Source: Candidatus Parcubacteria bacterium
GTDB taxonomy: Bacteria > Patescibacteriota > Patescibacteriia > CAIXNZ01
NCBI GenBank assembly: GCA_026395755.1
Contig: JAPLYC010000045.1
Location: forward strand, 1-43,912
Length of the DNA stretch: 43,912 nt
Reading direction: 5' to 3'
The stretch's first letter is position 1, and the number at the start of each line of letters is the position of its first letter. The notes beneath the pieces were generated by a model. The model made no database searches and was not told where the DNA came from. It saw only the letters and a list, made by a program, of their open reading frames with translations. Both the position numbers and the translations under genes were made by a program. This document shows, piece after piece, positions 1 to 43,912 of the stretch.

Positions 1-1303
1 TGACTGACTTTAAAAACATCTGAAATTCGTCAGTATTAGTCAAAATATTTTCCAGCTGCTTATTTTGCGCGTTGCTAAGTTTGGCCTTAACTTTTTGCAA
101 TAATGCCCGTTCTGTTTCTTTTTGCTTTTTATATTGATAAAGCTGTTTGATTAAATTAGGCAAAGAATCAAGCCTAAAATTGCGCAAAAGTGACAGCCAC
201 TGGTATTGTTGCTTTTCTTTTTGCGTTTTATCAGTTTTTAATTTAATTGTATCCAAAAGCTGCTTCTTGTCTTCCTCCGGTAAAACGTTATCTAAGCCGT
301 TTTGAAAATCATCAAAATTTAATCTGGAACCCATGATTTGCCGGATATAATCCTTGTTTATATAAATCCCTGCTTGCAGCTCTGCCAAGGGAACCATCTT
401 AACTTCAGCCGAGTTATATAAGAACCTACCCAAGGCCTGGCCATATTTAAAAATATAATAATAGGACAAAATAAATATAAATTGCAAAGCAAATAATCTA
501 TGCAAGTCAGCAAAAACAATTTCCCTAAAAAATATAGCTCCGATAACAAAATATGCCAGTACCAGGCAGGTAACAAATATTACTTTTTTTTGCAGCAAAG
601 TCCGCAGCGGCTGAAAAACCACAAAACCAAGTAAAAAGTAAACCCCAATAAATACCTGCCCCAAATAAGGTGATAAAACATCACTCAATCTGGTTCTTAA
701 AATTTGAAATAGTATTAAAATAAGCAAAAAGCTCAGGGTTAAGCTTAAATACTCTCTAAACTTCGTTTTATCAATCTTATTTTTGTTTTTAAAATTTCTA
801 TAATATTCTCTAAGTAATTGCGGATTTTTCAGATAACTGATCCCCAGCCGAATCGGATAAAGTAAAAATCTTATCAGCAAATAAATAAAAATCGGCAAAA
901 TGATATTGATTAACAGGGTCAATGAAGGCCAATATGGCAGTTGCCAATTGGAATAGAAGTCCAAAGGAATTAGAAATGCATACAAAGTAAAAAGTTTGGC
1001 ATCTCCGCCTGCCCAGAGCTTAAAATGCCACAAGGTGAAAGCAACAATAAAAGTCAACAAAGTATTTAACAATACAGACAAGAAATAACCAAATGGATAA
1101 TAACTAATATTAATTACCTCAGAATTACCTAAAATTGTAATTACCAGCGAAATTATGTAATAAATTAAACCCAAAATCAAACCAAGCTTAATCCATTTAT
1201 TGCGGATTTTGCCGGATTTAAAATCTTCGTAACAAATAATTATACCGATTATTAAGATAAGCACTATAAACAACCAATCTTCTAGCAATAATATATTATT
1301 CAT
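1..1303 (-). CDS. A24-family prepilin peptidase-like membrane protein (partial, 3' end outside window)
   Basis: Open minus-strand frame from ATG at 1303 to the window edge (missed by the ORF track because it has no stop): MNNILLLEDWLFIVLILIIGIIICYEDFKSGKIRNKW...WHFKLWAGGDAKLFTLYAF. Hydrophobic; DFKSGKIRNKW and GGDAK match the two Asp motifs of A24 (GxGD) peptidases. Confidence 0.75.
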   Translation of the reverse strand, partial: MNNILLLEDWLFIVLILIIGIIICYEDFKSGKIRNKWIKLGLILGLIYYIISLVITILGNSEVINISYYPFGYFLSVLLNTLLTFIVAFTLWHFKLWAGGDAKLFTLYAFLIPLDFYSNWQLPYWPSLTLLINIILPIFIYLLIRFLLYPIRLGISYLKNPQLLREYYRNFKNKNKIDKTKFREYLSLTLSFLLILILFQILRTRLSDVLSPYLGQVFIGVYFLLGFVVFQPLRTLLQKKVIFVTCLVLAYFVIGAIFFREIVFADLHRLFALQFIFILSYYYIFKYGQALGRFLYNSAEVKMVPLAELQAGIYINKDYIRQIMGSRLNFDDFQNGLDNVLPEEDKKQLLDTIKLKTDKTQKEKQQYQWLSLLRNFRLDSLPNLIKQLYQYKKQKETERALLQKVKAKLSNAQNKQLENILTNTDEFQMFLKSV

Positions 1304-1800
1304 AAAAATTAATTTTGTTATCTTCGCAATATTTATAAGCCATGAGTAAATAAGGTCTAACTCTGCTGATTTTAGGGACAACATTACTGGTTTTAAGTGC
1401 CATACCGTCACTAACCACAAAGGAATAATCAATACCGGCTATTTGGGGTAATTTTTTATGGATAAATTTAGTCAAATTTAATAAACCCTTATAATTTTTA
1501 CTAGTGATCACAATATTTATGCTGGTTTCTATCCCGGCAGTTATTAAATTTTCCAAACCTTTTAAAGTCTTTTGCCAACAGCCAGGTACCTGAGTAAGTT
1601 CATCGGATATTTCAGCGCTATAAAATAACAAAAGGATATAATGTCGGTTCTCCCCCTGAGAAAGTCACATTACTGTCCTGGCGTCTTAACTCAACAAGCT
1701 TATTTTTAATATCAGCTAAACTAAAAGCCGGCAATATTTCCTGATAATTGCAAAACAAACATCTTTGATTACATTTATCAGTTAGCCTAATAATCGCCAT
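1296..1800 (-). pseudogene. degraded radical SAM protein (internal deletion plus frameshift, truncated C-terminus)
   Basis: 1618-1800 encodes CNQRCLFC...GGEPTLYP then stops; 1296-1631 resumes in another frame at SAEISDELTQVPGCWQ. About 45 residues present in neighbouring paralogues are missing, and the C-terminal Cys cluster is absent. Confidence 0.75.
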
Positions 1801-1808
1801 AGTTTATT

Positions 1809-2867
1809 TTAGTTACCTTTTTTAATTTTTTGCAAAATTGGTTTAAATTCTTCCATGCCAAATTTATTTAAATATTGGCTCATAACACCGGCACAATTTT
1901 TTGTGTAAATACAAACTTGGCATTTATCTGGCTTTTTTCTTTGTTCAATCTCCTCGTTTTCATTTGTATGAAAATATTTCGGATAATTTGCCAAAAAACA
2001 TAGCGGAAAACCGCAAATCCCCTGGAAACCCATAAAATGTAGATCTTTACCTTGATATTTGTCCAATAATTCTATCAGCCTGGGGACAACTTCTGAATAT
2101 TTAATTAAACAATCATCTTTTCCCTTATCATTCATGCCGATAGCTGACAGATATAAACCCAAAGGACGGATAGAACCGAATTTTTGTTTGATAAATTTCA
2201 GATAATCCTCCAGAATATCAAAGTTATAATGGTTAATTACGCAGTTTAAGGCTATATAGTTCTGTCCCGTAGAAAAAACATTAAGCAAACCCTTAATAAC
2301 CAGATCGTAATTATCTTTAGTCCCAGTAATCAAATCATAAATATTTTCTTGATGAGAATGAAAAGAAACAAAATATTTAACTCTCTTTTCTTTGCTAAAG
2401 GGTTTAACATTTTCTTCCCTGGACAAAAGAACTGCGTTTGTTTGGACTGTAATTTCAGATTTTTTATCTTTAAGTATATATCTTATTAATTTAATGTAAT
2501 CAGGATGCAAAGTCGGTTCGCCTCCCGTTAAGATAAATTCTTTATTTTGAGCTGAATAACTGGTATTTATCTTGTCTATTATTTTTTTTAATTGCGCAAA
2601 ACTAAAAAAGTTTGAACCGGTATTATCAATCGGGCAAAAAATGCAATTCTGGTTGCAGCTACGGCTTATCCTTAAAAAAATTTTAATATAATCGGGATTT
2701 TTCGCGCTGATTTCCAAAAACTCCGGCAATCTTTTAATTCTTTTGAATTCCTCCGCAGACAAATTAATTATTTTGTCAATCAAAACCGCGCATCTTCCTG
2801 ATTGCCAGTCTTGCTTACTAATTTTCCCGATTAAATATTTAATGGCCAGAAAATATCTTGTTGTCAT
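1809..2867 (-). CDS. radical SAM protein with C-terminal CxxCx5C motif
   Basis: CNQNCIFC, GGEPTLHP, FPLCFL and CQVCIYTKNCAGVMSQYLNKFGMEEFKPI. Confidence 0.9.
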   Translation of the reverse strand: MTTRYFLAIKYLIGKISKQDWQSGRCAVLIDKIINLSAEEFKRIKRLPEFLEISAKNPDYIKIFLRISRSCNQNCIFCPIDNTGSNFFSFAQLKKIIDKINTSYSAQNKEFILTGGEPTLHPDYIKLIRYILKDKKSEITVQTNAVLLSREENVKPFSKEKRVKYFVSFHSHQENIYDLITGTKDNYDLVIKGLLNVFSTGQNYIALNCVINHYNFDILEDYLKFIKQKFGSIRPLGLYLSAIGMNDKGKDDCLIKYSEVVPRLIELLDKYQGKDLHFMGFQGICGFPLCFLANYPKYFHTNENEEIEQRKKPDKCQVCIYTKNCAGVMSQYLNKFGMEEFKPILQKIKKGN

Positions 2868-2897
2868 TTTATTTCGTTAATATGAATATCAAAATAC

Positions 2898-3797
2898 TTA
2901 TTCCTTAATAACCGGATTAAATTCATCCCAGCCGTATATTTCTGGGTATTCTTTCCAGGGGCCCTCACAGTCATTAAAAAATTTACATTTCTTACATTCT
3001 TCTCTTTTTACCTTGCCTCTGATAGTACGATATTCTTTATAATTTTTAAGCAGTCCGTCGCCGTCATAAATCTGTGTTTCCGGAATTTGTTTTTCAGCTA
3101 TGTAGTACCCATATCCTTGCATTAAACAATACGGGATAGCTTCAGTCATGACTCGTTTATTTGCCCTTATCCCAATATCTAATCCCCTTTTAACAAATGG
3201 CATCACATCAGTCTTCCGAGGCACAATCCATTCTTTATTTTTTGCGGCAGAGCCAATAATATGAACGTACGCAAACTGAAATTGATCCACGTTCAGCTCA
3301 ACCAGAAGATTAGCTATGCTTGGTAAATCTTGATAATTTTTTGTAGTAATAACTGTATTAGTCAGCACATGTGCTCCTAGTGATTTTAAATTTTTTATAC
3401 CGCTGACTACCTGCTGCCAAGATCCGGGGCTACAGGTTAATTGGTCATGAATTTCGGTAGTGGAACCGTGTAAAGCTGGCGAAAATTCATTGGCTCCGGC
3501 ATTTATGATTTTTTGGCAAAAATCCTTATAGGCAAACATTCGGCCATTACTTTGTATTTGGATGACTTTAAATCCTAAACTTTTAGCATACTCGACTGCC
3601 CTGATAAGCTCAGGATGAATTGTAGGTTCACCCCCTGTAAAAACAACCTCATCGCAGCTATCTTTCTTGGCACTGGCCAAAGCTTCTTTAATATCATCAA
3701 GGTCTCTGCCCTGATACTTAAAACGTTTATCGCCTTGGACGCAAAAAGCGCAACAATTATTGCAATTAAATATTATTTTTATATCGACTCGAGACAT
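2898..3797 (-). CDS. radical SAM protein with C-terminal CxxCx5C motif
   Basis: CNNCCAFC, GGEPTIHP, IPYCLM and CKKCKFFNDCEGPWKEYPEIYGWDEFNPV. Confidence 0.9.
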   Translation of the reverse strand: MSRVDIKIIFNCNNCCAFCVQGDKRFKYQGRDLDDIKEALASAKKDSCDEVVFTGGEPTIHPELIRAVEYAKSLGFKVIQIQSNGRMFAYKDFCQKIINAGANEFSPALHGSTTEIHDQLTCSPGSWQQVVSGIKNLKSLGAHVLTNTVITTKNYQDLPSIANLLVELNVDQFQFAYVHIIGSAAKNKEWIVPRKTDVMPFVKRGLDIGIRANKRVMTEAIPYCLMQGYGYYIAEKQIPETQIYDGDGLLKNYKEYRTIRGKVKREECKKCKFFNDCEGPWKEYPEIYGWDEFNPVIKE

Positions 3798-3804
3798 ATA
3801 GATT

Positions 3805-4752
3805 CTATTTTATATTGTGCTTATAATTTAAACTCCATGGCTTAATTAGTCTTACCAAATTATTATTTGAATCTATTTCGATCTTATCGCCATTTTCAAA
3901 TGTAAAAAGCGCATCCTCAACGCCGACCAGACAAGGGATCCTGAATTCACGGCAGATAACTGAGGCATGAGACAAAGCGCCCCCCATCTCAGTGATAATA
4001 CCCTTGGCTTTTAACATCGCCGGCAACAATGCCGTGTTTGTTGATTGCATAATAATTATTTCATAACTTTTTATATCAATTGGCAAGCCAATCTCATAAT
4101 TAAATAGTAACCTTGCCTGACCGTTGGCATTCAGCTCATTTACCGCCGAACCGGCCAAAACTTTTTTACATTTTTTATTTCTTTCTTGCTGTAGTTTATC
4201 CAATTCATTTAATATTTCTTTATTTTTCATATATAGTGCGTACAAGACTAACCTATCTCTTAATTTCAACAGGGTTTGATATTTATTATAGGCCTTACTT
4301 TCTCTAGCGTCTTCAAGATCATGTTTTAATTTTTTTGCGTGATAGAAGGGGGAAGTTTGCAGAAAGGAAGTATTTCCGTCCAAATTTACTTTTTCGCTCA
4401 GACTCAAAAATTCATAAAATTCCTTTTTGGATACGGCTTTCATTTCAATTTCTAAATATTTTTTCAAATACTCAACATACTCCTGCAAATATGCGGATCC
4501 TTTGGGTGGTAACACTTGCTGCCCCGTCTTCACTGGCCAAGGGATTCGGTAGTCTTTTATGATTATATGGGTTTCCGTAGAAGTATGCATTTCCTCCAAA
4601 TATTTTTTGTCAACAAATTTATCAATTATAATCCAATCGGCTGGCATAATACCCCATCCGGAAAACATAGCTAACATTTTAAGTATTTTATTTTTTAGTT
4701 CTGTTTCCGTTAAATACATTGCTAGATTAATTAGATTTAAATTTTTCTCCAA
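3805..4752 (-). CDS. PEP-utilising enzyme swivelling (phospho-His) domain protein
   Basis: C-terminal KGIITEMGGALSHASVICREFRIPCLVGVEDA...FENGDKIEID matches the PEP-utilising mobile domain; N-terminal ~200 aa unassigned; no ATP-grasp or PEP-binding TIM barrel recognised. Confidence 0.8.
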   Translation of the reverse strand: MEKNLNLINLAMYLTETELKNKILKMLAMFSGWGIMPADWIIIDKFVDKKYLEEMHTSTETHIIIKDYRIPWPVKTGQQVLPPKGSAYLQEYVEYLKKYLEIEMKAVSKKEFYEFLSLSEKVNLDGNTSFLQTSPFYHAKKLKHDLEDARESKAYNKYQTLLKLRDRLVLYALYMKNKEILNELDKLQQERNKKCKKVLAGSAVNELNANGQARLLFNYEIGLPIDIKSYEIIIMQSTNTALLPAMLKAKGIITEMGGALSHASVICREFRIPCLVGVEDALFTFENGDKIEIDSNNNLVRLIKPWSLNYKHNIK

Positions 4753-5494
4753 GCCTTTTTATATAATAAAAATACCAACGTTCAAAATCTTTATTAATAT
4801 TTTCATGACAAAAATCTAGAAATTGTTTAGCAATATCGTATGTTTCTCGGCACTTAAAATTGCAAAAATAATGCATGAACAAAGGCCAAATATTATTAAC
4901 CAACGGGCATTCATGGTTTTTGATTCGTTTATTATCCATCCAGCGCCGATCGATTGAGACCTCGTCGAATTTACCGTTCTTAAGAACATTTTTGTAATGG
5001 TTTTTTACGCAACATGCGGGATAGCCAAGATATAACCCCATTCCCAAACAAGCCTTGGGGTTTGTGGTATATGAATTCTCAAATTGAATGAACCTTTTTA
5101 TCTCTACTGTAGATGCCGCGGCGATAACTATATTATTTCTTTTCTTGAGCTTATGTCCATATACGCATTGTTTATTTTTATAATAGATAACTTCCGCACC
5201 GTTTATTTGTTTTGGAGGATGTTTTCGTGCATTATCTTTATATCTGACAACAACGACCTTCAATCCTAACTTATTATATTTATTAACTAAATACTTAGCC
5301 TGGGTCAAAGTTAATAACTCCTGTTTGATAACCTTTCTTTTAGTTTGGGTTAACAAAATATAATCAAGATTAAGATTTTTAAAAACTTTCTTAATTTTTT
5401 TAAAATCATACCCATTAATATTACCGTTGCAGATATCAAAATAATCGCAAGTCAGTTTCATTATCGGACAATATCTTGTATTTTTTATGGTCAT
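4727..5494 (-). CDS. GYPxCC-motif protein (DUF483-like?) of unknown function
   Basis: LGMGLYLGYPACCVKNHY motif; ATGA overlap with the upstream rSAM gene and 26-bp overlap with the downstream gene. Confidence 0.65.
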   Translation of the reverse strand: MTIKNTRYCPIMKLTCDYFDICNGNINGYDFKKIKKVFKNLNLDYILLTQTKRKVIKQELLTLTQAKYLVNKYNKLGLKVVVVRYKDNARKHPPKQINGAEVIYYKNKQCVYGHKLKKRNNIVIAAASTVEIKRFIQFENSYTTNPKACLGMGLYLGYPACCVKNHYKNVLKNGKFDEVSIDRRWMDNKRIKNHECPLVNNIWPLFMHYFCNFKCRETYDIAKQFLDFCHENINKDFERWYFYYIKRLGEKFKSN

Positions 5495-6420
5495 AATAAT
5501 TTGGAAGTTTTAAAAAAATCAGCCCAGCCGAAAACCTTTATATATCCTTTCCAGACACCTTCGCAACTATTATTATAATTACAAGCTTTACATTTTAAAT
5601 GCTTTGTCTTCAAGGAATTTTTCCTCAGCTTTTGCCAATTAAATCTTTGCCGAATACCTTGCGGATTATTATAACCAATCACATCGGTATTAAAATCATG
5701 ATATTCCCCAATGTATTTTAAGCTATTTTTGTGCATTAAACAAGGCGGTATGCCGTCAAAGGCCACATTATATCCCTGGCTATTAGCTGAGGCTATAATC
5801 TTATCAATTTGCGGTATAAAATCCTGGTATTTTAGATACAAATCCTTATATTTTTTTGCTCTGCCGCGTATCCACATAAAATTCAGCCGGAAATCCCTGA
5901 CGCTCATCTCATGATAATATGACAAGGTTTTTAATAAATCCAAATAATTTATTTTATTTATTACCAAATTAATGGAAACGGGATGCCTGATCAGCCCCTT
6001 ATTGTAGAAAAATATCAAATTTTTTATCCCCTGTATTTTTTCCCCAAATCCGCCTTTGACTTGAGTCAGCTCATCCTCGATATTTGACTTATGGCTATGG
6101 ATGGAAACAGAAAAACGGTTTGCGCCGGATTCAATTAATTTAGCCAGAAATTTTTTATCCTCAAACTTTCTACCGTTGCTGATGATATGGACAATTTTAA
6201 ATTTTAGTAATTTACATAAATGCAAAATTTTATAAATCTCCGGATGCAAGGTAAATTCCCCGCCTAAAAATCCAATGGATTCAAAACCCTGCTTTTTTGC
6301 CAAAATTATATCGAACTTAATTTTTTCAAAATCAACCATCCGGCGGGTATCGTGTTCCACCATGCAGAATTTGCAGCGATTATTGCAAACATCGCCAATA
6401 TTGATATCAATATTTTTCAT
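5491..6420 (-). CDS. radical SAM protein with C-terminal CxxCx5C motif
   Basis: MKNIDINIGDVCNNRCKFC, GGEFTLHP, IPPCLM, CKACNYNNSCEGVWKGYIKVFGWADF. Start set to ATG 6420 (ATGA overlap with upstream gene) rather than the track start 6468. Confidence 0.88.
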   Translation of the reverse strand: MKNIDINIGDVCNNRCKFCMVEHDTRRMVDFEKIKFDIILAKKQGFESIGFLGGEFTLHPEIYKILHLCKLLKFKIVHIISNGRKFEDKKFLAKLIESGANRFSVSIHSHKSNIEDELTQVKGGFGEKIQGIKNLIFFYNKGLIRHPVSINLVINKINYLDLLKTLSYYHEMSVRDFRLNFMWIRGRAKKYKDLYLKYQDFIPQIDKIIASANSQGYNVAFDGIPPCLMHKNSLKYIGEYHDFNTDVIGYNNPQGIRQRFNWQKLRKNSLKTKHLKCKACNYNNSCEGVWKGYIKVFGWADFFKTSKLL

Positions 6421-7286
6421 AATATTTCCCCGAATAAGCCTAAATACTCGGTATCTATCCCCGGGCAAATCATGTCCAAATTACATCCGCAGCATTTTTT
6501 AATTTTTCGCTTTAATCTGCCCGGCTTTTCTTTTTTCATATTATAATCATAAATATCCCTGTCCATAGTAAACAATTCATCGGCCAAATAATAATCATCA
6601 CCCAATAAGCAAAAAGGAACTTCAGCGAATCTAACTATCATTTTATTTTTATGTCCATACTCAATCACTTTTTTAATTACCGGCTTAATACTGCCAAAAC
6701 TCACTGCATATGGTTTATTATGATCTAAAATTTCCATGCTGGTAAAATTCACCTCCTTGATATTATTTTTATTGATAAACTTTATGATATTCAGTAAATC
6801 CTTATAATTATAAAGATTAATGACGCAATTAGCCTTTAATAAACGACCCTTAAAATATATCCCTACATTCTTTAAAGCCTTTACCAGATTAGCATACAAC
6901 TGTTTATTTTGGGACAACTTGGCAAATAACTTTTGATTGTGGCCGTAAATTGATATCACCAATTCATCAATTAAAGGCAGGGCTTTTTGAGCAATATTTT
7001 TATCTGCCAGATAAAAACCGTTTGTAGCCAGCGCCGTGGTAAAATTCAGTTTTTTTGCCGTCTGCAATATATCAACGAAATTATCTTCAATAAAAGGCTC
7101 TCCGCCTAAAAAATTAATATATTTGTAGCCTTTTTGTGCATAGAAGCTTAAAGTATTGAAAACATCCCGGCTATCCTTAAAAGCAGACAAATCCTTATGC
7201 TTCTGCCGGTTATCTTTCTGAATGCAAAATACACAGTCATTATTGCACTTATATGTAATAAATAATTCCAATTTGTTTTCTGGCAT
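6417..7286 (-). CDS. radical SAM protein with C-terminal Cys cluster
   Basis: CNNDCVFC, GGEPFIED, VPFCLL, CCGCNLDMICPGIDTEYLGLFGE. Confidence 0.9.
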   Translation of the reverse strand: MPENKLELFITYKCNNDCVFCIQKDNRQKHKDLSAFKDSRDVFNTLSFYAQKGYKYINFLGGEPFIEDNFVDILQTAKKLNFTTALATNGFYLADKNIAQKALPLIDELVISIYGHNQKLFAKLSQNKQLYANLVKALKNVGIYFKGRLLKANCVINLYNYKDLLNIIKFINKNNIKEVNFTSMEILDHNKPYAVSFGSIKPVIKKVIEYGHKNKMIVRFAEVPFCLLGDDYYLADELFTMDRDIYDYNMKKEKPGRLKRKIKKCCGCNLDMICPGIDTEYLGLFGEIL

Positions 7287-7296
7287 CTTAATTAAT

Positions 7297-8238
7297 TTAG
7301 GATTTTAAAATCTTGCTGATAATTATTTGCGGGTCAATTGTTTGCGGCTTTAATTCCGAAGCATCATAATATTTATCCGCGGCATACAAGCCGGCACAGA
7401 TATCTTTTAAACTGCAACTATTGCAAATTGGCACTTGGGGATATTTAAATTGATCGGAATTTTGCAGCATTTGTTTTCTTTTATCCAAAAAAATTATGAT
7501 TCTGCCTTCATCCTTCACCCTCTTTCTGGTTTCCGTTGAATATTCAGCAAAATCCAACATATAGCACAGAGGCACTCTTTCAACCCGAAAGGTTCTGCCT
7601 GCTAATTTTAATATTTTCAACGCCTTATTTAAACTCGCCTTGAAATCACTTAATTTAGGAATTACCTGGATATTTTCCGAAGCCCGATTCATAAACGGAT
7701 CCAAGTTATTAAAAACAAAATGTTTTATATAGGGGAAATTTCTTAAAATGAAAATAATATATCTGTCTAGATATTGAGCATTGTATTTACTAATAACACA
7801 ATTTATATTTACTTCAATATTATAATCGGCTAAATTCTTTAAAGCTTTAATTATATTAAGGTAAGATTTCGGATTTTGCGATAAATAATTTTGTATTTTG
7901 GGCTTATACGAATAAAATGATAAATGTAAGTGTTTCAGCCCTGTTTTTACCAAATCGCTCAGATACTTTTTGTCGGATAATTTCTGACCATTGGTAATAA
8001 TCCGGCAAGCTAAACCTTTTGACAAAGTGTATTTAATCAATGAAAATAATTGCGGATGTAAAGTCGGTTCACCTCCGGTAATAATAATCTCTCTTGTACC
8101 CCGCTCAATCAAATCATCAAGCTGTTTTTTAAATATTGCGACCGTCATTTCCTTAAAATTCTCCGGGTTGGAACAAAAAAGACAATTCTGATTGCATTTT
8201 CTGATAATCTGAATGTAATTTATTTTGGCCATAATCAA
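7297..8238 (-). CDS. radical SAM protein with C-terminal CxxCx5C motif
   Basis: CNQNCLFCSNPENF, GGEPTLHP, VPLCYM, CNSCSLKDICAG. Confidence 0.9.
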   Translation of the reverse strand: MIMAKINYIQIIRKCNQNCLFCSNPENFKEMTVAIFKKQLDDLIERGTREIIITGGEPTLHPQLFSLIKYTLSKGLACRIITNGQKLSDKKYLSDLVKTGLKHLHLSFYSYKPKIQNYLSQNPKSYLNIIKALKNLADYNIEVNINCVISKYNAQYLDRYIIFILRNFPYIKHFVFNNLDPFMNRASENIQVIPKLSDFKASLNKALKILKLAGRTFRVERVPLCYMLDFAEYSTETRKRVKDEGRIIIFLDKRKQMLQNSDQFKYPQVPICNSCSLKDICAGLYAADKYYDASELKPQTIDPQIIISKILKS

Positions 8239-8240
8239 AA

Positions 8241-9449
8241 TTACCTTATTGGCTTTAATATCTTAAATCCCTTGTTCCTTATTATATCGATATGAACACC
8301 AGCACAGTCATCAAAATGACTACATTGACGGCAATTTATACTTTTCAACTTATATAATTTTTCCTGATAAAAATTCATAATTTCCTCGATATTCCTACTT
8401 GGATATAAGTCATTCAATGATGAATTTCTTATTTTTTTATTGGCTATAGCTAGACAAACCGGAAGATCGTAAACAAATTGGTCATCTGGGCCTAATTGCT
8501 TAATCTTTTTTGATTTATCAGGAACCAAAACATATTCGTGCAGTTTTTGGCATAAATCATAAAAATTGCACAGTTTACAGCGTTGTTCTTCCTGCTTACA
8601 CGCAAAAGGCTTTTTATTATTTATCAAATCGTTGATCTGGCCAAGCCGCCCCCTGGCTTCGTCTATTATCTTCTTAGGATCCTGGATAAGGTCCTCATAA
8701 CCCTCTAAATATTCAGCCGGGAATCTGTTTAACCAGATAAAATAATCTTTATTTTCCCGATAAAAGTCCAGTACTGCTTTAATATATTTAAAATCCTCAT
8801 TCAAATCGAAAAATATTTCGTCTTTATTGTCATAAGCGCTGCCAAATGGCACGGGATATAGTAAATCATATTCATACACACCGTATTTTTCACTGTAATA
8901 CTTAATGGTATCGAGTAATCCTGTGACATTTTGTTTATTTATTACGATGTCAATGTTAATAATCGATGGAACTTTCAATAATCTAGAAATTTTAATAATA
9001 TTGGCCAGACCTTGCTGCGCTTGTTGTCCGGCACCCTTTTTGCCGTATAATTTATCTTGAATATCAAAACGATGCGAATGCAACGATAAAGTAAACTCAT
9101 CAACCCCCAATTTAATACAATTTGTGGTAAATTTAGTATCAGCAAACATTCTTCCGTTGCTGATTATCTGGACTTTTTCGAAATTATACTTTCCAATTAA
9201 TTTTAAAATGGCAAACAAGTCAGGATGTACTGTCGGATCGCCGCCGCTTATCACTATTTTATTATAATTGCCCTTCTGTGCCAAAGCCAAATTCCGGTCT
9301 ATTTCATCAAGCCCAAGATGATAGTTCTTACGATTTTCCTTATCAAGACAAAACAAGCAATTGTTGTTGCATTGCTTGGTTATACTAAGCCAGTATATTT
9401 TGTATTTATCAATCGCGGCTTTTTTTACGAACAAACGTTCATCTTTCAT
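8241..9449 (-). CDS. radical SAM protein with two C-terminal CxxCx5C motifs
   Basis: CNNNCLFC, GGDPTVHP, CKLCNFYDLC and CRQCSHFDDCAG. Confidence 0.9.
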   Translation of the reverse strand: MKDERLFVKKAAIDKYKIYWLSITKQCNNNCLFCLDKENRKNYHLGLDEIDRNLALAQKGNYNKIVISGGDPTVHPDLFAILKLIGKYNFEKVQIISNGRMFADTKFTTNCIKLGVDEFTLSLHSHRFDIQDKLYGKKGAGQQAQQGLANIIKISRLLKVPSIINIDIVINKQNVTGLLDTIKYYSEKYGVYEYDLLYPVPFGSAYDNKDEIFFDLNEDFKYIKAVLDFYRENKDYFIWLNRFPAEYLEGYEDLIQDPKKIIDEARGRLGQINDLINNKKPFACKQEEQRCKLCNFYDLCQKLHEYVLVPDKSKKIKQLGPDDQFVYDLPVCLAIANKKIRNSSLNDLYPSRNIEEIMNFYQEKLYKLKSINCRQCSHFDDCAGVHIDIIRNKGFKILKPIR

Positions 9450-9458
9450 ATATTAATA

Positions 9459-10376
9459 CTATTTAATATCGGCAGCAGTTAACTTTTTAAATTCAGAATC
9501 CCCAAATATTTTCAAGTAAGCTTTGATAACACCATTACATTGCTTCCTGGCCAGATAGCCGCATTTATTGCACAAATTAATTTTCTGTTTGCACATTATC
9601 GGCGAATATTGCTCCTTAGTTACACAGCCGTGTTTGCCGATATTGAACTCATTATTAGTCGCGCATTTGGCCAGGCGCCTGGTTTTCAATACCGGAAATT
9701 TCCTTAAAAGGCAGGGCGGGATATCAAAAGCCTGAAACTTCATCTGATCATGGTTTTTAAGTATTTCCTCAAGGATCGGAATCGACTCTGAAAAGCGCAC
9801 ATTGTAATTTTTATTAAGTGAATCAATATAAATAAAAATTACTCTTTTTATGCCTAATCGGTCAAGTTTTGCTATTGTTTTTCCTAAATCCTTAATATTC
9901 AGCTTGCTTACAACTATATTTACAAAAAAAAGAAAATTCAGCTTCAATAGCAGCGCCAAAGCAGAATAAACCTTGGGTAAATTTTTAGATTTGGTAATTC
10001 TATTATATACAGACTCAGTTGCTGAAGGTAAGGAAATGAATATTTTTAAATATTTATTATAGGGCAGCAGTTTAGCTAAATATGAGGCGTTTAGCAGTAC
10101 TCCATTTGTATGAAAGCTGATATAATCTATCCCGTTATTTACCGCGTAATCAATAATTTTAAATATATCACGGTTTAAAGTGGGTTCAAATCCGGTCAGG
10201 CACATCTCATTGGTATATTTGCTGAAAATTCTAATGTATTTCATGATCAGCTTAGTATCAGTCAAAATTATGGATTGAAAAAGCTTATCCTTATCAGGCT
10301 CATGGTTAAGGCAGTACAGACATTTATTCTGACATTTATCACTGCAAACAAACACTATATTTTTCTTAATTATCAT
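9459..10376 (-). CDS. radical SAM protein with C-terminal Cys cluster
   Basis: CQNKCLYC, TGFEPTLN, IPPCLL, CNKCGYLARKQCNGVIKAYLKIFG; ATGA overlap with upstream gene. Confidence 0.87.
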   Translation of the reverse strand: MIIKKNIVFVCSDKCQNKCLYCLNHEPDKDKLFQSIILTDTKLIMKYIRIFSKYTNEMCLTGFEPTLNRDIFKIIDYAVNNGIDYISFHTNGVLLNASYLAKLLPYNKYLKIFISLPSATESVYNRITKSKNLPKVYSALALLLKLNFLFFVNIVVSKLNIKDLGKTIAKLDRLGIKRVIFIYIDSLNKNYNVRFSESIPILEEILKNHDQMKFQAFDIPPCLLRKFPVLKTRRLAKCATNNEFNIGKHGCVTKEQYSPIMCKQKINLCNKCGYLARKQCNGVIKAYLKIFGDSEFKKLTAADIK

Positions 10377-11434
10377 ATATATTTTTTGACTAAATTTATA
10401 ATTTGCTTTTCCATGAAGGCGGCATTGGCAAATAATTCTGCGGAAAATTTTCCGCTACTCAAATCAAAGCCGTAACATATCTTATGGCAAGAGCGGTCTT
10501 CATCACACTGGCCGCAAACAAACTTGTTAACCGCCACATTAATAATACCTTTTTCGCACATTTTAAAATCCAAAAGCTTTTTTATCAATACCTTATTTAC
10601 TTTGCCGCTTAAAATATTGGCAATAATATATTTTTTCTTTAATGCCGGCGGTAACCCCACGAAAAATTCACAGGGGTAAATATCGCCATCTGGGTCGATT
10701 GATAACTCATCCATAATAATAGAACAACTTTTATTCTTTTTCTCCATAACACGGCGCACATCATCGATTAATTTAAAACTAATTTTCGCTCCCTTGGCCT
10801 TCAAATATTTAATTAATTTTAAAACTTTTGATAGGTTATTCAAATATTGATCAACTTTATTTTTTTCCCAATAAAAGCCCATGGCCGGCTGAACATTTAT
10901 ATTCCTAAAACCCAAGCTGACCAATTGCTTATAACAATAAAAAAAACTATCTGCATATTCCGGCATAATAGTCATCTTTATATTTATAAAGTCTTTATAT
11001 TTTAAGAGTAATGGTAATTTCTTATTTAAAGCTTCAGTTTTCCTGAACTTATAATCCTTAGCAAAGGAATCGATACTGACGCAAAAAAAAGGAAAATTTT
11101 CAACCAAAAATCTTAATTTTTCTTCAGTCAGCAAGCTACCGTTAGTAGTCAAACCTAAATATATTTTTTTCTTATATTTTTTTCTAAGCTGCTTAACCTT
11201 TTTTGCTATTTTTACCAGCAAATCATACCTCAAAAGGGGTTCGCCGCCAAAAAAATGAATAGACCTATCCTTACAGTGATTATATTTAAAAAACAATTCC
11301 AGTATTTTATCCAACGTTTTAACATCAAATTCCTTTTGCGCCTTTTTTGAAACATTACAATACTGACATTTAAAATTACATCTAAAAGTCAGAGGGATTA
11401 CTAATCTCTGAATATTTTCCAGTAATTCCTTCAT
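10373..11434 (-). CDS. radical SAM/SPASM-like protein
   Basis: CNFKCQYC, GGEPLLRYD, SIDPDGDIYPCEFF and CGQCDEDRSCHKICYG. Confidence 0.88.
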   Translation of the reverse strand: MKELLENIQRLVIPLTFRCNFKCQYCNVSKKAQKEFDVKTLDKILELFFKYNHCKDRSIHFFGGEPLLRYDLLVKIAKKVKQLRKKYKKKIYLGLTTNGSLLTEEKLRFLVENFPFFCVSIDSFAKDYKFRKTEALNKKLPLLLKYKDFINIKMTIMPEYADSFFYCYKQLVSLGFRNINVQPAMGFYWEKNKVDQYLNNLSKVLKLIKYLKAKGAKISFKLIDDVRRVMEKKNKSCSIIMDELSIDPDGDIYPCEFFVGLPPALKKKYIIANILSGKVNKVLIKKLLDFKMCEKGIINVAVNKFVCGQCDEDRSCHKICYGFDLSSGKFSAELFANAAFMEKQIINLVKKYI

Positions 11435-11461
11435 TTTCCATCATTATGGCATTAAAAAAAA

Positions 11462-12379
11462 TTAGTATTTTTTTTCGGCAATTATTTTCTTCAGCTCTGC
11501 CAAGGAATAATTTTTTTCCGATTGGGCAAAATCCATGCAACGGAAATAAAACAATCGTTCCATCAGATCTTTTTCCGGATTAAATATTTTGCAATATTCA
11601 ACCGTTAATTTATCTTCCACTGTCATATAATATATAGCAGTTTCTTTGTGGAATAAATCACAGATATAATCCTCATAGACACCATATGCTTCGGCAATTA
11701 ACTCCTTGTTAAATACTTCATTTGTATGCTGACAATCTTCAAAATCCGGATTAACAAAACTTATATATTGACAAGCTGCAATTTTCAATAAATCACCATA
11801 AGCGTTATCTTCCATCATAAATTTTTTATCCAAACATGATTTGCCGAAGCTCATAGTGCAGGTTGGATATTCCGGCCCGGGGCACAGGTCAACATTATTT
11901 TCCCTGATAGCCTTGGCCGTTTTCCTGGCGTTTTCAGTAGTAATTGCATTTAAATTTTCCTCATTGCCGTTTTTTAAATACTGAAAAGCATTATATTGAT
12001 TCTTGCAAGATTCAGATATGGCTAAATTTGGAAAAGGCTTATTGGGATCTTGGACGGGATTATCTTCAAAGGGTAACAAGTTTTTATTATTATCGCAAAC
12101 GGCTGCATCATTTAATCCAATATTCTTATACAATTCAGTCTGATATTCCCAGGAGACCCTCGGCTCATAAAAATCCAAAATGTTATTCAAATCCCATTCG
12201 GGAATTTCAAAAGTAATCGGCTGTTTTTCTGGTGGTAAAGTAAGATTACCATTTATATTTACATTGGGCTGGGGCTGTAATCTGCTGGAAATAAAAAAAT
12301 TATAAGCCAAAATAGCTACAATGGCTAACAATACTAATAATATCACTATAACTATAATAAAAATAATTTTATTTTTCAT
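11462..12379 (-). CDS. membrane-anchored Cys-rich protein of unknown function
   Basis: N-terminal TM anchor MKNKIIFIIVIVILLVLLAIVAILAYNFF, then a Cys-rich predicted extracytoplasmic domain. Confidence 0.75.
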   Translation of the reverse strand: MKNKIIFIIVIVILLVLLAIVAILAYNFFISSRLQPQPNVNINGNLTLPPEKQPITFEIPEWDLNNILDFYEPRVSWEYQTELYKNIGLNDAAVCDNNKNLLPFEDNPVQDPNKPFPNLAISESCKNQYNAFQYLKNGNEENLNAITTENARKTAKAIRENNVDLCPGPEYPTCTMSFGKSCLDKKFMMEDNAYGDLLKIAACQYISFVNPDFEDCQHTNEVFNKELIAEAYGVYEDYICDLFHKETAIYYMTVEDKLTVEYCKIFNPEKDLMERLFYFRCMDFAQSEKNYSLAELKKIIAEKKY

Positions 12380-12396
12380 AAAAAATAGTTATTGCA

Positions 12397-12842
12397 TTAT
12401 GATGCTGAACAGCAGCTATTTCCATGATGACCGTGAGAGCCATGAGACCCATGACTGCCATGTGAGCCATGTGAGCCATGACTACCATGGGAACAATGTG
12501 ATCCCTGAGTGCCTTCATTGTGAATAAAATTATTATGGCCAAAATGGCGAGAACCGCTACGGACTAAATCATAGGCATGACCGCCTTTACCACCGCTATC
12601 AGTCGCTCCTGCGGGATTCTCACCATGCAGGCAGGGAGGAGCTGCCGCATTAGCTTCTTCCGCCAAAATACCCAAAGCAGTCACGCCTATTCCCAGCATA
12701 ATAATATCCTTCTTGGTTATTTTACCTTCCTCGTCATTAAGAAATTCCTGAAATTTCTTCTTTAATTGTGGCTTATTTTACCTTCCTCGTCATTAAGAAA
12801 TTCCTGAAATTTCTTCTTTAATTGTGGCAATCTGTTTTTCAT
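12397..12842 (-). CDS. His-Xaa-Ser (H-G-S) repeat precursor peptide, HxsA-like, frame disrupted by 56-bp duplication
   Basis: ORF 12397-12699 encodes ...GSHCSHGSHGSHGSHGSHGSHGSHGHHGNSCCSAS. Removing one copy of the 56-bp duplication joins it to ATG 12842: MKNRLPQLKKKFQEFLNDEEGKITKKDIIMLGIGVTALGILAEEANAAAPPC... Confidence 0.8.
12717..12828. repeat. perfect 56-bp tandem duplication (2 copies)
   Basis: ttattttaccttcctcgtcattaagaaattcctgaaatttcttctttaattgtggc at 12717-12772 and 12773-12828. Confidence 0.97.
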
Positions 12843-12866
12843 ACTATTAATTATAATGAATTTTAA

Positions 12867-14354
12867 TTATTTGGCAACCTTTACCGGCGGCTTGGCTCGT
12901 TTGGCCCAATCCAAGAAAATATCCCTGTTTTTTTTGTTGTGCAATTTAGTAAATAAATAATCGATAATCTGCTCATCAATTTGCCATTTGTAATTATTGG
13001 CCATTTGCGGAAATATGTTGCCGTGTAAAGAATAATTATAAACGGGACAAGTGCCCCAATACGGCTGGTAAACATTATCGCCGTGTCCGGCCAAGCCGTT
13101 TGTGCAGGAAGCCAGACAAATTGATTTGCACAAATTATTATTAATTAGCTGTTCAAAGGTATTGCTATTGACATTGCCTAATTTAAACATCTCGTCGCCC
13201 ATGCGAGAAATCATCCTGCCGTCATCACAAGTATAAATATCGCCGTTATAATTATAAGCCAATTGCCCGATAGCCGCCCCACAGGGTGAACGCATGTCCA
13301 AATTATGAGGTTCTTCCTGCAATAAAATTTTTCTCAGATAAGTTACGGCGGCAGTCTCCAGAAAAAGCTTACCCTGATAATTTTTTCCCAAAATATAATC
13401 CAGTGTCTTTTTATAAAAATCTATGTATTCTTCCGGCGTATACCAGATTTTTTCCTTGGCATTTACGGCAAAACCGTAAGGATTTAGATAGCGCAGATAA
13501 ATCGATCTCAGCCCCAAATCAATGTAAGTATCAATCACTTTCTTGTAATTGGCTAGGGTTTTACGGGTAACAGTAATTAAAGCTCCGACATTATAGTAAT
13601 TCTTCTTTTTGCCTTTATACTTTTGCGCATAAATTTCCTTGATTTTTTTAATCCATTTTACTGTTTCCGCGAAACTATTGCCGTCTGCATAGATGCGATT
13701 AAAATTATGAGTTTCCTCATCGCCGTCCAATGAAGTGCAAAAATGTACCCCCTTTTCCATAAGAAAATTAATTTTTTCGTCATCCAATAAACTAAAATTT
13801 GAAACCAATCTGAACTGCAAATTCTTTTTTTCCAGCCTATTTTTTTCACCGGCATACTGAATAATAAATTTAACCACCGGCCAGTTCAATAGCGGCTCCC
13901 CGCCCTGAAACTCAATAGCAATAGCATCATTGGTAGTTTTAAAGATCATGTCCACAATCTTTTTTGCCGTAGCCAAATCCATGTCTAAATTTTTATCTTT
14001 GCTATCTCCGGCACTGGCATGGCAATAAATACATTTATGATTGCAACGCAAGGTAACCACGATAATATGCAAAGACGGCCCGAATTTCAAAAAACTGTTT
14101 CTTTCTCTATATTTTTCAACCAATGTAGGCACATAAGCCTCATCTTTAATAAATAGATTAGCCTTTAACTCTTTATAAATTTTATTTTTGGAGCTCAGCT
14201 TACCGGTAATAAATGCTTTAAAATCATTCTCCTTAAGAAAAACATACTGCCCCACCTCATTGGTCAATAGATAATTATCAGCATCAAATTTCTTAAAGCG
14301 AAAATATCCGACTGACTTGGCGTCTAGTTTGTTTATTGTTTGTAGATCCAGCAT
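12867..14354 (-). CDS. hxsB: His-Xaa-Ser system radical SAM maturase HxsB-like
   Basis: VGYFRFKKFDADNYLLTNEVGQYVFL N-terminus; CNHKCIYC; GGEPLLNW; CGAAIGQLAYNYNGDIYTCDDGRMISRMGD...YQPYWGTCPVYNY, resembling the HxsB family as I know it. Confidence 0.82.
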   Translation of the reverse strand: MLDLQTINKLDAKSVGYFRFKKFDADNYLLTNEVGQYVFLKENDFKAFITGKLSSKNKIYKELKANLFIKDEAYVPTLVEKYRERNSFLKFGPSLHIIVVTLRCNHKCIYCHASAGDSKDKNLDMDLATAKKIVDMIFKTTNDAIAIEFQGGEPLLNWPVVKFIIQYAGEKNRLEKKNLQFRLVSNFSLLDDEKINFLMEKGVHFCTSLDGDEETHNFNRIYADGNSFAETVKWIKKIKEIYAQKYKGKKKNYYNVGALITVTRKTLANYKKVIDTYIDLGLRSIYLRYLNPYGFAVNAKEKIWYTPEEYIDFYKKTLDYILGKNYQGKLFLETAAVTYLRKILLQEEPHNLDMRSPCGAAIGQLAYNYNGDIYTCDDGRMISRMGDEMFKLGNVNSNTFEQLINNNLCKSICLASCTNGLAGHGDNVYQPYWGTCPVYNYSLHGNIFPQMANNYKWQIDEQIIDYLFTKLHNKKNRDIFLDWAKRAKPPVKVAK

Positions 14355-14393
14355 GCTGTTTTAGCGATTAATTGAATTTAATGTTTTAATAAA

Positions 14394-14879
14394 ATTTCAA
14401 ATCTCAAATTACAAGCCTCAAATAAATGACAAATCACAATATCTAAAATCTCAAACTATTTTGCTTTGCTCACAATAGTAGCGAATATTTTAATTAATTC
14501 CCTGGTTTCCATGATTAAAAACTCGATTTTTTCTTGAAATTCAGGATTGGCCTCTTGCAACAGTTCCAGCCAATATTTAGTTTCCCTGGCTTCCCGCAGA
14601 CAAATCCTGATCTTAAACCTAAAATCCTTCTTAGTCTCGGTTTCGTTCGCTTCACGATAATTCGCTCCAGATGATGTGCCTGCACGAATAAGCTGATCAA
14701 TTAAGCGAAAATTTATTGTATTTTGTGGCAAATCCTTGCATAAATGAATAATATCTTTGCCAAACTTTAAGGTGCGATCTTCTAAATCATAAATTTTCTC
14801 CATATTTTTATTTTTGTTTCTGATTTGTTATTTGTTTATTGTTTTTTATTTGGAACTTGATTTTTGATATTTGGTGCTT
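14394..14879. mobile_element. possible IVP-gene cassette bounded by imperfect AT-rich inverted repeats
   Basis: Left flank caaatctcaaattacaagcctcaaataaatgacaaatcacaa; reverse complement of right flank caaatatcaaaaatcaagttccaaataaaaaacaataaac. Imperfect similarity by eye. Confidence 0.45.
14456..14803 (-). CDS. four-helix bundle protein (23S rRNA intervening-sequence / S23 family)
   Basis: DLEDRTLKFGKDII...LIDQLIRAGTSSGANYREANETETKKDFRFKIRICLREARETKYWLELL matches the IVP/S23 four-helix bundle pattern. Confidence 0.9.
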   Translation of the reverse strand: MEKIYDLEDRTLKFGKDIIHLCKDLPQNTINFRLIDQLIRAGTSSGANYREANETETKKDFRFKIRICLREARETKYWLELLQEANPEFQEKIEFLIMETRELIKIFATIVSKAK

Positions 14880-14885
14880 ATACGT

Positions 14886-15086
14886 TTAGCTCATTAACCC
14901 CAAAACATAATTAGCAAACTCATTTTTAATTACTGCCTGAACATCCTGATCGATTTTATCAATACTCACTTCCAGATAATTACCGACCATTTTTACTTTA
15001 AAATTAGCCAAATTTTTATACTCTTTAATGGCTTCTTCAATGACTTTTAAATTGTAAATATTCTTATTAAACTTAATAATTTCCAT
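14886..15086 (-). CDS. small protein, possible HxsD-like partner
   Basis: 66 aa MEIIKFNKNIYNLKVIEEAIKEYKNLANFKVKMVGNYLEVSIDK...IKNEFANYVLGLM; layout echoes the HxsD N-terminus (iY...i..A) and EF.N segment. Confidence 0.5.
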   Translation of the reverse strand: MEIIKFNKNIYNLKVIEEAIKEYKNLANFKVKMVGNYLEVSIDKIDQDVQAVIKNEFANYVLGLMS

Positions 15087-15093
15087 ATAATAT

Positions 15094-15573
15094 TTATTTT
15101 CCCTTCTTCCCTTTTCCCCTTTTAGCTCCTCTAGCTCTTTTACCCTTATCAGATTCCTTTTGATCTTCCCAGGGCTTACTTATCCCCAAAGGATCCTCCT
15201 GCCAATCTTCCTCCTCAACTTCTTTTAATAACTCATCAACTTCATTGGGTACGGCATTATAAAGCGCCTGAGATACAATATATTCCCTAATTTTTGCATT
15301 AGTCAGACTCACTTTTTCCCTTAATAGCTGATTTAAAAGCTCATTATAAAATTCTCCTGCAATTTTCTCTAAACCTCCTGCGTCTTCTTTAGACTTCATA
15401 ATTACTTTAATTTCCTTTTTCGGATCCCCATCCAAAAAAACATAAACTTTATCCAGAAAGAAATAAGCGGCCTGATATATAGCTGCCACTGAATATATTT
15501 TGGTATTTATGGTAAATTTTATTTCACCTTCTTTTTCTTTAATTTCCTGCCTAATACCTGGTTTATTTTTCAT
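15094..15573 (-). CDS. hxsD: His-Xaa-Ser system protein HxsD-like
   Basis: INTKIYSVAAIYQAAYFFLDKVYVFLDG...GEFYNELLNQLLREKVSLTNAKIREYIVSQAL; the ELLNQLLRE segment matches the LLNDYxLRE signature of HxsD. Confidence 0.72.
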   Translation of the reverse strand: MKNKPGIRQEIKEKEGEIKFTINTKIYSVAAIYQAAYFFLDKVYVFLDGDPKKEIKVIMKSKEDAGGLEKIAGEFYNELLNQLLREKVSLTNAKIREYIVSQALYNAVPNEVDELLKEVEEEDWQEDPLGISKPWEDQKESDKGKRARGAKRGKGKKGK

Positions 15574-15617
15574 TTATTTCTAAAATCAATTATAAGACAA
15601 ATTCTAACAACGAATAA

Positions 15618-17888
15618 TTACTTACACGAACCATCTATACATTTCTTGCCGGAAGCGGCGCATTCGCTATCAAGAGAGCAGGGCGCTAAATCATTATAGC
15701 GGCAACAGACCATTTCTTGCTTGCCATTTTTGCTGGCATTAAAATCAAAGACATAATAACCCGGCTGGCAACAAGCTCGTCTGGCGCAAGTATTGCTCGC
15801 GGAAGTATCCTTACAGACATCCGAAGCGCCTCCTACTCCCGGTACTACACCGCCGCAAGTATCAGCAGGATCATCTTCAGCTCCAGCAGACTTAGGCGCG
15901 GTAGTAGCTGTAAAATTAGCAAAATTTAATTTTCCGGTGGTTTCATCCAACTTTTTTACATAACAAAAATTCTTTTTTATTGTACTACCACCAGAAGAAA
16001 CAGAATAAGTAATGGCCTGCGCAGTGGTAACTAAGCTTGATTGCAGATCTTCATTATTACAATATAGATTACAAGTTTCAGCACTATCCCAAGTTATGGT
16101 TGGCTCCTCCTCAACTATAGTTCGATTATTTCCGGGGCATTTCTTAACCAAGACCTTGCCTGGTAAAGCTAAGGTGGTAAAACTGCAATTTGCAGCCAAT
16201 TCATTAATATTGCTATCAGACAAGGCAGTATTATAAACTCTAAATTCATCAAAAGTCCCCCAGGAAGACTTCCCATCTTCATAATTACCAATATGAATAA
16301 CATTATTTCCCGACTTATACGCCGCTACGCAGGTTTTTCCGCCTATTGCCGAAGTTCCGTCAATATAAAATTCTGTTTTTCCGTTTCTACCGATGGCTAC
16401 CAGATGATGCCAAGTATTTGGCGGAAAAAGAGTTGTATTACTCAGATTAAGTCCATCCATTGCGGGGGTACTTGGAATAGTGTCACAGGGAAACCAGGTT
16501 TTGTCAAAATTATGTCCGGGATTTTCAATCGTACCCAGGAAAAACCCGAACGGATTATTATACCTTCTAGTGGCGATAACCATATCAGCGGAACCTCTAA
16601 CTAAAATATTATAACCATTGGTTGGAGGATTGAGCGGAGTTTTAAACCAAGTTTCAATGGTCCATTCATATAAAGGTATAGACCGGGTCAGACTTATCAC
16701 TTGAGTACCGGAAGTCTTAATACCATTGTTAATCCGGCCGCTGACATGCATAGGTGAAGTTGTAGTATTATCTTTTAAAATGCCGCTTGGACCGAAAAGC
16801 GAACTCTCAGAAATAGTATTACCGGCTACTTCATCAAAATTATAGCTCACCGCCAAATCAACGCTATTTGTAGCAGTCCCCAAAATATCGTCAAAGATAG
16901 CAGAATTGCTGGGGTCATCGGTTACCAGTCCGCCATAAGTAATATAGATATCCAGTCCGCCATAAGTAATATAGATATCCTTCGTTCCGTTCGCTGGTAT
17001 AGAAAAATCTATTGTCTCCCCAGCAGGATTAAGAATTGTTGCTGGTATTTTTACCCAGACCTTGGGCATGACATCAATAAAAAAATCAAGTTCTTGGGTT
17101 GGGGTTAACGCAGCATCGGCATAGAAATGCAAATCCCAGCCGTCAGCACACGTCTTATCACCGGCTAATAAATCAGCGGGAAAATTATTAATAGCCACCT
17201 GATAATCGGTTAAAGCCTGGCCGGTATTATTTTTAATGGTAATTTTTCTTTGATAGCGCGGCCGGATATTGGAAATCAATTTTAAAACGGTTCCACTGCT
17301 GATATTAATATACTGGCTACCACCCTGAAAAAGCTTTATTTCATTAGCTGAAACAATAGGCGCATAAATTGATTGAATCGGCGGAATGGCCTGAGTTAAA
17401 GTCAAACTGCCGTAATTTCGTTCCTGATTCAATAATAAATCGGATTTTATAGTAATATTATTAGCCTCCAAAGATAAATTGGCATAGCCCGGCTTGGGAT
17501 AAATTCCAAAATCATTGCCGCTATTGATGGCGACTGACTTGGTCTTAAAAACATAAGCGTTACCTATTTTCTGAATCTGGCGAGTACCGGTACAAGAATC
17601 ATCATTCGGATTGAGAATCGTGCAGAACCTAGCTTCAGGATTGAGAAAAATCAAATTATTGGTCACAGCTAAAAATTTGGAAGTAGGATTGGAAGTACTA
17701 ATAGGCCCCTCGGTAACTAAGCTGCTATTCAAAGCATTGCCGACCATGATATAATCCCCTCCGCTTTTTAAAACCGAGTCAATCATAAAATAGTTATTCA
17801 AAGACTCATAATTAAAGCCTGCCCAGGCAATACTGCTTAAGGCAAAAAAAGCCGCAATAATCAGACAAATTTTAGATGCCAAATTCAT
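15618..17888 (-). CDS. secreted protein with DUF2341-like and LamG/concanavalin-like domains
   Basis: Signal peptide; YQRKITIKNNTGQALTDYQVAI (DUF2341-like); YEWTIETWFKTP...TWHHLVAIGRNGKTEFYIDG...HIGNYEDGKSSWGTFDEFRVYNTALS (LamG). Confidence 0.8.
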   Translation of the reverse strand: MNLASKICLIIAAFFALSSIAWAGFNYESLNNYFMIDSVLKSGGDYIMVGNALNSSLVTEGPISTSNPTSKFLAVTNNLIFLNPEARFCTILNPNDDSCTGTRQIQKIGNAYVFKTKSVAINSGNDFGIYPKPGYANLSLEANNITIKSDLLLNQERNYGSLTLTQAIPPIQSIYAPIVSANEIKLFQGGSQYINISSGTVLKLISNIRPRYQRKITIKNNTGQALTDYQVAINNFPADLLAGDKTCADGWDLHFYADAALTPTQELDFFIDVMPKVWVKIPATILNPAGETIDFSIPANGTKDIYITYGGLDIYITYGGLVTDDPSNSAIFDDILGTATNSVDLAVSYNFDEVAGNTISESSLFGPSGILKDNTTTSPMHVSGRINNGIKTSGTQVISLTRSIPLYEWTIETWFKTPLNPPTNGYNILVRGSADMVIATRRYNNPFGFFLGTIENPGHNFDKTWFPCDTIPSTPAMDGLNLSNTTLFPPNTWHHLVAIGRNGKTEFYIDGTSAIGGKTCVAAYKSGNNVIHIGNYEDGKSSWGTFDEFRVYNTALSDSNINELAANCSFTTLALPGKVLVKKCPGNNRTIVEEEPTITWDSAETCNLYCNNEDLQSSLVTTAQAITYSVSSGGSTIKKNFCYVKKLDETTGKLNFANFTATTAPKSAGAEDDPADTCGGVVPGVGGASDVCKDTSASNTCARRACCQPGYYVFDFNASKNGKQEMVCCRYNDLAPCSLDSECAASGKKCIDGSCK
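16925..16978. repeat. 27-bp perfect in-frame tandem duplication
   Basis: ccagtccgccataagtaatatagatat twice; duplicates DIYITYGGL in the encoded protein. Confidence 0.95.
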
Positions 17889-17897
17889 AATTGATAA

Positions 17898-18743
17898 TTA
17901 AAAACTAACATTCAGATGACAACACAATTTCGCGCCATTATTAATGGAAACAATGTCATTACCGGTTGTATTGGTATAAGTAGCACCAGCGGCCGCTACA
18001 CTAAATATCCATCTGTCGTTTTTCTCACTGCCTTTAGCTGTTTTACAGCTATTTGCCAAGCCAGCCTTCCAGCATAACCATTGATTATTTATATTCTTAT
18101 CCGAACCCAAATTAATATCTTTAAATATCAGTTTTTGGGCACTGATAAGTAACTCGTTTTTAGATAAGGGATATAAAGTTTTTAAATAAACATTGCCGGA
18201 CTTAAGCTCTTTTTCTCCTTTTTCTCCGCAAGTGCCGCTGCCATCATTGGAAAAACAGCCAGTTACCGTGGTGTTATCTTCTGCTATCCTATCTGTTATC
18301 CTAATAGGATACTTGGTCTGCACATTCTTCCCCTCTGCCGGTATAAAATTAATGGTACCATTTGGCGCTGACAATTTATTAGCCGTGAGCTGATAACGGT
18401 CGCTTTTTACTTCCAGACTGTTAGGTGTCCAAATCAGCATTTTTGAATTGCAATCTTTATTTAAAGGCGTATTAGCGCTCCGAATATCTTCACAAAAATA
18501 TAATTTGTTATTTTCATCCAATAACAAATAATTGCCGATCAGCACATCTCCGAGTTTGCCGGTCGCTGGACTCACTGTATTTTCCACTGCCAGATAGCCG
18601 TTAATATGTAAATTATCCAGAATATATAAATTATTATTTTTTCCCAAAAAGTAGCCGTTACCTGCGGCAAAAACAAATCTGGTTACCATTAAGATAACCC
18701 CGAGACTGCATAAAAAAATAATTATTTTATAAATTTTTGGCAT
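17898..18743 (-). CDS. secreted/surface protein of unknown function
   Basis: Signal peptide-like N-terminus (IIIFLCSLGVILMVTRFVFAAGNGYFLGKN), Asn/Gly-rich extracellular composition. Confidence 0.65.
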   Translation of the reverse strand: MPKIYKIIIFLCSLGVILMVTRFVFAAGNGYFLGKNNNLYILDNLHINGYLAVENTVSPATGKLGDVLIGNYLLLDENNKLYFCEDIRSANTPLNKDCNSKMLIWTPNSLEVKSDRYQLTANKLSAPNGTINFIPAEGKNVQTKYPIRITDRIAEDNTTVTGCFSNDGSGTCGEKGEKELKSGNVYLKTLYPLSKNELLISAQKLIFKDINLGSDKNINNQWLCWKAGLANSCKTAKGSEKNDRWIFSVAAAGATYTNTTGNDIVSINNGAKLCCHLNVSF

Positions 18744-18749
18744 AATTTA

Positions 18750-19472
18750 TTACGGAGCTGAATTTACATTAACTCCTAGACCATTGACGTTAAGATTTAT
18801 TAATCTTTTGGGATAAAACATGATAAAATGCCCAATATTAGGGGCTTCATCATTTTCAGATATCTCATCAAATCTGATTTCCGGTAAAGTCAATCCGATG
18901 CGACCGGAAACAAGGTCAGTAGCCCCGGTATCCCTAAGCTCATTAGTAGACAAATAATTAACAAAAACGCTTTTAGAATCAGTGGGCAATGGATCCTGAT
19001 CAGTCACTATCAGATTTTTACTATTATCAATTATTAATTTGCCGGCTATATTGATACTGCCGTCTAAAAGCCCGTTTAAAGTAATATTGCTGTTTTGCGA
19101 AACAAAATCCAAATTAGAGTCTGAGCTGATCTCGTCCATGGTCAAAAAAGCCACGCCTATATTGCCGATGGCGGCCTGGCAATTGACACTTTTGGGATAA
19201 TCAGCGCATTCAAAGCCGATCAAGCCTCTGACAAAAAGATCTTTGCCGATTATTTTTAAAATCCCGCCGCCGACCGGTTCTGCGTCAGCAGCTCCGTCAG
19301 GCGACATCTTCAAACCCTGACCAACCATTCTGACATTGTCCCATAAATACATTTTGGGGTTGGTGGCGTCATCTTCATAGGTCACAAACCCGGCGGCTTG
19401 CACAACTAAAATTCCGGCTGTCATGATCGCAGCCGCTATCAAACAAATAATTGTAATTTTACTCAACTTCAT
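18750..19472 (-). CDS. secreted/surface protein of unknown function
   Basis: Signal peptide-like MKLSKITIICLIAAAIMTAGILVVQAAG. Confidence 0.65.
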   Translation of the reverse strand: MKLSKITIICLIAAAIMTAGILVVQAAGFVTYEDDATNPKMYLWDNVRMVGQGLKMSPDGAADAEPVGGGILKIIGKDLFVRGLIGFECADYPKSVNCQAAIGNIGVAFLTMDEISSDSNLDFVSQNSNITLNGLLDGSINIAGKLIIDNSKNLIVTDQDPLPTDSKSVFVNYLSTNELRDTGATDLVSGRIGLTLPEIRFDEISENDEAPNIGHFIMFYPKRLINLNVNGLGVNVNSAP

Positions 19473-19606
19473 AAAATCTTATATTGTCATTCAAGGCTAA
19501 GCCTTGAATATATTCCCAAAATTTTATACCTGATAGAATGTTGCTAAAGGCTTAGCCTTTAATCCCTATCAACCCTCTCCCATAACTATTTTACCGCCAT
19601 ACAACC

Positions 19607-20140
19607 TTATGCTTCCATACCCATCTTACTCTTTTTACTTTTCCTTATTAGTACCATCATGACAATCGGAGTCACCAGCCAAAAAAACTTTGCCGGATCG
19701 GAAATAAATAAATTGCGCATATTTTCCGAAACATTGGCCAGAACTTCTTTGGGCAAATAGGTCATTAAAATGCTGAGCATCAACCCGACATGGAAAAAGC
19801 TAAAAACGATCGATTGCCACCAGCGTCCCGGGCTGTCTGAAGCGGCAATGGTATTTAATAAAGCACTGCGCGACAGCAAGAAAAATAAAACAATAAATAT
19901 GCCCAAAAAAATGGTAACTTTAAAAATCGAAGCATTATTAAAACTGATTTCCGCGGTAAAATTATTCAGATAAGGCGCGGTGTTAACAATAGCCAAGGCC
20001 ACATAAATACTGACTAAAATAACAATAATGCGATCGCGACCCAAAGATAAGCCGTATAAAAAAGCAGCCACGACAAAAAATAAGATTATAAACAAATCCC
20101 AACTCGGCACGGCCCAGTTAATATTAGGTAAAAAATTCAT
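19607..20140 (-). CDS. multi-pass membrane protein of unknown function
   Basis: 177 aa with several hydrophobic segments. Confidence 0.7.
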   Translation of the reverse strand: MNFLPNINWAVPSWDLFIILFFVVAAFLYGLSLGRDRIIVILVSIYVALAIVNTAPYLNNFTAEISFNNASIFKVTIFLGIFIVLFFLLSRSALLNTIAASDSPGRWWQSIVFSFFHVGLMLSILMTYLPKEVLANVSENMRNLFISDPAKFFWLVTPIVMMVLIRKSKKSKMGMEA

Positions 20141-20170
20141 GGGTGTGGATAGATTTTTTAACTTTACTAT

Positions 20171-20195
20171 ATTATACCATAAAAATCCCTGTCAA
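20171..20195 (-). promoter_or_regulatory. sigma70-like promoter upstream of 19607-20140
   Basis: Minus strand TTGACA (20190-20195) with TGG-TATAAT (20171-20176, 13-bp spacing, extended -10) or overlapping TATAGT at 18-bp spacing. Confidence 0.5.
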
Positions 20196-20230
20196 ACAAA
20201 ATCCCCAGCCTTTGCTAAAAACCCAGCAAA

Positions 20231-20262
20231 AAACACCCCTTAAGATGAGGTGCTTTTTTGCT
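20231..20262. terminator. intrinsic terminator after the rpsI operon
   Basis: aaaaaacaccccttaagatgaggtgctttttt hairpin with A/T tracts on both sides. Confidence 0.75.
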
Positions 20263-20310
20263 ATTTGAACTATTAATTTTCACTTTAAATACCCAGTAAC
20301 TTCAGCAGAA

Positions 20311-20736
20311 TTAACGTTTTGCCCACTGCGGCGCTTTTCTGGCGCGTTTCAAGCCCGGTTTCTTTCTTTCCTTTATTCTGGCATCGCGCTTTAAAAAGCC
20401 GGCTACTTTTAAAGTTTTGCGCAGCTCTTTATCCTGATCCTGAAGTGCCCTGGCAATACCCAGCCTGATGGCTTCAGCTTGTCCGGTTTTGCCGCCGCCC
20501 CTGACAATTATAGTAATATCAAATTTGCCCAGCAAACTGGTGATTTTCAATGGGGCATTGACAATATCTTGATTTAAAATAGTGGGAAAATATTCAGTTA
20601 ATTTTTTATCATTAATTGTGATCTGGCCGCTGCCTTTAGGATAAAGCCTAACCGTGGCAATGGCTGTTTTGCGCCTGCCGACTGCTGGAAAATATCTTGT
20701 CTGTTCTTTAATTTTAGGAATAATTTTTTCAGCCAT
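20311..20736 (-). CDS. rpsI: 30S ribosomal protein S9 (uS9)
   Basis: RYFPAVGRRKTAIATVRLYPKGSG...GLKRARKAPQWAKR. Confidence 0.97.
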   Translation of the reverse strand: MAEKIIPKIKEQTRYFPAVGRRKTAIATVRLYPKGSGQITINDKKLTEYFPTILNQDIVNAPLKITSLLGKFDITIIVRGGGKTGQAEAIRLGIARALQDQDKELRKTLKVAGFLKRDARIKERKKPGLKRARKAPQWAKR

Positions 20737-20738
20737 AT

Positions 20739-21116
20739 TTATTTCTTAAAAGTCAATCTTTTATAAAAACTTTCTCGCAACTTATTTTTCGGTAACATAC
20801 GATAAACCGTTCTTTTAATTACATATCCCGGATCACTACTGAATTTCTGACCCATTTTTTGGGTTTTTAAGCCGCCCGGATATCCAGAATGGTTATAGAA
20901 TTTTTTTTGTTCCAGCTTTTTACCGGTTATTTTAACCTTGGCTGCATTGATTATTTCAACAAAATCGCCATTATCAACATTGGGAGTATAACTTGCCTTG
21001 TGTTTGCCCATTAATAAAGTTGCTATCTTCGTAGCTAAACGACCTAAAACCTGATCAGTGGCATCCACCAAATGCTTTTTTCTTTCAATTTTATAATTAA
21101 AAATAGTTTTTGTCAT
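20739..21116 (-). CDS. rplM: 50S ribosomal protein L13 (uL13)
   Basis: HLVDATDQVLGRLATKIATLLMGKHKASYTP. Confidence 0.97.
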   Translation of the reverse strand: MTKTIFNYKIERKKHLVDATDQVLGRLATKIATLLMGKHKASYTPNVDNGDFVEIINAAKVKITGKKLEQKKFYNHSGYPGGLKTQKMGQKFSSDPGYVIKRTVYRMLPKNKLRESFYKRLTFKK

Positions 21117-21121
21117 AACTT

Positions 21122-21472
21122 TTAAACAAATTCAATTAAAACCATATTGGCTCCGTCACCCTGGCGCTGTTTTAGCTTAGTAATCCGCAAATAGCCGCCT
21201 TTTCTGTCCAGATAACGGGGGCTTAAAACTTCCAGCACTTTTTTTACCGCATTTTTGCTGTAAAGAGTTTTTAGCAGATAACGTCTGGCGACTAAATTAT
21301 TTGGCTTGCCTTTAGTGATTAATTTTTCAACTTGTCCTTTCATGGCTCTGGCCTTGCCGTCAGTAGTTTTTATTTTTTCATACAAAATCAAATTCGTAGC
21401 CAGACCACGCAGTAAAGCTTTACGCGGGCCTTTTTTCCGATCTAAAATTTTATTAACATTACGATGCCTCAT
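21122..21472 (-). CDS. rplQ: 50S ribosomal protein L17 (bL17)
   Basis: MRHRNVNKILDRKKGPRKALLRGLATNLI. Confidence 0.97.
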   Translation of the reverse strand: MRHRNVNKILDRKKGPRKALLRGLATNLILYEKIKTTDGKARAMKGQVEKLITKGKPNNLVARRYLLKTLYSKNAVKKVLEVLSPRYLDRKGGYLRITKLKQRQGDGANMVLIEFV

Positions 21473-21479
21473 AATTTAA

Positions 21480-22259
21480 TTATTTCTTAACTTTCTTGGC
21501 TATTTTTTTAACTTTGGCTGACTTTTTAGCTGGGGATTCTTCCTCATCTACTTTAATAGCTTCAGCCGGCAATTCGCCTTTATATAATAAATTAAAATGA
21601 TCTAGCAATATTTTTACCGCGTAATTAATCGCATATTCCGGAGACGTGGTACCATCTGTTTTAACGGTTAAAGTCAGTTTGTCGAAGTTGGTAATCTGTC
21701 CCACGCGGGTATTTTCCACATTGAAACCGACATCAATAATCGGAGTAAAAATAGAATCAATGGCAATGGAACCGACCGGTAACTCGGCTTTATTGCGATT
21801 TTCTGTTGGTTCAAAACCCATGCCTTTCTGGACCACGATTTCCATGTTCAATTCAATATTTTTATCGGTTAAAGTCAGAATTTTCAGGTTTGAATTTATA
21901 ATTTCCACATTGGCATCCTTCGTAATATCCTTGGCAAAAACTTCGCCTTCACCTTTTTTCACCAGCTTCAATGTCACGGGTTCTTCCGAATATACTTTTA
22001 AACGTAATTGCTTTAAATTTAAAACTATTTCCAAAACATCTTCATAAATCCCTTTAACTGCGGAAAACTCATGCTGCGCGCCTTTAATTTTAAAAGATGT
22101 GATCGCAGCGCCCGGCAAAGAAGATAAAATTACACGTCTCAAAGCATTGCCAATGGTAGTACCATAGCCATGGAATAAAGGTTCGATGACTAAAATCCCT
22201 TCATTTTTAGTTTCACCTTCCTTTAATTCAATTTTTGATGGTAAAAAAATGTTTTCCAT
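21480..22259 (-). CDS. rpoA: DNA-directed RNA polymerase subunit alpha
   Basis: FLPSKIELKEGETKNEGILVIEPLFHGYGTTIGNALRRVILSSLPGAAITS; short Lys-rich end, no obvious full alpha-CTD. Confidence 0.95.
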   Translation of the reverse strand: MENIFLPSKIELKEGETKNEGILVIEPLFHGYGTTIGNALRRVILSSLPGAAITSFKIKGAQHEFSAVKGIYEDVLEIVLNLKQLRLKVYSEEPVTLKLVKKGEGEVFAKDITKDANVEIINSNLKILTLTDKNIELNMEIVVQKGMGFEPTENRNKAELPVGSIAIDSIFTPIIDVGFNVENTRVGQITNFDKLTLTVKTDGTTSPEYAINYAVKILLDHFNLLYKGELPAEAIKVDEEESPAKKSAKVKKIAKKVKK

Positions 22260-22306
22260 AATGGATTTGTTACTTGAAGGTTCCCCCTCAATATTATTAA
22301 AAGTTT

Positions 22307-22936
22307 TTATTTGGAATAGAACTCGATAATCAGTTTCAAGTCAAATTCTCCTTTATTTTCGGCCAAAGTAGGCTTACCGGTTACTTTTATTTCCAATTTA
22401 TCCTCATCTAAAAATAGCCAGGACAAAGATTCTCTGCCCTTGATTTGTTCTTTCAGGTTTGCCAGGGTTTTAATTTTTTTACTTGCCTCTCTGACGCCGA
22501 TCACGTCGCCGATCTTCAACTGATATGAGGCGATATTTACTTTCTTTTTATTGATTGTAAAGTGGTTGTGGGAAATCATCTGGCGCGACAAATTTCTGGA
22601 TTTGGCAAAGCCTAAGCGATAAATCACATTGTCAAAACGCATTTCTAAAAGCTGCAAAAATGTTTCTTCGGTATTGCCTCTGGACTTGCTGGCCTTAACA
22701 AAATAATTTTTCATCTGTTTTTCTAGAATCCTGTAAATTCTTTTCGCCTTTTGTTTTTCTCTGAGCTGCAGGCCATAACCAGTCGGTCGGCCATAGCCTT
22801 TGCTGCCATGAACACCAGGCGGAAAATTTCTTTTAACCATGGCGCATTTTGGTGAATTACAACGATCGGCCTTTAAAAAAAGTTTAACGCCTTCTCGTCT
22901 GCATTGTCTGCATTTTGCCATTAAAAGTCTTGCCAT
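22307..22936 (-). CDS. rpsD: 30S ribosomal protein S4 (uS4)
   Basis: PPGVHGSKGYGRPTGYGLQLREKQKAKRIYRILEKQ...RLGFAKSRNLSRQMISHNHFTIN. Confidence 0.97.
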   Translation of the reverse strand: MARLLMAKCRQCRREGVKLFLKADRCNSPKCAMVKRNFPPGVHGSKGYGRPTGYGLQLREKQKAKRIYRILEKQMKNYFVKASKSRGNTEETFLQLLEMRFDNVIYRLGFAKSRNLSRQMISHNHFTINKKKVNIASYQLKIGDVIGVREASKKIKTLANLKEQIKGRESLSWLFLDEDKLEIKVTGKPTLAENKGEFDLKLIIEFYSK

Positions 22937-23033
22937 ATATATTTATAGTAAATTTTTAATTGCCTGCCCGCCGACCTGTCCACCGAAGCTATAGCGTAGG
23001 TGGAAGCTTCAGCAAAGGCGGATTAACTATTAT

Positions 23034-23489
23034 TTAGACGCGTCTTGGCCTTCTGTGTCGGCAGCCATTATGCGGAATCGGCGTAATATCTTTAATTGAG
23101 ACGACATTTAAGCCATAAGTATTCAAAGCTCTGACAGCTGCTTCACGGCCAGAACCGACTCCTTTAACAAACACATTGACGTTCTTTAAGCCATAAGGCT
23201 TGGACTTGTCAACCGCATCCTTAACAATCACGCTGGCGGCGTACGGAGTAGCCTTTTTAGGGCCTTTGAAATTATTCTGTCCGGCGCTGGACCAGCTTAA
23301 AACATTACCGTTTAAATCCGTTAAAGTGACAATGGTGTTATTATAAGTAGCCTGAACATAAGCCCGACCATGAGAAATCTGGCGAATCTGCTTTTTCTTC
23401 TTGCCAGTCAATTTTTTCCCGTCTTCAGCTGTTTCTTTTTCAGTCTCAGCCGCAACTTCTTCAATTTTTTGGATATTTTCCTCTGTCAT
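23034..23489 (-). CDS. rpsK: 30S ribosomal protein S11 (uS11)
   Basis: GRAYVQATYNNTIVTLTDLNGNVLSWSSAG...TPIPHNGCRHRRPRRV. Confidence 0.97.
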   Translation of the reverse strand: MTEENIQKIEEVAAETEKETAEDGKKLTGKKKKQIRQISHGRAYVQATYNNTIVTLTDLNGNVLSWSSAGQNNFKGPKKATPYAASVIVKDAVDKSKPYGLKNVNVFVKGVGSGREAAVRALNTYGLNVVSIKDITPIPHNGCRHRRPRRV

Positions 23490-23553
23490 AATTTATATAT
23501 TGTTTAAAAAATTCCTCCACATTTATCTAATATCTAATTCCCTAATTTCTAAA

Positions 23554-23946
23554 TTAAGTTTTTTGAGCCGATATTTTTCTGCCGCTCATCAAAGTCTTTC
23601 TGACATTGCCGCGCACAGTGCGGGAATTTGTTTTGGTTCTTTGGCCTCGGCAGGGTAAATTCTTAGCATGACGGATGCCGCGGTAGCATTTTATTTCCCT
23701 TAAGCGTTTAATATTGCCCATAACATCTCGTTTCAGATCACCTTCGATTTTATAATTTGTCTTTATAAACTCTCTGATTTTTGCTTCATCAGCATCTGTT
23801 AAATCCTTGACTCTGGTATTAGGATTGATTTTTACTGACGCCAAAATCTTCTTGGCAGTAGTATTGCCAATTCCATATATATAGGTTAAAGAAATTACTA
23901 TTCTTTTGTCTTGGGGCAAAGTGACGCCCCCGATTCTGATAGGCAT
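23554..23946 (-). CDS. rpsM: 30S ribosomal protein S13 (uS13)
   Basis: [32 protein letters not shown]...[22 protein letters not shown]. Confidence 0.97.
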
Positions 23947-24013
23947 TTTACTATTTTAAAAATTATAAATTATCCCGCAGACGGGATGCCGCTATGCGGC
24001 AAAAATTAGACAG

Positions 24014-24130
24014 TTAGCCTTGGCGCTGTTTATGTTTGGCATTTTTTTTGCAAATCACCCAGACTCTTTTTCTGCGCCTAATGACTTTGCAGTCGCGGCA
24101 CATTGGTCGTACAGAAGATCTGACTTTCAT
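24014..24130 (-). CDS. rpmJ: 50S ribosomal protein L36 (bL36)
   Basis: My translation, absent from the ORF track: [38 protein letters not shown]. Confidence 0.95.
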
Positions 24131-24268
24131 AGTATTTATAAAAAATTATAATGGGTTTAGTAAATTACGTAAATCTTTTTTCGTTTAACGTAAATAGTCA
24201 TTCGTTTCGGTTAACGTAAAACGTTTGACGTAACGCCAAACGGAACCGAATAACGATTGCCGAAACTT

Positions 24269-24508
24269 TTAAAATCTATAAGTAATGCGTCCCTTGGTTA
24301 AATCATAAGGTGTTAATTCCAGCTTAACTTCATCGCCCGGCAAAATCCTGATTTTATTCATTCTCATTTTGCCTGACAAAAAACCCAGGATATCCTGGCC
24401 ATTTTCCAGCCTAATTTTAAAACTGCCGGCTGGAAGCAATTCTGCAACCACACCTTTCATCTCAATAAAATCTTTTGACTTAACCGTATTGTTGTTTTTG
24501 GCTACCAT
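24269..24508 (-). CDS. infA: translation initiation factor IF-1
   Basis: [66 protein letters not shown]. Confidence 0.97.
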
Positions 24509-24658
24509 AATTTAACGGTATTTGTAATGTTAACTAAAAAAAAGATTCCTTGCAAGCACTTAAATGCAAAAAACCAATTGTGGTTAGTAATCTGATAAAT
24601 TATAGGTTAATTTATAGATAATTATATTATATAGTATTCTCAAAATATGTCAAGCGAT

Positions 24659-26542
24659 TTACTCTAAGATTGCCTTAATGCGCCGAACTCCCGCACTGGA
24701 GCTCTCTTCTTTTTGGATCTTAAAATGGCCAAGAACACCGGTATTGTCAACATGAGGACCGCCGCATATTTCCTTTGAAAAATCTCCAATAGTGTAAACC
24801 TTTACTTTATCGCCATATTTATGCTCAAAAACACCCATTGCCCCCTCTTTTTTAGCCTCATCCAAGGTCATTTCTTGGCTAATTACAGGTATATTTTTAG
24901 CTATCTGCTCATTTGCTAAATCTTCCACCTTTTTAAGCTGTTCGGGGGTCATTTTTTGGCCAAAATTAAAGTCAAAACGCAACCTTTCCGAGGTAATATT
25001 ACTACCCTTTTGGAAAACGTCAGAACCCAATACCTGCCTCAAAGCAGCCAGCATTAAATGGGCAGCAGTATGAAGCTTGGTGGTCTGTTCAGAACTGTCT
25101 GCCAATCCCCCTTTAAACATACCGGCTGAGGCGGTACGGGATAACTCCTGGTGCTTAATAAATGCCTCATTACTTTCTTTCATTGTTTGTTCATCAAACC
25201 TTATTCCCCATTCAGTCATAATCTCCTGAGAAAGTTCCGGAGGCAAACCGTAAGTTTCATAAATATGGAAAATTTCATTGCCGTCTACCCTTATTACGTT
25301 ATCTTTAATGATCATCCCTTTAGGTAAATTTTCAGGATCTATTCCACCAATTGCCTTCGCAAATATTCTTTTAAGCGCTTTTATACCGTTCTCCAGTGTT
25401 TTAGCAAACTTTTCCTCTTCAAGAGTCAATTGATTTATCACAAATTCCTTATTCTTTTTAACTTCAGGATAAGTGTCCTTATACATATCAATAACAAATT
25501 CCGCAATTTTAAAAGTAAAAATCTCATCAATACCAAGCAATTTACCATAACGAACTGCTCTACGGATTAAACGTCTTAAAACATAGCCGGCGCCGACATT
25601 GGAAGGCATAATCCCCTTTTCATCTCCCAAAATCATAGTCGCAGCTTTAATATGGTCAACAATTATTCTGAACGCCCGCTCATTATCCTGATATTTTTTA
25701 CAGCTTAATTCTGCAATTTTATCCAAAAGAGGTACAAATAATTCTGTTTCAAATATATTAGTATAACCATTTAAGACAGTAATGGTACGCTCCATGCCCA
25801 TACCAGTATCTACATTTTGCTGAGCTAGTTTTTCTAATTTACCATCAGCAGTCTTTAAAAATTCCATAAAAACATCATTCCAGATTTCCATCAGCCTGAA
25901 ATTATTTACTAAGTCGGAAAATTTAGCATTTATCTCCCCTTCTTCAGGGCGAGTATCATAAAACATTTCCGTATCACCGCCGCAAGGTCCGGTTGCCCCG
26001 GCAATCCAAAAATTATCATCTTTCCCCAAAGGAATAATGCGAATCCCCGCTTTTATCATTTCATCTTCATTAGCCACACCATTGGAAACGCCTGAATTTG
26101 CTAAAACTTCCTGCCAGACCCTAATGGCTACCTCGTCTCGTGGAATATTGTCTTCACCTTTAAACACAGTTACATAGAGTCTATTTGGATCCAGTCCAAG
26201 CCATTTTTTATCAGTTAAAAACTCCCAGGACCATTTGATAGCATCTTCTTTAAAATAATCTCCCAAAGACCAATTGCCCAGCATTTCAAAAAAAGTATTA
26301 TGACGATTGTCACCCACATCCTCTATATCGCCAGTACGAAGGCATTTTTGCACATCAACAATTCTATTGCCGGCCGGGTGTTTTTCACCCATTAAAAATG
26401 GTACCAATGGCTGCATACCGGCTGTGGTAAAAAGCGAGCTGGGATCATTTTCCGGAATTAAAGAAGCGCTGGGTATTATCGTATGCCCTTTGGACTTGAA
26501 AAATTCCAGATATTTTTGACGTAATTCATTAGCGCTTAGCAT
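24659..26542 (-). CDS. alaS: alanyl-tRNA synthetase (short form)
   Basis: LRQKYLEFFKSKGHTIIPSASLIPENDPSSLFTTAGMQP...; editing motifs HTAAH and CGGPH; ends after editing domain at 627 aa. Confidence 0.96.
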   Translation of the reverse strand: MLSANELRQKYLEFFKSKGHTIIPSASLIPENDPSSLFTTAGMQPLVPFLMGEKHPAGNRIVDVQKCLRTGDIEDVGDNRHNTFFEMLGNWSLGDYFKEDAIKWSWEFLTDKKWLGLDPNRLYVTVFKGEDNIPRDEVAIRVWQEVLANSGVSNGVANEDEMIKAGIRIIPLGKDDNFWIAGATGPCGGDTEMFYDTRPEEGEINAKFSDLVNNFRLMEIWNDVFMEFLKTADGKLEKLAQQNVDTGMGMERTITVLNGYTNIFETELFVPLLDKIAELSCKKYQDNERAFRIIVDHIKAATMILGDEKGIMPSNVGAGYVLRRLIRRAVRYGKLLGIDEIFTFKIAEFVIDMYKDTYPEVKKNKEFVINQLTLEEEKFAKTLENGIKALKRIFAKAIGGIDPENLPKGMIIKDNVIRVDGNEIFHIYETYGLPPELSQEIMTEWGIRFDEQTMKESNEAFIKHQELSRTASAGMFKGGLADSSEQTTKLHTAAHLMLAALRQVLGSDVFQKGSNITSERLRFDFNFGQKMTPEQLKKVEDLANEQIAKNIPVISQEMTLDEAKKEGAMGVFEHKYGDKVKVYTIGDFSKEICGGPHVDNTGVLGHFKIQKEESSSAGVRRIKAILE

Positions 26543-26548
26543 GACCTC

Positions 26549-26577
26549 ATTATAGGCAAAGTTAGCAAATTTGGCAA
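26549..26577 (-). promoter_or_regulatory. sigma70-like promoter of alaS
   Basis: Minus strand TTGCCA-N17-TATAAT. Confidence 0.7.
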
Positions 26578-26595
26578 TATTTTATGGCTAAAAGC

Positions 26596-26624
26596 TTGAC
26601 AATTTAAAGATTTTATGCTAAATT
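26596..26624 (+). promoter_or_regulatory. sigma70-like promoter of the GGDEF gene
   Basis: TTGACA-N17-TAAATT with extended -10 (TGC). Confidence 0.75.
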
Positions 26625-26682
26625 GTAATGATTGTCGTTCTTTGTCAATTATCAACAATTATTGCAAAAAGGGAGAAAAAAC

Positions 26683-27657
26683 GTGGAAAACACCATGAGT
26701 CCTGAAGCCATCAAACTTCACTACAAACTGATGTATGCCATCATGTCGAGCTTGAATGAAAGTGTCCATAACTTAATGGAGGTGCTGCTGGGCCAGATTT
26801 CTATGCATTTCAAAGCTGACCGGCTCGGTATCTTCCAGGTGCTGAAAAGCGGAGAAAAACCAAAGTATATTCTCTGTGGGATCGTTGGCGCCAAAGAAGG
26901 CGATTGTATTGATGAAGCCTATCCGTTGGAGTTTAATTTCACCGATGGCTTTATCTGCTACACGCCGACCCAGTCAGTTGGCTGGGATGCCTTCATCTCC
27001 ATCGTGGATCAAAACAATGAACTGATTGCCATTCTGGCCGTAGATGATACGTCCGCTGCGCGAGAATTCGATCCCGAGCAGCGCATTATCTTATTCCATA
27101 TCAAGATGATTGTGGAAGAGATCTTTAAGCAGCGTAACTTCATCGAGCAATTTCGATTTGTTGATCCGGTGCTCAATATTCTGAACTGGCGCGGAATCTT
27201 CTGGAAAGCCAAAGAAATCGAATTGCGGAGAAAAGTTTCCCCCGGTCCGCTTTCCATCGCCGTGCTCGACATTGACCATTTCAAGGATATCAACACAACG
27301 CATGGTCACAGCTTTGGAACGACTTGTCTCAAAGCCATTGCCAAAGCTTTCCTGCAGAACATGCGCCCTTCGGACATTATCGGCCGCTGGCACGAAGGCG
27401 ATGAATTCATCGTCATCTGGGAACAAACAGCCGAAATCATGAAAAAAAGGCTGACCCGGATCCAGGAACTATTCACCGGCCTAAAGGTCGATGCTGACGG
27501 TCATCATGAAATAGGTTTCGGCTTTTCCGCCGGCGTGGTGGAAGTAAAAGAAGGTGAAACGCTGGAAGAGGCCATTAATCGAGCTGATGAACGACTCCGT
27601 CGAGCCAAAAAAACAAGGTTCACCATCATCAGCGACGATGAAACCGAAGGCGGATAA
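26683..27657 (+). CDS. GGDEF-domain protein with N-terminal GAF-like region
   Basis: LDIDHFKDINTTHGHSFGTTCLKAIAKAF...IIGRWHEGDEFIVIWE; start set to GTG 26683 behind a GGGAG RBS (track start 26632 is TTG). Confidence 0.85.
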   Translation: MENTMSPEAIKLHYKLMYAIMSSLNESVHNLMEVLLGQISMHFKADRLGIFQVLKSGEKPKYILCGIVGAKEGDCIDEAYPLEFNFTDGFICYTPTQSVGWDAFISIVDQNNELIAILAVDDTSAAREFDPEQRIILFHIKMIVEEIFKQRNFIEQFRFVDPVLNILNWRGIFWKAKEIELRRKVSPGPLSIAVLDIDHFKDINTTHGHSFGTTCLKAIAKAFLQNMRPSDIIGRWHEGDEFIVIWEQTAEIMKKRLTRIQELFTGLKVDADGHHEIGFGFSAGVVEVKEGETLEEAINRADERLRRAKKTRFTIISDDETEGG

Positions 27658-27665
27658 TTGACTGA

Positions 27666-27712
27666 TTCAAGGCTTAGTGCTAGGATGTAAAATCTAGTGC
27701 TAAGCCTTTTTT
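27666..27712 (+). terminator. intrinsic terminator
   Basis: aaggcttagtgctag...ctagtgctaagccttttttat stem followed by T run. Confidence 0.75.
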
Positions 27713-27733
27713 ATTTGTGTTATAATAAGATAT

Positions 27734-28138
27734 ATGAATCCTGAACAAAAACTTCCATCATTTATATGGTTCAAACGCGGCGCCTTGGCGTTTATCGGCT
27801 TTATTTTGTCTCCCCTGTCCTGGTGGAATGATATTTTTATTAATATTCCCCTGGCTTATGGATTTGCCTGGGTCATCGGCAAAGTGATTGATATTTTCTT
27901 TGATGTCCACCGTTTTTTATTTACAGGTTTATTTATCATTGGATATTTCCTAACCAATTTACTCGGGTTTTTAATGATTCATTACAGTATTACTGCTGAT
28001 AACGGCAAAAAAGAATCACCATTAAAACAAATTTTGATTTCCCTCTTTTATACAATAGTAATTGTTCTCCTGACATATTTTGACGTTTTAAACCTGAATT
28101 TAAATCTAAATATCCTCCCTCATTGGGTAATTAAATAA
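27734..28138 (+). CDS. small multi-pass membrane protein
   Basis: 134 aa, several hydrophobic segments. Confidence 0.6.
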   Translation: MNPEQKLPSFIWFKRGALAFIGFILSPLSWWNDIFINIPLAYGFAWVIGKVIDIFFDVHRFLFTGLFIIGYFLTNLLGFLMIHYSITADNGKKESPLKQILISLFYTIVIVLLTYFDVLNLNLNLNILPHWVIK

Positions 28139-28184
28139 CCGAAAACAAAAACGGCTCGAAAGGGTTGTTTTTTATTTTATTGCA

Positions 28185-28213
28185 TTGACAAAAATTACAA
28201 CTAGGCATAAAGT
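28185..28213 (+). promoter_or_regulatory. sigma70-like promoter
   Basis: TTGACA-N17-TAAAGT upstream of gaaggagga RBS and ATG 28257. Confidence 0.65.
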
Positions 28214-28256
28214 GTAAAATCAAAGGTATTTTTAAAAGTCGAAGGAGGAAATACTA

Positions 28257-29222
28257 ATGGCCGAAAAAAACATTGGCAGTCTGGCGCAAAAATACGCCCA
28301 GATTATCATGGGTTTTTTAACTCAAGCAATCATTCAGTTCCAGGCCATGCAGAAAGAGCAGGAAAACAAAAAACAGCCCGAGAGTCTGATCATTCAGCCG
28401 GGCAGCGTCCAAGCTTTGATCAGCAAAATTGATTCTGCTTTCGGTGATCTAAAGCTGGATAGCGGATTACAGAAACAAAGCCAATATCCCCTCATCTTTT
28501 GGCAGGATCTGGCGCTTAAGATCAAGAATTATCTGAAAACCCATGACCTCCCGCTGCAATGGCGAGTTTTCATGGCAGTTATCAATGACCTGATTAAGAT
28601 GAAAATCTTGGTGCCCAGTCTGGCGCTAAAGCAGGATCTGAAAAATCCGCTTTATGAAATCAATACTGATTTCTTCAACCGCCAGCAAATCGAGCATAGC
28701 AGCCTGACTCTCAAGGAAGCGCTGGAACAAAAGCTCTTTAAAGTGATCGGGAATGAAGTCGCCAGGGAAATTCTCATGCACATGGCGCTAATAAAATCAT
28801 TCTCGGATGAAGATGCCAATTATTTCTACAAAAATTTCCCGCAGACACGCGGCATCATCTTTATGACCAGCCGCTTTGGCCGCGGATATTTGCTAACGAT
28901 TCTTCACAAAAAAGGCATCAAATACCGGCCGTTCATGGAGACTGTTACCCAATTAGTCTCCCATGGTATTCTGATCGAGGGCTGTGATGAAATCAGTCAG
29001 GAATTCCTGATTCTGAATCCCCTGCTCAAACCTTTCAGCGTAATTGCTGAAATTATTTCCGCCCTAAAGACTAAAGAACAGCAAACAAACATCGTAGAGG
29101 TTGAATCATCCCAGGAGAGTGTTACTCCTCTGGGAGGCATGATCTCAATCAACAGTTTAAACCCTGCCAGCCAGGATATTTTCCTTTTTGATGGCTTTGA
29201 ATTCGGCTTACAAGGCCTATAA
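28257..29222 (+). CDS. hypothetical protein
   Basis: 321 aa, good RBS, own promoter and terminator; no recognised domain. Confidence 0.75.
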   Translation: MAEKNIGSLAQKYAQIIMGFLTQAIIQFQAMQKEQENKKQPESLIIQPGSVQALISKIDSAFGDLKLDSGLQKQSQYPLIFWQDLALKIKNYLKTHDLPLQWRVFMAVINDLIKMKILVPSLALKQDLKNPLYEINTDFFNRQQIEHSSLTLKEALEQKLFKVIGNEVAREILMHMALIKSFSDEDANYFYKNFPQTRGIIFMTSRFGRGYLLTILHKKGIKYRPFMETVTQLVSHGILIEGCDEISQEFLILNPLLKPFSVIAEIISALKTKEQQTNIVEVESSQESVTPLGGMISINSLNPASQDIFLFDGFEFGLQGL

Positions 29223-29230
29223 AAATATCA

Positions 29231-29262
29231 AAGTCGCCCCGACAACGGAGCGACTTTTTATT
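29231..29262 (+). terminator. intrinsic terminator
   Basis: aagtcgc...gcgacttttta hairpin plus T run. Confidence 0.8.
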
Positions 29263-29290
29263 TGACAAATATGCCCTTTTAAACTAAATT
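29262..29290 (+). promoter_or_regulatory. sigma70-like promoter of the aspartate kinase gene
   Basis: TTGACA-N17-TAAATT. Confidence 0.7.
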
Positions 29291-29379
29291 TATAAATCAG
29301 GGAAGCGTTCTTAAACAAACAAATCTGAAAGCCCTCCGTCGCTCCTTTGGAGCTATGGTGGGCAAAGGGAGGTAATATC

Positions 29380-30642
29380 ATGGAACGGACAAAACGTATC
29401 GTCATGAAATTCGGAGGCAAATGTCTGGCCGATCTGGATCTGATCAAAGCAGTGGCTGATTACCTCAAGGAGTATCTGGCCAAATATCCTGATTTCAGAA
29501 TCATTGCCGTAGTCTCGGCCATGGGCAGCTTTACTGATGATTCGCTCAAGCAAATCACAGAGCTAGCGCCCAATACACGGCAAAACCAGGGACGTGAAGT
29601 CGATTACGTCACCCAGGCTGGTGAAGGAATTTCCGCCGGTCTGGTCGCCATCCGCTTGAATGAAATCGGGGTTACAGCCAAATCACTCAATGCCCTGCAA
29701 CTTAATATCTGCACCACCGGAGATTATCAGGACGCCCGCATCACTAAAATTGACATTGGTAAAATTGAAAAAGGATTTGAAACCAATGATATTTTGGTGG
29801 TCACCGGTTTTCAGGGGGTCCACGAATCAGAAGCTGAAGTAATTGTAACTTTGGGTCGCGGCGGCAGCGATACCACTGCTGTTGCCCTGGCTGCGGTCTT
29901 AGGCTGCAAATGCGAGTTTTACAAAAAAGCCAAGGGCATCACGGCTTTTGATCCGGACATCAGCGACCAAGCCAAAGTGCTGAACTTCATGACTTACCAG
30001 GATGCTTTTAACCTGAGCACTTACGGCTATCAGTTCCTGCACCCACGCTGTCTAGAAATCGCCCAGCGCTTTGGAGTTCTTCTGGAATTCAAAGCTTCTC
30101 CTGGTTTGGGCAACGACCCATGGGAAAACAGCACCACTATCGGACATTGTCTCGATAAAATCGAGGATGTCGCCTATAATTTCCGGGCCATTGCCTTAAA
30201 AAAAGGCATTGCCTTGACCACAATTGAAAATGTTCCCAATGAAATCGGCTGGGCGGAAAAAATCTTCACTCATTTCCGGGAGTTGAATCTCCTCGATTTC
30301 CAACAGATCATTTCCGGCGACAACCGAGATCATGCACTCATCAACATCATTTTGAGTGAAGATCTCATTGACAAATGTAAGGAACAAATATGGAAAACGC
30401 TAAGAGCTAACTGCCAGCTAAAAATCAGCACCCTGATGGGACTGAGCAACCTGACTTTTATCGATACATCTATGGGTTACAACACCGGATTTGCTTACCT
30501 CATCGGAAAAGTCCTGGCTGACGCTGGCATCAATATTGAGGGTCAATATTCCTCAGGCAATAAAATCCACAGCCAGATCAAAGCATCAGTTGGAGAAAAA
30601 GCAGTCCTGGCTTTGGCCAAGCATTTTTCCCTGATTGAATAA
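29380..30642 (+). CDS. lysC: aspartate kinase
   Basis: VMKFGGKCLADLDLI, VTLGRGGSDTTAVALAAVLGC, YQFLHPRCLEIA and C-terminal ACT-like region; start set to ATG 29380 after GGGAGG. Confidence 0.87.
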   Translation: MERTKRIVMKFGGKCLADLDLIKAVADYLKEYLAKYPDFRIIAVVSAMGSFTDDSLKQITELAPNTRQNQGREVDYVTQAGEGISAGLVAIRLNEIGVTAKSLNALQLNICTTGDYQDARITKIDIGKIEKGFETNDILVVTGFQGVHESEAEVIVTLGRGGSDTTAVALAAVLGCKCEFYKKAKGITAFDPDISDQAKVLNFMTYQDAFNLSTYGYQFLHPRCLEIAQRFGVLLEFKASPGLGNDPWENSTTIGHCLDKIEDVAYNFRAIALKKGIALTTIENVPNEIGWAEKIFTHFRELNLLDFQQIISGDNRDHALINIILSEDLIDKCKEQIWKTLRANCQLKISTLMGLSNLTFIDTSMGYNTGFAYLIGKVLADAGINIEGQYSSGNKIHSQIKASVGEKAVLALAKHFSLIE

Positions 30643-30656
30643 GGAACTTAAAAACT

Positions 30657-30690
30657 AAAGTCCCCCGTAACGCGAGGGACTTTTTTATAT
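30657..30690 (+). terminator. intrinsic terminator
   Basis: aaagtcccccgtaacgcgagggactttttt. Confidence 0.85.
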
Positions 30691-30737
30691 TTATAATCTA
30701 AATCATATCTCCAATTCCAAATTCCTAATTCCCAACC

Positions 30738-31928
30738 TTATTTAGTATCTTTAAGGGTCAGGGCCGGATAAAGTCCGGTCAAAACAATAATTCCCAAAAT
30801 CAAAAAGATATAGTTAAGCGATAAAAAGTATAAAAGTAATCCGACAATCATCGGAGCCAAAATATATGACAAAGGTACGGTTGAACGCAAGGCATTGATT
30901 AATTCTATATCCTCCACGTCAACTTTTTTAAAAAAGTAAGATTCCCTCATTATCTCAACCAAGCTAGCGCCGATTCTGCTGATAAGTAAAATAATACCCC
31001 AAATCAACAAGCTGGTGGTATTAACAAAAAATATGGCAGCGGAAGCCAAAGCCATAATAATCAAGCCTGCAGTCAGTATTTCTTTTTCTCCCCAATATTT
31101 ATCCGCCAGATAACCGGCCGGGTACTGCAACAGCACAAAAGGCAGCAGCATAATAGTGAAAACCAAACCAATATCGCCCCAGGCCAGCCCGATATACTGA
31201 TTTAAATGAATTGGCGTATAAATCAGCATGACGGCATAAAAAAAATTCAGAATAAAGGCGCAATAAAAAATCTTTTTTATATTTTTGCGGCGTAAAATTT
31301 CCCGCAAAGTTTTGACCATGGAAAAATGTCTGGACTGATAATGGTTGGTAAATTGACGGAAACTATACAATAGAACCAAGACAACTAAAACAGTTAACAC
31401 CAGGTCTAGCCTGAATAAAAATTTAAAACCAAATTTTTCCAAAATTTGCCCGGCCATAAACGGCGAAACCAACCAGCCCAGATTATAAATGGTAAAATAA
31501 GTACCGCGGATTCTGCCGGTTTTGACATTAGCGGAAAAAGCCTCCAAGAAAATATCGAAATTTATAAAAATCAGGTTAAATGATACGGTAAACAGAACAA
31601 AACCTATAAAAACCAGGGTCGGATTAGCGCAAAAAATAAAAATCAGCAAACTCAATAATTTAACTACCAATGCAGCAATCGCAGTCCTAAAGTTATTAAA
31701 CCGGGCAATAAAATTGGAGTACTCGTTAATTACAAAAAATGTAACCACGTATGTGATTATAAAAACCAAACTTACCCAGTTCAAATTAAAAAACTGGTTC
31801 AAATATGTTGACTGAACATAAGCAATAATCGCCTCGCTGACGGCCAAAATAAAAATGCCCAGATACAGGCTGTTAATCTTCATTTTTATATTGTTGTTTG
31901 GCATAATTTTTTTCAAAATAAGCTCCAA
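30738..31928 (-). CDS. MFS transporter
   Basis: 396 aa, about 12 hydrophobic segments, MFS-like architecture. Confidence 0.8.
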   Translation of the reverse strand: MELILKKIMPNNNIKMKINSLYLGIFILAVSEAIIAYVQSTYLNQFFNLNWVSLVFIITYVVTFFVINEYSNFIARFNNFRTAIAALVVKLLSLLIFIFCANPTLVFIGFVLFTVSFNLIFINFDIFLEAFSANVKTGRIRGTYFTIYNLGWLVSPFMAGQILEKFGFKFLFRLDLVLTVLVVLVLLYSFRQFTNHYQSRHFSMVKTLREILRRKNIKKIFYCAFILNFFYAVMLIYTPIHLNQYIGLAWGDIGLVFTIMLLPFVLLQYPAGYLADKYWGEKEILTAGLIIMALASAAIFFVNTTSLLIWGIILLISRIGASLVEIMRESYFFKKVDVEDIELINALRSTVPLSYILAPMIVGLLLYFLSLNYIFLILGIIVLTGLYPALTLKDTK

Positions 31929-32050
31929 ATCTCAAATCCCAAAACTCAAATAAATCTCAATAGCCAAATTTCAAATTACAAACTTGTTTGGAATTTAGCA
32001 TTTGTAATTTATTGTTTATTTGGAGCTTGGGATTTGATGCTTGATATTTT
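31918..32050. repeat. imperfect AT-rich inverted repeat, MITE-like
   Basis: agctccaaatctcaaatcccaaaactcaaataaa... versus reverse complement of ...ttatttggagcttgggatttgatgcttgat. Confidence 0.6.
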
Positions 32051-33197
32051 TCACTATAATTCCTCCCCCCAGCACTTCCCCGTCATTATAAAACACTGCA
32101 GATTGCCCGGGCGTGATTGCGCGTTGTTTATGTTCAAACGCCACTTCTAAAATCCCATTTTTTATTTCTTTAATATTTGCCAAATGACCTTTATGCCCAT
32201 AACGGATGCGGACTTCCAATTTTGTCGGCAATTTTACCGGCTGTAACCAATTAACATCGCTTACAGACATTATATCATTAAATAATGCCGGATGCTCATT
32301 GCTGTCCGCCACAATCACCAGATTATTTTTGTAATTCAAATCAACTACATACCAGGGACCGCCAGACATTTCCAGCCCCTTGCGCTGGCCGATTGTATAC
32401 AAAGCAATGCCTTCATGCTTACCGATTATTTTACCTTCAGTTGTGACAATCGCTCCCGGCTCAAGCTTTAAATAACGTTTTAAAAATTCTTCCGGCGTTT
32501 TTTCCGGCACAAAGCAAATTTCCTGAGAATCCCTTTTAGCAAAAACCGGCAAATCCATTTTTTCCGCCATTTTCCTAACTACATCTTTTTTATACTCGCC
32601 AATCGGAAATAAACAGTGCTTTAAAATTTCCGGAGTTAAGCGATGTAAAAAATAAGTCTGATCTTTGTCTTTATCTTCAGCTTCCAGCAAATGTCCGTCT
32701 TTCAATCTGACATAATGACCAGTGGCGATGAAATCACAGCCCAAAGACTTGGCCTTTTCCCAAAACAAGCCAAACTTTATAAACTGATTGCAGCGCACAC
32801 AGGGATTGGGCGTAAGTCCCATTTTATATTGTTCCAAAAAATTGTTCACGATATACTCTTTGAAATCCTGATCCAAATTCAAAGTGTAAAGCGGAATACT
32901 TAATTTTTCCGCCACGCGACGCGCGTCTACCTTGGCGTCAACTGAACAGCATTTATTGGCAATGGTCTGTTTTTCAGCATAATGTGGGTCAGTCCAAAAA
33001 TGCATAAAAATGCCAATGACATCATAGCCCTGGTCTTTTAGCAATGCGGCGGCAACTGAGGAATCAACTCCGCCTGACATGCCGACTGCAACTTTTTGTT
33101 TTCCCGAGGTTGTCATCCTGAGCCGACGCCCTGAGCTTGTCGAAGGGTTAGTCGAAGGATAGACAACCGAGGCTTTCTGTTTTTTATTTCTTATCAT
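32016..33197 (-). CDS. mnmA: tRNA-specific 2-thiouridylase MnmA (N-terminus partly repeat-derived)
   Basis: KVAVGMSGGVDSSVAAALLKDQGYDVIGIFMHFW...PNPCVRCNQFIKFG...GDRKGL-type region YTIGQRKGL. Confidence 0.93.
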   Translation of the reverse strand: MIRNKKQKASVVYPSTNPSTSSGRRLRMTTSGKQKVAVGMSGGVDSSVAAALLKDQGYDVIGIFMHFWTDPHYAEKQTIANKCCSVDAKVDARRVAEKLSIPLYTLNLDQDFKEYIVNNFLEQYKMGLTPNPCVRCNQFIKFGLFWEKAKSLGCDFIATGHYVRLKDGHLLEAEDKDKDQTYFLHRLTPEILKHCLFPIGEYKKDVVRKMAEKMDLPVFAKRDSQEICFVPEKTPEEFLKRYLKLEPGAIVTTEGKIIGKHEGIALYTIGQRKGLEMSGGPWYVVDLNYKNNLVIVADSNEHPALFNDIMSVSDVNWLQPVKLPTKLEVRIRYGHKGHLANIKEIKNGILEVAFEHKQRAITPGQSAVFYNDGEVLGGGIIVKNIKHQIPSSK

Positions 33198-33263
33198 ATT
33201 ATTGATTTTATCATAATTGCCACACTTCGACTATGCTCAGTGTGACAATGAAAAAATTTAAGC

Positions 33264-33297
33264 AAAAAAACCGTCCCACGTTGCGGGACGGTTTGAA
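33264..33297. terminator. intrinsic terminator
   Basis: aaaaccgtcccacgttgcgggacggttt. Confidence 0.8.
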
Positions 33298-33549
33298 TTA
33301 TCTGCCGTATAAACTGCGGATGTAAGCTTGTCTCTTAGCTTCCTGTTCCTGCCAGATTTTTTTTTGCCGCTGATCGTTTATCTGATCATTTAAAACATTA
33401 GCCATGATCATGGCCATGAAACCCATCAAACATAGGAAGATGGACCATGAATCATCCAAAAATTGCGGCCAATACCGATTTGAAACCAGGACAAAGACAA
33501 TCATACCGTAAAAAACAAATTTGCCGATAATCCTGTAATTGTGTTTCAA
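33298..33549 (-). CDS. small membrane protein
   Basis: 83 aa with two hydrophobic segments, GGGAGG-type RBS. Confidence 0.6.
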   Translation of the reverse strand: MKHNYRIIGKFVFYGMIVFVLVSNRYWPQFLDDSWSIFLCLMGFMAMIMANVLNDQINDQRQKKIWQEQEAKRQAYIRSLYGR

Positions 33550-33572
33550 GTTTCCCTCCCTTTAATTTACTT

Positions 33573-33803
33573 TTAAAAGATGAGTCTCTCCGGGATGCAG
33601 GAAATACCTTTACAAGGCGAACCTTGTCTGGTGGGATGAACAACAATCAGATAGTTCATTGGATCTTTCGTATCCGTCAAATTGATACTAAAACCGCCGC
33701 TGGAAAAATGATCCTTGAATTCACAATCTAAAATTGTTGTCTTAACCCTGCAGGCTGTTCCGCAAACTGGACAAACTCCCAAAATTATTTTTTGGTCACT
33801 CAT
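33573..33803 (-). CDS. small zinc-ribbon-like protein
   Basis: CPVCGTACRVKTTILDC; GGAGGG RBS upstream. Confidence 0.55.
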   Translation of the reverse strand: MSDQKIILGVCPVCGTACRVKTTILDCEFKDHFSSGGFSINLTDTKDPMNYLIVVHPTRQGSPCKGISCIPERLIF

Positions 33804-33898
33804 TTCCCCTCCCTTTGCCCTCCGTAGCCTTGCGCGGAGGAGGGCTTCATTTTTTTATTTTTAAAATTTTATCATCTAAAAAGATTTTTGTCAAGAAA

Positions 33899-33953
33899 AA
33901 ACCGCCTCAGCTTACGCACTTCGATAAACTCAGTGCAAGCCTTGGCGGTTGAT
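33899..33953 (-). terminator. duplicated long-stem terminator (copy A)
   Basis: aaaaaaccgcctcagcttacgcacttcgataaactcagtgcaagccttggcggtt; on minus strand ends in a T run. Confidence 0.75.
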
Positions 33954-33954
33954 T

Positions 33955-34956
33955 TTACTTTGCCGAAGAAATCGGACTCCATTCTTGGCCATTGGCGAAG
34001 ACGGTTTTGGTGGTAAAGGTTCCGTCAGGGCAGAGATCTATAACCTTTCCGCCCTTAATGAGCCTTGATTCTCCATAACCGGCATAACCCGTGGCTCGCA
34101 GGTATTCGAAATGAACACCCAGCCAATCCCCTTCAAAATCATTTAGATGGTCGTGACCGCAAAACATTCCCTTAATCTGTCCTGTCTCCACAATAGCCTC
34201 CATTGTTTCGGGATCACAACGTCCAAAATTCACCCCTTCATGACGGATGCCCATAGCCATGTTGTTTCGGACCATTTGACTGTAAGCCAAAATCGGAACA
34301 TGACAGAATAGCAGAGACGGAGGTACAACGGACGACTCTTGCCGGATACGATCAGTCTCATTTTTGAGCCAGGCTATCTGGCTTGGACCGAAACCAATTT
34401 TAGGTGCAGCGTCGTTGATGAAAATCAGATTCCAGGTTGTCAGTTCGCCATTAGTGACCTTGAGTCTGTAATTACCGTTAGTCTTAAAGCCACGGTAAAG
34501 AGAACCGGGAGTGGAAGCTAACAACTCCTCGCACACAGCAAAGTCGTCAGCTTTGTCGTGGTTTCCCCTTACATAAGCCCAAGGCCTTCCGAGATCAGAC
34601 ATGACTTTGCAGAAGTAACGGCAGAACTCGATGCCCTTGCCTTTCGGGTTCTCAAACCAGGCATCCCCGGTAACAATGACCAGGTCAGGCTGATGCAGTT
34701 CGTTCATCTTCTTCATATCACGGACTGTCCACTCGTCAATCTTTCGGCCAATCTGTCCAAAATGCAAATCCGTAAAGGCAAGTATCCTGAGATTGCCATC
34801 GGATTTGGCAGCAATTTGTCCGACCCAGGGGTAAGCTGAGTCCGATACCGAACGAATCGGAAGTATAGCTCCAGCCAAGACCAAACTCGCAATGAACAAA
34901 AAAATGCGCCAATCGATTTCATGATACTTCGCCATAATCCCCCTCCTAATCCCCAA
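33955..34956 (-). CDS. metallophosphoesterase (calcineurin-like)
   Basis: LAFTDLHFGQIG, VIVTGDAWFE, VRGNHD, FCHVPI, FCGHDH motifs; TM near N-terminus. Confidence 0.92.
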   Translation of the reverse strand: MGIRRGIMAKYHEIDWRIFLFIASLVLAGAILPIRSVSDSAYPWVGQIAAKSDGNLRILAFTDLHFGQIGRKIDEWTVRDMKKMNELHQPDLVIVTGDAWFENPKGKGIEFCRYFCKVMSDLGRPWAYVRGNHDKADDFAVCEELLASTPGSLYRGFKTNGNYRLKVTNGELTTWNLIFINDAAPKIGFGPSQIAWLKNETDRIRQESSVVPPSLLFCHVPILAYSQMVRNNMAMGIRHEGVNFGRCDPETMEAIVETGQIKGMFCGHDHLNDFEGDWLGVHFEYLRATGYAGYGESRLIKGGKVIDLCPDGTFTTKTVFANGQEWSPISSAK

Positions 34957-35126
34957 ATATTTTCTGGGAATCTGAATAGTTTTATCCCAAGTTACTAAAC
35001 AAGAAATTTTCCTTTAAAAGAATAGATATAGTTACCAGAATAAAAAAACTTTCCAATCAAGTTATTTCATTCTGTATATTCCTCCGTATTGCTAAAAATA
35101 ACAAATTTTACTCTAATAGTCAATAA

Positions 35127-35181
35127 AAAACCGCCTCAGCTTACGCACTTCGATAAACTCAGTGCAAGCTTTGGCGGTTCG
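35127..35181 (-). terminator. duplicated long-stem terminator (copy B)
   Basis: Same sequence as copy A with one mismatch (ctttggcggtt). Confidence 0.75.
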
Positions 35182-35190
35182 GAATTATTT

Positions 35191-35547
35191 TTAGCGCATC
35201 ACTCTCTTCCCATCTTTTAAGGTGAAGTCGAGCTGTGTGCTTTTGCCGCGATAATCTTGATCTTCCTTGATGTCGGGACGAGTATGAACAGCCCACCTTT
35301 TGGTGAGTAGCCTTTCGACTATTTTGGCTGCCCAGGTGCTGCGCACCGTGCTTTCCCAGAAAAAGTGCCGGATGATGTCGACGAGCTGGAGAGTCGTCAG
35401 GCTCAAGGCCAGATCGACTTTTTCTCCTTGTTCGTTGAGAACCGTCACCTCCAAGATTTGACGACTCTCAGTGGTTTCGTTCCCCAGCAGTTCATTTACC
35501 CGGAAACCGACTTTGCCGCGATGGAGAGACTGAAAAGACTGCTCCAT
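35191..35547 (-). CDS. hypothetical protein
   Basis: MEQSFQSLHRGKVGFRVNELLGN...; start set to ATG 35547 after GGAGG. Confidence 0.65.
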   Translation of the reverse strand: MEQSFQSLHRGKVGFRVNELLGNETTESRQILEVTVLNEQGEKVDLALSLTTLQLVDIIRHFFWESTVRSTWAAKIVERLLTKRWAVHTRPDIKEDQDYRGKSTQLDFTLKDGKRVMR

Positions 35548-35578
35548 GACATCCTCCTTTTTCTTTCGTTGCGGTTGA

Positions 35579-35962
35579 TTAGGTTGTGGCCGTCTGAGCC
35601 AGATGTTCGCTGACCCGCTGGGTGGCTCTACTGGCTCGATGCTCCTTGACCCGCTTGATGAAAATTTCCACGTCCGTTTTGGGGACGAGGTTGTTCTCGG
35701 CATGTTCAGTCCAGGCCTCGAAAAGTCCTTCGCCGAGTTTGGGCTTGCCGAAAGTGCCCCTGAAGAAGAAAACGGTTTCGAGGACGGACAGGCCGAGCTC
35801 TTTGGCGATCTCGGTCATGCTCATGGACGGAACCTCTCTGACGCAGTCGATAATCGACAGCGCCGTCCCACGAACTCCAGCAGCTGCCGGCGCTGACTTC
35901 CAGTCCTTGGCGCCGACCAGTTCTTTGAGTCCATCTATCCACTCGATCTGAAAAATCTTCAT
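35579..35962 (-). CDS. hypothetical protein
   Basis: 127 aa, RBS AAGGAG; LSMTEIAKELGLS-like segment hints at HTH-type helix. Confidence 0.55.
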   Translation of the reverse strand: MKIFQIEWIDGLKELVGAKDWKSAPAAAGVRGTALSIIDCVREVPSMSMTEIAKELGLSVLETVFFFRGTFGKPKLGEGLFEAWTEHAENNLVPKTDVEIFIKRVKEHRASRATQRVSEHLAQTATT

Positions 35963-35976
35963 GTTCTTGCTCCTTT

Positions 35977-36462
35977 TTAGTAGCCGAAATTTTCAGGGAA
36001 ACGGAAAATCTCGATGCTGTGAGAATGATCCTGACCTTTGGTCTTGATCACAGCGTCAAAAACCAGTTTCTTACTTTCCTTGCCCCAGTACTGCTGATGC
36101 CAGCGAACCAGATGCTCAATAACCTTATGGACGGAAGTTTCATCTTCCTCGGCCTCCGGCTTCCAAGCCACCGAACGCGCCCGATGAGCAAAGGGCTCCC
36201 CTTCAATATGAATCAGAACCTGATACTTCTCCCACTTGTAGTCTGCCCCCTCACCGCTTTGGTGATTAGTTAAGGTCGTATCCAGCGCCTCAAATGGCCG
36301 AAAGGCCACGAATTGAAGCCTGGTCCGCACCCAATCCTTGAGCATGGCCAGAGCCTTGTGCTCGGGGTGGTTGTGAGGGGCTGAAACCACGTTCGCGCTT
36401 CCGATGAAATCGCGAAGCCAGGGATTTCCAGCCAAAACACCGCTAAACTTGTTCCATTTCAT
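35977..36462 (-). CDS. hypothetical protein
   Basis: 161 aa with GGAGG RBS. Confidence 0.6.
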   Translation of the reverse strand: MKWNKFSGVLAGNPWLRDFIGSANVVSAPHNHPEHKALAMLKDWVRTRLQFVAFRPFEALDTTLTNHQSGEGADYKWEKYQVLIHIEGEPFAHRARSVAWKPEAEEDETSVHKVIEHLVRWHQQYWGKESKKLVFDAVIKTKGQDHSHSIEIFRFPENFGY

Positions 36463-36654
36463 CTTTCTTCCTCCTTGTCATATAGACAGTTAGAATGAAT
36501 ATTAGTCAGGATATACCTGACTTAAATTGCCATGATTATAGCATATTCTAGCCATAATGTCAATGTTAAAACCCGATATTACCTAGTTTTAGCAATAAAA
36601 AAAACCGCCGCAGACTTAACCTTAGCGATTATTAAAATTAATTCCACTATAACT

Positions 36655-37482
36655 TCAGACTGCCATAACCTGATAATCCGTTTCCGAACGTGCTCCTAAT
36701 CCCAATTCCTTAGCTCTTACAATCTGCCCTAATGCCCAAGGATCAGTGCCTAACATATTATTAGCCTTATAACTTTGTAAAATTTTAATGCCTTCAATAT
36801 CAACACTAACCATATCATTACCGCTCAGTAAAATGTTTGGGGTCTCCAATTTGCCGCTGCCGGGTCCGCCTTCGGTAAAACACTTGCGTCCGTCCATAAT
36901 AATTAAATCCGGTTTCAAAACTGAAGCAACTTCAGCCACCCGTTCCTGCAAATGATTTAGATGCAGACGACCGCGCATGGACGGCTTGAGCATGCCGATA
37001 TTAATTTTAAGAGCTCCGGTATAGGCAGCTAAAAAATGAGTCTTCAAGCACGGCAAAGTAATAAGCTTATCAACTTCCTGCGTAATTTTCGGGACTTTAA
37101 TACTTTTAAAATACTTACCCCCGGGAATATTTACTTTAACCCAGTCACCATTTTCAAAATTATGCCAGGTAACCTTGAATTTTCCCATGACCGCAGGCGC
37201 GCCTTTGAGACGGCAAACTTTTTCAGTATTTAAAAAATAGGTGCAAGATTCACCTACAATAATTTCCTTGGGATTTGCTTCGCTAATAATTTCAATTACT
37301 GCCTGCAAAAAATCCATGGCAGTTGAACCGGGAAAAGGATCAGCCGTATTAAAATTCGGCTTGAGTAAAACCCGATCGGTCGGCCTGATGAAGCTGGCAA
37401 TATCGCCGACGATGGGTTGGATAAGTTTTTTTATATCTGACTTTAAATCGGTAGTTGCTGTCGTTTTGGTAATTATGGACAT
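36655..37482 (-). CDS. DUF362 domain-containing protein
   Basis: VLLKPNFNTADPFPGSTAMDFLQAVIE...IIVGES...LITLPCLKTHFLAAYTGALKINIGML. Confidence 0.88.
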   Translation of the reverse strand: MSIITKTTATTDLKSDIKKLIQPIVGDIASFIRPTDRVLLKPNFNTADPFPGSTAMDFLQAVIEIISEANPKEIIVGESCTYFLNTEKVCRLKGAPAVMGKFKVTWHNFENGDWVKVNIPGGKYFKSIKVPKITQEVDKLITLPCLKTHFLAAYTGALKINIGMLKPSMRGRLHLNHLQERVAEVASVLKPDLIIMDGRKCFTEGGPGSGKLETPNILLSGNDMVSVDIEGIKILQSYKANNMLGTDPWALGQIVRAKELGLGARSETDYQVMAV

Positions 37483-37556
37483 AAACTAATTTAAAATTTA
37501 GGAAAATTTAAATAAAATATTTCCATAATTTTGCATTTTAAACTTTGAGCTTTAAA

Positions 37557-38258
37557 CTAGAAGATAGTTCTTTCCCTCGACTTTCTAATTATCTTCAATG
37601 CATCTTCCGCCTTATCGACAATACTGAACAATTTCAAATCATCAGGATTTACTGTTTTATATTTATCAACCATAGTCTTTTGAAACCAATCCACCAACGG
37701 TGTCCAAAATTCCTTACCGACTAAAATCATGGATATTTTCTGCATTTTTTTAGTTTGAATCAACATTAATATTTCCATAAATTCATCAGCCGTACCATAA
37801 CCGCCCGGGAAAAATATGTATGACTGGGCAGATGCCGCCAGCATAACTTTACGGGTAAAAAAATAGTAGAAGCCCTTACTCTTGGTTACATACTCATTAG
37901 TGCGCTGTTCTGACGGCAGCTGAATATTTATACCAATTGACTTACCGGGATTTTCTTCATAGGCGCCCTTATTCGCCGCCTCCATAATCCCGGGCCCTCC
38001 GCCCGTAATAACAGTATAACCATTTTTAGCCAGCAGCTTACCCAATTTTTCCGCTTCTTTACACCACTTATTTTTAGGATCCAAACGCGCGGAACCGAAA
38101 ATCGTGACTTCTTTGTGAAATTGGGATAAAAACTGAAAACCTTCCACAAATTCCGACATAATGCGAAAAATCCGCCAGGTAATATCTGACATTTTGTTTA
38201 ACGGGATAGCCCGTTCCATCGGGTGCATCGGGACTTTGTTACTCTTCTTTTTCGGCAT
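37557..38258 (-). CDS. LOG family protein (TIGR00730-like)
   Basis: VITGGGPGIMEAANKGA and FFPGGYGTADEFMEILMLIQTKK. Confidence 0.92.
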   Translation of the reverse strand: MPKKKSNKVPMHPMERAIPLNKMSDITWRIFRIMSEFVEGFQFLSQFHKEVTIFGSARLDPKNKWCKEAEKLGKLLAKNGYTVITGGGPGIMEAANKGAYEENPGKSIGINIQLPSEQRTNEYVTKSKGFYYFFTRKVMLAASAQSYIFFPGGYGTADEFMEILMLIQTKKMQKISMILVGKEFWTPLVDWFQKTMVDKYKTVNPDDLKLFSIVDKAEDALKIIRKSRERTIF

Positions 38259-38353
38259 AATATTAGATTTTAGTGTTTTAAATTTTAGATTTTGGATTCT
38301 AAGCTAAAACCTAAAATCTATAATCCAAAATCTTTTTATATTATACCATTTTC

Positions 38354-40135
38354 TTACTTTCTCTTAAAGTTCTTCGCCAGCTGATCCATGGTCAGTTCCA
38401 TAATAAAGGGTCGGCCATGCGGACAGGTATTTATTGTATCCATGGTAGCACGTACATCTTGAAGTAATTTAATTTGTTCCTCCAATTCCAGCTTGTCCTG
38501 GAATTTCACGGCTGCGCGGCAAGAGGCGTATTTAATAACTAAATCCTTCTTGTCTTCAACTGACTTGGCTGACATAAAATCTTCTTCCTCTAAATCATTG
38601 ACCAAGCCCAAAATTGTCTCCTTAATATCTAATTTATCCAATTCCTGCGGAACGGCATTGACCTTAAATGTATTGCCGCCGAATATTTCAATGTCAAAAC
38701 CTAAATTTATAAGAAATTCCAAACTTTGATTTAAAATTTCCACTTCACGGTGCGAAAGTTCCAAAGTCAAAGGCAGAAGTAATTTTTGGCTCTTAATTCC
38801 TGACTTGGCATATTCAGCTTTAAAACGCTCATACATCATCCGTTCCGCTGCAGCGTGCTGATCTATAATTAGAATTGCAGCAGGCGCTTCAACCAAAAGA
38901 TAAGCCAGATGGATCTGTCCTAAAAGTTTCCAATCGCCGATGACCTGGCTATCTGTCTGTTCTTCAAAGTCACTTTGTAAAAGCTGTTTGGAAAATTCCA
39001 GCGCCCGAGATACCTGACTCGGACTTGCGCTGATATTTTTAAATTGAGACTGATAATTAACTGACGGCTTATACTCCTGAGTTAAATTTTGAGGTTTCAG
39101 AGTATAAATCTTGGCTGACTTTTCTTCAGCAACCTGATATTGCGCTACAGTCATATTTTTTCCCAGACATTTTTGTACTCCCTGCAAGACAACCGTATAA
39201 ACTTCATTAGAATTAACAAATTTAACTTCGGATTTACGCGGATGCACATTGACGTCAACCAATTTAGGCGGCAATTTTATGCTCAAAACAAAAACCGGAT
39301 TTAACTCTCTGGGAATTAAACTGCCATACGCTTCTTTAACCGCCTTGGCAATCAGATAATCACTGACATAGCGATTATTCACAAAAACAAACTGTGACCT
39401 TTTATTTTGCCGCGCAATTTGCGGCCTGCCTATAAAACCAGAGATTTCAATTGTACCCTGTTGTTTAATCTCAATTAATTCCTTGGCCACATCCTGCCCC
39501 ATAACCTGCCTGACCCGGTCAAGCCAAGTAACTGCTTTGGGTAAATTTAAAACTAAAGCTTTATTATGAGTCAATTTGAAACTAATTTGCGGATGGATCA
39601 AACTAAAAGCAGTAATTATTTCCAAAATATGGTTATATTCAGTCAAAGGAGTTTTTAAAAACTTTTTACGTGCCGGCACATTATAAAAAAGATTTTTAAT
39701 AATAATTTTTGTTCCCTGGGGACAACCGCAGGGGTTAATTTCCAATTTTCCATGTTCAATTTTCAAACTTGTACCTTCTAAACTATCACCTCGTTTGGTT
39801 TCTAAACTAAATTGTGAGACTGAAGAAATACTGGCCAAAGCTTCACCGCGAAAACCCATTGTTTGAATATTAAAAAGATCCTCAAGGTTTGAAATCTTTG
39901 AGGTTGCATGACGTTCTACTGCTAATTCCGCGTCTTCTTTACTCATGCCGCTGCCATTGTCAGCAATTACAATCAAATCAATGCCGCCCTTGTCCAAGTC
40001 AATGGAAATCTGGTCAGCACCGGCGTCAATGGAATTTTCTACGAGTTCCTTAACTACAGAAGCGGGGCGTTCAACTACTTCGCCCGCAGCAATCTTATTA
40101 ATAAGGTCTTGTTCTAAGCGTTTAATTTTTGCCAT
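38354..40135 (-). CDS. mutL: DNA mismatch repair protein MutL
   Basis: INKIAAGEVVERPASVVKELVENSIDAGA...GFRGEALASISSVS...HGRPFIMEL. Confidence 0.96.
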   Translation of the reverse strand: MAKIKRLEQDLINKIAAGEVVERPASVVKELVENSIDAGADQISIDLDKGGIDLIVIADNGSGMSKEDAELAVERHATSKISNLEDLFNIQTMGFRGEALASISSVSQFSLETKRGDSLEGTSLKIEHGKLEINPCGCPQGTKIIIKNLFYNVPARKKFLKTPLTEYNHILEIITAFSLIHPQISFKLTHNKALVLNLPKAVTWLDRVRQVMGQDVAKELIEIKQQGTIEISGFIGRPQIARQNKRSQFVFVNNRYVSDYLIAKAVKEAYGSLIPRELNPVFVLSIKLPPKLVDVNVHPRKSEVKFVNSNEVYTVVLQGVQKCLGKNMTVAQYQVAEEKSAKIYTLKPQNLTQEYKPSVNYQSQFKNISASPSQVSRALEFSKQLLQSDFEEQTDSQVIGDWKLLGQIHLAYLLVEAPAAILIIDQHAAAERMMYERFKAEYAKSGIKSQKLLLPLTLELSHREVEILNQSLEFLINLGFDIEIFGGNTFKVNAVPQELDKLDIKETILGLVNDLEEEDFMSAKSVEDKKDLVIKYASCRAAVKFQDKLELEEQIKLLQDVRATMDTINTCPHGRPFIMELTMDQLAKNFKRK

Positions 40136-40251
40136 ATGTTTTTCATAAATCGTTATACGGTTTCGACATGCGTTTCGTCTAACGGTTGACGATTAACATA
40201 ACGTTAACCGATACCTAAAAACGCATAACGATAGTATAAATGTATCAACAA

Positions 40252-40280
40252 TTGACCTTTTTATCAACTTACGCTAAGGT
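40252..40280 (+). promoter_or_regulatory. sigma70-like promoter of small zinc-ribbon gene
   Basis: TTGACC-N17-TAAGGT. Confidence 0.5.
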
Positions 40281-40306
40281 GTAATTAAGTTTTCAAGGAG
40301 GAAAAA

Positions 40307-40480
40307 ATGGAGGAAGTCATTATAATTGAAAATTTTAGTGATCACAAGCTGATCAAATCGAAAAGTAGGTGTACTGACTGCAATAGTTCATTGTACCGTC
40401 AATTTAATGATGGCACTATCACTTGCGTTAAATGCCTGAAAATAATACGACATCCTGACAAAGCCCCTGGCAAAAAGTAA
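40307..40480 (+). CDS. 57-aa zinc-ribbon-like protein
   Basis: My translation, below the track cutoff: MEEVIIIENFSDHKLIKSKSRCTDCNSSLYRQFNDGTITCVKCLKIIRHPDKAPGKK; AAGGAGG RBS; followed by a terminator. Confidence 0.7.
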   Translation: MEEVIIIENFSDHKLIKSKSRCTDCNSSLYRQFNDGTITCVKCLKIIRHPDKAPGKK

Positions 40481-40514
40481 ACACCCAATGACAAAGTCTG
40501 CGGGTGTTTTTTAA
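40481..40514 (+). terminator. intrinsic terminator
   Basis: acacccaatgacaaagtctgcgggtgtttttt. Confidence 0.75.
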
Positions 40515-40555
40515 TATAAAAAAAACCGCCGGGCTGACCCAACGGTTGAAAATAA

Positions 40556-40645
40556 CTAAGAACTGTTTTTACGATTCAATAATCGCCAAACAAGCTCCAT
40601 AATTACCGCAAAAGCAAACAGACAGAAAATGATTTTTGCTATCAC
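40556..40645 (-). CDS. 29-aa membrane micropeptide
   Basis: GTG start after AAGGAG: MIAKIIFCLFAFAVIMELVWRLLNRKNSS. Confidence 0.5.
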   Translation of the reverse strand: MIAKIIFCLFAFAVIMELVWRLLNRKNSS

Positions 40646-40664
40646 GATTTCTCCTTCTTTATTT

Positions 40665-40955
40665 TTACATGAACTTGCTGGCATCAACCGCAAACCCGTT
40701 GCTTTTGCTGGTTTTTAAAACAAGCACGATTTTGCCGCAGGGCCATTGGCCAATGCCTGTGATGTTATAAGGGCCTTTACCCATCCAACGATGTAATGAA
40801 GCAATATCCTCTGGAATGAAATAATCTTCGGTTTCATCACCTGTTTTGCGTAAATCAGCTGGCATTAAATCCACCTGATCACCCGGCCGAACCAATCTTT
40901 TTCCGCCCTTACCATCTTTTAGATGAGTTTCTGGCAGATATGCGTACATTGTCAT
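40665..40955 (-). CDS. hypothetical protein
   Basis: Start set to ATG 40955 after AAGGAGG: MTMYAYLPETHLKDGKGGKRLVRPGDQVDLMPADL... Confidence 0.6.
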   Translation of the reverse strand: MTMYAYLPETHLKDGKGGKRLVRPGDQVDLMPADLRKTGDETEDYFIPEDIASLHRWMGKGPYNITGIGQWPCGKIVLVLKTSKSNGFAVDASKFM

Positions 40956-40990
40956 TTGACACCTCCTTATTTTGCAGCCGTAACTAGATG

Positions 40991-41218
40991 TTAAATTACC
41001 CAGGCCAGGATAATGACGCAAGAACCGGCAATGACCAGCCAGAAAAAGATTATCCTAACCAAAACCCGAAAGTAATCTTCTATTGACTCAAAGATTTTCG
41101 GTTCAGAAAGTAATGGCAATCTGTCCTCATAGGACTTTAAAAACCTGGAAAACTGGCGACTTTTTTTAAGAACCATTAAGCAAGCTATCAAAAAACAAAG
41201 AACAACTATCAGTTTCAT
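40991..41218 (-). CDS. small membrane protein
   Basis: MKLIVVLCFLIACLMVLKK...IIFFWLVIAGSCVIILAWVI; start set to ATG 41218 after GGAGGG. Confidence 0.6.
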   Translation of the reverse strand: MKLIVVLCFLIACLMVLKKSRQFSRFLKSYEDRLPLLSEPKIFESIEDYFRVLVRIIFFWLVIAGSCVIILAWVI

Positions 41219-41313
41219 ATTTCCCCTCCTTGTAATACTTACTAAGAAACTATCAAAATTAGCCATAATTGTCAATCCGCCATCCGTTATCTGCAATCCG
41301 CAATCTGAAAAAT

Positions 41314-41350
41314 AAAAACCGCAAGGTTGAAGTCCCTTGCGGTGGTTGTG
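41314..41350 (-). terminator. intrinsic terminator
   Basis: aaaaaccgcaaggttgaagtcccttgcggt. Confidence 0.7.
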
Positions 41351-41364
41351 GTGACGAGACTCTT

Positions 41365-41859
41365 TTAGAGTTCGACCCAGGCGGTGGCGAATGCCCGAAC
41401 GACATCGATGTGCAGGCCGGTCGGAGTGTCAATCGAGTAACGGATGTTGCCGTTGTTCAGGTCGACGATGGCCTGGCGGAAGAACTCGCGGTTCTCCGAA
41501 TCGCTACGCGGCATCATGTATCGGCACCAATTCTTGGCGTTCTCGACCATCACCTGTTTTTCCCAGGCGGCGGCGAATGCCCGAAGGACATCGATGTGCA
41601 GGCCGCTCGGAGTGTCGATCGAGTAGCGGATGTTGCCGCTGTTCAGGTCGACGAGGGCCTGGCGGAAGAACTCGCGGTTCTCCGAATCGCTGCGCGGCAT
41701 CATGTACTCGCACCAGCACTTGGCCTTCTCGGTGTCGGTCAGCGTGAGGATGAACTTCTTGTTATAGTCGTTCATCTTGGTGTTAACCGAGGCGTCGATC
41801 TTGGCGCCGAACAGGGACAGAAGAGCCACGATTACCACGAAAACAAAGCTTTTCTTCAT
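41365..41859 (-). CDS. secreted protein made of two near-identical ~55-aa repeats
   Basis: Signal peptide MKKSFVFVVIVALLSLFGAKIDA; ...CEYMMPRSDSENREFFRQALVDLNSGNIRYSIDTPSGLHIDVLRAFAAAW repeated. Confidence 0.75.
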   Translation of the reverse strand: MKKSFVFVVIVALLSLFGAKIDASVNTKMNDYNKKFILTLTDTEKAKCWCEYMMPRSDSENREFFRQALVDLNSGNIRYSIDTPSGLHIDVLRAFAAAWEKQVMVENAKNWCRYMMPRSDSENREFFRQAIVDLNNGNIRYSIDTPTGLHIDVVRAFATAWVEL

Positions 41860-41985
41860 TTTTTCTCCCGTTCCTTCTGCTGTTGTCCTGTGAAAGATCT
41901 AGGCTAATTCGCTAGTTTTAGCAAAAAAGCCGAAAATTAACTAATCTATTGCAAGTATAGCACATTTTTAACATTTTGTCAAATA

Positions 41986-42012
41986 TAAAACCGCCGGTCT
42001 CCCAGCGGTCAG
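41986..42012 (-). terminator. intrinsic terminator
   Basis: aaaaccgccggtctcccagcggt imperfect hairpin with T run on minus strand. Confidence 0.5.
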
Positions 42013-42030
42013 TTGTCCTTCCCTCCTCTC

Positions 42031-42237
42031 TTATTCTACAGGATCAAAGGGTAATTCTTCTTCCCAGATAAGTATCGGGCAAATTTTTCTTCCCGGTTCT
42101 TTATCCCAAATTTCTTTAGCTACTCGCATAGCCTCCTTTCTTTTTTCAATGCCACCTTCAACCACTAATTGCTCTTCTTTTTCTTGAGGTAATCCTCTGA
42201 AAAAACGGAAATACCACGCTTTTTTTAAATCTGCCAT
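42031..42237 (-). CDS. hypothetical protein
   Basis: Start set to ATG 42237 after AAGGAGG: MADLKKAWYFRFFRGLPQEKEEQL... Confidence 0.6.
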   Translation of the reverse strand: MADLKKAWYFRFFRGLPQEKEEQLVVEGGIEKRKEAMRVAKEIWDKEPGRKICPILIWEEELPFDPVE

Positions 42238-42280
42238 TCTTATTCCTCCTTGCGAAATAGAACTAACCTTACCAACAATA

Positions 42281-43912
42281 CTAATGAAATTTTTTATTGT
42301 CAATTTTCAATTCGCTTTCCAACTCAGCCAATATCTCATATGCCCTATCTGTCAAAGCCTTGGGCAAACCGGCGAGCTTGGCGACTTCAATGCCATAGGA
42401 GCGGTCAATGCCTCCTGGTATAACTTTGCGTAAGAAAATTACACCGGTATCTGTTTCCTTAACAGTAACACAATAATTTTTCGCCTTGTCCAATTTATCT
42501 ACCAAATCAATCAATTCATGGTAGTGCGTGGCAAATAAAGTCTTGGCTTTAATATTTTTATAAATAAATTCCACAATGGCCCAGGCAATGGAGACGCCGT
42601 CATAAGTTGAGGTTCCCCTACCCAGTTCATCCAGGACTATAAAACTCTTGCTGGTCGCGTTATTTAAAATATTGGCCGCCTCCTGCATTTCCACCATAAA
42701 AGTTGACTGGCCGCGGATTAAATTGTCTGAGGCGCCCACGCGGGTAAAAATGCGATCAACAATTCCGATTTTGGCTGATTCAGCCGGGACAAAGCAACCG
42801 ATTTGCGCCAGCAAAATAATCAAAGCGGTCTGTCGCAGATAACTGGACTTACCGCTCATATTGGGACCAGTGAGCAAAATTAACTGATGATCCTCGTGAT
42901 TGAACAAACCGTCATTGGGCACATAAGATTCTTCAACCAGCATTTTTTCAATCACCGGATGACGACCGCTTTTTATCATTATCTCTCCCCCGTCATTAAT
43001 TTCCGGCTTTACATAATTATTTAGCAAAGCTATTTCAGCAAAATTCAAAAGCGCATCCAGCTGACCTAAAATCTGGGCAGTCGCCTGAATCGCTTCAAAA
43101 TGTTTAGCTACCTGATCACGGATTTCCCAGAATAAACGCTGTTCAATTTCAATTATCTTTTCCTGGGCGCCTAAAACCTTTTGTTCATATTCTTTCAGTT
43201 CCGGGGTCACAAACCTTTCCGCATTAACCAAAGTCTGCTTGCGCGTATAATCAGTCGGCACCTGATCCAAATTAGAATTGGTAACTTCAATGTAATAACC
43301 GAATATTTTATTAAATTTTACTTTTAGTGTAGAAATCCCGCTTCTTTGAATTTCGCGTGTCTGTAAATCCTTAAGCCAATCTTTACCTGTAGTAGAAATT
43401 CCCCTAAGTTCATCCAATTCAGAGTTATAACCATCTGCAATCATACCACCATCAGTAATTATCAGGGGCGGATCTTCACTGATTGATTTTTGAATTAATT
43501 CCACTACATCTTTATGTTCATCCAGATATTTATAAGAATCTTTTAGTAATTTCGAATCACAATTTTTAATCAGCGCCCTAATCTGCGGGATTTGCTGTAA
43601 AGAATTTTTCAAATTAACCAGATCGCGCGCATTTGCCCGTTTGCACCCTAAACGGCCGATTAACCGCTCAATGTCAGACATATTCTTTAATTCGCATTTT
43701 AAGTTTTCCCTTAAATCAAGATTTTTATAAAATTCAGAGACAGCGTCTAAGCGCGCCTGGATTTTTTCAGCATTAATCAAAGGATGCAGCAGCCAATTGC
43801 GCAACAAACGCCCGCCCATGCCTGTTTGCGTCTGGTCAAGAATGGAAATTAATGAACCTTTTTGTTCAAAGAACTGATAAGTATATAAAAGTTCCAGATT
43901 ACGAATAGTCGC
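42281..43912 (-). CDS. mutS: DNA mismatch repair protein MutS (partial, 5' end outside window)
   Basis: LLTGPNMSGKSSYLRQTALIILLAQIGCFVPAESAKIGIVDRIFTRVGASDNL...LDELGRGTSTYDG; frame stays open to 43912 (ATIRNLELLYTYQ...). Confidence 0.97.
   Translation of the reverse strand, partial: ATIRNLELLYTYQFFEQKGSLISILDQTQTGMGGRLLRNWLLHPLINAEKIQARLDAVSEFYKNLDLRENLKCELKNMSDIERLIGRLGCKRANARDLVNLKNSLQQIPQIRALIKNCDSKLLKDSYKYLDEHKDVVELIQKSISEDPPLIITDGGMIADGYNSELDELRGISTTGKDWLKDLQTREIQRSGISTLKVKFNKIFGYYIEVTNSNLDQVPTDYTRKQTLVNAERFVTPELKEYEQKVLGAQEKIIEIEQRLFWEIRDQVAKHFEAIQATAQILGQLDALLNFAEIALLNNYVKPEINDGGEIMIKSGRHPVIEKMLVEESYVPNDGLFNHEDHQLILLTGPNMSGKSSYLRQTALIILLAQIGCFVPAESAKIGIVDRIFTRVGASDNLIRGQSTFMVEMQEAANILNNATSKSFIVLDELGRGTSTYDGVSIAWAIVEFIYKNIKAKTLFATHYHELIDLVDKLDKAKNYCVTVKETDTGVIFLRKVIPGGIDRSYGIEVAKLAGLPKALTDRAYEILAELESELKIDNKKFH

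Follow-up and report, generated by a model that had tools for sequence, protein, structure and literature searches.

An ancient array of HxsC-like radical SAM genes that probably forms an expanded maturase set of a patescibacterial Hxs system

Why does a bacterium with a very small genome keep seven radical SAM (rSAM) genes next to each other, and do their products serve one substrate or many? The window, by which we mean the whole stretch of 43,912 nt analysed here, is one entire contig (JAPLYC010000045.1) of the 1.46 Mb genome of a Candidatus Parcubacteria bacterium (GCA_026395755.1). Although the contamination of this assembly is estimated at 6.6%, the contig encodes the ribosomal proteins S9 and S4 as well as RpoA, and the order of the genes upstream of the array (15618-20140) is kept in the sister genomes G002, G006, G007 and G008. 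The region is therefore regarded as part of the genome itself.

All seven rSAM reading frames listed in the initial annotation are present on the minus strand and match PF04055 with E-values from 7e-15 to 3e-24. We refer to them as copies A (1809..2867), B (2898..3797), C (5491..6420, ATG at 6420 being a more probable start than TTG at 6468), D (6417..7286), E (7297..8238), F (8241..9449) and G (9459..10376). A broken eighth copy, frameshifted and shortened as read from its sequence, lies on the same strand at 1296..1803. The signature ascribed to the family, CxxxCxxC, P-x-C-[LFY]-[LMA] and C-x2-C...C-x-G, occurs in all seven. Some details needed correction: the last spacer, given as five or six residues, is five in six copies and seven in copy G (CX2CX7CxG), and the trailing Y-x3-[FY]-G is seen after the motif in five copies, E and F being the exceptions. 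When each copy was shuffled, the pair of PxC and CX2C...CxG arose in at most 5e-5 of the versions per protein, and it is found in none of the 13 other rSAM proteins of the same genome that were read.

What could this C-terminal module do? It had been proposed that its four cysteines ligate one auxiliary, Twitch-like cluster. Among 23 aligned family members, the invariant positions (numbering of copy B) are C12, C16 and C19, which are the radical cluster cysteines, together with P222, C268, C271, C277 and G279. The PxC cysteine, C224, is kept in all members outside the clade of copy F, shifted by at most one residue in two of them, and there it always occurs together with CX2CX5C. At the PxC position, members of the F clade read PAxxL or the like; copy F itself shows no cysteine where the others align their PxC, and carries a second, upstream CX2CX5C. 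In this clade a new cysteine stands just before the first CX2CX5C, followed by a second cysteine and CX2CX5CxG, which makes eight cysteines. Loss of the PxC cysteine is thus paired with a new upstream one, as co-ligation would predict. Both the co-occurrence and this exchange fit a single auxiliary cluster bound by the four residues, and copy F, judged by its two cysteine sets, may hold two. In the fold model of copy B (pLDDT 95.6, pTM 0.92), residues 240-250 form a beta-hairpin and residues 253-261 a helix, both between PxC and CX2CX5C; in the model of copy F residues 258-402 fall below a pLDDT of 50.

The term Twitch-like is imprecise. A Twitch domain is a shortened SPASM domain without CX2CX5CX3C that retains the other half (PMC5715301). 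A motif scan detected neither CX9-15GX4C nor CX2CX5CX3C in any of the seven copies, and hence not the full SPASM pattern CX9-15GX4C-Xn-CX2CX5CX3C-Xn-C. What they keep is CX2CX5C (CX2CX7C in copy G), the reverse of Twitch; at the level of motifs and by the published definition, their cysteines correspond to the half of SPASM that Twitch lacks. By sequence, the arrangement would represent a minimal auxiliary-cluster module, neither full SPASM nor Twitch. Among the solved folds nearest to the model of copy B are two peptide maturases, SkfB and SuiB, the closest single structure being BlsE, a small-molecule enzyme. A profile of the C-terminal part only, searched against the PDB, gave one weak match, to SuiB (E 0.31), which is suggestive but not evidence.

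Which rSAM family do the copies belong to? In NCBIfam, five of the seven (A, B, C, E and F) match HxsC4 or HxsC best (HxsC4 in case of A). For copy D a viperin-like family comes first and HxsC4 second; for copy G MoaA is first and HxsC4 third. All scores lie far below the curated cut-offs: TIGR03977 (HxsC) reaches at best 117.3 bits with copy E against 267.9, and NF038332 (HxsC4) 167.1 bits with copy B and 143.3 bits with copy C against 500. As the TIGR03977 cut-off is not reached, we file the copies as HxsC-like and not as HxsC. The C-terminal module of xC plus CX2CX5C (CX2CX7C in copy G) is nevertheless present in all seven, and five canonical plasmid-borne HxsC proteins have the same module. 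In a tree of 75 rows, the seven copies and HxsC are set apart by one branch, whose support of 90/97 narrowly misses the strict threshold. On its other side are HxsB, MoaA, the SPASM protein encoded at 10373 and eight further rSAM proteins from this genome. This is in line with the expectation that the copies are related to each other, and suggests an affinity with HxsC instead of a scatter over unrelated rSAM families. A clade of patescibacterial copies that excludes canonical HxsC is not rejected by the AU test (p 0.083). Possession of the C-terminal motif was the criterion by which rows were selected, so we do not take the tree to show that all members have it; G002, G303 and G279 encode short paralogues (226-251 aa) that lack it.

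The genes around the array are in good agreement with this placement. Upstream of it, on the same minus strand, we find HxsD (15094..15573; TIGR03976, 61.1 bits, cut-off 50), an HxsD-like protein (14886..15086; NF038315, 74.9 bits, cut-off 41) and the radical SAM/SPASM maturase HxsB (12867..14354; TIGR03978, 515.7 bits, cut-off 370), all three above their curated cut-offs. They are followed by an HxsA-like precursor with an (SHG)n core (12397..12842, minus strand), recognised from its sequence and from a leader and core common to the HxsA of relatives. HxsB, HxsD, the HxsD-like protein and the HxsA-like precursor in one operon point to a patescibacterial Hxs system with an expanded HxsC set. 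This context had not been picked up in the initial annotation. We consider it likely that the seven copies are the HxsC-type maturases of this system, and that HxsC has expanded here into an ancient set of enzymes which are probably not interchangeable.

The locus holds further genes. Between HxsA and the array, on the minus strand, lie a membrane-anchored protein (11462..12379), an open reading frame with no family match, and an rSAM enzyme outside the seven (10373..11434), which has the full SPASM cysteine pattern (CX9-15GX4C and CX2CX5CX3C) and groups in the tree with the proteins on the side of HxsB. Within the array, likewise on the minus strand, a protein with a PEP-utiliser phosphohistidine mobile domain (3805..4752; PF00391, 69.4 bits) has homologues adjoining copy B in G004 and G007, and it is followed upstream by a cysteine-containing protein with a weak resemblance to DUF483 (4727..5494; PF04467, 14.9 bits, below the cut-off of 25). 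Laminin-G type exported proteins are encoded at 15618, 17898 and 18750 and recur with the system in family f1.

The precursor itself deserves a closer description. In relatives, the HxsA leader reads K-K-x-[IF]-x-x-F-L-[NTS]-[DS]-E-E-[GA]-x-[IV]-[NT]-K-K, followed by a hydrophobic stretch and a variable part. All 13 leaders compared share F15, L16, E19, E20, K25 and K26, and 12 of them have Gly at position 21. In family f1 the core is close to HNNF[VI]HN..GSHCSHGSHGSHG. The His-Xaa-Ser repeats that define Hxs precursors are seen as (SHG)n in the window and in relatives, the window copy being out of frame; the match to NF038313 (HxsA4) is 29.4 bits, below the cut-off of 55. Its leader is interrupted by a tandem duplication of 56 bp (12828-12773, again 12772-12717), so that either the system may be inactive in this organism or the assembly is wrong at the repeat. 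The Lys-rich leader, with F-L-x-[DS]-E-E-G ahead of a hydrophobic stretch, presumably resembles those of Flp-type prepilins, the Glu at +5 being replaced by Lys in HxsA. For four HxsA proteins, Pfam returned no match to the Flp pilin family at E up to 1.

At this point a different role for the array has to be weighed, namely that the copies make a small-molecule cofactor instead of maturing a peptide, with HxsA as a metal-binding carrier. The rank of BlsE among solved structures would suit such a function, MoaA profiles match the copies significantly too, and an HxsA rich in His and Cys could bind metal. The copies nevertheless group with HxsC and away from MoaA, and they are linked to HxsB and HxsD. 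We regard cofactor synthesis as quite improbable.

How old is the array? Repeated tandem duplication had been proposed as its origin, and adjacent genes on the same strand with one broken copy look like the outcome of recent duplications within the lineage, which would leave largely redundant enzymes. The sequences argue strongly against a recent date. The identity between copy B and the other window copies is as low as 21-34%, and copies A and G, the only sister pair among the seven, share 29% identity. Other genera hold orthologues of copies B, C, D, E and F, and for all of these but C the orthologues reach another family as well (G279, G303 or G331); the clades of copy B and others extend to the records L021-L025. 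These five orthologous clades have bootstrap support of 97-100 (B, 13 rows, 98/99; C, 4 rows, 100/100; D, 6 rows, 100/94; E, 8 rows, 100/100; F, 8-9 rows). Forcing the seven window copies into one clade costs 765 log-likelihood units and is rejected (AU p 1.8e-47). All copies included in the dN/dS comparison are intact, and in each of the five orthologue groups dN (0.13-0.57) is well below dS (above 1.2 or saturated), the ratio being rough because dS is mostly saturated. The duplications are thus old and the set has been retained: the seven copies are ancient, not recent tandem duplicates. For copies B to F a recent duplication is refuted by the tree, and as an account of the whole array it is hardly credible. 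Copies A and G, as well as several copies of G303 and G331, are lineage-specific in the tree.

HxsB above its cut-off was found in 9 of 381 genomes of the class, and B-type HxsC likewise in 9, of which 8 also have HxsB (Fisher p 8e-15 over the 381 genomes, kinship ignored). The unpaired cases lie at contig ends: G007 has only the start of HxsB, and the contig of G008 ends after HxsA and one rSAM gene. A sample of 380 genomes of the phylum adds only G700 and G633, and G700, a member of another class, holds the whole cluster with the same parts. Neither G001, a genome of the same genus, nor G003 has an array or HxsB above cut-off, so the system is patchy.

Do seven enzymes then act on seven substrates? 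A search with the known HxsA leader, by which precursors with other leaders would escape the count, gave one HxsA in each scoring genome of family f1 (G000, in two broken pieces, G002, G004, G005 and G006) and two each in G700, G331 and L022; one more was found by inspection in G008. HxsC-like proteins (E up to 1e-45) number 7 in G000, 5 in G002, 6 in G004, 5 each in G005 and G007, 3 in G279, 8 in G303 (one match being a short paralogue without the C-terminal part), 5 in G331, 8 in G700 and 3 in G633. Contig ends keep the counts low for G006 (1) and G008 (0), and the G005 contig is cut as well. Wherever both could be counted, the enzymes exceed the precursors found, 3-8 versus 1-2. Many steps on one substrate are therefore favoured over one substrate per enzyme, and the suggestion that each copy serves a different substrate becomes less likely than different steps on the same one.

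A variant of that suggestion gives each HxsC-like enzyme its own substrate, in the operon or elsewhere, and leaves HxsA to HxsB and one copy. The laminin-G type proteins that accompany the system in f1 could be read in this way, as could the lineage-specific copies. However, the clusters of f75 and G700, in which HxsA, HxsB, HxsD and the array are present, showed no proteins of this type, and HxsA alone was found with the shared leader. We consider separate substrates doubtful. The preferred reading is that the seven enzymes of this gene cluster probably remodel jointly one small protein with His-Gly-Ser repeats; in place of HxsA, a different protein of the operon could be the substrate.

A further component may belong to this pathway. 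The array of the window is followed by an A24 prepilin-type peptidase (2..1303, minus strand, running off the contig end; PF01478, 32.3 bits, cut-off 26.5), and one is located on the array contig in G002, G004, G006, G007, G279, G303, G331, G633 and G700. In these ten genomes it usually has a long C-terminal extension. Four of the array-linked peptidases fall below the Pfam cut-off and were joined to the rest by direct comparison. Elsewhere, most array genomes encode an additional A24 peptidase of the ordinary kind (248-294 aa), and G008 has a further A24 peptidase on another contig. One A24 peptidase was counted in G001, G003, G014 and G021, and two in G010; genomes with Hxs are therefore not alone in having a second copy. 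A literature search on prepilin peptidases in radical SAM peptide systems returned nothing relevant.

From these parts a working model can be outlined. Each enzyme would reduce SAM at its CxxxCxxC cluster to give a 5'-deoxyadenosyl radical, which would abstract hydrogen at a particular site of the HxsA core HNNFxHNxGxxGSHCSHGSHG... The C-terminal [4Fe-4S] cluster, with the PxC cysteine and CX2CX5C as ligands, might take up electrons or anchor the peptide. A step shared by all and the binding of the leader could fall to HxsB and HxsD, with successive modifications added by the HxsC-like enzymes. The modified HxsA would then be exported, its leader plausibly cut by the linked A24 peptidase after E-E-G. 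In its most specific form, the model is an assembly line: five to eight specialised HxsC-type enzymes would work one after another on a single prepilin-like His-Gly-Ser protein, which is cut by its own A24 peptidase and yields a modified surface tail; we put this forward tentatively, as a possibility on the unlikely side. No reports on Hxs chemistry or on the function of HxsA-D were found in the openly accessible literature searched.

The system would show how much a genome of roughly one megabase devotes to a single modified protein. For peptide modification, and in a bacterium with so tiny a genome, this set of enzymes is unusually large. Orthologous enzymes kept across genera and families, with one or two candidate substrates, form a natural series in which steps could be assigned by omission of single enzymes.

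Among known systems, SPASM/Twitch enzymes (AnSME, PqqE, SuiB, SkfB) share with the copies a CX2CX5C that resembles the second SPASM half, but the copies have neither CX9-15GX4C nor the CX3C continuation; the profile of the copies aligns to SuiB as far as its KCLSCGLLKICEG. Ordinary A24 prepilin peptidases differ from the array-linked kind, which mostly has the long C-terminal extension. HxsA4 (NF038313) matches the repeat region of HxsA here, yet with 29 bits against a cut-off of 55, and HxsC4 (NF038332) ranks first in NCBIfam for copies A, B and C, yet with 167 bits against 500. Closest is canonical HxsC (TIGR03977; plasmids of Aeromonas, Methylobacter, Nostoc, Mesorhizobium and Adhaeribacter), which has the same rSAM core and a C-terminus of xC[LIH] plus CX2CX5C, is likewise linked to HxsB and HxsD, and falls on the same side of the tree. 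Canonical proteins are longer (379-401 aa), the window copies remain far below the HxsC cut-off, and each of the five canonical loci read has one hxsC per cluster, against three to eight here.

Copy B, the HxsC-like radical SAM (rSAM) enzyme encoded at 2898..3797 on the minus strand, is found joined to or adjoining phosphotransfer-type domains in the window (3805-4752) and in two related sequence records (L055, 5814-7604; L056, 2888-4690). The neighbour in the window, a PEP-utiliser phosphohistidine domain, also adjoins copy B in the relatives' genomes G004 and G007. The G004 copy B itself carries an extension, and that of G002 has an APH-like kinase part scoring 22.1 bits, slightly below the cut-off. 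In the record L021, a single reading frame of 608 aa (4527-6353) comprises a second radical SAM domain followed by the copy B orthologue.

Immediately before the A24 peptidase gene, at window positions 1296-1803, lies a broken eighth rSAM copy; at the matching position G303 has an intact short rSAM of 243 aa.

Hxs clusters harbour further genes. YcaO cyclodehydratase genes occur within those of L023 and G279 (L023, 12129-13922, PF02624 with 150.5 bits; L066, 3988-5790), and proteins with a G-Y-P-x-C-C motif are encoded in the window (4727-5494) and in L024 (10885-11856), the latter matching DUF483 slightly above threshold (26.9 vs. a cut-off of 25). Upstream of hxsD, the window encodes three exported proteins (15618-19472), one with a laminin-G-type domain; this trio recurs at that place only within family f1.

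The leader of the precursor HxsA is out of frame through a 56-bp tandem duplication (12717-12828), which reflects either an assembly error at the repeat or true damage. In an HxsA relative of 555 aa in L022 (3135-4802), a stretch with approximately 50 SH-x repeats precedes a large C-terminal domain.
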